Below, piece after piece: positions 1 through 37,746 of a stretch of 37,746 bases of DNA. This DNA is from Planctomycetota bacterium (GTDB lineage: Bacteria > Planctomycetota > Phycisphaerae > UBA1845 > Fen-1342), in contig JACZRH010000005.1 in the NCBI GenBank assembly GCA_022574815.1, positions 1-37,746 of the forward strand, in the 5' to 3' direction. Each line of letters starts with the position of its first letter. Within the stretch, counting starts at the first letter, position 1. Below the pieces are notes generated by a model. The model searched no databases. It was given only the letters and a program-made list of their open reading frames with translations, and was not told the origin of the DNA. The translations under genes and the position numbers were made by a program.

Positions 1-1043
1 GTTTCACGATGCTCCTGAGCCGCTACGGGCTCGCCGTTCGAGGCATCTCGTTGCGGCGGGGCGAGCTCCGAACCCATCGGCTCGACCCTTAATACGATCG
101 GCTCCTGACCGCGGGCACGGATCTCCTCGCGAGCCTGCTTCACCCAGAAGTAGAAGTTGTACGGCTTGTCGAGCCGCGGCCCGTATTGCTGAATGCGGCG
201 CCGCCAGATGTATTGATTGGGATTCAGCCCCAGCGCAAGTCCCCATTGACGCACGGCCGCTTGCGCGTCGCCCGGCCGGCGTTGCGGCGACTCGTAGCGT
301 CTCCGCAGCGCGACGCCAAGCCGAAACTGCGCTCGCCCGTCTTCGGAGTCGAGTTTCACGGCATGCTCATAGGCGTCCACAGCGGCGTCGAGCCGGTCAG
401 CCTTCCCACTCAGAAAACACGCATCGCCATAATCGCGCCAGGCTCGCGCACTGCCTGCTTTCTTGGCTTTCGTTCCCAGACGTGCGATGTTTGGTTTCTT
501 CGCGCGGTTGTGACCCGAAGATACGCGCGTTTTCGGATATTTCTGATTGATGAAATCGTCGACGAAGCGCCGCGTCGAAATCCGTTTGTGCCGCACGATG
601 CCCGATTCGTCGATCGCGACCGGAATCGGCACGGCCTTCAGATCGAGCCGATTGAGCGAATCAACCAGAATCGGCCATTTGAATTGCCGCCATTGGCGGT
701 AGAGGCGAGCGCGATCCGGATGCTGCTCCTGAACGACGCCGAGCACGACGACCTTGCCGGCGTCCACGAGCGGCTGCGCGACTTTCTGCCACACGGGCAG
801 CACTCGGCGACAGCCCGCTCACCACGACGCGAAGTGAAGCAGCAAAACCTTCTTGCCGCGATAGTCCGACAGTCGTTTGAATCCGCCATCGAGCGACGGC
901 AGGCGAAAGTCGGGGTACATTTCGCCGACGCTTGTTCCGATGGCCGGCTTATCGCCCGCCAGCGCCGGCGAAGTTGCCAGTGCCCCCGCGGCGACGAATA
1001 AAACCAACGCGGACCGGATGGGCACTGCGTTCCGTTCGAGCAT
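1..1043 (-). CDS. Exported thioredoxin-fold selenoprotein candidate (Sec-Ala-Gly-Cys), C-terminus beyond window
   Basis: Seen: the ATG at 1043 has a GGAG six bases upstream. It opens a signal peptide (residues about 1-30, hydrophobic core ALVLFVAAGALA) and a redoxin/TlpA-type domain with PDFRLPSLDG and YRGKKVLLLHFASW. Codon 75 (821-819) is TGA, directly after FASW, where this family has the first Cys of CxxC; Ala-Gly-Cys78 follows. The frame then stays open for 273 codons to the window edge and still reads as thioredoxin fold: VLPVWQKVAQPL, WPILVD, and a VPIPVAID cis-Pro loop. After that come one or two TPR-like helices (DAAVDAYEHAVKLD, AQFRLGVALRRR). Known: periplasmic TlpA-like proteins reduce or isomerise disulfides, and Sec can replace the attacking Cys. 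Inference: UGA is read as selenocysteine. The alternative is a nonsense mutation or sequencing error (TGC/TGT to TGA). It lies downstream of the MoaD-like gene on the same strand. Confidence 0.8.
786..821 (-). promoter_or_regulatory. Candidate bacterial SECIS hairpin after the UGA codon
   Basis: On the minus strand the TGA at 821-819 is followed 18 nt later by a perfect 5-bp stem, CTGCC (800-796) and GGCAG (790-786), closing the loop CGTGT. The loop's second base is G (794), and 24 nt lie between the UGA and this G. Known bacterial SECIS elements sit just downstream of UGA as a short stem with a small apical loop carrying a G in its first two positions, about 16-37 nt from the UGA; this one fits. 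A competing stem, GCGGGC (818-813) with GCCCGT (798-793), can also form. Confidence 0.55.
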
Positions 1044-1179
1044 GAGTATCTCCGGCAATCCTCGGCCCTGCCGCACCTGGGTTTACCCGAACACGCGCGA
1101 AGTTGCAACGCGGGAGCCCGTCACGCGTCGGCGACGTAGCGGCCGGGCCCTGCGTGTGCGACGCGCAACCGGCCCGCGC

Positions 1180-1458
1180 TCATCCGCCGGAAACGGCCTG
1201 CATGAACAGCAAGCTGTCGCCGGATCGGATTGGCACGTCGAGCGTCTCGAGCCAGCGCGTGTTCGCGTCGTTGTGAAAGCAAAGCACGTGCCGCCGCAAC
1301 CCGCCCGATTCGTCAAAAAGGTGCAGCGCCAGCTTCGGGTGGTTCTCGGAGATCGAACGAAATGCTTCCGCAAGCGTTTCAGCCTGCATCGAAAAGACGG
1401 ATCCCTCCTCGACCATCGAAGCAAGCAGGCTCGGCAGTTGCACCTCTAAAGCCGCCAT
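1180..1458 (-). CDS. MoaD/ThiS-family ubiquitin-like sulfur carrier
   Basis: 92 aa. The protein begins MAALEVQLPSLLASM and ends in AVSGG. A C-terminal Gly-Gly is the defining feature of MoaD/ThiS-type carriers, which are adenylated and thiocarboxylated at that end. The middle (LAEAFRSISENHPKLALHLFD, then VPIRSGDSLLFMQAVSGG) matches the family's helix and final strand ('..l..GDel.f.p.vsGG'). The start is the ATG at 1458, with GAGG about nine bases upstream inside the end of the preceding gene. The gene follows the Asp-box propeller gene after a 4-nt gap, so the two are almost certainly cotranscribed. The sulfur acceptor (molybdopterin, thiazole or another product) cannot be told from the window; no MoaE, MoeB or ThiF partner is present. 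Confidence 0.8.
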   Translation of the reverse strand: MAALEVQLPSLLASMVEEGSVFSMQAETLAEAFRSISENHPKLALHLFDESGGLRRHVLCFHNDANTRWLETLDVPIRSGDSLLFMQAVSGG

Positions 1459-1462
1459 GCGA

Positions 1463-2521
1463 TCAAACCTCTGCGATCGCCGTCAGACAGTGTATTCGGG
1501 GCAGCCGGTATGGCAATACGGTCCAGTGATCCCCCGCATCTGCCGAGACGAACACGTCGCCGGAGGTCGTGCCGACGTAGATGCCGCAGGGATCGAGCTG
1601 GTCCGCGTCCATCGCGCCGCGCATTACACTGGCGTAAACGTGCTTGCTCGGCAATCCCTCGGACAGCGGCGTCCACGATTCGCCGGCGTCGCGCGAGCGA
1701 AAGACGCGCAACCGGCCGTCGATCGGAATGCGATACTCGTCGCTCTCGAGCGGTACGGTGAACAGCGCTCCGCCGCGATGGTCCCTGACGATCGGAAAAC
1801 CGAAGCCCGACGGCAGCCCGTTCTCGATGCGCTCCCAATGGTCGCCGGCGTCGTTGCTTCGGAACACGCCCTGATGATCCTGGCGATAGATGCGCTCGGG
1901 CTGGTCCGGGTCTTGGGCCAAAGCATGGACGCAGTATCCGATGTCGGGGTGATTCTTGTCTTCGAGAATGACGGGCACGCCATCGTTCTTGGTGTGCCAG
2001 CTCTCGCCGCCGTCGTCGCTGCGAAACACGCCGACCGCAGAGATGCCGCACCAAATGCGTTTGGCGTTCTTGGGGTCGACCAGAATGGCATGGGCGCACA
2101 GGCCGCCCGCGCCAGGGCACCAGGCGTCGCGCGTGCGGTGCTGATTGAGCCCGTCGAGCGGCTGCCAGGTCTCGCCGCCGTCGCGGCTGCGAAAGAGCCC
2201 CGCCTCGGAGACGCCGGCGTAACACTCGCCGTCGTGGGCCAGGAGTTTCCAGATCTGCGTCAGCTTTCGTTCTCCGCCCTCGGCATACGACGGGCCGTGG
2301 TCGATCTGCCGCCATTGGGACAGGTCGTGGCTGGTGTGGATCGCGCAGCCGTACACGTCACTGGTGGTGCCGGCCAGCCACACGCCGTTCGCGGCGCGCG
2401 TGACCGCGGTCAGTTTCCAGCCCTTGAAGATCGGTCCGTCGATCTTCCACTTTCGGCGGCGCTCGTCGGAGCGCAGCACGAAACCGCCCCGGTCCGTGCC
2501 GATGACGACGGTCACGCTCAT
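1463..2521 (-). CDS. Asp-box (BNR-type) beta-propeller protein, sialidase-like
   Basis: 352 aa with five clear Asp-box motifs of the form S-x-D-x-G-x-x-W: SRDGGETW, SDDGGESW, SNDAGDHW, SRDAGESW and SADAGDHW. These sit in blades about 50-60 residues apart, as in sialidase/VPS10-type propellers. No signal peptide or membrane segment is visible, so it is probably cytoplasmic, and I cannot identify a sialidase catalytic set. I chose the ATG at 2521 because GAGGAAAG lies just upstream; an in-frame start five codons earlier (2536) is less well placed. It is the first gene of a tight pair with the MoaD-like carrier. From general knowledge such propellers are often found beside MoaD-like genes, but what they do together is not established. 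Confidence 0.8.
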   Translation of the reverse strand: MSVTVVIGTDRGGFVLRSDERRRKWKIDGPIFKGWKLTAVTRAANGVWLAGTTSDVYGCAIHTSHDLSQWRQIDHGPSYAEGGERKLTQIWKLLAHDGECYAGVSEAGLFRSRDGGETWQPLDGLNQHRTRDAWCPGAGGLCAHAILVDPKNAKRIWCGISAVGVFRSDDGGESWHTKNDGVPVILEDKNHPDIGYCVHALAQDPDQPERIYRQDHQGVFRSNDAGDHWERIENGLPSGFGFPIVRDHRGGALFTVPLESDEYRIPIDGRLRVFRSRDAGESWTPLSEGLPSKHVYASVMRGAMDADQLDPCGIYVGTTSGDVFVSADAGDHWTVLPYRLPRIHCLTAIAEV

Positions 2522-2599
2522 GGCGTCTTTCCTCACGTTGGCTTAGCGGCCCGCACAAATGCCCATTCGATCATTCATCGCAACTCGTGTCGAATTGTC

Positions 2600-3199
2600 T
2601 CATTGTTTTTTTCCAGAATCTCGCCGCGGCGGGCGCAGGTAGGCCGAAAGATACGCGGTCTCTTCCTCGAACTCGTCTTGAGAGCCGCAGGTGGCGGCGA
2701 TCTCCCGGCGAATGAACGCGATCAGTTTTCGGCGAGCGATCCAGAGCCGGTTGCGGTCCTGCGGCTCGCCGGCGAGGTGTTCTCGCAGGACCCGATGATA
2801 GACCGAGCCCTCCTCCTCGAGACGTTTCAGGGCGGTTTGCGCCAAGTGCAGAATCCAGGCCCGATCGAAGTCCGCGTCGCGCGCCGCGGGCTGGATGCAC
2901 ATCTCCTCGGCGGAAACATGGCGACGCCGGCGGCGGCGATCCTGGATCACGTGCCGCGTCACGGCCAGGATCAAACTCCGAAACCGCCCCTTCCCGGGAT
3001 CGGCTTTCGCCAACACGTTTCCCGACAGCAGCCGCACGAACACGTCCTGGCACACATCGTCGGCCTCTGACGCTTCGCAACCCCGCGTGCGCAAAAATGC
3101 GATCACGGCGGGGCGGTACCTTTCGGCGAAGCGCTGCAAGGCCTCGCGATCATTCCGGCCGGCGTCTCGAATGGTGGACCAAAGCGTCGTGGGGAACAT
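2600..3199 (-). CDS. ECF-type RNA polymerase sigma factor with shortened region 4
   Basis: 199 aa from the ATG at 3199 (MFPTTLWSTIRDAG), a start typical of planctomycete ECF factors; an upstream TTG at 3232 is less likely. Region 2 is well preserved (DREALQRFAERYRPAVIAFLR, SEADDVCQDVFVRLL, GRFRSLILAVTRHVIQDRRR). It directs core polymerase to -10 elements. Region 4 is odd: between HRVLREHLAGEPQ and IARRKLIAFIRREI only a few residues remain, so the first helix of the usual -35-binding helix-turn-helix seems absent. The tail is acidic and then proline/arginine-rich (EFEEETAYLSAYLRPP). The gene is divergent from a Ser/Thr kinase gene 104 bp away and no anti-sigma gene is present. Inference: its activity may be set by phosphorylation, as known for some kinase-linked ECF groups. 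Confidence 0.85.
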   Translation of the reverse strand: MFPTTLWSTIRDAGRNDREALQRFAERYRPAVIAFLRTRGCEASEADDVCQDVFVRLLSGNVLAKADPGKGRFRSLILAVTRHVIQDRRRRRRHVSAEEMCIQPAARDADFDRAWILHLAQTALKRLEEEGSVYHRVLREHLAGEPQDRNRLWIARRKLIAFIRREIAATCGSQDEFEEETAYLSAYLRPPRRDSGKKQ

Positions 3200-3303
3200 A
3201 ATAGAGGCACGCAAACGGCCGGCGGCGGACAAGCGAACACACGCACCGCCGCAAAGAGCCCTGCTGACCGCACCGTCAAGACCGATTGGAAATCGTAACG
3301 CCC

Positions 3304-5460
3304 ATGTGCGACAACAGCGAACTCTTGAAGCGCACCATCACACACGACCTGTTCGGTCCGCGCGGACTGACCGAGCCGGCCGAGATCGAGGCGCCGGCCA
3401 AGTACGAACTGCTGGAATGCCTCGGCCGCGGCGGCTTCGGAGTGGTCTACAAGGCGCGTGACCGCTCGCTCGACCGGCTCGTGGCGTTGAAATTTCTGCT
3501 CGACGCCCGGCCGAAGGACATCGAGCGCTTTCGGCGCGAGGCGCGCCTCGCGGCGCGGCTTGATAATCCCGCAATCGTGCAAGTCTACGAGCTCGGCGAA
3601 TGCGGCGGGCAAGCCTACATCGCGATGCAATTCATCGACGGCGGAGATCTTTCCAAATCATCGTTGCCCATGAACGACACTGTGCGGGCCGTGCTCGGCG
3701 CTGCTCGGGCGCTGCAGCAGGCCCACGCCGCCGGAATCGTTCATCGTGACTTCAAACCGGCCAATGTGCTTCTCGATCGCGACGGGCGCGCTTATTTGAC
3801 GGACTTCGGCATCGCACGTGATCTCAACAGCGCGCAGGGCACTCTCAGCCACGACGGATTGGTGATGGGCACGCCGGCCCTGATGTCACCGGAGCAAGCG
3901 CGCGGCGACCTGCAAGCCGTCGATGCGCGCAGCGACATCTACTCGGTCGGGGCGAGTTTGTATCTGCTGCTGACCGGCCGGTATCCGTTCGAGCGCGACA
4001 ATCTCGTCGACCTACTTCACGCGGTCGTTCACGACGAGCCGCCCTTGCCGCGCTCGTTGAACGCCTCGATCCCGCGCGCTCTGGAGGCGGTGATCCTCAA
4101 ATGCATGCAAAAGAACCCGGCCGGCCGCTACCAGTCAATTTCGCAAGTCATCGTCGACCTCGAGGCGGTCGTGGAAGGGCGCTCGGTCGCGGTTGAGCCG
4201 GCGGAGTGGTTTCGCAAGCTGGTGGGCGCGCCGCCGGCGCCGCAGGCCGATTCCAACGCGTTTCAGGACGTACGTTTCGAAACGGCCCGTGAAATCGCCG
4301 ACTGGGACGCCAACCTCTACCGTGTTTCGCGCGGCATTCATCGGTTCTTTCCGAGGCTGGACGGGGTCATTCGCCGGTTGGGTGAGACCCTGCGCGTTCA
4401 TCCCGACCTCGTGTGGGCGCGCTTCTACCGCGGCGTAGCGCTCTTTCGCCGGGGCCGGCTCGCCGCGGCGGTGGACGAAATGGAACGCAGCATCGACCGG
4501 CTCGCCAACCAGGCCGACGCCCAATTCGAAATGGGCCGCCTCTACCTGGCGCTGTTTCTTCGCGAACAACACGAAGCGCGAAAACACCTCAGCCGCGTCG
4601 GAACGGAGCAACAAATCAATGACGCCCGCGACCGGCTGCGTCAGGCGCGGGTCTGTTTCGAGGAGGTGCAGCGACTCAGGAGCGACCTGTTGCCCTGGCA
4701 GGTACGCTTCGCCGACGCCGTCGCACGGTTCGCTGATCTCGATTACGACGGCTGTGTCGCCGCGTGCGACCAGATCCTGACCGACGACGCGGACCTCGAA
4801 GAAGTGTGGAAACTGCGCGGCGACGCGCTGCGCTTCGCCGGCGCGGAGCCTTTCGAGAGCTATGACGAGGCCGTTCGCGTTCGGAGAAGCGATCACGAGG
4901 CGCACCAGAAGAAGGCCGAGGCGTATCTCGAACGCGCACGGTTCGCCGATGCGCGTGATGCGCTGCGCGTCGCGCTGGAAATCAATCCCGAATCCGTCGG
5001 CGCCCTGGTGCAGGCAGGCCGCACCTGCCTGCTCGAGGCGCGTGCATCGCAGGACGACGCCGAAGACGTGGCCGGTGCGGATCGAATCATCGGCGAAGGC
5101 CTCGACCATGCCGCGAGCGCTTTGGAACTGGATGCGTGCTGCTACGACGCGTTGATCACGCAGGCCGAGCTGTTGATCGAACGAACACGGCTGCGGGCCG
5201 CGACGGAGCCGATCGAGCGGGCATTGCAAACGTTGAACGACGCGGCGAAGCTCGATGGATGTCAGAATCGCGTGAAGTTTCTCACCGCGCGGGCGCTGTT
5301 CGAAAGGGCCTGCATCACGCGCACGCGCGGAGGCGAACCGCACGCCGACCTGCGGCGCGTGCTCGACTTCGAGGGCGATCACGGCGCGCAAACGCCAGAC
5401 AACCAAGTCTGGGCCGATCTGTTCGCCGCCGCACGTTCTGAGCTGGAGAAGGCAACCTAG
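3304..5460 (+). CDS. Soluble Ser/Thr protein kinase with C-terminal TPR-like region
   Basis: 718 aa. The Hanks-type kinase domain spans about residues 34-292: Gly-rich loop GRGGFGVV (41-48), VALK lysine K63, HRDFKPAN (H147-N154, catalytic D149), DFG (167-169) and a SPEQ version of APE (195-198). No Arg/Asp loss is seen, so it should be active. Residues about 340-710 are helical TPR-like repeats (for example ARFYRGVALFRRGRLAAAVDEME and ADARDALRVALEINPES), a likely scaffold for partners. No transmembrane segment or extracellular sensor is visible, so it is probably cytoplasmic. I prefer the ATG at 3304 (MCDNSELL) to a TTG six codons upstream. The neighbour in the opposite direction is the ECF sigma factor, a pairing that suggests kinase control of the sigma factor. 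Confidence 0.93.
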   Translation: MCDNSELLKRTITHDLFGPRGLTEPAEIEAPAKYELLECLGRGGFGVVYKARDRSLDRLVALKFLLDARPKDIERFRREARLAARLDNPAIVQVYELGECGGQAYIAMQFIDGGDLSKSSLPMNDTVRAVLGAARALQQAHAAGIVHRDFKPANVLLDRDGRAYLTDFGIARDLNSAQGTLSHDGLVMGTPALMSPEQARGDLQAVDARSDIYSVGASLYLLLTGRYPFERDNLVDLLHAVVHDEPPLPRSLNASIPRALEAVILKCMQKNPAGRYQSISQVIVDLEAVVEGRSVAVEPAEWFRKLVGAPPAPQADSNAFQDVRFETAREIADWDANLYRVSRGIHRFFPRLDGVIRRLGETLRVHPDLVWARFYRGVALFRRGRLAAAVDEMERSIDRLANQADAQFEMGRLYLALFLREQHEARKHLSRVGTEQQINDARDRLRQARVCFEEVQRLRSDLLPWQVRFADAVARFADLDYDGCVAACDQILTDDADLEEVWKLRGDALRFAGAEPFESYDEAVRVRRSDHEAHQKKAEAYLERARFADARDALRVALEINPESVGALVQAGRTCLLEARASQDDAEDVAGADRIIGEGLDHAASALELDACCYDALITQAELLIERTRLRAATEPIERALQTLNDAAKLDGCQNRVKFLTARALFERACITRTRGGEPHADLRRVLDFEGDHGAQTPDNQVWADLFAAARSELEKAT

Positions 5461-5533
5461 CCGTCCGTTATGGGGTCAGCTTTCACTCAATTGCAGGCCC
5501 TTCGCACGCATTTCAGCCGGCATACACGCCCCG

Positions 5534-5773
5534 ATGGCGTGGCCCACGCCGGAGCGAGCGGCGTTTGAGCGAATGAGCCTGCTTGCCGCGCTGATCCCCG
5601 ATCTTCGCGATTGGAGCGAGCGCTAGAAACAGAAGCTGGCGCGGTTGTTCCGGTCGAAGGGCGCCGCACCCGAACGCCAATACGTCCATCTGCTGCAAAC
5701 GCACAGGACATGTCGAGCGACACTCGAGCGCATCGTTATCGAACATGGCACTACGCAAATCACGAGGCCGTAG
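5534..5773 (+). pseudogene. Degenerate 79-codon reading frame with internal amber stop
   Basis: The frame from the ATG at 5534 reads protein-like (WPTPERAAFERMSLLAALIP, DLRDWSER), hits TAG at 5624-5626, and continues equally protein-like (KQKLARLFRSKGAAPERQ, YVHLLQTHRTCRATLERIV) to a TAG at 5771-5773. The internal TAG is one C-to-T change from CAG (Gln), which would suit the charged helix. I do not recognise the family. It looks like a recently inactivated small gene or a fragment of one; chance is possible given its length. Confidence 0.35.
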
Positions 5774-5876
5774 GCCCGTCGCCGAACACTACGGCTTCAG
5801 TCCGTGATCGCCCACCCAAGCAACCTGGCGTTGTGACTGGCGGGCGAGGGCTCCGGCGCAAATGCGTCCGATAATA

Positions 5877-5940
5877 CCACATACAGGAATCGACTCGCGC
5901 CCGTGAGCGCAGGACCGGTTCACCGGTCCATACTATGTGG
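5877..5940. repeat. Nested inverted repeat upstream of LRR gene
   Basis: The inner part is a perfect 8-bp inverted repeat, GGACCGGT (5912-5919) and ACCGGTCC (5922-5929), separated by TC. The outer part is CCACATA (5877-5883) with TATGTGG (5934-5940). The element ends about 40 bp before the chosen start of the LRR gene. It could be a protein-binding site, an RNA hairpin in the leader, or a small repeat element. It is not followed by a T-run, so it is unlikely to be a terminator for the kinase gene, which ends more than 400 bp earlier. Confidence 0.45.
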
Positions 5941-5981
5941 GATGGCCCTTTGATTCGAGAGGCTCGAACGACGCGGAACCG

Positions 5982-7694
5982 ATGGGCGTAGCGATGGCCG
6001 TAACGCAACCGACGATGTACTGCCGCAAGTGTTGGTACGTGCTCGATGGCCTGCGCGAGCACCGCTGCCCCGAGTGCGGTCGAAAGTTCGATCCCCAACG
6101 CCCACGAACATTTCGGACTCGGCCGCGCGGCCGCTGGTGGGTTCGAAGACTGACGTGCATCACGCTGATCCTATTGCTGCTGTGCGTGTCCGCCGGCGGC
6201 TGGTTGTACCGGCGCCACCACATCGAGCAGCTCGCCATCGCCAAGTTTGAAGAGAGTTTCCTTTATTATGATTTGGAGCCGCTCGGCCCGCAGTGGCTCG
6301 CGGACTGGTGTCAGCGATACGGGTTGCCCTCGATATGGACCGTGGTCTGGGTCGATGGTAGCGGACGTTGGGGGTTGAAGGACAGCGATCTTGAAATTGT
6401 CGGAGAGCTGGTTTACCTAGAAGTTCTTGGTATCGACGGAGCTCGGGTGACGGATGCCGGTCTGGCGAATCTGGAGAATCTCACCAACCTCGAGGAACTC
6501 GAGTTGTCCGGGACGCAAGTATCCGACGCCGGCCTGATACACCTCCGGCGGATGCGCAGACTTCGCAAACTGACTCTTTCGGACACTTCAGTTTCAGACG
6601 CCGGCCTGAAACACCTTCAGCACCTGACCGAGTTGCGAGTGCTATATCTCGATGGCATACGAGTCACCGACGTTGGACTGGCACATCTCGAACGGCTCAC
6701 AAACCTGGAGGAATTGAAGCTCGGCGGAGCACAGGTGACCGACTCGGGCCTCGCGCATATCGTGCCGTTGAGACAGTTGCGCGAGCTCTGGTTGAGCCGC
6801 GCACCGATCAACGGAGAGGGGCTCGTGCATCTGCGCGGACTGGTCCAGCTAGAGCGCCTCGGGCTTGGAGGGACGCAGGCCTCGGACGCGGGATTCGCGC
6901 ACCTACGCACACTGTCCGCGCTAAGGGAACTTTACGCTTGGGGTACGCGACTGACGGACGCCGGTGCTCGACATTTGGGGCAATTGCGCAGTTTGACCAC
7001 CCTGGTCATCGGTCAGACCAAACTGACGGATGCCGGTTTGCAGCACCTGAAAACACTGTCTCGGCTCAAGCAGCTTCACATTTATCAAACCGCCGTGAAC
7101 GGCACTGGGTTTGCGCACCTTGAAGGGCTTGAGAAACTTGAGATCTTGTATGCGGAGGATTGCCCCATCATCGACGATGCGTTGCCGCACTTGGCGCGAC
7201 TGCCGCGCTTGAAGCGATTGTTCCTCTCGGGCACGCGGGTTACGGACGCGGGGATGAAACACCTCGCGGAGCTGGAATCTCTCACCTCGCTTTGGCTTTC
7301 GCGCACGAGGATAACGGATGCGGGAGTCGCGGAACTAAAAGGCATGCCCGGCCTCTTGTCGTTGCGCGTGGCCGAAACACAGATCACGGACGCCGGGCTC
7401 GCACACCTCGTGGAATTGCCGAGCCTGAAGTCGCTGAATGTCAGCGGAACGAGCGTCTCCGACGCCGGCCTTGCGCATATCGCCAAGCTGTCACGCCTCG
7501 AAAAGCTCGATATTTCGGCCACGTCGGTCACCGATGGCGGCCTCGCGCAATTGACCGCGCTAACCAACCTGAAGGAACTCACGCTGGTGAACACACGGGT
7601 GACCAAGGCCGGCGTTGCGAAACTGCGCCAGACCTTGCCGAGACTTCGTAAAGTGACGGGGCCTGAGAAGCAGGAAGAGGCGCCGGGCCAATGA
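5982..7694 (+). CDS. Membrane-anchored zinc-ribbon and leucine-rich-repeat protein
   Basis: 570 aa from the ATG at 5982; ATGs at 5994 and 6015 and a GTG at 5937 are alternatives. Near the N-terminus is a four-Cys zinc ribbon, YCRKCWYVLDGL then RCPECGRKF, then a single transmembrane helix (CITLILLLLCVSAGGWLY). After a linker come about 17 leucine-rich repeats of 24 residues with the signature (V/I)(T/S)DAGLxHLxxLxxL (first VTDAGLANL, last VTKAGVAKL), filling residues about 140-560. Repeats 6, 10 and 11 (INGEGL, VNGTGF, IIDDAL) have diverged. Known: such LRRs form solenoids for protein binding; the ribbon-plus-TM N-terminus recurs in planctomycete proteins of unknown function. The LRR part should lie outside the cytoplasm. 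It converges with the amidohydrolase operon. Confidence 0.9.
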   Translation: MGVAMAVTQPTMYCRKCWYVLDGLREHRCPECGRKFDPQRPRTFRTRPRGRWWVRRLTCITLILLLLCVSAGGWLYRRHHIEQLAIAKFEESFLYYDLEPLGPQWLADWCQRYGLPSIWTVVWVDGSGRWGLKDSDLEIVGELVYLEVLGIDGARVTDAGLANLENLTNLEELELSGTQVSDAGLIHLRRMRRLRKLTLSDTSVSDAGLKHLQHLTELRVLYLDGIRVTDVGLAHLERLTNLEELKLGGAQVTDSGLAHIVPLRQLRELWLSRAPINGEGLVHLRGLVQLERLGLGGTQASDAGFAHLRTLSALRELYAWGTRLTDAGARHLGQLRSLTTLVIGQTKLTDAGLQHLKTLSRLKQLHIYQTAVNGTGFAHLEGLEKLEILYAEDCPIIDDALPHLARLPRLKRLFLSGTRVTDAGMKHLAELESLTSLWLSRTRITDAGVAELKGMPGLLSLRVAETQITDAGLAHLVELPSLKSLNVSGTSVSDAGLAHIAKLSRLEKLDISATSVTDGGLAQLTALTNLKELTLVNTRVTKAGVAKLRQTLPRLRKVTGPEKQEEAPGQ

Positions 7695-7814
7695 AGGGGA
7701 CTCGATTCGCACGCCGTCGGGCCTGCTACGGCAAGCGAGGCGCCGGCCGCTACATCTGCCGACGCTCCATGGGCGCACGGTGAGTGCTCGTTTGCTAACG
7801 TTGCTCGTTGAGGG

Positions 7815-9230
7815 CTACTTCTTGGATTCGTCCGGCCATTCGAGGCGGCGCGGCCAGATGTCATCGAAATCCGGAACCGCGGGTTTGCCCTCCGGGCGGA
7901 TGTGGGCGAACAGCGTGTCTTTGGCCTTCTCGTAGGCCACGCGGCCGTTCACGATCGAGTAGTGTACGAGCGTCATGTAGTGCAGGACGTCGCCGTCGGC
8001 GATGATGATGTCCGCGTCCTTTCCGATCTCGAGCGAGCCGACGCGGTCGTCGATGCCCAGAATCCGGGCGGCGTCGATCGTGATCGCCTTAAGCGCATCT
8101 TCGTCACTCAACCCGCCGCGGACGGCGAAGGCGGCCTCCATGTTCAGGTGCAGCAGGTCGCGGCCGGCGCCGCCCCAGAGTGTGATAGATGTGCTGGCCG
8201 GGATGATTGCGATGCGCACGCCGTGTTCGTGCAGGATGCGGGCGTTTTCGATCGTCGCGCCGGTCGGGCGGTTGAGCCGTTCGTTGGGATCGACAACGCG
8301 GCGCGTGTTGAGGATCACTCTGACGTTGGCCCGCGCCAGCTCGTCGGCCACGAGCCAGCCTTCGTACGCCCCACGGATCACCAGCTCGAAGCCAAACTGC
8401 CGCGACAGCTCGCTCAGATCGAGCAACGGGTGCATCGTATTGGCCGACGCCGTTGCGACGGTCTCATGCTGCATCAGCTTGCGGTATTTCTCGTACTTGC
8501 CCTTCAGCCATTTCTTGTCCGGCGGCTTGGCTTCCTTGTTGCGGAGTTTCTCGAGTTCGTGGCGGCGCAGATCGCGAAGATAATTCCGCACGCGCTCGAA
8601 ATCCGCCCGCACCTGGGCACGTTCGAGTGGCTTTCGCGAAGAGTAGCTGAGCGTCGTAAAGACATCGCGGCGCAGGACGATGTCGTCGACCGATCCGAAT
8701 GTCATCTTGACCGCGTGTTTGCCCGCCAGCCCGCTCGTGATCCCGCCCGCGAGTGCGAGGTTCATGCTCAGGCCGTAAACGTCCGACGCGTCATCGGGGT
8801 TCTTGGTGTCGTGAATGCCGGTGGTCCGCACGGCGACAAGCCCGGGGTAGACATACATGCCGCGCGCGTCGACCACCTCGCATTCCGCGGGAAGCTGCAC
8901 GCCGCCGCCCATCGCCACGATGCGGCCGTTCTTCGAAAGCACCGTCGCGCCTTCGAGCACCGGCCCGGTCACGGTGTGTACGCGTCCGTTGATCACGGCG
9001 AGGTATCGATCCGGCTCGCGGTCGGCCGGCGCGCTGGTCGTGGTCGTGGTCGTCGTCGTGGCAGCGGTACTTTCGACGGGCCGCGATGTCTGTGCCTGCA
9101 ACCGTGGGATGAGCAGGCATGCAAACAGCGCGACGATAGCGCGTCGCCGCGGCGCAACGCACCAACCTGCGAACCCACCGCGTTCGGACACGTAGCCAAG
9201 GCCGGTGATCACTCGAAACGCGCGACTCAT
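7815..9230 (-). CDS. Amidohydrolase-like protein lacking HxH (operon gene 8)
   Basis: 471 aa, last gene of the eight-gene amidohydrolase series. It has an N-terminal signal sequence (IVALFACLLIPRLQAQ), a run of eight threonines as linker, and the N-terminal beta-sandwich of imidazolonepropionase-like amidohydrolases (VINGRVHTVTGPVLEGATV). The barrel's first strand reads YVYPGLVAVRTTG: the two metal-binding His of PGxxDxHxH are gone. The later region still has the family's shape (IENARILHEHGVRIAIIP) and the C-terminal composite domain AARILGIDDRVGSLEIGKDAD is intact. A charged Lys/Glu/Arg insert (about residues 215-250) interrupts the barrel. The ATG overlaps the previous gene's TGA (ATGA), implying coupled translation. 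Probably exported and not a hydrolase by the usual mechanism. Confidence 0.85.
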   Translation of the reverse strand: MSRAFRVITGLGYVSERGGFAGWCVAPRRRAIVALFACLLIPRLQAQTSRPVESTAATTTTTTTTSAPADREPDRYLAVINGRVHTVTGPVLEGATVLSKNGRIVAMGGGVQLPAECEVVDARGMYVYPGLVAVRTTGIHDTKNPDDASDVYGLSMNLALAGGITSGLAGKHAVKMTFGSVDDIVLRRDVFTTLSYSSRKPLERAQVRADFERVRNYLRDLRRHELEKLRNKEAKPPDKKWLKGKYEKYRKLMQHETVATASANTMHPLLDLSELSRQFGFELVIRGAYEGWLVADELARANVRVILNTRRVVDPNERLNRPTGATIENARILHEHGVRIAIIPASTSITLWGGAGRDLLHLNMEAAFAVRGGLSDEDALKAITIDAARILGIDDRVGSLEIGKDADIIIADGDVLHYMTLVHYSIVNGRVAYEKAKDTLFAHIRPEGKPAVPDFDDIWPRRLEWPDESKK

Positions 9231-10534
9231 TCTCTCAGATCCGCTTCATGAACAATCTCGCCTGCGATCATGACCTCACGAACACGCGCGAGCGGGTCGA
9301 GCGGGTCCCGATCGAGAAAGATCAGGTCCGCGTCCTTGCCCTTCTCGATGCTCCCCAAACGCTCCTCCAGACCCAGCAACCGCGCCGGATGCAGCGTGAC
9401 CGACTGCAATGCCGCTTCGCGCGACCATCCGTCGCGCACCAGACCCGCGAGCCGCTCCAGAATCCGCCGATGCTCTTGCGCGGAGTCGCTCGCGGGAATC
9501 GCCGAGACTTCGCAGCCGGCGCGGCTCAGCGCGCGAACGACGTGAATGCGCTCGGTCGAGTAAGGAATTCGATGCAGGTGCGGCCAGAGCACGACCCGCG
9601 CCTTGCGCTCGCCCAGGGTTTCGACGACGCGGTAGAAATCCGTCTGCGTGCGGTTTCGCAACAGGAAGGCGTGCGCAATCTCGTACTCATCGAGCACGTC
9701 AGCCATGTGCAAGACGTCCGCGGCGCGGCGAACCTCGATCAGGGCGAACAGGCCCTCCTTCTTTTGAATGAGATCGACCAGCGGCTGGTAGGGCTTGTTG
9801 ATGGCCGGCGGCTTGAACGCCGGCTGCGACGCCGGGGCGGTCGTGGTTGTGGGTTGTGAGGTGGGTTTTTTGCCGGGTTTTTTGGCGGCTTTGGGCGGCT
9901 TCTTCGCTTTTTTCTGCTTTTCCTCGAACGCTTTGCGCGCCTTTTCGATCTTCTCGATCTCCTTCTTCGCTTTCTCGAGCGCGGCGCGCAAGACGGGAGT
10001 TTCCCACGAAACCTTCAAATATGCCGGCGACAGCAGCGTGCGTGTCGCGGGCTCGCCGGCCGTGCGGACCACGACGGCCCGCCCCGGAATGCCCGTGCCC
10101 GCCGGTGCGATGGCCAAGGCCGTGTAACCCGCGTCCAGCAGATCGCTGCGTTGCGCGTCGCGCGGGAAGAACTCGCCCGCCGCGCTCAGATGCCCCCGCA
10201 CGCCACTGCGGTTGTAGCGGCCCAGTCCGTAGCGGCTGTGGGCGCTGATCAACCCCGGCATCACGGTCCGGTCGCGGGCGTCGATGACTTTCGCATTCTT
10301 CGGGTATTCGAGGTTCCGCCCGACGTTACGCACCTTGCCGTCCGCGATGACGATGACGCCGTTGGCGATCTCCTTGCCAGTGATCGTGATGGTGTTGCCG
10401 GTGAGGACGACGACGAAGCGCTCTTCGCCGTCGGCACCCTCTCCCACGATGCTGTCGGCCGCGACCGATTGCGGCGGGGAGGCATGCGCGAAAGGAGCGA
10501 GAGCCACCATGACTAGCGCGCCAGCGCTCAGCAC
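9227..10534 (-). CDS. Amidohydrolase-like protein with degenerate HxH (operon gene 7)
   Basis: 435 aa from a GTG at 10534, with a short signal peptide ending AHA (MLSAGALVMVALAPFAHA). In TVMPGLISAHSRYG only the first His of HxH remains. The middle carries a Lys/Ala/Pro-rich, probably coiled or disordered insert (about residues 185-240, containing KKAKKPPKAAKKPGKK and a TTTTAPASQP stretch). The rest keeps the pattern shared with its neighbours: VRRAADVLHMADVLDEYEI, then LLGLEERLGSIEKGKDADL at the C-terminus. Its stop overlaps the start of the next gene by four bases. It is separated from the preceding gene by 104 bp containing a GC hairpin. Inferred to be an exported pseudoenzyme or a hydrolase with altered chemistry. 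Confidence 0.85.
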   Translation of the reverse strand: MLSAGALVMVALAPFAHASPPQSVAADSIVGEGADGEERFVVVLTGNTITITGKEIANGVIVIADGKVRNVGRNLEYPKNAKVIDARDRTVMPGLISAHSRYGLGRYNRSGVRGHLSAAGEFFPRDAQRSDLLDAGYTALAIAPAGTGIPGRAVVVRTAGEPATRTLLSPAYLKVSWETPVLRAALEKAKKEIEKIEKARKAFEEKQKKAKKPPKAAKKPGKKPTSQPTTTTAPASQPAFKPPAINKPYQPLVDLIQKKEGLFALIEVRRAADVLHMADVLDEYEIAHAFLLRNRTQTDFYRVVETLGERKARVVLWPHLHRIPYSTERIHVVRALSRAGCEVSAIPASDSAQEHRRILERLAGLVRDGWSREAALQSVTLHPARLLGLEERLGSIEKGKDADLIFLDRDPLDPLARVREVMIAGEIVHEADLRE

Positions 10535-10587
10535 TCGTGCCAGACGCGCGTGCGCGAATGTGCGACGCGCGCTGCTGCGCGAGACCG

Positions 10588-10605
10588 CGCGGGCTGAAGC
10601 CCGCG
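10588..10605. repeat. GC hairpin between operon genes 6 and 7
   Basis: Palindrome CGCGGGCT (10588-10595) and AGCCCGCG (10598-10605) around GA. It lies in the only long gap (104 bp) within the second half of the amidohydrolase series and has no T-run on either side. It may attenuate transcription, protect mRNA ends, or be a dispersed palindrome like the one at 28214-28236. Confidence 0.45.
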
Positions 10606-10638
10606 GCTCGGAGGGGGCCTGCGGTTTTGAGCGTTCGT

Positions 10639-11982
10639 TTAGAATCGCCTGATCCCCTTGGTTCCGTCGTGTACGACCTTGCCGTCGATCACCGTGATCA
10701 GGCAGGCCGACCGCGGATCGAGCGGATCACCGGTCCAGATTCCGAAATCGGCGTCCTTGCCGGCCTCGATACTCCCGATCCGATCATGCACACCCAGTGC
10801 TTCGGCCGGTATCTGCGTGACGCCGCGCAACGCCGGGTACGGCAGCCACCCGTACCAACAGGCCATGGCGGCTTGAAAGCTGAGCTCGTGTTGCGGGATG
10901 CCGCCGAAGCCGACCGCATCGGTGTTGATTCCGAGCCGCCGCACACCGTTCTTCCACCAGCCCGAGGCGTTTCCGATCATGCGGCGGGCGGTGCGGTCGA
11001 ACTCATACTGCCGCGGGCCGTTGATGGTCCAGCAATCGGTTTTGGCGACGATCGGCCCGACTTTCCAGGCGTTGAACGTGCAATGGTCCAGGACGGTCCA
11101 CAGTTTCATTCCCAGGTGATACTGTTCGACGGTCGTGAGCAGGACCTGATACCACTGCGTGTGAACGGAGAGTGGATACTCGCCACGGAACAGCCCGCGG
11201 AAGTCGTCGAAGATCGGGTCGTATTCGGGCTTTTCGGCGGTCTCGCCCTTCTCGAAGGCCTCCCAAGCCCGGTGGTAAGCGCGGGCCTTGAGCAAGGTCT
11301 GCCGCGTGTTCCAATTCATGAACATCCGCCGCACGCCGCCGAAATACCATTCCGGGTTGCCGGCCTGGGCGATTTTGAGCGAGCCGGGCGAACGCATGAA
11401 GACTTCGTCGGGATTGGCGCCGGCGGTCTTGACGATGCTGCCGAAGCCGCTGATGTTGGTTCCACTGCCGGGGATAAACAGGACGGCCGTCACGCCGCCG
11501 CTCGCAGCGCGTTTGATGCGAGCGTTTCCGGGCTCGATTCCGGCGCGCGTGTTCAAGCCGGGATTGGTCAGATAGACCATGTCGTTAAAGTCGCCGCCGG
11601 CGGTGTGGTTGTGCGCGTCGACCAAACCGGGAACGAGCCAGGCCTCGGGCATTTCGACTACGCGGTAGCCGTCGGGGACCTCCACCGATTCACTCGGCCC
11701 GACGGCCTCGATCCGGCCGCCCTTGACGAGCACGGTCGCGTTGTTCACGACGCTGTCGCGATCGTCCATGCTGACGACCTTGGCTACGCGGAAGGCGAGC
11801 GGCCGCGGACCGGTCGGTTCGGCGCTATCCGGTGGGTCCGGCGCCGTCTGAGCCGCCGCCGGAAGAGCAAGCATCGGATTCAGCGTAACGAACAGGGATA
11901 CCGCCATCGCGAACCGAATGCCCGCGCCGGCCGGCCGCGACGCACTCGATGAACCCTGAACCCTGAACCCTGAACCCTTCAT
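10639..11982 (-). CDS. Amidohydrolase with intact metal site (operon gene 6)
   Basis: 447 aa. This is the member most likely to be a working metal-dependent hydrolase: LVPGLVDAHNHTAGG carries HxH, and later PLSVHTQ, VLDHCTF and GINTDAVG supply the usual barrel His, His and Asp. The C-terminal domain (ALGVHDRIGSIEAGKDADF) is normal. There is no charged insert, unlike most of its neighbours. The signal sequence is VSLFVTLNPMLALPAAAQ. The annotated ATG at 11982 overlaps the previous gene's stop (ATGA), but its first codons are the four-copy heptamer repeat AGGGTTC, so the true start may lie further in. Substrate unknown; family members act on cyclic amides, peptides or related C-N bonds. Probably exported. 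Confidence 0.9.
   Translation of the reverse strand: MKGSGFRVQGSSSASRPAGAGIRFAMAVSLFVTLNPMLALPAAAQTAPDPPDSAEPTGPRPLAFRVAKVVSMDDRDSVVNNATVLVKGGRIEAVGPSESVEVPDGYRVVEMPEAWLVPGLVDAHNHTAGGDFNDMVYLTNPGLNTRAGIEPGNARIKRAASGGVTAVLFIPGSGTNISGFGSIVKTAGANPDEVFMRSPGSLKIAQAGNPEWYFGGVRRMFMNWNTRQTLLKARAYHRAWEAFEKGETAEKPEYDPIFDDFRGLFRGEYPLSVHTQWYQVLLTTVEQYHLGMKLWTVLDHCTFNAWKVGPIVAKTDCWTINGPRQYEFDRTARRMIGNASGWWKNGVRRLGINTDAVGFGGIPQHELSFQAAMACWYGWLPYPALRGVTQIPAEALGVHDRIGSIEAGKDADFGIWTGDPLDPRSACLITVIDGKVVHDGTKGIRRF
11951..11978 (-). repeat. Heptamer repeat R1, four perfect copies of AGGGTTC
   Basis: On the plus strand GAACCCT is repeated four times without a mismatch (11951-57, 58-64, 65-71, 72-78). It lies immediately inside the annotated start of the intact amidohydrolase gene and is translated as its second to ninth residues or so (KGSGFRVQG). 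Period 7 matches repeats R2-R4 in the window although the unit differs. Confidence 0.9.
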
Positions 11983-14843
11983 CGTTTCAGCTCCGCAACC
12001 TCGCGACCGCCAACAATCACCCGTTCCAGCCGACCGGCCGCGTCAAACGGGTGGCCGGTGTAGATCAGGATGTCGGCGTCCTTGCCGACTTCGAGCGTGC
12101 CGACCCGGTCGTCGATGCCGTACATACGCGCCGCGTCCACCGTCAAGGCCCGCAGCGCCGCGTCGCCGCCGAGGCCCTGTTGGACGGCGTACAAACCCAT
12201 CAGCGGCAACGCCCGCGCCCCGTCTTCCGCATCGCTCTGCAGCGCCACCGGGATGCCTCGGCGACTCAGGTCGGCCGCTTGATTGTACGACACTCGGTCC
12301 CGCGGGCGCAGGATCGTCGGCGGCACGACGACGCCCACCAACGCGCCGCGCCGGCCATTCTCGTCGCTGCCGTCCGCAGCCGCGCGAATTCGCTTTTCCA
12401 ACTCGTCCGAGACATCCGCCGAGTCCTCCCCGCCGAGCAACACCACCCGCAGGCCGTATTCGTCGACCAGCAACTCGAGCGCCGCCTTGATTTGCCCCGC
12501 CGTCCGCGCCTGTACGACGGCCGGAACCTCGCCGGCCAGCAGCGCGCGATACGGCTCGAGCTTCTCGTTGACTTTGGGCGGCTCGGGGCGCCCGTCCTTT
12601 CGGCGGCGGCGGCGCGAGACCTTGAATTCCACCGCGGACTTGTCCGTGCGCGTCGCGGCGAAGCCGACCGAGAACATATCGCCGAGCTTCACCTCGCCGG
12701 CCATGTGATCCTCGCGGTCGAGCTTCGCGTCGATCTCCGGGCGCCCGCTGCCGGTCTCGAAGTCGATTTCCAGATGAACGTCTTCGCCGCTTAATTCGCC
12801 TTCGACGAGGAGCTCATCTTCGGCCTGGGGAATGTTGATTCGCCCCTCAATCCGCGTTCCCGAAAGCTTCAGGGTCGCCGTCCCGGAGAAGTCCTCGGGC
12901 AGCGGCGGACCGCTGACGGTCCATTCCCACGTGCCGGTGATCGGATCGACCTTGCTCTCCTCCTCCTGCTCGACCAGCTCCTCTTTCGGTTTCTGCCCGG
13001 CGGCGACTCCCTTGGCGCGGTCTTCCTCCCATTTCTTCAGCTTCTGGTAGTACTCCTTCCACTTCTTGTCGTACTTCTTCCCCGCTTCGAGAGCCTTGCG
13101 CAACGACTCAACCGATACCAGCGGATCGCTCCCCAGAATGAATTTCATGCCGGTCAACTCGCGAACCAGCATGTCTCGCCGCGATCGGCCGTAGGTCTTC
13201 ACCGCGGCCATACGGCCTCCATAGGAGCCCACCCGGTACGGACTCAGGATGACCGTGGTCACGCCCGCTTCGGCGACCAGCCGCTGCTCGCGCCCGGCCA
13301 CGCCGACGACGCCGTGAATCGGCAGGTCGGGGCCCACGCGCGTGCGATCCCCCTGCAAACCGAGATGCCCGTGGGCGTCAATGAAGCCCGGCATGACGAA
13401 TCCGTGTCGGCCGGCGTCAATCACGCGCGCGAAGGGTGGATGCGGGACGCGGTTTCCGATCGCGCGAATCTTGCCCCCCTCGATCAGCAAAGCTCCGTCA
13501 TGGATGACGCTTCCGTCGCCCACCCAGACGGTGCCGGCTTTCACGACCAACCGGTCGGTGTGCGGTGCCTCAAAAACGCGGCGACCGGCGACGTAAACTT
13601 GCAGGACGTGGCTGCTGATGCCCAGCGGCTCACCGCTGAGCACAAGAAAGTCGGCGTCCTTTCCGGGCGCGAGACTGCCGACACGCTCAGCGACGCCGAG
13701 AATCTCCGCGGGGATGCGCGTGATCGCCGCCAAGGCCCGCTCACGCGGCATGCCGCCGCGCATCGCGAGCGCGGCCACCATACCCAGGTCTTCGCGAGTG
13801 TCCCCTTCTCGGCCGGCCAGCGCGACGCGCGACAGGGCCGGTCGCCCTTCGGCATCGGCCAATCGGCCCGCCGTCGCCGCGCGGGATCGCAGTGCATCGG
13901 GATGCGGACCGAGGTTGGCATCCGCACCGCGATAGCGTTGCTCGAGCCGCAGGACGACGGGCAGGCCAGATTTTTCGAGCGCTTCGACGAGCTCATCGCC
14001 TTCGGTCATGCCAATCAGGTAGCAGCGCCAATCATGCCGTTTTGCGAATGCCAAAGCCCCCTCGATGTCCGCCGCTCGTCGCACTTGAATGCGCAAAGGC
14101 AGCTTCGCCGACCAGGCCTTGGCGAATGAGCGGGCGTGTACGTCGAACATACCGGTTGCCGATCCGACGCCCGCCTCCGCCAGCGCTATCTGCCGCTCCA
14201 ACTCCAGAAACTGCCCGAGCCGCGAGTCCGGCCGCTGCCTGCGGGCCGGCTCGATCGCCACGTCCGACGAAGCGTAGAAAGGAACGTCCACCACGCCGGG
14301 CGGATCGAACACACCGAGATTGATGGTCAGGGCCGATTCGGGCTCGAGCGCGCGTTCGCTCGGCCGGCCGGCCAGCTTCACCGTTGCACCGCGGCCGGAC
14401 ACCAGACGATGCCCGCCGGGGTCGAGGTGAACCGTGGTGGTGCCCCGCGCGAGGAACTCGTCGTAGCGGGCATAGGTGTCGAAGAAGTCGAGAGCCCGAT
14501 ACGCCCCGCTCACGGAGCGTTCTCCTCCGTGACGGCCGCCCAGCGCGCTCCCCGCCGACACGAAACCCGGACAGACCGTCGCGTCGCGCAGGTCGATCAA
14601 CGCCAAGTCCGGCGGTACTTCGAGATCGCGCCCCACCGCGACAATCTTCCCGTCGCGAACAATGATCATGCCGCGTTCGATCGGCCCGGGCTGATCGGCC
14701 GTCACCGGGTAGAGCGCTCTTGCACGCAGGGCGAACGAGGCCCGCGCCGCCGGTTGCTCGTCATCCGCCCGGGCTTCCGCCGGCACGACGACGAGGCAAA
14801 CGATCAGGGCTCGAAACAACCTGACGGCGTAGGCACGCGACAA
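11979..14843 (-). CDS. Fused double amidohydrolase with beta-rich insert (operon gene 5)
   Basis: 954 aa, two complete amidohydrolase units in tandem. Unit 1 (about residues 30-425) starts after a signal sequence ending AEARA; its motif is TVCPGFVSAGSALG, with no HxH, and it ends with ILGVAERVGSLAPGKDADF. Unit 2 (about 430-954) has FVMPGFIDAHGHLG with HxH, and LQSDAEDG where the catalytic Asp belongs, but the central His positions read VVQARTAGQ and LLGGEDSAD, so it may be impaired. Unit 2 carries a Lys/Glu-rich segment (about 570-625) and a beta-rich domain (about 629-734, DPITGTWEWTVSG to VGFAATRTD). The start is a TTG chosen for the strong GAGGAG eight bases upstream. Overlaps the next gene by ATGA. 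Confidence 0.88.
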   Translation of the reverse strand: MSRAYAVRLFRALIVCLVVVPAEARADDEQPAARASFALRARALYPVTADQPGPIERGMIIVRDGKIVAVGRDLEVPPDLALIDLRDATVCPGFVSAGSALGGRHGGERSVSGAYRALDFFDTYARYDEFLARGTTTVHLDPGGHRLVSGRGATVKLAGRPSERALEPESALTINLGVFDPPGVVDVPFYASSDVAIEPARRQRPDSRLGQFLELERQIALAEAGVGSATGMFDVHARSFAKAWSAKLPLRIQVRRAADIEGALAFAKRHDWRCYLIGMTEGDELVEALEKSGLPVVLRLEQRYRGADANLGPHPDALRSRAATAGRLADAEGRPALSRVALAGREGDTREDLGMVAALAMRGGMPRERALAAITRIPAEILGVAERVGSLAPGKDADFLVLSGEPLGISSHVLQVYVAGRRVFEAPHTDRLVVKAGTVWVGDGSVIHDGALLIEGGKIRAIGNRVPHPPFARVIDAGRHGFVMPGFIDAHGHLGLQGDRTRVGPDLPIHGVVGVAGREQRLVAEAGVTTVILSPYRVGSYGGRMAAVKTYGRSRRDMLVRELTGMKFILGSDPLVSVESLRKALEAGKKYDKKWKEYYQKLKKWEEDRAKGVAAGQKPKEELVEQEEESKVDPITGTWEWTVSGPPLPEDFSGTATLKLSGTRIEGRINIPQAEDELLVEGELSGEDVHLEIDFETGSGRPEIDAKLDREDHMAGEVKLGDMFSVGFAATRTDKSAVEFKVSRRRRRKDGRPEPPKVNEKLEPYRALLAGEVPAVVQARTAGQIKAALELLVDEYGLRVVLLGGEDSADVSDELEKRIRAAADGSDENGRRGALVGVVVPPTILRPRDRVSYNQAADLSRRGIPVALQSDAEDGARALPLMGLYAVQQGLGGDAALRALTVDAARMYGIDDRVGTLEVGKDADILIYTGHPFDAAGRLERVIVGGREVAELKR

Positions 14844-14851
14844 GGCCGCAA

Positions 14852-14857
14852 CTCCTC
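14852..14857 (-). promoter_or_regulatory. Ribosome binding site fixing a TTG start
   Basis: GAGGAG on the minus strand (14857-14852) lies eight bases before the TTG at 14843. No ATG or GTG with a comparable site is seen nearby, so it decides the start of the double amidohydrolase gene. It sits in the 37-bp gap after operon gene 4. Confidence 0.7.
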
Positions 14858-14880
14858 AAGTCAATGGTCTGCTCGGTTGT

Positions 14881-16308
14881 TCACTTCTCCGCCGGATCGT
14901 GTTCCGACAGCAACCGCTTCAGCCGGAAGTCCTTGTCCCGCTCGTAGGCCGGGATTCCTTCGATGAAAACCTGCTCGACCACGCTCGTGAAATCGAGCGG
15001 ATCCCCGCTGAAGATCACCAGATGGGCATCCTTGCCGACTTCGATCGACCCCAGGCGCCCTTCCAAACCGAGGATCTTGGCTGGGTTGATCGTGATCGCC
15101 CGCAACGCCACGTCGCGCGCCATCCCCGCACGCACGCAGCGCGCCGCCTGGTAGTTCGGCATGCGCTCGGCCAGAGATGCGTCGGGTCCCGGAACCAAGG
15201 CAAAAAGCAACCCCGCATCCGCAATCCGCTTCGGCACAAATGTCTCGCGCACCTTGCCCGTCAGCGGATCCGTTTCGCGGTGCGTCAAGTCCGGCGGCAG
15301 CACCACCGGCCGCGCCGCCTTCTTCAGCTCCGCGACCGCCTTGAAGCACTCGCCGCCCAACACGAAGACCGATCGGTCCAGGAAGCCGGCGTCGCTTGCG
15401 GTCTTCACGGCGTGGCCGACGTCCATTGCACTGCCGCAGTAGAGAAACGCGCCGAGCGGTTTGGCCACGATCGGCCCGTCTTCCCCGGCCACGCGAACCC
15501 GCCCACCGGTCAGCCGAACCAGATTGAAGTGCTTGTCGTCGATGTCCTCGGCCCGGATGAGATCGCGGCCGCGGTTTCGGGCTTCGGCCGGCCCCACGTC
15601 GATCTTCTTGTCTTTCTCCTTGAGATCCTCCTCGTAGCGCTTTTCAGCCAGCTTGTCGAGATAGTCGTCCAGCTCCAAAAACGTCTCGCGCAGCGTCGCC
15701 ATCTGGGCCATGCGGTCCGAACGCAAGCGCGGCGAGATCGCGATCTTCAGGAACGCCCCCTCCGCAATCGTCATCTCCCCCACCGTCATCCCGATCGGCC
15801 GCACGACCCGACCCAGGCCGCCGATCACCGTGTTGTTGCCCGGAATCACGTGAACCGCCGTGATGCCCAGCCGCAAACAGTCCTCGAAGTACAATTGCGA
15901 GGGGTCGATCGCGTCGGCGACATTGAGGTGCGGCACGACCGGCCGCGCCTCGTTCGCGACGTCCAGGCCCCGCGCCGTACCGACCACGATCATTCCCGGG
16001 AAAACAACCTTGCCGGAAACGTCGTAGACGCGCGCGTCATAAGGCACCTCAACGTCCTTGCCGACCGCGACGATCTTGCCGCGTTCGATCAGCACCGTGC
16101 CCTTCTCAATCGGCTCCCCCACGATCGGGATGATCCGCCCGCCGGTCAACGCAACCTTCTCCGGCGGCGCGCCATTCACCGTGGCCGCAACCAACCCGGC
16201 CAAGACCACAATGCCTGTTTTGCAACAAGCCCGCCGAGCCACAGCCCCTCCACTGGTCCGCCGGCCGCACAATTCGTTATTCGTAATTCGCAATTCGCTA
16301 TTCTTCAT
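14881..16308 (-). CDS. Amidohydrolase-like protein lacking HxH (operon gene 4)
   Basis: 475 aa as annotated from the ATG at 16308. The first 13 residues (MKNSELRITNNEL) are simply the heptamer repeat read in frame, so the native start may be downstream, before the signal sequence TGIVVLAGLVAATVNGA. The motif region is VVFPGMIVVGTARG: both metal His are missing. The family's N-terminal sandwich (LTGGRIIPIVGEPIEKGTVL) and C-terminal ILGLEGRLGSIEVGKDAHL are intact. A charged helix (about residues 210-240, LDDYLDKLAEKRYEEDLKEK) resembles inserts in other members. The gene overlaps the end of the preceding one by 11 bases. Inferred exported pseudo-amidohydrolase. Confidence 0.85.
   Translation of the reverse strand: MKNSELRITNNELCGRRTSGGAVARRACCKTGIVVLAGLVAATVNGAPPEKVALTGGRIIPIVGEPIEKGTVLIERGKIVAVGKDVEVPYDARVYDVSGKVVFPGMIVVGTARGLDVANEARPVVPHLNVADAIDPSQLYFEDCLRLGITAVHVIPGNNTVIGGLGRVVRPIGMTVGEMTIAEGAFLKIAISPRLRSDRMAQMATLRETFLELDDYLDKLAEKRYEEDLKEKDKKIDVGPAEARNRGRDLIRAEDIDDKHFNLVRLTGGRVRVAGEDGPIVAKPLGAFLYCGSAMDVGHAVKTASDAGFLDRSVFVLGGECFKAVAELKKAARPVVLPPDLTHRETDPLTGKVRETFVPKRIADAGLLFALVPGPDASLAERMPNYQAARCVRAGMARDVALRAITINPAKILGLEGRLGSIEVGKDAHLVIFSGDPLDFTSVVEQVFIEGIPAYERDKDFRLKRLLSEHDPAEK
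16270..16304 (-). repeat. Heptamer repeat R2 at a gene junction
   Basis: Five period-7 units on the plus strand: CAATTCG, TTATTCG, TAATTCG, CAATTCG, CTATTCT. On the coding (minus) strand the array begins with GAATAG, which contains the TAG stop of operon gene 3, and the ATG of operon gene 4 lies just before it. It is clearly richer in A+T than the surrounding sequence. Confidence 0.9.
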
Positions 16309-17758
16309 ACACCACCTGCCCGTCGATCATCACCAGCCAAACGCGACTGGTCGGGTCGAAAGGTTCCGCGCTCCAAATCACCAGGTCCGCCGCCTTTCCG
16401 GGCTCGAGCACGCCGACCTGATCGGCAACACCGATCAGCTCCGCCGCCGAAGCGGTGATCGCCTTCAACGCTTCGTCTTCTGAAAGTCCGTAACGAACGG
16501 CGAACATCCCCTGCCGAACGAGTCCTTCCTCGCCGCGCAGCTCGTGCGCCGTCAGCGCAAAACGCACGCCGGCGTCCAGGAGCTGCTTCGCCGTATTGAG
16601 TCGCGGATCATCGGCTTCGCCGCTGCGCCGCCGATATCCGCGAGGTGTGACGTAGATCGGACCGAAAATCACCGGCACGTCGGCCGCCCGCAACTGGGCC
16701 AGACACTGATACGCCTCGATCCCTTCCTCCAAGGTGAATCGAAGCTCGAACTCCTTCGCCAGACGTAGGGCACTGAAAATGTCGTGCTGTTTGCGGGCCT
16801 GAATCCGCAAAGGAACTTCGCCGGCAAGCACCTGACGGAGGATCGGCAGCGCCGCCGCGGGCGGGGTGTCGGCACCGTGCAGCGCCAGGCCCTTGCCGTC
16901 GCGCCGCGCGTCGTAAAAGGCCTTTCGAAAAACGAAATCGACTCCCATCCGCGTGGTCGGGCGGCGTGTGTGAAAAGTGGGCTGCGGGCCGCGCCGGGGC
17001 GGCAGTCGATTGCGGCGCCCGCGCCGGCTAGGGTCACCGCCCATCGTCGCCTTCGCCGCCGCCGCCCTGCGGACGATGCGCGAGCCGAGCGGCCCGCCGG
17101 TCTTGACGATCGCGCCGCGCGTCCCGATCACACTCGCCGAGTCGGGCGAAACGAACACCGTCGTCACACCCTCCTTCAAGAGCCGGTCAAAGTCGTTCGA
17201 CAGCAGGTTGACCGAGTCGATCACGAACAGGTGCGGAATCACCTCGGAGGAGTGCTCGGCCCAGGATAAGCTCGCCGACGGACCCACCGAGCCCATCTCG
17301 CCATCGGCACCGTCGGCGGCATCGGCACCCAGGTGATTGAGCGGATCGCCGTAGCGAGTCGCATGGATCACGCCGTCACAACCGCACGCACGTTTGTGCT
17401 CCTGCGCCGCCCGCAGGAATTCGTCGAGCGCGGCGCGGATACTCCCCCGCCCGAAGCGCGGCGGCGACTGCGGGACCTGGAAATCGAGCGCACACGAGGC
17501 CTCTACCAGGCCCGGCGTGATCACGCCGCCGGGTTTCTCAATCACCCGCGCGCCCTCGGGAACAGCGAGGTCGTTTCCAACGGCCTCGATCTTCCCGTCA
17601 CGCACGACGATTGTGGCGGCACTCAACACTTCGCCCGAAACGGTGTGTACACGCATGGCTTTGAGGACGACCACGTCGGCGCTGAGAGTCGCCGCACTCA
17701 GCCAGGCTGCCGCCGCCGGCAACATCACACGCCCTACTGTGAGTTTCCCGTTTCGCAT
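16298..17758 (-). CDS. Amidohydrolase-like protein lacking HxH (operon gene 3)
   Basis: 486 aa. The signal sequence is VGRVMLPAAAAWLSAATLSA. The motif region is VITPGLVEASCALD, with no HxH. The barrel pattern seen across the operon is clear: LRIQARKQHDIFSALRLAKE, then VPVIFGPIYVTPRGY, AGVRFALTAHEL, and the C-terminal LIGVADQVGVLEPGKAADL. An Arg/Pro-rich insert (about residues 240-275, DPSRRGRRNRLPPRRGPQ) replaces the Lys/Glu-rich inserts of others. Its ATG overlaps the stop of the preceding gene (TAATG). The metal site is absent, so ordinary amidohydrolase activity is unlikely; a structural or ligand-binding role is inferred. Confidence 0.86.
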   Translation of the reverse strand: MRNGKLTVGRVMLPAAAAWLSAATLSADVVVLKAMRVHTVSGEVLSAATIVVRDGKIEAVGNDLAVPEGARVIEKPGGVITPGLVEASCALDFQVPQSPPRFGRGSIRAALDEFLRAAQEHKRACGCDGVIHATRYGDPLNHLGADAADGADGEMGSVGPSASLSWAEHSSEVIPHLFVIDSVNLLSNDFDRLLKEGVTTVFVSPDSASVIGTRGAIVKTGGPLGSRIVRRAAAAKATMGGDPSRRGRRNRLPPRRGPQPTFHTRRPTTRMGVDFVFRKAFYDARRDGKGLALHGADTPPAAALPILRQVLAGEVPLRIQARKQHDIFSALRLAKEFELRFTLEEGIEAYQCLAQLRAADVPVIFGPIYVTPRGYRRRSGEADDPRLNTAKQLLDAGVRFALTAHELRGEEGLVRQGMFAVRYGLSEDEALKAITASAAELIGVADQVGVLEPGKAADLVIWSAEPFDPTSRVWLVMIDGQVVYEE

Positions 17759-18978
17759 TACCGCTCCCGCTGCTCACTTGGCTCGGCGACGAACACGCGC
17801 CGACCGCCTACGTACACCGCCAACACGCGCGATCGCAAATCCAGCGGGTCGCCGGAAAAGACCACCAGATCTGCCAGCCGTCCGCGTTCGATCGATCCGA
17901 CGCGGTCGGCGATTCCCAACGCCGTCGCCGGGGCGCTGGTGATCGCCCGTCGCGCCGCGGCCGGGCTCATCCCGTTGCGCACCGCGACCGCGGCGGCCGT
18001 GCGCAGGCTGTCGGCCGCTCGACCCGGCAGGCCGCCCGCGATCGTCACCCGCACGCCGGCGCGCTCGAACACGCCGGCGGCCGACGCGTCGCGCGGGGAC
18101 GAAGAGAACTCATACGGATCAACGATCACACCGATGCCGGCGGCCGCGATCTCGCGCGCAACCGCCCGCGCATCGTGCGTGTGCCGCAACGTCAGCTTCA
18201 GCCCGTGGGCCTTGATCAGGTCTAACGCCACCAGCACGTCCGCGCCGCTCGGCGTCGTCATAATGCCGGCGAGCTTGCCCCGCGTGAATTGCGCGAGCGC
18301 TGCCGGCCCGCCGCTTGCGTCGTCGCGCGCCCGTTGCAGCTCGCCGCGTAGCATCGCGATCGCGCCGGCCCGCGAGGTCGGCTCGCGGTCCGGTTGAAAG
18401 ACCGCGGGCGCGAGCGACAGCTTCAGCGGCCCCGCGTCGTCGAGCAGGATCGGTCTGGTGCGCGGCCCCGAGGTCTGGCAAATCGCAATTCGCCCGCCGA
18501 TCAGGTTGTCGTCCTTGGGAACCAGGGCAAACGTCGTCACGCCGGCCCGCAACGCCACCCCCAATTGAGCGTGGTAGCGGTCGAAGGCATCTTTGGCAAC
18601 GGCCTCCGGCTGAAGCGCACTGTCCCGCTCGCTCAAGTTGCCCCAGGCACCCAGCGCCGCGTCAATGTCGATCAGACCCGCCGAGATAACGGCGCCGGCG
18701 TACGACTCGCTGGGCGCGCCCACCGGCGCGTCGCCGCCGACCTGAAGAATCTTCGGGTCCTCGATGACCAGCAGGGCGCCCGATTGCAGCTCACCCTCGG
18801 AATTGACGTACGCCGCCGCACGAATGACGTGCGTGCTCGGCTGGGCCGGTGCTGCCGCGGGAAACGCGAAATACGCAAGCAACGCAAGCACGGCGTGGGC
18901 GCACGAGGACGCCGTTACGCCGGGAAAATTGCGAGAACCGGCCCGACGGGCGGGATCGTGCGTCTCGGCGTGGTTCAC
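17758..18978 (-). CDS. Amidohydrolase-like protein lacking HxH (operon gene 2)
   Basis: 406 aa from the GTG at 18978, chosen because it overlaps the previous gene's stop as GTGA; a longer frame reaching 19074 would run into that gene's coding sequence. The signal sequence is AVLALLAYFAFPAAAPAQ. Motif region: VISAGLIDIDAALG, no HxH. Barrel elements: GVTTFALVPKDDNLIGGRIA, LDLIKAHGLKLTLRHTHD, IGVIVDPYEFSSSP and AGVRVTIAGG. The C-terminal domain reads ALGIADRVGSIERGRLADLV. It has no long charged insert. Exported by inference; the catalytic residues of the family are missing. Confidence 0.85.
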   Translation of the reverse strand: MNHAETHDPARRAGSRNFPGVTASSCAHAVLALLAYFAFPAAAPAQPSTHVIRAAAYVNSEGELQSGALLVIEDPKILQVGGDAPVGAPSESYAGAVISAGLIDIDAALGAWGNLSERDSALQPEAVAKDAFDRYHAQLGVALRAGVTTFALVPKDDNLIGGRIAICQTSGPRTRPILLDDAGPLKLSLAPAVFQPDREPTSRAGAIAMLRGELQRARDDASGGPAALAQFTRGKLAGIMTTPSGADVLVALDLIKAHGLKLTLRHTHDARAVAREIAAAGIGVIVDPYEFSSSPRDASAAGVFERAGVRVTIAGGLPGRAADSLRTAAAVAVRNGMSPAAARRAITSAPATALGIADRVGSIERGRLADLVVFSGDPLDLRSRVLAVYVGGRRVFVAEPSEQRER

Positions 18979-20495
18979 TCCGAGTCCTCCGCGTCGTCTG
19001 CCCGATAGACTTCGACGCCCCCGACAAACACGCGCTCGACCCTGGCATCGGGAGCAAACGGGTGCGCACTCCAAAGCACGAGGTCCGCCGACAATCCACG
19101 GCGGACGCGGCCGATGCGCGCCTCCAGACCGAGCAGGCGCGCGGCCCCGGAGGTCAGCGCCGTGAGAGCCGCGTCGTTATCGAATCCATGGCCGGCCTCG
19201 CGCGCCGCGCGCAGCGCCAAGTGCCGGGTAGGCGACGCGCCCTCACGTCCCGGGCCGGAACCGAGATAGACCTCCACCCCGGCCGCCGCGAGGCGGGCTG
19301 CCGCGTCGGCGCGGTGATGCTGAAGAGGTCCCGCCGAGAATTGCACGGGCGGCGCCGCGCCGCCGAGCACGACCGGGATGCTTCGGTCAGCGAGCAGCTC
19401 GGCCACGTGATGGGCGCCGCTGGCACCTTCGAGAATGAGCGCGATGTTGAATTCGTCGGTGATTGCGAGCACATTGAGGATGTCCTCGGGGCGATACACC
19501 TCAACCCGCAACGCGAGCTCCCCATCCAGCACACGCAGGAGCGTTTCCTTCCCGCGGTCCTTCTTGGGTGGCTCGGGCTTCTTCAGCTCGTCCTTGCCTT
19601 TTTTCCCGGCGTCTCTCTTTTTGTCTCGCTCGCCGGCCGGCTTCTCTTTTCCTTTCTTCGCAGCCCGAGCCGCCCCGGCCCCCCGCCCCGGGCCCTTTCG
19701 CCCCGCCCGTTGCGTCGTACCCTTCTTGGCCGACTTCTTGGCCCCGTCTTCCTTTTGCTCGGCCTTTTCCTTCAGCTTGAGTTCGTATTCTTCCAAGTCC
19801 TCCTGGTAATCCTCCCACGCCCGACGGTATTCGACCGCACCCCGCCACAACGCCCGCAATTCGGCCGCGGCCTTGACCCGGCCGAGCGGACCCTGCCCCG
19901 GGTCCAGACCGAGCGCGGCGCAGAGCACGACTTCGTCGTCAAGCACAATCGGTTCGAGCGCGCCGTCCGCCCTCAGTCGCACCGCCGCGCCATACCCGCC
20001 CACACCGTTGAAGGTCCGGGCCGGAAGGTAAACGGTCGTGACCCCCTGCCGCAGTGCCGCTTCAATCTCTTCTTTTGCGTAGCGGTCGAACGCGTCCGCC
20101 GCCTTGCTCCAAGCCGATCGCCCGCCCTGACTGGCGCGCAAGCCCAGCGTGCTCCAGCAATCGATCAACCCCGGCGTGACGAACTTCCCGTCGCCGGCGA
20201 TTCGCACAGCCGACTTGGGCAGCTCCGTTTCGTTGCCGACGGAAGCAATCTTGCCGCGCTGAAAGAAGACGTTGGCGTGCGCGATGCGCTGCCCGTCACC
20301 GACGAGCACCGTGACGTCTTCGATCGCGACGCCGCCCCTTTGCGCCGCGGCGAACGGAACGGCGATCACGAGCACGGCTACCACCAGGACGCAGCGCGCC
20401 CTTGGACCGGTCGCCCGGCCCCTCAAACCAAACCATTGGTGATCGCTCGTGCTCAGCGTGTGCAGTCGGGGTTTCCGTATCGTGTCTTGGTGCAT
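18975..20495 (-). CDS. Amidohydrolase-like protein lacking HxH, Lys-rich insert (operon gene 1)
   Basis: 506 aa from the ATG at 20495; ATG 20588 (GAGG eight bases upstream) or GTG 20597 are real alternatives and the start is uncertain. It is the first gene of the series. A hydrophobic segment (CVLVVAVLVIAVPFAAAQ) follows a basic stretch, consistent with a long signal peptide. Motif region: FVTPGLIDCWSTLG, no HxH. A long Lys/Glu/Gly-rich insert (plus-strand about 19560-19800, with KKGKEKPAGERDKK and similar) probably forms an exposed charged tail or coil. Afterwards the common pattern returns: VYRPEDILNVLAITDEFNI, SIPVVLGGAAPP, LLGLEARIGRVRRGLSADL. It is divergent from dinB across 125 bp, where the operon promoter probably lies. 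Confidence 0.85.
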   Translation of the reverse strand: MHQDTIRKPRLHTLSTSDHQWFGLRGRATGPRARCVLVVAVLVIAVPFAAAQRGGVAIEDVTVLVGDGQRIAHANVFFQRGKIASVGNETELPKSAVRIAGDGKFVTPGLIDCWSTLGLRASQGGRSAWSKAADAFDRYAKEEIEAALRQGVTTVYLPARTFNGVGGYGAAVRLRADGALEPIVLDDEVVLCAALGLDPGQGPLGRVKAAAELRALWRGAVEYRRAWEDYQEDLEEYELKLKEKAEQKEDGAKKSAKKGTTQRAGRKGPGRGAGAARAAKKGKEKPAGERDKKRDAGKKGKDELKKPEPPKKDRGKETLLRVLDGELALRVEVYRPEDILNVLAITDEFNIALILEGASGAHHVAELLADRSIPVVLGGAAPPVQFSAGPLQHHRADAAARLAAAGVEVYLGSGPGREGASPTRHLALRAAREAGHGFDNDAALTALTSGAARLLGLEARIGRVRRGLSADLVLWSAHPFAPDARVERVFVGGVEVYRADDAEDSE

Positions 20496-20620
20496 CTTTC
20501 CAGCGCCGGGCTCGCGAAAGTCAGATTGATCGATCGACCTTTGAATGTCAATGTCCGTTGGTGGACCACAATGAGGCACACTCCGCATTATCGGCACCTC
20601 ATGCTGATATCATGTAGCCC
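20496..20620. promoter_or_regulatory. Divergent intergenic region, amidohydrolase operon and dinB
   Basis: This 125-bp stretch is more A+T-rich than its surroundings and contains an exact 8-bp palindrome TGATATCA (20605-20612) just upstream of dinB and a GTCC/GGAC inverted pair (about 20551-20564). It must hold the promoter for dinB and probably that of the eight-gene operon. I could not identify a clear -35/-10 pair or a LexA-type box. Confidence 0.4.
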
Positions 20621-21799
20621 ATGTCCTCGGATTCCAGGCACATCCTGCACCTCGACATGGACGCTTTCTTCGCCGCCGTCGAGCAGCGCGACCGGCCCGA
20701 GCTGCGCGGCAAACCCGTGCTCGTCGGCGGCGACCCGAACGAGCGCGGCGTCGTGGCGACCGCCAGCTACGAGGCCCGCCCCTACGGCTGCCGCAGCGCC
20801 ATGCCGATGGCGCAGGCGATCCGCCTCTGCCCGCACGCCGTGGTCCTGCGCGGGCGCATGGACCGCTACGCCGAGGTCTCGCGGCAGATGTTCGCGATCA
20901 TGGAGCGCTTCACGCCGCTGGTTGAGCCGTTGTCGATCGACGAGGCTTTTCTGGACGTGACCGGCTCGACGCGGCTGTTCGGACCGCAGCAGCAGATCGC
21001 CCGTGAGCTGAAGGCCCGCATTCGAGCGGAGACCGAGCTCACCGCGTCGGTCGGCGTCGCGCCGAACAAGTTCCTCGCCAAGCTCGCCAGCGACCTGCAA
21101 AAACCCGACGGGTTAGTCATCGTTCCACAGGACGGCGTGCTCACGTTTCTCGACCCGCTGCCCATCGCGCGGCTCTGGGGCGCCGGCCAGGCAGCCGCCC
21201 GGCGCTTCGAGCGACTCGGCGTGCGGAACTTCGCCGACCTGCGCCGCCTGGCGCCGGAGACCTTGCAAAGAGAGTTCGGCGACGCGGGCGAACACTTCTA
21301 CCGCCTGGTGCGCGGCATCGACGACCGCCCGGTCGTGCCCGACCGCGACGCCAAAAGCATCAGCCACGAGCACACCTTCGCCACGGACATCGCCGACCGC
21401 GCGTTCCTGCGCGCCTTTCTGTTGCACCAGACCGAGCACGTCGCGCAACGCCTGCGGCGACACGACCGCCACGCGCGGACCGTGACCGTCAAGATTCGCA
21501 CCCCCGATTTCGCGACGGTAACGCGGCGTACGACGCTCGAACGCCCGACGGACGTAACGGACGAGCTTTGGCAGGCGGCCGCAAGTTTGTTCGAGACCTG
21601 GACCCGCCAATCTGACGCACCGCTCCGCCTGCTCGGCGTCGGCGTGGCACAGCTTTCGGAACCCGGGACCGAGCAACTCTCTCTGTTCGCCCAGGAACAA
21701 CTCGACAAACGCCGCCGCCTCGACCAGACCGCCGACCAAATCCGCGATCGTTTCGGCAAAGACGCCCTATCCCGCGGCGGCGGCCCGGCACGCTCCTAG
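20621..21799 (+). CDS. dinB: DNA polymerase IV (Y-family translesion polymerase)
   Basis: 392 aa. Starts MSSDSRHILHLDMDAFFAAVE with the first catalytic Asp in LDMDAFF. SIDEAFLDVTGS gives D107/E108, the other metal-binding residues. SVGVAPNKFLAKLASDLQKP is the standard thumb-side motif and LWGAGQAAARRFERLGVRNF the helix-hairpin-helix. The little-finger domain follows (SHEHTFATDI to about residue 345), and the C-terminal end includes QLSLFAQEQLD, which fits the family's beta-clamp-binding QLSLF-type motif. Known role: error-prone bypass of DNA lesions and extension from mismatched ends in the cytoplasm. Length is normal. No SOS box was seen. Confidence 0.96.
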   Translation: MSSDSRHILHLDMDAFFAAVEQRDRPELRGKPVLVGGDPNERGVVATASYEARPYGCRSAMPMAQAIRLCPHAVVLRGRMDRYAEVSRQMFAIMERFTPLVEPLSIDEAFLDVTGSTRLFGPQQQIARELKARIRAETELTASVGVAPNKFLAKLASDLQKPDGLVIVPQDGVLTFLDPLPIARLWGAGQAAARRFERLGVRNFADLRRLAPETLQREFGDAGEHFYRLVRGIDDRPVVPDRDAKSISHEHTFATDIADRAFLRAFLLHQTEHVAQRLRRHDRHARTVTVKIRTPDFATVTRRTTLERPTDVTDELWQAAASLFETWTRQSDAPLRLLGVGVAQLSEPGTEQLSLFAQEQLDKRRRLDQTADQIRDRFGKDALSRGGGPARS

Positions 21800-21825
21800 C
21801 AACCGCCAAGCCGACCAAATGTCGC

Positions 21826-21892
21826 GGTGCCACGGCTGTGTCAGCCGTGCCGTTCGTGAGCACACAATCACGGCCGACACGGCCGTGGCGCC
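21826..21892. repeat. Paired palindromes between convergent genes (BIME-like)
   Basis: Two hairpins, CACGGCTG-TGT-CAGCCGTG (21831-21849) and CACGGCCG-ACA-CGGCCGTG (21869-21887), lie in the gap between dinB (plus) and the lipid kinase gene (minus). The 24-base unit 21826-21849 and the reverse complement of 21869-21892 differ at three positions, so the element is one palindromic unit present twice in opposite orientation, with a 19-bp spacer. It probably acts as a two-way transcription stop or mRNA end-stabiliser; there is no T-run. Confidence 0.75.
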
Positions 21893-21908
21893 GGAATTGA
21901 CACCCGGC

Positions 21909-22802
21909 TTAGCCAACCGGGGGCGGTACGTACATATTGATGGCGCCGGGCGCGATCTCCACCCGCGCGGGAAGCTCACCCGCCGGGTCGCCGTCGCTTT
22001 GCAGCGCGAGCCGCTGTTCGGACTCGAGCTCGACACGCCGGACCTGGTGGTAGCTCACCAGCGGGTGTTCGACGTGCCGGTTCAGCAGCGCGCGCCAGGC
22101 GTGGCCCAGCAGCCGGGCGTGGTGCTTGCAGCGAATCACACACACGTCGAGCAGGCCGTCGTCCCAGCGCGCCCGGCGGAGAATGCGCAGCCCGATCGCG
22201 TAGCGCGAGATGTTGCCCACGAACACGAGCGCCGGCTCGTTGCAGACCTCCTCCCCGTCCGCGACCACGCGCACCGCCGGAAAGCGGTACTTGAAGAAGG
22301 TCTCGAAGAACGGCCCGATGTAGTCGAGGTAGGTGATGTGCCCGTTGCGGCCGCGTGCCAGGCGTTCGACGACTTCGGCGTCGAAGCCCACACCCAGGAC
22401 CGTCGCGAACGGCCGCCCGTTGAGCAGCGCCAGATCCATCGCTGCGACGCGCCCGTGACGCAGCACGTCCCAGAGCGCGTCGGCGTCTCTTCGCAGGCCT
22501 AGGTGGCGGGCGAGCAGGTTCTCCGTCCCGAGCGGCACGAGCAGCAGTGGATTGGGCCGCCCCATCAGCCCCGGCAAGGCGTCGCGGATCGTCCCGTCCC
22601 CGCCGGCCAGCGCGATGATCGTGCCGTCCACGGCGTGCCGCTCGACGCACTTCGGCAGGTCATCCGGCCCGGTCGGGTACACCAGCTCGCACGGGTGCCC
22701 CCCTTCTTCCAGTCGGCCGCGGAGCCGCTCGATCAGTCTTCCGCGCCGCCCGCTGCCGGCGACGGGATTGACGATGATCGCGATGTTGGGTCGCTCGTTC
22801 AT
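21909..22802 (-). CDS. Diacylglycerol-kinase-family lipid kinase
   Basis: 297 aa. Motifs in order: IVNPVAGSGR (residues 10-19), LAGGDGTIRD with the nucleotide-binding GGDGT at 67-71, PLGTENLLAR (in place of the common PxGTxNxxA), and VGFDAEVVERLARG. The C-terminal half is the beta-sandwich lobe (SRYAIGLRILRRARWDDGLL, SDGDPAG). Known: soluble DagK/YegS/LCB5-type kinases phosphorylate diacylglycerol, phosphatidylglycerol or sphingoid bases at the membrane surface; the exact lipid cannot be told here. I chose the ATG at 22802 because NIAIIVNP, the first strand, begins five residues later; the frame is open to 23033 but that extension is low-complexity and arginine-rich. Confidence 0.9.
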   Translation of the reverse strand: MNERPNIAIIVNPVAGSGRRGRLIERLRGRLEEGGHPCELVYPTGPDDLPKCVERHAVDGTIIALAGGDGTIRDALPGLMGRPNPLLLVPLGTENLLARHLGLRRDADALWDVLRHGRVAAMDLALLNGRPFATVLGVGFDAEVVERLARGRNGHITYLDYIGPFFETFFKYRFPAVRVVADGEEVCNEPALVFVGNISRYAIGLRILRRARWDDGLLDVCVIRCKHHARLLGHAWRALLNRHVEHPLVSYHQVRRVELESEQRLALQSDGDPAGELPARVEIAPGAINMYVPPPVG

Positions 22803-23162
22803 GGGCGCCGCCGGGCTTGCATACATCCATCTTAACCGCAACGACCGATCACCGCGCGTCGAGTCCCCCGCTGCACGCCGGTCGAGGCCGCGGCGCTCAT
22901 CGCCGAAAACACAGGCGGCCCCAATGCGAGACGTGCGTACGGTTGATCGAGAGGCTGATGCGATCTTTCGCCACACCGTTCCGAAGTACCGGTCGGCCCC
23001 GCGTCGGCCACCTGCCATCGTTGAATGACGCACGATTGTCGGAGTCCGGCGCGCAAACGGACCGCATCGTCACGGCCCCGCCGGTCCGCCGAAGCGAACC
23101 GGTCGGGGCCGCGGACGACGCGGCCGGTGCCCCCAGGAGGGCGGGGCCACGCGGGCAGGCCC
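22803..23162. other. Intergenic region without a recognised gene
   Basis: About 360 GC-rich bases between the lipid kinase start and the end of the small lipoprotein gene. Overlapping frames exist but read as low-complexity Arg/Pro/Ser. The only structure I see is the hairpin at its right end. The kinase promoter should be in this stretch but no clear -35/-10 was found. Confidence 0.5.
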
Positions 23163-23163
23163 C
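23143..23163 (-). terminator. Possible terminator hairpin after the Tyr-rich lipoprotein gene
   Basis: GGGGCC (23143-23148) pairs with GGCCCC (23158-23163) across a nine-base loop, starting at the last base of the TAG stop of the lipoprotein gene. A T-run is absent, so if it terminates transcription it would need a factor. Confidence 0.3.
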
Positions 23164-23450
23164 TACGGGAAGAAGTAGAAGTCATCCTCGTAGTACGAGT
23201 CCTCGTAGTACACCTCCTCGTAGTAGAAGTCGTCCACGAAGTACGATTCTTCGTAGTAGTACTCGTTCACAAAGGTGTCCTCGTAGTACACCTCTTCGAC
23301 CGCGTAATACGCCGGCTCGTAATAACCGGTGGAAACGCCGCTCACGGCGAAATCGAATCCCGGCACGTAACCCAGGATTTCCAACTCGTCGCAGCCCGTC
23401 GCCGTCATCAGCACGGTCCCCAGCAGCGTCGTGGTCAAAAACGCTTTCAT
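23163..23450 (-). CDS. Small putative lipoprotein with Tyr/Glu/Asp-rich tail
   Basis: 95 aa. The start is well supported: AGGAG about six bases before the ATG at 23450. The N-terminus is a lipoprotein-type signal, MKAFLTTTLLGTVLMTATGC, with Cys20 as the likely lipidation site; the box T-A-T-G-C is a weak match to L-A-G-C. A short normal stretch (DELEILGYVPGFDFAVSG) precedes a 54-residue tail starting GYYEPAYY that contains 17 Tyr, 17 Glu/Asp and 6 Phe and almost no positive charge, ending FYFFP. Recurring pieces are YYEE, YYED and VYYE. I do not recognise a family. Such a tail could bind cations or surfaces, or crosslink through tyrosines, but that is speculation. It stands alone between two larger genes. 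Confidence 0.8.
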   Translation of the reverse strand: MKAFLTTTLLGTVLMTATGCDELEILGYVPGFDFAVSGVSTGYYEPAYYAVEEVYYEDTFVNEYYYEESYFVDDFYYEEVYYEDSYYEDDFYFFP

Positions 23451-23657
23451 GATCGTCTCCTTCGTCGTCTGGTGCCGGCCGCAGCCGCACGTCCGCGTCG
23501 TCCATGTCCGTCACCACCTCTGACGGCCGAGGTCCTGTACCTATTCAAAGGAGCGGTTGGAGAATATTTCAGAAAGGGTCGCCCGGTGGGCAAAATGCCG
23601 ACCGCACCCTTTGTTTGGCTGGCCCAAACCTACGTCCGGTAACTCAGGGGCGCTGCA

Positions 23658-26600
23658 TCAGCGCGGCAATTCGAATTGCACGTTGACGAACTCGAAATCG
23701 TCGAGATCGCCGCGGCAACTGACGGCGCGGATCTGGATCGAGTTCGTGCCTTCGTGCAGCAGGCTCGCTCGAAAGCGGCCGGTGAACTTGCCGAAGCTGC
23801 CGTCGCGCGGGGACGCGTCCAAATGCACGTCGAGCAGCCGGCCGTTGATGCGAATCTCGTGCGGGCACTGCACGCCTTTGGCCATGAGCGTCAGCTTGAC
23901 GCGTCGCCGCAGGTTGTCCGGGAACTGCTCCGCCGCCACTTCGAAGGTCGCCGTGTAGCTGCCGCCCTCCGCCTCTTTCTGGAATTGGCTGTTGATGCGG
24001 CCCTCGAAACGGTTGTTGCCAAGATGGTGGACAACCGGCACGGCCTCCAACGCGATCACACGCGCGTCGAGCGGGCGGAGTCGAAAATCTTGTGCCAGCG
24101 TCCCGCCGCGCAAGCGCGAGCGAGGCACGTTGACCGCGTCCGGCAGATAGCCGCTGCGCGAGGCGGAGACGGCGAAGAACTCGGGGACCTCGGGCACGAA
24201 CATGATGTAGCGCCCGTCCGTACCTGTGACGGCCTCTAACGCCGGTTGATCGGGCAGGTCCAGACGAATGCTCACGCCGCCCAGCGGCTCGCCGGTCTCG
24301 TCATCGCTCGCGAGCCCGCGAATCGTCCCGACCGTGTGGTCGGCCGAGCCGGCTTCGGCCCGGGGCCGCTCGATCGAATACAACGGGAGATAACGGTAGT
24401 AGACCTCGAGCATCAGTGTGCAGAGCGCGGTCTGGTAGACCCGCCCACCGACCGGCGCCCATTCGCCGATCGGATCCCAACTCCCCGCCGATCGTCCGGA
24501 CTTGTTCTGATTGGGGAGCAGCGCGCTCTTGACGCCCTCGTTCCAACGATCCCACAGCATTCCGCCGTGCTGGAAAAGCGCGAGTGTCGCATAGTACCAA
24601 TAGTAGGTGTTGGCCGCTTCCCATTCGGGCAGTTGCTGCGAGATCGCGACCGCCGACACCTGCATTCGCCGATCGTCGTGCGGCACGCCCAGCAATTGCT
24701 GAACGAACATCGCCTCGGCGGTCATGGCCGGCGTGAAGCGCCGTCCGGGCCGGTAGGCGTAGAGCCCGGGGCGCGACGGGTCGCTGACCCGCTCGAGCCA
24801 GTCGCGCGCCCCCGCGATCGCTGCGGGCGCGACGTCGATGCCGGCGATCTGGGCGCTCTTCATCGCCATCACCTGCCAGCCGAGGACCGACGTGTCACCG
24901 GCCTGGCGCGGCTCGTAGCGCCAGCCGCCCTGCCGCTTGTTTCGCGCCCGCTCGATGAAGCGGATCGCCCGGCTGACCGGATCGCGCAGGGCCGGATCGT
25001 GGGTCATGCCAAAGGCCTCGGACATTGCGATGGTCGCGATGCCGTGGCTGTACAGCGTTTCGCCGCCGCGCAGGTCGCCGTTGCGCTCCTGGCGTTCGAG
25101 CAGCCAGCTCAAGCCGCGCTCGACGTTCTCGCGGTACGGGCCGTCCACGACCTGCGAGTGCCCCGCCCCGAGAAAACACAGCAGCGACAGCCCAGTCAGT
25201 GCCACGTCCACTTCGTACCCCGACGTCCCGCCGCACTGCTCGCAGCCGTCATCGAATCCGTCGGCGTCCCAACTACCGTTCGGGCTTTGATGCTCGGCGA
25301 GCCACTTTAAGGCCCGTGCGACGGTACGTTCGGTCTCGTCGCTGCCGCCCATGCGCCTCAGGATGCCCGGCCGCCGCTCGGGCGCTCGATTGGCGTACTT
25401 TCTGGCCGGCGGCTGCATCTCGCTGGGCAGGCGCAGGCCGAGGTCGGGAGCTTTCGGCGCGATGCGTCGGCGATCGACGCCCCAGCGAACCGGGATCGCG
25501 TTGGCCGGCGTCGTCGATCGCACGAGTGCGAGGGCCGCCAAACTGACCGGCTCTCGGGCCGGCTCGCGGCCCCGCGTCGGTTCCACCGCCACCACGCGGG
25601 CGCCCGGCGAGTCCTTCGCTCGCAGTGCGTCGGTCGACACGTTGCCGCGCGGTGACGGCACGTTAACCGACGCGATTTTCGGAGCCGCTTTTTCAGATGT
25701 CGACGCCATCGCACCCGCGGCAGGCGCCGGCAGGGAGAGCTCGGGCAGTGGCGGCATCGCCGGTTTCACGCGCGAGCGGCTGCTCTCAGCGCGCATCATG
25801 TGTTTCGGTGCCGCTTCGGCCGCTACGCTGGTCGTCGCGGCCAAGCTCGATTCGGATCGCCGGACCTCGCGCGCAGCCGGAATCACCTCGACCCGCGAGT
25901 CGGCCGCTGCCGACGCAGCCGGCGGCGCGTCTACGCCCCTTCGCACCGGTTTGGCGTCCACAGCCGCAAGACGCAGCGACGTTTCTCGCGCCGGCTCACC
26001 ACGCGCCGGCCGCTCGGCCGGGAGCTTGACATCCATCGTCGGCGAAATGGCCGGGGCAACTTGCACACGGCGCGATGGATCGAGTTCCGGCCGAGATGGT
26101 GAGCTGTCTCTTGCGACCCGATCGGAGTCCGCACTGAGCATGGAGTCCGGCGGATCGGGCCGCCCCTCGCCGGGCTCAACGCGCGCCAGCGCGGTGGACT
26201 CCGCCTCGGCGTCGGCGCGGGCGCGCACGTCCCGGCGAAGCGGCGTGGCCACCGCCGCCGCCATCCGCCGGCCCGGTTCCGGCGTTGGCTGCGCCTGCGC
26301 CACGTTTTCCATCGGCAGGTCCACGTCGAGCGGGAGTAGCGTTTCGTGCGACACGAGCGTGACTTGCGGGCCGGTCGCGCGGGCCGTGTCCGGCGCGGCG
26401 TCGCGCGGCGCCACATCTTCCGCCGGCATCGGCTGGCGCATCGCCGCATCGGCCAGTGCTTCGTTCTTCCGTGGCACGTCGAGTTCGACCGCCGGCAGCG
26501 CCGGTTGCGAAGTCGGCACCGCGTGCTGAGGCCGGGTCACGGCGGTCGCGAGCTGCGCAGGCGCCGGGGCCGCGCGCTCGGCCTCGACCACCGCGGTTTG

Positions 26601-28196
26601 CTCCGCTTCCTGTGGAACCTCCACGTTCAACGCCGGCGGCTCATCGAGTTGTGCGATCGGATCCTCGAGCGGCGGCGCCTCCGGCGGTCGCGCCGGGGCG
26701 TCGGCCGCGGCGACCTCGATCTCCGGCTGATCGTCGGTCTCCAACGGCGCGCGCTCGACCTCCAACGTCGCCAACGCATCCGGCATCTGCACGACGAGCG
26801 GCGTTTCCCGCTGGACGAGCTGCACTTCCACCGGCGTCGGCGAATCGATCTCGGTCATCTCACCCAGAATCTGCGAAGCGATCTCGCTGTTGTTGCTCGG
26901 AGAAACGAGTGCGACCTGAATTTCGCCGCGCTGCCGCATCGCGTCGGCCAGCGACGCCGACACTTCCCAGAAGCTGAACAGCAGCAGCAGCAGCAGGTGG
27001 GCCATGAGCGACGCCAACAGGCAGCGCATCAGCAGGCTCAACCGGCGGTCCTTGAGGCTGCCCATGAGCGCCCGCAGCAACAGAAGCAACGCGAGCGCGA
27101 GCAGCGCTAACAACAGCCACGGCCAGATGTCGGACCAGAGCCCGGCCCAGTTGATCGTCTGCGCAATGACCTCCGTGTCGGAGAAGACCTCTCGCGACGA
27201 TGTGTAATAAAGGTTGTAGTCGTTCGGCCGGTCCGCACGCACGCGCTGCTCCGGCCGGTCGGAGCTGAAGTACAGCGCGAAGCCGAGCTGGCTCAGCCCG
27301 GGATCGAGCTCGTTCGCCGCCGTGTTTACGCTGGGGCCTAAGTTCGTCGGCGGCTCGAGGCCGCCGCGCAAGCGCCGCGCGCGGTACAGATCGAACCCGC
27401 CCTCGCCTTCGGGCCGGTCCGACGCAAAGTACAGAAAATCGCCGACCGGGCTCACGCACGGCACGCCTTCGTTGTAAGGCGTATTCAGCGCGACCAATGG
27501 CACGGCTTGGCGAGCGCCGCTGTCGGTCAATTCGGCCTGATACAGATCGTAGGTGCGCTGAAACAGGTCCTCGCGCACGGTCGCGGGCCAGGCATTGGGA
27601 TTCGGCTTGTCCGTGTCGCTGGGTTGCGGGCGGTTGGAAGCGAAGTAGAGCGTCGTAGCGTCGCGCGTCACCGCCGGTCCGTAATCGTTGAATTCGGAAT
27701 TGACCAGCGGGCCGAGGTTCGCCGGCGGGAGCCAGCCATTCGCGCCGCGATGCGAAACCCACAGGTCGTATCCCCCGGACCCGCCCGGCCGGTCGCTGTA
27801 GAAGTAGAGCGACTTCCCGTCGGCGGTCGGCTCCGGGCCGAGATCGTCGTACTCGCCGTTGACCCCCTCGAGCGGCTCGGCCTCGCTCCAGCCGTCGGGC
27901 CGCCGCCGGCTGAAGTAGATATCCGCGTTTTCCCCCGCCTTGCCGCGCACGAAGAAGAGCGTCAAACCGTCCCAGCTCAGCCGTGGCTCATAGTCCTGTT
28001 CGCTGGTGTTGATCAGCTCGGCCAGCGGCAGCGGCGGCTGCCAGAGAATGTCGCGCGGCGTGGTGCGCTCGATAGGTTCGCGAATCGTGTCGGCGTCGGA
28101 ATAGTAGGTGTGCCGTTCGGGAAGGTAGTTCCAAATCGTGACGCCGACCGCGGCGAGTAGCAGCACGATCGAGCTGACGATCAACACTCGCTTCAC
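23658..28196 (-). CDS. Giant TonB-like protein: PD40 propeller, SxxxH TM helix, toroid domain
   Basis: 1512 aa from a GTG at 28196 (GAGGA five bases upstream); a GTG at 28238 would translate a palindrome and is rejected. Order: TM helix (about 4-22); five PD40/TolB-like blades (about 45-340: LFFVRGKAGENADIYFSRR, LYFYSDRPGGSGGYDLW, LYFASDRPEGEGGFDLY); TM (about 355-377); TM (about 390-412) containing SLMAH, S396 and H400, the SxxxH spacing of TonB's anchor; Pro/Ala/Val/Glu-rich spacer (about 430-940); squalene-cyclase/prenyltransferase-like alpha-toroid (about 949-1272: ALKWLAEHQSPNGSWD, GWRYEPRQAGDTSVLGWQVM); carboxypeptidase-regulatory-like domain (about 1292-1365); beta-rich C-terminus. It is preceded by exbD, exbB and a TPR gene on the same strand. 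Inference: an ExbBD-energised envelope protein. The toroid lacks a visible DxDD motif. Confidence 0.85.
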   Translation of the reverse strand: MKRVLIVSSIVLLLAAVGVTIWNYLPERHTYYSDADTIREPIERTTPRDILWQPPLPLAELINTSEQDYEPRLSWDGLTLFFVRGKAGENADIYFSRRRPDGWSEAEPLEGVNGEYDDLGPEPTADGKSLYFYSDRPGGSGGYDLWVSHRGANGWLPPANLGPLVNSEFNDYGPAVTRDATTLYFASNRPQPSDTDKPNPNAWPATVREDLFQRTYDLYQAELTDSGARQAVPLVALNTPYNEGVPCVSPVGDFLYFASDRPEGEGGFDLYRARRLRGGLEPPTNLGPSVNTAANELDPGLSQLGFALYFSSDRPEQRVRADRPNDYNLYYTSSREVFSDTEVIAQTINWAGLWSDIWPWLLLALLALALLLLLRALMGSLKDRRLSLLMRCLLASLMAHLLLLLLFSFWEVSASLADAMRQRGEIQVALVSPSNNSEIASQILGEMTEIDSPTPVEVQLVQRETPLVVQMPDALATLEVERAPLETDDQPEIEVAAADAPARPPEAPPLEDPIAQLDEPPALNVEVPQEAEQTAVVEAERAAPAPAQLATAVTRPQHAVPTSQPALPAVELDVPRKNEALADAAMRQPMPAEDVAPRDAAPDTARATGPQVTLVSHETLLPLDVDLPMENVAQAQPTPEPGRRMAAAVATPLRRDVRARADAEAESTALARVEPGEGRPDPPDSMLSADSDRVARDSSPSRPELDPSRRVQVAPAISPTMDVKLPAERPARGEPARETSLRLAAVDAKPVRRGVDAPPAASAAADSRVEVIPAAREVRRSESSLAATTSVAAEAAPKHMMRAESSRSRVKPAMPPLPELSLPAPAAGAMASTSEKAAPKIASVNVPSPRGNVSTDALRAKDSPGARVVAVEPTRGREPAREPVSLAALALVRSTTPANAIPVRWGVDRRRIAPKAPDLGLRLPSEMQPPARKYANRAPERRPGILRRMGGSDETERTVARALKWLAEHQSPNGSWDADGFDDGCEQCGGTSGYEVDVALTGLSLLCFLGAGHSQVVDGPYRENVERGLSWLLERQERNGDLRGGETLYSHGIATIAMSEAFGMTHDPALRDPVSRAIRFIERARNKRQGGWRYEPRQAGDTSVLGWQVMAMKSAQIAGIDVAPAAIAGARDWLERVSDPSRPGLYAYRPGRRFTPAMTAEAMFVQQLLGVPHDDRRMQVSAVAISQQLPEWEAANTYYWYYATLALFQHGGMLWDRWNEGVKSALLPNQNKSGRSAGSWDPIGEWAPVGGRVYQTALCTLMLEVYYRYLPLYSIERPRAEAGSADHTVGTIRGLASDDETGEPLGGVSIRLDLPDQPALEAVTGTDGRYIMFVPEVPEFFAVSASRSGYLPDAVNVPRSRLRGGTLAQDFRLRPLDARVIALEAVPVVHHLGNNRFEGRINSQFQKEAEGGSYTATFEVAAEQFPDNLRRRVKLTLMAKGVQCPHEIRINGRLLDVHLDASPRDGSFGKFTGRFRASLLHEGTNSIQIRAVSCRGDLDDFEFVNVQFELPR

Positions 28197-28213
28197 GACG
28201 ATCCTCAAACTGC

Positions 28214-28236
28214 GGCACAGGCTGATAGCCTGTGCC
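28214..28236. repeat. Perfect 10-bp palindrome between exbD and the TonB-like gene
   Basis: GGCACAGGCT (28214-28223), GAT, AGCCTGTGCC (28227-28236). It lies in the 173-bp gap before the giant gene's start, next to the heptamer array. No T-run. Probably a dispersed palindrome or an attenuator; it resembles the hairpins at 10588 and 21831 in having a short loop and a GGCT/AGCC core. Confidence 0.6.
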
Positions 28237-28250
28237 ACACGCGCCGAATC

Positions 28251-28369
28251 AAATCGTTAATCGCGAATCCCGAATCCCGATCCACAATCGGTTGTGTATC
28301 TTCCACAATTCGTTCTTCGCAATTCGCTATTTGCAATTCGCTATTTGCAATTCGCTATTCGCTATTCAC
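28251..28369 (-). repeat. Heptamer repeat R3, about 17 period-7 units
   Basis: From 28251 to 28369 the sequence can be cut into 17 consecutive heptamers in one phase. The right part alternates AATTCGC with TATTTGC or TATTCGC; the left part has GAATCCC twice (28265-28278). On the coding strand the array starts directly after the TAG of exbD (in a GAATAG context) and runs towards the TonB-like gene. It fills most of the 173-bp gap; no gene is present there. Confidence 0.9.
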
Positions 28370-28780
28370 CTATTCCAACACCGTGTCGAGATACGGTTCC
28401 TGTATCCCGCTGCTCTTGCAGATATCCAACACCCGCACCACGTTGGAATACGCCGTAGCCCGGTCGCCGCGCAGCGTGACCTTCTGCTCCGGGTTCGCCG
28501 CGACGGCCTCTGCCACCATGGTGCGCAACGCCTCCGGCTCGACTTGCCGGCCGCCGACGATAATGCCGCCGGCGGCGTCGATGTTGATGACCAGCTCGCG
28601 CAGCATGGCACTGATCGGTCCGGACGACTTGGAAACCGGCAGCGCAATCTGCATCTCGCGCTCTTCCTGATGAAACGTCGTCGCCACCAGAAAGAAAACC
28701 AGCAGCAGGAAAACCATGTCGATAATCGGCGTGAGCTCGATCGCCACCTGCGAATTCTGCTCTCTGGCTTGGATCAGCAC
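28370..28780 (-). CDS. exbD: ExbD/TolR-type biopolymer transport protein
   Basis: 136 aa from a GTG at 28780. One N-terminal transmembrane helix with the family signature ELTPIIDMVFLLLVFFLVAT; D21 matches the conserved membrane Asp needed for proton use. The periplasmic domain continues with MQIALPVSKSSG, ELVINIDAAGGIIVGGRQVE, EQKVTLRGDRATAYSNVVRV and ends EPYLDTVLE. Known role: with ExbB it forms the inner-membrane motor that converts proton motive force into movement of a TonB- or TolA-like partner. It follows exbB after about 15 bp, and the giant SxxxH protein follows it. Its stop codon lies at the edge of heptamer repeat R3. Confidence 0.93.
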   Translation of the reverse strand: MLIQAREQNSQVAIELTPIIDMVFLLLVFFLVATTFHQEEREMQIALPVSKSSGPISAMLRELVINIDAAGGIIVGGRQVEPEALRTMVAEAVAANPEQKVTLRGDRATAYSNVVRVLDICKSSGIQEPYLDTVLE

Positions 28781-28795
28781 GCTACGGCCCCTTCT

Positions 28796-29713
28796 CTACG
28801 ACGTCGCCACCCGCGCGCCGGCGGGCAAGTCGTCAATCTTCTTTCCGTCAACGGCGACTTCGACCGCGGCCACAGGCCCGCTGTCCGTCTCACCCGAGGC
28901 ACCCCCGGCCCGCACCGCTTCGTCCTTCACGCCCTCGGGCGCCATGGGCCTGCCAATTCGTTCTTCGCTATTCGTAATTCGTAATTCCTCCCCAGCTACG
29001 CCCCGAACCCGGCTCTTGCCGGCAAACTCCTCGACGAAATCCACCGTCATCTGGTCGATCTCCGTCACGAGGTGCTCGATCTTCGCGCTGATCCAATGGT
29101 GCCCGATCAACGCCGGAATCGCGACCGACAGCCCCGCCGCCGTCGTGATCATCGCCTCGTAGATGCCCTTCGCGAGCAACTCGGTCTTGCCGAGCGCCTC
29201 GGCCGACATGGCGACCGTCTGAAACGCCGTGATCATGCCGAAGATCGTCCCCAGCAGCCCCAGCAGCGGTGCCACCGAAGCGATGACGGACAACACGCGC
29301 ACGTTCTTGCGCAGCTTGAACACTTCACGCTCGCCGGCGTCGCCGATGTGCTTTTCGAGCAGCGCGACCGGCTCGTGCAGCCGTTTGATGCCCGCCGCGA
29401 ACACGTTCGCGACCGGGCTGCCGTTGGTCTTGCAAAACTCCAGCGCCCGGTTCGCGTTGCCGCTACCGTCGTTCAACGCCGACCGCAGGCTCGGCAGAAA
29501 ACCGGGCGGAATGACCTTTCGGCGGCGCAGGCTGACGAACCGCTCGACGATCACCGCCAAAGCGACCAGCGACGCGATCCCGATCGGGATCATCATCGGG
29601 CCGCCCTTTGTGACAAAGTCCCAAATCGACTGAATCTCGACCGCCTCGGCGGCCTGCCCGGCGTTCACCTGCGCCAATGTCAGTCGGCTGATACCCATGA
29701 TCATCGCGTTCAC
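28796..29713 (-). CDS. exbB: MotA/TolQ/ExbB proton-channel protein with C-terminal extension
   Basis: 305 aa from a GTG at 29713 with AGGAG eight bases upstream. Three transmembrane regions: MMIPIGIASLVALAVIVERF; the LSVIASVAPLLGLLGTIFGM segment, with the family's PLLGLLGT motif; and ITTAAGLSVAIPALIGHHWI with the expected TT and AIPA. The conserved domain ends near VDFVEEFAGKSR. After that come about 65 residues unlike the family: first ELRITNSEERI, which is heptamer repeat R4 read in frame, then a Gly/Ala/Glu-rich tail. Known role: ExbB pentamer around ExbD. It is followed by exbD and preceded by the TPR gene (29-bp gap). The extension probably arose by repeat insertion or stop-codon loss. 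Confidence 0.93.
   Translation of the reverse strand: MNAMIMGISRLTLAQVNAGQAAEAVEIQSIWDFVTKGGPMMIPIGIASLVALAVIVERFVSLRRRKVIPPGFLPSLRSALNDGSGNANRALEFCKTNGSPVANVFAAGIKRLHEPVALLEKHIGDAGEREVFKLRKNVRVLSVIASVAPLLGLLGTIFGMITAFQTVAMSAEALGKTELLAKGIYEAMITTAAGLSVAIPALIGHHWISAKIEHLVTEIDQMTVDFVEEFAGKSRVRGVAGEELRITNSEERIGRPMAPEGVKDEAVRAGGASGETDSGPVAAVEVAVDGKKIDDLPAGARVATS
28954..28988 (-). repeat. Heptamer repeat R4 inside exbB
   Basis: Five units on the plus strand: CAATTCG, TTCTTCG, CTATTCG, TAATTCG, TAATTCC. The first two are identical to two consecutive units of R3. It lies within the exbB reading frame, after the conserved domain, and is translated as ELRITNSEERI. Thirty-five bases is not a multiple of three, so the sequence after it is read in a frame set by the repeat length. 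Confidence 0.9.
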
Positions 29714-29742
29714 GATTCGTGCTCCTGCACTGGTGAGGTGTG

Positions 29743-32700
29743 CTACTTGCCCGTGTTGCGCTCATCGCGCCCGGGAATGGAACCGCCCTTGACCGACTTC
29801 AGCCGCTTGGAGGCCGGCCCGGCCCAGCGAGTTTCCTTGTACTTCTCGGCCACCGCCTGGAACTGTTGGCGGGCCTCGACCGGCTTGCCGAGCGCTTCGA
29901 AACAGCGGCCGGCCTCGTACAACGCCGCGGCGCTCCACTCGGGATAGGCGTACAGAATGTCGACCTTCAGGAATTCGCGGACCGCTTCGTCGTGGTTCTT
30001 TTGCGCGAAGAGGCACTCGCCGATCTGGAACTGGGCCCGGGCGGCGGTCGCGCCCTTGTGCCGCTCGACGACGTCGCGGTACGCCGTAATGGCTTCGTCG
30101 AAACGCTTCAGGTTCTCGCGGGCCCAGCCGATCCCGAATCGGGCCTGGAACCACTGGTCGCTGTCGCCGAACCGCGCGAGGTAATCCGCGAAGGCCTTCT
30201 CGCTGCGCGGCCAGTGCTGCAGCTCCGCCAACGCCTCGCCCAAACGCAGCAGGCTGGGCTGGTAGGCCGGGTCGGACTCGAACCGCTCGACGACGCGCGT
30301 AAAGTGTTCGACGGCCTGTTTGGGCCGCGCCGTCTTGAACAGCGCCTCCCCGCAGAAGAGGCTCGCCGAAGCGAGCAACGGGCTTTCGGAGAAGCTTGTG
30401 ACGAATTCCTCGAACAGCTCCGCCGACTTCTTCAATCGCCCCAGTTCGAATTCACAGACCCCCAGCCGATACGTCGCCAATTCGCGAACGTCGGCCGGCA
30501 GGTCTTTCGCGTCATTCTGCCCGAGCTTGCGCAACTGGCGCAGCAGCTTCGCCGCCGCCGCATAGCGCTTCGCGCCCGCCTCGATCTCGGCCAATTCGAG
30601 CATGGCGTAGAGATTGACCGAGCCGCCGCCGTCAGCTCTCAGCAATTCGCGATAGGCGGCGGTCGCCTGCTCGCTCTTTCCGGTTTGTCGCAGGCACCAG
30701 GCCTTCTCGTATTGCAGCGCGGAGCGCTCGGAGGGGGAAAGCTGGGCCAGACCGCGCCGCGCGATTGCGATGGCCTTCAGGGCTTCCTCGTGCCGATCCA
30801 GCCTCGAAAGCGCGATCGCCAGTTGGGCGCGGCCGTGGGCAGCCCGGTCGTGGGCCGGGTGTTTCTCGAGCAGTTTCGCGAATACTTCACGCGCCCCTTT
30901 GAATTTCTTGGCAGCCATAAGCGCCTGTCCACCTTGGAACAGCGCTTCGGCCGCGAGCTCGGCGGGCGAGTCGTCGCGGGCCACGTTCGCAAAACGGTCC
31001 GCCGCCAGCTCGAAGTCGTTGCGCTTCAGGGCGATCGCGCCGAGATGGTTCTGCACGTAGGGGGCGAAGCGCGAGTCGCCGCCTTTCGCGAGCACCTGCT
31101 CGAACGCGGCCGCCGCCTCGTCCAGCCGCTCGAGCGCGACCAAAACCTGCCCGCGCTCGAACACCGCCTGCAAATGGTGCGGGCTTTCGCGAAAGTCGTT
31201 CTGCAACCGTTCGAACGACGCGAGGGCCTCCTCGTGCCGCCCCTGGCGTTGCAGCGAAAGTCCCAGCTTGAGCAGTGCATCGTCGGCCGACGCCGCCTCA
31301 GCATCCCCGCTCAGATAGGCGCGCAGGCTCTGTTCGGCCTGCTTCCACTCGCCGCGTTGAAACTGTATATCCCCCAACGCTAGTCGCGCCGGGCGAAACA
31401 ACTCGTCCTGCCCCGTACCGCGCGCCACGTCGGCCAACAACTCCGCCGCCTCCTCGGGCCGCTCCAAGCGATACAGCGCCATGCCCAGCCGGTAGCGGGC
31501 CTTATTCGAGCGCGCGTCCTGCGGGAACTTCTCCAGAAACCCGCGATAGCCCTTGACCGCCTGCTCGTAGCGGCCGCGCAGGAAGTCGTTCTCCGACGAC
31601 AGAAACGCGACCGCCCCAGCCAGCCCGTGCGATGCGTATTGCTTCAGAAAAGCCCGGCACTGCTTCTGGCTAGTGTCGTAGTCCTTGCGCCGGTGTTCGA
31701 CCATCGCCAACAGTTGCAGTGCGTCCGCCGCCATCGCGTGTTTGCCGAAACGCGACCGGAAACGCGCCAAGGCGTCGGCGGCCTCGTCGTTCTGCTGCGC
31801 CTGAACCAGCGCGACCGCGCGGTCGTACGACATTTCCGGCATCAACTCGCTCTTGGGATGCGCTTCGATCGCCGCTTCCAGCAGCCGGGCGGCCTCCTCG
31901 AAGTCACCTTCGCGCAGCTTGCACTTCGCGACCCAGTACGCCACGTCGTCAGCCAATTGCTCATCGCTGTCGCCGACCTGCTCGAACGCCGTCCGCGCCC
32001 GGTCGAAGCGCCCCGCGTCAAACCACACGCGCCCGCGCTGCAAACGCGCCGCGGGCAGCAAGGGCCCGTCCGGGTTCCTCGAAATCAGCCGGTCGAGCAG
32101 CTCGCCGGCTTCGGCCGCCTTGCCTTGCTGCTGCAACAGCATCGCCAGCCCGAGCTGCGCGTCGGGAACGTAGCGCCCGCCGGTCTGCTTCAAGACCTGG
32201 CGATACCAACGCACGGCCTGCCCCACCTCGTTGGTATGGTGGTGGCACTGGGCCAGGAGCAGCGCGGCCTGCTCGGCAAACGGCCCCTGCGGCTGTTCCC
32301 GCCCGATCGTCGCAAAGACCTTCGCCGCCGCCTCGTAGTTCTTCGTCGCCATCTCCGAGAGCGCCCGGAAAAACTCCACCCGCACGCGCAGCGGGCTCTT
32401 CGGCCAGCGCCCGGCCACCTCCGCGCCGCGCCGAATCGCCTCTTCGTAATCCCCATTGAGATAGAGCGCTTCGGCCAGGTGCGCCCCCGCGTCGTCCGCC
32501 AGATCGTGCTCAGAATGCTTGTCCACCACCTCGCGGAACATATCGCTCGCCGCTGCGTATCGCTGCTTCGTCAAATAGCACTGGCCCAGGATGGTCGCGA
32601 CCTCGGCGGCGTATTGAAAACGCCGCGCGCGGTGCAACCGCTTCAACTCCTCGATCGCCGTGTCGTAGTCCTGCAAACGGAACAGGCAGACGGCCAGGCC

Positions 32701-32922
32701 GTAGCGCGCGACCGGGGCCTTGGCGTGATCGTCGTTGTCGGCCAGGAATTTGTGGTATTCGTCCGCGGCCAGCTCGTACAGGCCGCGGTTCAGCAGCCCG
32801 TTGGCGCTGTGATACTCGCGCAGCGCGGCCTCATCTTCCGTGTTGGAGTCTTGCGCCGTCGCGGGCATCCCGGCCAACGCGAGAGCGATCCATGCCGCTG
32901 GGCGGAGCAAGCGCGTGAACAC
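29743..32922 (-). CDS. Exported protein made almost entirely of TPR-type repeats
   Basis: 1059 aa. The start is a GTG at 32922 with a strong AGGAGG just upstream. Signal peptide MFTRLLRPAAWIALALAGMP, cleaved after ATAQ. The remainder is a series of tetratricopeptide-like units, for example SANGLLNRGLYELAADEYHK, ALASFERLQNDFRESPHHLQ and GRCFEALGKPVEARQQFQAV. The spacing (about 34-37 residues) and the 'A..F..v....p' pattern resemble periplasmic CpoB/YbgF and BamD-type TPRs. It ends in basic residues (KRLKSVKGGSIPGRDERNTG). It is first in the TPR-exbB-exbD-TonB-like series, and by analogy with Tol systems, where CpoB sits beside Tol genes, may be a periplasmic adaptor of the motor. No catalytic domain seen. 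Confidence 0.88.
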   Translation of the reverse strand: MFTRLLRPAAWIALALAGMPATAQDSNTEDEAALREYHSANGLLNRGLYELAADEYHKFLADNDDHAKAPVARYGLAVCLFRLQDYDTAIEELKRLHRARRFQYAAEVATILGQCYLTKQRYAAASDMFREVVDKHSEHDLADDAGAHLAEALYLNGDYEEAIRRGAEVAGRWPKSPLRVRVEFFRALSEMATKNYEAAAKVFATIGREQPQGPFAEQAALLLAQCHHHTNEVGQAVRWYRQVLKQTGGRYVPDAQLGLAMLLQQQGKAAEAGELLDRLISRNPDGPLLPAARLQRGRVWFDAGRFDRARTAFEQVGDSDEQLADDVAYWVAKCKLREGDFEEAARLLEAAIEAHPKSELMPEMSYDRAVALVQAQQNDEAADALARFRSRFGKHAMAADALQLLAMVEHRRKDYDTSQKQCRAFLKQYASHGLAGAVAFLSSENDFLRGRYEQAVKGYRGFLEKFPQDARSNKARYRLGMALYRLERPEEAAELLADVARGTGQDELFRPARLALGDIQFQRGEWKQAEQSLRAYLSGDAEAASADDALLKLGLSLQRQGRHEEALASFERLQNDFRESPHHLQAVFERGQVLVALERLDEAAAAFEQVLAKGGDSRFAPYVQNHLGAIALKRNDFELAADRFANVARDDSPAELAAEALFQGGQALMAAKKFKGAREVFAKLLEKHPAHDRAAHGRAQLAIALSRLDRHEEALKAIAIARRGLAQLSPSERSALQYEKAWCLRQTGKSEQATAAYRELLRADGGGSVNLYAMLELAEIEAGAKRYAAAAKLLRQLRKLGQNDAKDLPADVRELATYRLGVCEFELGRLKKSAELFEEFVTSFSESPLLASASLFCGEALFKTARPKQAVEHFTRVVERFESDPAYQPSLLRLGEALAELQHWPRSEKAFADYLARFGDSDQWFQARFGIGWARENLKRFDEAITAYRDVVERHKGATAARAQFQIGECLFAQKNHDEAVREFLKVDILYAYPEWSAAALYEAGRCFEALGKPVEARQQFQAVAEKYKETRWAGPASKRLKSVKGGSIPGRDERNTGK

Positions 32923-33043
32923 GGTTGTCCTCCTCGGGTGGAGTTTGCAGAATGTCTACTGAGAGCCTTGCTGCGGCCCGTCGGCGCCGCAGTCCCGTCG
33001 GTGGGGTCCTGGGCACGTCCGTGCGCCACTGTGCTGCTGATAA

Positions 33044-33067
33044 CCGGGCCGGCACGACTGGCCCCGG
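33044..33067 (-). terminator. Possible terminator after the M56 gene
   Basis: On the minus strand CCGGGGCC (33067-33060) pairs with GGCCCGG (33050-33044) with one bulged G, nine bases after the M56 stop codon. The downstream bases TTATC are only weakly T-rich. The 153-bp gap 32923-33075 otherwise shows no gene. Confidence 0.3.
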
Positions 33068-33075
33068 CTCTCTAT

Positions 33076-36000
33076 TCAGCGCCGCTCCGATTTCTTGCGC
33101 GCTTTGGCTTCGGCTTCGAGCGCGTCCGCGACCTCTTCGAGAATCTTCTCGACGGCTTCCGGAGCATCCTCCTCCAGCGCCTTCGCCACCCGCTCCAGGA
33201 CGCGGGCCACGACCGGGGCGGCGTCCTGCTCCAGCGTGTCGGCCGCCCGCTCGAGCACGTCGGCCAGAGCCGGGTGCTCGACGGAGTGCCGCCGCATCTC
33301 TTGCGCCGCTTTGCGAATGGCATCGGTCGCGGCCGGAGCGGCGTCGTGCCGCAGGGCCTCGACCGCCGCCCGCATCGCGCGCGCGACCGCGGGGTGAGCC
33401 TGACTGCGAAGCGCCTCGGAAACATGACGCAGGGCCTCGACGACCGCCAGCGGCGCGTCTTCGCTCACGGAGCTTACGAGCTCCGCGATCATCGTCTGCG
33501 CCGCATCGTTCGGCAGACCCGAGTTGTCGTCGGATATTGACTTGGACTTGGATTTCCGTGACTTCGACTTCGCCTTGGTCCGCGACTTCTCGCGTTTTTG
33601 GGCGCGCTCCCTCAACGAATCGGCCCGCGATTCAAGCCGCTCCGCCTTGCGTTCGATGCCGCGCGCGCTGCGCTCAACCGCGCGCGCCTGCGCTTCGAGC
33701 TCGCGGCCGCGCCGCTCGAGCGCCCGCGCCTCGGCCCGGTAGGCCTTCGCTCGATCGGAGTCATCCTCATCCGCCGCGTCCTCGGCTTCGTCGGCCAACT
33801 CTTCGGCGCGGTCCTGGATAGCCTCGGCTTCGTCCTCGATTCTCTCGGCATTTGCGAGCAGGGCTTCGACCTCGGCCTCCATTGCCGCGGCTTGGTGTTC
33901 CATCTCGCGCGACTGGGTTTCGGCGCGTGCCCGCATGACATGCGCCTCGGCCTCATGCGCCTGCTGAAGCTGACGAGCATGCAGCTCCGCCTGGCGCGCC
34001 TTCGCGATCACCGCGCGCTCGCGGGTCTTGCGCGTTTCGCCCGACCTGCGGTTTCGCTCCGCAGCGCGAGATTGACGACCGATACCGCGCGATCCGCCGC
34101 CGTCCGACGCGTCGCTCACACCACGTCCGCCCTTCGGGGGATGAATCAGATCGACAAACGCCTTGAACACACGGTGCTGCGCCGCCGTCGCGTGAACCTC
34201 GATTCCGTTCTGCTTCGGCCCGACCAGAATCGGAACGTCGTTGCGGACCATCAGCGCCCCAAGAGCCTTGGCCTTGCCGGACGGAAGCTTGTAGGTGCGG
34301 ATAATCACGCGATCGTCGCTGCGGTCGCCACCGCCGGAGCCGACAATGGACCGGCGGGTCGCCGCGCGTCCGCGTCGCGCGCTCGACTGCTTTTCTTTCT
34401 TCTCTTTGGCGCCGGCTTCCTTGCGCAACTTTTTCAACTCGGCGGCCAGACGCTTCAGGTCGCGCTCCAACCGGTCCAGGCGATCGTCGTCGTCGGTGAC
34501 CCCGGCCCATTGCCGCCCCGCCCCGCTGGGCCACGTCCCTCCGCTCGGAACTGTATAGACCATCGGCGCTATTGGCGCTATTGGCGCTATTGGCGCTATG
34601 GCCGCTATTGGCGCTATTGCCGCCTGCGGAGCCTGCCGCCAGCCGCGGGTTACAAAGCGTTTGAAGGTGCTCTTGTCTTCGTTGTCGGTCGTCACATATC
34701 CGCCGGCGACGTACGGCGCCGTCTGGACCACGCCGGGAGACGCGTACGTCACGATGCCCTTTGGCACCGTCTGAACCGCGCCCTCGGGCGTGACATGCCA
34801 CACCTTCGTTTTGGGGGCCGTCTGAACCGGACCCTCAGGCGTCATATACCACACCTTGGACTGGGGCGCCGTCTGAACTGCATCCTCGGGCGTGACATAC
34901 CACACCCCGACCTTGGCGGCGCTCTGCACGACACCAGCGGGTGTGGCGTACCACACCTCCGTCTTCGGCGCTTTTCCGACGACAATCGCCTGCGCGCTAC
35001 CCCCGCCATTGAGGAGTTTCGCTTTCTTGGCCTTGTCCTTCGGATTGCTAGGCGACGACCACGCCGGCGTCGTCAGCCAGCCGGCACCGGCCAGGACCAA
35101 CACCAATGTCATCCCGGCGACCGAAACCCGCGGCCGACCTGAGTTCGTCATCACCATCGTCAGTCTCCTTGAAAAACGTCGAGATCGTCCCGACGACACA
35201 CCAATACCCACGCTGGGAATCGTCGCCGGCCGTTCGTTGATAAACTGTTTGGTTTGCAGCAGCGCTTCGGCGTACGCGCGGCGACCCTTGGGGTTCAGCC
35301 ACGTGACCCACGCGTCGCAGCAGAGCTCCGCTTCCTCGTGCAGCTCGCGCCGCACCCACCACACCAGCGGGTGCCACCAGTACAAGCCCGACAGCACCAG
35401 GCCCAGCCAGCAGACCCAATGATCGCGCCGCTGGAGATGGGCCAGTTCGTGCGACAGGACCGCCCTTCGCCCGGCCGCGTCGAGCTGCGACCAAAGCGGA
35501 GACGGGAGCACCAGCCGCAGCCGCCGACCGCACCAGATCATCGGCGAAATGCGCGCGTCGACCATCACCGTCTCGGGCACGCGCCGCAGACCGAAAGCCA
35601 GCGAGACCTCGCCCACCATTCGCCGCACCGACGCCGGCGCCGGTTTCGCCAATCGCAACCGTCTCGCGAATCGAAGGACACCCACCACGCGCGCCAACAG
35701 CAGCAATCCGATCCCGTACAGCCAGACGCTGCCGGGAATTGTGGGCAGACTGGCGATGACATCGCGAATCGCGATCATCCCGCTCACCCAGCCCGACCAG
35801 ACGCCAACCTGCTCTTCGGCGCCGCCCTTCGCCGACACCGCCGCTGCTTCGTGTACCGGTTGGGCTTCGGCGACCGCCGCGCCGGCCGATCCCGGCTCGG
35901 CCCGCAGTCGCGGCGCTCGTGCGGCAAAGGCCTCCGCCGCGGCCGTGCCCACGTCGACGCGCAACTCATCGCCACCGCGAGCGCCGCCCGCTCCGGCCTC

Positions 36001-36510
36001 CGCAACTTCCAATAGTGGCAGCGGCCCCGCCGAGCGCGTCTCCGATGGGAGCCCGTTTAGAAAACGACGCTCAGCAGGGGCTACTGCCCGCTCTGGAGTG
36101 GCAACGAGTCCGCGCGCGTCCGCCGACAGTGCCGGCGTCCGCGATGATTTCCGTGTGTTTCGTGATGGCGCCAGGCCCCACGCGCGACGGTCGAATCGAT
36201 CCGCAGCCCGCAACGCTGCGCCACGCGGCGTTACGTCGCTCGGAGCTTTCGGAAACGCCACCGGCACAACCGTTGCCGTCGGCGGCGCGACCGGTCGCGC
36301 TGCCTGCCGCTCGAAGAGCCGCGCCCCCGGCAGGACCGGCAGCAGGGCCGGCACGATGAACCAAGCCAGTACGATCAGCCAAAGCGTGTGCCGCGTCGCC
36401 GGCCGGCACGTCAGCCAGCGCGTCAGCAGCGCGACCAGCAAAGCCAGCGGGATTACGGCGAATGCATTTCGCCAAAGCTGCTCCACCACAATGGCCACCC
36501 ACGCCGACAT
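33076..36510 (-). CDS. M56-family (BlaR1-like) metallopeptidase with very long extension
   Basis: 1144 aa. N-terminal membrane helices (about 5-30, 40-62), a Pro/Ala-rich loop, a helix at about 265-285 (SVWLYGIGLLLLARVV), then the M56 zinc site HELAHLQRRDHW (His about 352), with EEAELCCDAWV supplying the downstream Glu/Asp. A further helix (VSVAGMTLVLVLAGAGWL) precedes about 660 extra residues: about five 17-residue units of type KVWYVTPEGAVQTAP; an IAP tract; a stretch resembling a secretin N-domain (VIIRTYKLPSGKAKALGALM, about 735-793); a charged coiled coil (about 830-990); and a terminal helical repeat. BlaR1-type proteins sense signals and cleave or inactivate BlaI repressors; the BlaI gene is directly upstream (15 bp). 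The beta-lactam sensor domain is absent. Confidence 0.88.
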   Translation of the reverse strand: MSAWVAIVVEQLWRNAFAVIPLALLVALLTRWLTCRPATRHTLWLIVLAWFIVPALLPVLPGARLFERQAARPVAPPTATVVPVAFPKAPSDVTPRGAALRAADRFDRRAWGLAPSRNTRKSSRTPALSADARGLVATPERAVAPAERRFLNGLPSETRSAGPLPLLEVAEAGAGGARGGDELRVDVGTAAAEAFAARAPRLRAEPGSAGAAVAEAQPVHEAAAVSAKGGAEEQVGVWSGWVSGMIAIRDVIASLPTIPGSVWLYGIGLLLLARVVGVLRFARRLRLAKPAPASVRRMVGEVSLAFGLRRVPETVMVDARISPMIWCGRRLRLVLPSPLWSQLDAAGRRAVLSHELAHLQRRDHWVCWLGLVLSGLYWWHPLVWWVRRELHEEAELCCDAWVTWLNPKGRRAYAEALLQTKQFINERPATIPSVGIGVSSGRSRRFSRRLTMVMTNSGRPRVSVAGMTLVLVLAGAGWLTTPAWSSPSNPKDKAKKAKLLNGGGSAQAIVVGKAPKTEVWYATPAGVVQSAAKVGVWYVTPEDAVQTAPQSKVWYMTPEGPVQTAPKTKVWHVTPEGAVQTVPKGIVTYASPGVVQTAPYVAGGYVTTDNEDKSTFKRFVTRGWRQAPQAAIAPIAAIAPIAPIAPIAPMVYTVPSGGTWPSGAGRQWAGVTDDDDRLDRLERDLKRLAAELKKLRKEAGAKEKKEKQSSARRGRAATRRSIVGSGGGDRSDDRVIIRTYKLPSGKAKALGALMVRNDVPILVGPKQNGIEVHATAAQHRVFKAFVDLIHPPKGGRGVSDASDGGGSRGIGRQSRAAERNRRSGETRKTRERAVIAKARQAELHARQLQQAHEAEAHVMRARAETQSREMEHQAAAMEAEVEALLANAERIEDEAEAIQDRAEELADEAEDAADEDDSDRAKAYRAEARALERRGRELEAQARAVERSARGIERKAERLESRADSLRERAQKREKSRTKAKSKSRKSKSKSISDDNSGLPNDAAQTMIAELVSSVSEDAPLAVVEALRHVSEALRSQAHPAVARAMRAAVEALRHDAAPAATDAIRKAAQEMRRHSVEHPALADVLERAADTLEQDAAPVVARVLERVAKALEEDAPEAVEKILEEVADALEAEAKARKKSERR
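34565..34618. repeat. Six-copy 9-bp tandem repeat in the M56 gene
   Basis: GGCGCTATT is repeated six times with two single-base differences (GGCGCTATG, GCCGCTATT). It is in frame with the M56 gene and encodes an Ile-Ala-Pro/Ala tract. A nine-base unit keeps the frame when copies are gained or lost, so length variation between strains is likely. Confidence 0.9.
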
Positions 36511-36525
36511 CCTGAGGCACTCCCG

Positions 36526-36927
36526 CTAACGGCCCGCCTTTCGGCCCTTGGAATCCAACCGGTCGATCAGTTTCTGAAGCTCGTCGATCTCGTCACGCGT
36601 GAACCGCTCTTGGCGGATGAGCTGCAGCGCCAGGGGACCGGCGGCGCCATCGTAGAGCTCGTCGAGCAGCGACCGCAGCCGCGAGCGGCTGATCTTGTCG
36701 CGCGAAACCTTGGCGCGAAACACGAACGCGAGATCCGACTTATTGCTGCGTACGAAGCCCTTCTGTTCGAGTCGGGTCAGAAAGGTCTGCACGGTAGTGT
36801 AAGCCAGCCCCCGCCCGCGCTCGTTCAGACGGTTCAGCACGTCCCGCACGGTCGCGGGCCCCTCGTCCCACAACACGCGCAAGACCTCGAGCTCGGCGGC
36901 GCCCAGATCGCAATCACGTTCGTTCAT
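36526..36927 (-). CDS. BlaI/MecI-family transcriptional repressor
   Basis: 133 aa from the ATG at 36927 (a TTG one codon upstream is less likely). Winged-helix domain typical of BlaI/MecI/CopY: LGAAELEVLRVLWDEGPATV, RDVLNRLNERGRGLAYTTVQ (the recognition helix YTTVQTFLTRLEQKG), and the wing FVFRAKVSRDKISRSRL. The C-terminal dimerisation helices follow (LLDELYDGAAGPLALQLI, IDELQKLIDRLDSK). Known: the dimer binds TACA/TGTA-containing operators and is removed by the partner M56 protease. It is first in a two-gene unit with the M56 gene, so it probably represses its own operon through the TGTAGTA half-site that overlaps the -10 element upstream. Confidence 0.93.
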   Translation of the reverse strand: MNERDCDLGAAELEVLRVLWDEGPATVRDVLNRLNERGRGLAYTTVQTFLTRLEQKGFVRSNKSDLAFVFRAKVSRDKISRSRLRSLLDELYDGAAGPLALQLIRQERFTRDEIDELQKLIDRLDSKGRKAGR

Positions 36928-36980
36928 CAATCGATTTCCGGATGGCCAACGGTCTTTGCGCGACGCCCGAACTCGTGGCT

Positions 36981-37027
36981 CCTACGCACGTCGGAGGAAT
37001 CCTACTACACCGGTCGGAGGTCGTCAA
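36981..37027 (-). promoter_or_regulatory. Promoter and operator of the blaI-M56 operon
   Basis: On the minus strand TTGACG (37027-37022) is followed by a 17-bp spacer and TAGGAT (37004-36999), a sigma70-like promoter. TGTAGTA (37009-37003), a BlaI-type half-site with the TGTA core, overlaps the -10. A second near copy of the surrounding sequence lies alongside: CCTACGCAC-GTCGGAGG (36981-36997) and CCTACTACACCG-GTCGGAGG (37001-37020), suggesting two repressor sites in tandem. The second palindrome half is imperfect. Initiation would fall near 36990, leaving a leader of about 65 nt. Confidence 0.6.
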
Positions 37028-37233
37028 GCAAAAACCGGTTTCTTTTTCTTACCGGCAGACTCCATACCGGTGAAACCCACCCCACGATTTCCGACAATCG
37101 ATCCCCCGCCAAGCTTCACTGCCTGGCCCAGCCGCTGCGCCTCAAGCACAATCCTGGCCGCAATCTCGGCGAAACGGTCGCTTCGGGCGCCGGGTATTGC
37201 TCGGGAAGCTTTGCGCTTTGGAGCCAACGACAT
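37024..37233 (-). CDS. Small hypothetical protein downstream of purB
   Basis: 69 aa from the ATG at 37233, or 74 aa from a GTG at 37248. The gene would begin 33 bp after the purB stop on the same strand. It is basic at both ends, with a plausible helix DRFAEIAARIVLEAQRLGQA and a glycine-rich stretch KLGGGSIVG. It ends GKKKKPVFA. I do not recognise a family, and the upstream ribosome site is weak (GGTGAG at a distance). Its 3' end touches the blaI promoter region. It may be real or a chance frame. Confidence 0.4.
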   Translation of the reverse strand: MSLAPKRKASRAIPGARSDRFAEIAARIVLEAQRLGQAVKLGGGSIVGNRGVGFTGMESAGKKKKPVFA

Positions 37234-37266
37234 GGACGAACCGCTCACCGGAGAAGGCCGGCGGCC

Positions 37267-37746
37267 TCAAACGCGCAGCTCGACCTCCGCCGCCTCGCGC
37301 CCCGTGTGGCGGGCCAGCAACGGCCGAACATGGCGCCGCAGGTACGCGCGCGTCTGCTGCGGCGCCAAGCCGACATAGCGGCGAGCGTCCAGGACCTTTT
37401 GCCACCCGACGCGGGCGAATGCCGGGTCGGCCTTCAACCGCTCGATCAGGTCATTCGGCTCGCCGCGGCCTTTGACACGCTCGGCGGCGGCGCGGCTGTG
37501 TTTGCGGATGCGTTCGTGCAGGGCCTGCCGGTCGCCGCCACGGGCCGCCGCCGCCATGAGGATCGGCTCGCTCGCAATGAAGGGCAGCTCGGCGTCGATG
37601 CGGGCGGCGATTTGGGCCGGGTACACGACCAGCCCGTCGATCACGCTGCGCGCGAGAATCAGCAGAGCGTCCGCCGTCAGGAACGCCTCGGGGTCTCCTG
37701 TGGTCCGCAGCAATACGATGGCGGCGGACAGGGCGTCGATGGTCTG
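37267..37746 (-). CDS. purB: Adenylosuccinate lyase, C-terminal part (cut by window edge)
   Basis: 159 codons, open to the right edge. The segment TADALLILARSVIDGLVVYP followed by SEPILMAAAARGGDRQALHE and IRKHS matches the helical end of the fumarase/aspartase-fold domain of PurB. DLIERLKADPAFARVGWQKV and LDARRYVGLAPQQTRAYLRR are the typical C-terminal domain ('Y.G.a..Q...fl...v.p.l'). Known role: it releases fumarate from adenylosuccinate and SAICAR in purine synthesis, in the cytoplasm. The catalytic signature loop lies outside the window, so a related lyase cannot be fully excluded, but the tail fits PurB well. Confidence 0.85.
   Translation of the reverse strand, partial: QTIDALSAAIVLLRTTGDPEAFLTADALLILARSVIDGLVVYPAQIAARIDAELPFIASEPILMAAAARGGDRQALHERIRKHSRAAAERVKGRGEPNDLIERLKADPAFARVGWQKVLDARRYVGLAPQQTRAYLRRHVRPLLARHTGREAAEVELRV

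Follow-up and report, generated by a model that had tools for sequence, protein, structure and literature searches.

The window analysed here is one whole contig of 37,746 nucleotides (JACZRH010000005.1, assembly GCA_022574815.1) of a Planctomycetota bacterium, whose genome amounts to 4.48 Mb and is 84% complete. Between positions 7815 and 20495 its minus strand carries eight co-oriented and mostly overlapping open reading frames, which together encode nine amidohydrolase domains (PF01979/PF07969), as the initial annotation of this DNA had proposed. The genes are numbered g1 to g8 in the reading direction, g5 being a double gene made up of units 5a and 5b. The overlapping junctions described earlier were all recovered: g1/g2 reads GTGA, g2/g3 reads TAATG, g3 and g4 share 11 bp (ATGAAGAATAG) and g5/g6 reads ATGA, and a 4-bp overlap (AATGAG) joins g7 and g8; the g4/g5 and g6/g7 junctions, however, are gaps of about 37 bp and about 104 bp, respectively. 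The operon is flanked by a divergent DNA polymerase IV gene upstream and by a convergent leucine-rich-repeat gene downstream, thus it stands alone. Promoter and terminator scans of the operon region yielded nothing exceeding chance, and neither frameshifts nor stops were seen in the open reading frames of the window.

Each unit was scored for five metal ligands, the two His of HxH, two further His and an Asp, at positions read from an alignment of the units and their orthologues with 3ooq, a structure from Thermotoga maritima MSB8. The first gene, g1 (18975..20495, minus strand, as are all the following features), is a degenerate amidohydrolase, predicted to be exported, with W,T,E,G,G at these positions, as judged from its open reading frame, PF01979, the ligand table and its FastTree clade. 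Its neighbour g2 (17758..19074; D,A,T,H,G) is recognized as degenerate from the reading frame, Pfam, the ligand table and the reading of the junction, where the GTG of GTGA suggests a translation start near 18978. Pfam and the ligand tables also place g3 (16298..17758; S,A,Q,E,H), in whose orthologues ligand 3 is kept as Gln and ligand 4 as Glu, and, together with the tree, g4 (14881..16308; G,A,Y,L,G), which is among the most conserved units of the cluster, in the degenerate group. Both halves of g5, unit 1 (13554..14843; G,A,Q,G,R; Pfam, ligand table and an AF2 model of the whole protein) and unit 2 (11979..13553; H,H,Q,G,D; Pfam, ligand tables and AF2 model), are degenerate as well. Unit 2 contains a beta-rich insert of about 100 amino acids (DPITGTW..., 12642..12935; residues 637-734 in the AF2 secondary structure) which is conserved in the orthologues, has no Pfam match and gave only weak PDB hits to designed proteins. 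The predicted catalytic subunit is g6 (10639..11982), the sole unit with a complete metal site according to the 3ooq alignment, ligand tables, AF2 and Foldseek. The operon ends with two further degenerate members assigned by Pfam and ligand tables, g7 (9227..10534; H,R,E,N,A) and g8 (7815..9230; R, no H2, S,G,A).

The full set of ligands, HHHHD, occurs in the window only in g6 (H124, H126, H274, H300 and D355; the invariant columns of this protein were computed across 48 sequences). The HxH readings which the initial annotation had listed gene by gene were correct, but its count of seven losses among nine domains rises to eight lost sites when all five ligands are considered. The difference lies in g5 unit 2, where HxH and Asp are kept and the middle histidines are replaced by Gln and Gly. 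Since both middle histidines are missing, this unit was rejected as a second catalytic unit, and the earlier estimate of one or two catalytic subunits is reduced to one in the window. The HxH of g5 unit 2 was present in 18 of 72 distinct relative sequences, none of which had a complete site. In the relatives altogether the site was intact in all 94 complete distinct g6 sequences and in 0 of 556 sequences at the other eight positions; an HxH retained by most relatives, which had been named as the observation that would contradict the proposal, was thus not seen. The motifs used for the database scan with g6 lay outside the metal ligands, therefore the scan did not directly favour an intact g6. 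In two loci (L109 and L110, 'HHHVA') g6 seemed to have lost the site, but this turned out to be a misalignment, as the sequences read EAHTH, INHT, ATHVA and NTDA.

All eight proteins with their nine units exceed the curated Pfam cut-offs, mainly via the C-terminal part, in agreement with membership of the 3ooq subgroup of the amidohydrolase family, which is characterized by a composite beta domain, a barrel and a C-terminal signature. For the three window proteins that were searched (g4, g5 and g6) 3ooq was the best PDB sequence match, and it was also the nearest solved structure by fold for g6 (Foldseek; TM 0.74/0.85) and for g5. The AF2 models were of good quality both for g6 (pLDDT 87, pTM 0.84) and for the double g5 (pLDDT 89, pTM 0.77), and the latter suggests that gene 5, at least, still folds properly although it is degenerate. 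Judged by their sequences, g1-g5, g7 and g8 are homologous by descent to the enzymes and would stand outside the enzyme class. The best scores against the models of imidazolonepropionase (HutI, TIGR01224; 88.9 bits, cut-off 298.15) and Xaa-Pro dipeptidase (NF051886; 82.3 bits, cut-off 500) were, as with other named families, far under the cut-off, consequently no substrate was assigned. A hydrophobic, signal-like N-terminus is present on all eight gene products, where signal sequences on nearly all had been claimed before; by a crude rule, the orthologues carry a signal-like segment in 45-94% of the cases, depending on the position, versus 4.5% of internal segments.

The same units, arranged alike, were found in 13 genomes from the taxonomic order of the window bacterium, in two of them spread over contig pieces, and the closest named relatives that carry the cluster belong to uncultured Planctomycetota such as Phycisphaerae bacterium 8_bin.18. 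Scanning 84,980 species with g6 resulted in 80 loci, nearly all titled Planctomycetota or its subgroups, 52 of which contained the full g1-g8 in order, while most of the others were interrupted by contig ends; the layout was the same in nearly all of 20 further loci, which represent distant families of the phylum, about 20 in number. Among 343 sampled genomes of the phylum g6 was present in 89, across 26 families, and g6, g4 and g8 occurred together in 78 of the 94 genomes having any of the three (Fisher p 1e-62 to 1e-69 for their co-occurrence, although these genomes are related and the p values are not independent-sample probabilities). Gene content and order recurring in dozens of genomes mean that the pattern is not due to chance, and the scattering of the genes in relatives that could have spoken against the proposal was not observed, since they travel together. 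Contiguity is not absolute, because on one chromosome g1-g3 lie apart from g4-g8 with no members lost, and two loci (L083 and L108) have g6 without the upstream genes within the fetched stretch. No widely conserved neighbours of the eight-gene set were found, therefore it seems to be self-contained; conserved neighbours had to be discarded as a functional clue, none being widely shared for the eight-gene set, the pairs or the triples (described below). Fusions of neighbouring units do occur: g5a-g5b wherever gene 5 is complete, g4-g5 in one locus (L060) and g7-g8 in another (L113). Some other families, e.g. f45 and f69, possess 2-5 tandem active copies of the catalytic gene, thus a single active barrel in each complex cannot be a general rule. 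In the loci L118, L119 and L128 and their relatives (families f45 and f87), 3-5 tandem intact catalytic genes, all reading HHHHD, are followed by g7.

In a FastTree phylogeny of 138 rows eight of the nine positions formed their own clades with support of 98-100 and similar internal branching, and the g1 sequences formed one too, except for two long-branch rows. Such position-specific clades indicate that the nine-fold set is older than its spread across the phylum, and, together with the ligand counts, they answer the question raised by the initial annotation about the phylogeny of the HxH loss, which is ancient and position-specific. In a mixture-model tree a single branch with a support of 92 separated the active units from the inactive ones (1 change); when the columns around the metal ligands were omitted, 3 changes were needed. 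The separation is weakened by this omission, and a single inactivation event behind all dead units is possible. Each of the nine units had dN/dS values within 0.01-0.25 in those genome pairs that allowed the calculation, by simple Nei-Gojobori counting with synonymous sites near saturation in the wider pairs; such low values imply that the degenerate units are maintained by purifying selection.

Simpler arrangements of the same kinds of units were also recognized. Within the same phylum there is a pair, in which an intact unit (A) precedes a degenerate one (P). All complete examples combine an intact A with a degenerate P, the latter usually reading H-V/T-T-G-E. There is also a triple (P-A-P), a protein of about 1400 residues with three barrels in the order degenerate-intact-degenerate, and the active barrel was central in 20 of 20 further genomes examined beyond the first. 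As active and dead barrels are here covalently joined in one polypeptide, the triple is the best evidence that they cooperate. Single intact genes with no degenerate relative seen nearby were found in one Bacillota and one actinomycete record (L174 and L175), and Thermotoga 3ooq is likewise a single gene without an adjacent dead partner, which demonstrates that the fold does not need partners. Arranged by the number of dead partners, these forms make up a series of single enzyme (0), pair (1), P-A-P triple (2) and eight-gene set (8), with the window set at the extreme. A plasmid of the alphaproteobacterium Qipengyuania citrea (L173, 2123-7123) carries a pair with an active A, having a lipobox-like N-terminus, and an inactive P; the pair immediately follows a peptide MFS transporter and precedes an FKBP-type prolyl isomerase. 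The order P-A-P was seen on a plasmid of Hymenobacter volaticus (Bacteroidota; L172, 3583-7418), where the P + A part extends over several ORFs/CDS, and is broken or misannotated, and a separate P gene (PGLILPNTTLGL) follows it.

We consider it probable, on the basis of sequence comparison, that the operon encodes an exported heteromeric metallo-hydrolase of the 3ooq type, in which a single barrel is catalytic and the eight others are non-catalytic, with structural or binding functions. In this arrangement g6, carrying the sole complete metal site, would do the chemistry, acting outside the cytoplasm and probably hydrolysing an amide or peptide bond. The metal site would have been lost from the eight other barrels before the cluster spread through the phylum, and these dead barrels would be retained as specialised subunits with no catalytic function, each of them occupying a set position; they could scaffold the assembly, position, gate or tune g6, and shape the access or the binding of the substrate. 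The P-A-P fusion, the fusions of neighbouring units and the co-occurrence of the genes lend indirect support to physical assembly, and many related PDB entries list 8 chains, which, by analogy and together with the homo-octameric ochratoxinase of Aspergillus niger discussed below, makes an oligomer plausible. We infer the binding of the nine units to each other, their division of roles, their location and a peptide-like substrate from this body of observations. Characterised peptidases are known within COG1228, and these, with the one adjacent peptide transporter in Q. citrea, give a slight hint of a peptide-like substrate. A more far-reaching formulation, to which we would give somewhat less than an even chance, is that the window encodes a hitherto undescribed kind of exported machine, a hetero-oligomer in which nine paralogous barrels would take fixed positions, with a single active site among them and the other eight evolved into pseudo-subunits. 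It would be the outcome of an old partnership of a 3ooq-type active hydrolase with an inactivated copy, which would since have diversified into forms with 1, 2 and 8 dead partners in at least three phyla.

The same data were weighed against other explanations. The degenerate barrels might be separate exported ligand-binding proteins (scavengers or sensors) which have the operon and the substrate class in common with g6 and do not assemble with it; the signal-like N-termini and the conserved pocket letters specific to each position (Gln/Glu in g3, Tyr/Leu in g4, Gly in g8), as expected for distinct binding sites, agree with this, but the fixed order with near all-or-none co-occurrence, the covalent linkage between active and dead barrels within the triple and the lack of a conserved transporter or sensor adjoining the cluster do not, hence we regard it as unlikely. 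Even less credit is given to the view that the degenerate units catalyse new reactions, either free of metal or with a different set of ligands, so that the operon would be a multi-step degradation pathway of nine paralogous enzymes. The low dN/dS and the conservation of the substituted positions in some groups (Q and E in g3, E in g1, R in g7) could be explained in this way; several of the replacing residues (Gly, Ala or Leu), however, are incapable of binding metal, others vary among relatives, and the dead flanks recurring in the P-A-P fusion fit the role of a partner better.

Simple decay, i.e. tandem duplicates of one enzyme that have lost their active sites in this strain, would account for the loss of the site in eight of nine units, and the initial annotation had put it forward as the result that would overturn its proposal. 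The same units lack the site in every relative, nevertheless, all units are under purifying selection, and the reading frames are free of frameshifts and stops; decay of a duplicated enzyme array was rejected on the basis of conservation and dN/dS, and we assign it a negligible probability.

A search of the open-access literature yielded no account of a cluster of this kind. The closest solved relative, 3ooq, is a COG1228-like protein for which no published function was found; it is a single intact enzyme, whereas g1-g5, g7 and g8 do not have its metal ligands. The aspartate transcarbamoylase (ATCase) of Pseudomonas needs an inactive pseudo-dihydroorotase (pseudo-DHOase), without which the partner is inactive (PMC7053772). 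This system is like the window set in that a barrel of the same superfamily without DHOase activity is retained for its partner, but it is intracellular and comprises one kind of inactive barrel serving a different enzyme, in contrast to the eight kinds and the active barrel of their own family in the window, which are apparently exported. Dihydroorotase models scored far under the cut-off on the window proteins, and no ATCase partner gene was present among the flanking window genes scanned for families or among any conserved neighbours. The ClpP/ClpR core of chloroplasts and cyanobacteria is built from the products of a multigene family, whose paralogues, some catalytic and others not, all have a fixed place (PMC6508832). 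As in that core, the inactive paralogues of the window set are conserved by position and are under selection; the principle is alike, but the Clp core is a proven ring complex with the unrelated serine protease fold, while the assembly of the window units would be deduced from comparison. A. niger ochratoxinase is a D4 homo-octamer of two-domain metal amidohydrolase subunits (PMC11342369), all identical and active, unlike the nine different barrels of the window with one active member. The window set resembles pseudo-DHOase/ATCase and the Clp core in principle and is a member of neither; what is unusual is the number of pseudo-subunits, in an otherwise known theme of catalytic assemblies with pseudoenzyme subunits.

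If the units do assemble, the ratio of inactive to active paralogues would be unusually high for a bacterial complex, and genes which are now individually annotated as 'amidohydrolase' would gain a role. This automatic annotation is, as far as can be told from the sequences, misleading with regard to activity for eight of the nine units. The versions with one dead, two fused dead and eight dead partners offer a ready series for studying why dead enzymes persist.

Some minor observations should be mentioned. The cluster was also present in records titled Bacillota (L065) and Gemmatimonadota (L055); the Bacillota label is probably wrong, as this genome coincides with one from the phylum of the window. 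Repeat-like DNA was noticed on the minus strand in the N-terminal codons of g6 near 11982 (GGGTTCAGGGTTCAGGG) and of g4 near 16308 (GAATTGCGAATTACGAATAACG), and the start codons of these two genes possibly lie inside an intergenic repeat. Elsewhere in the window (23658-28238, minus strand) a 1526-amino-acid protein is encoded, which combines TolB-like propeller repeats with a carboxypeptidase regulatory domain and also shows a weak terpene-cyclase-like match.
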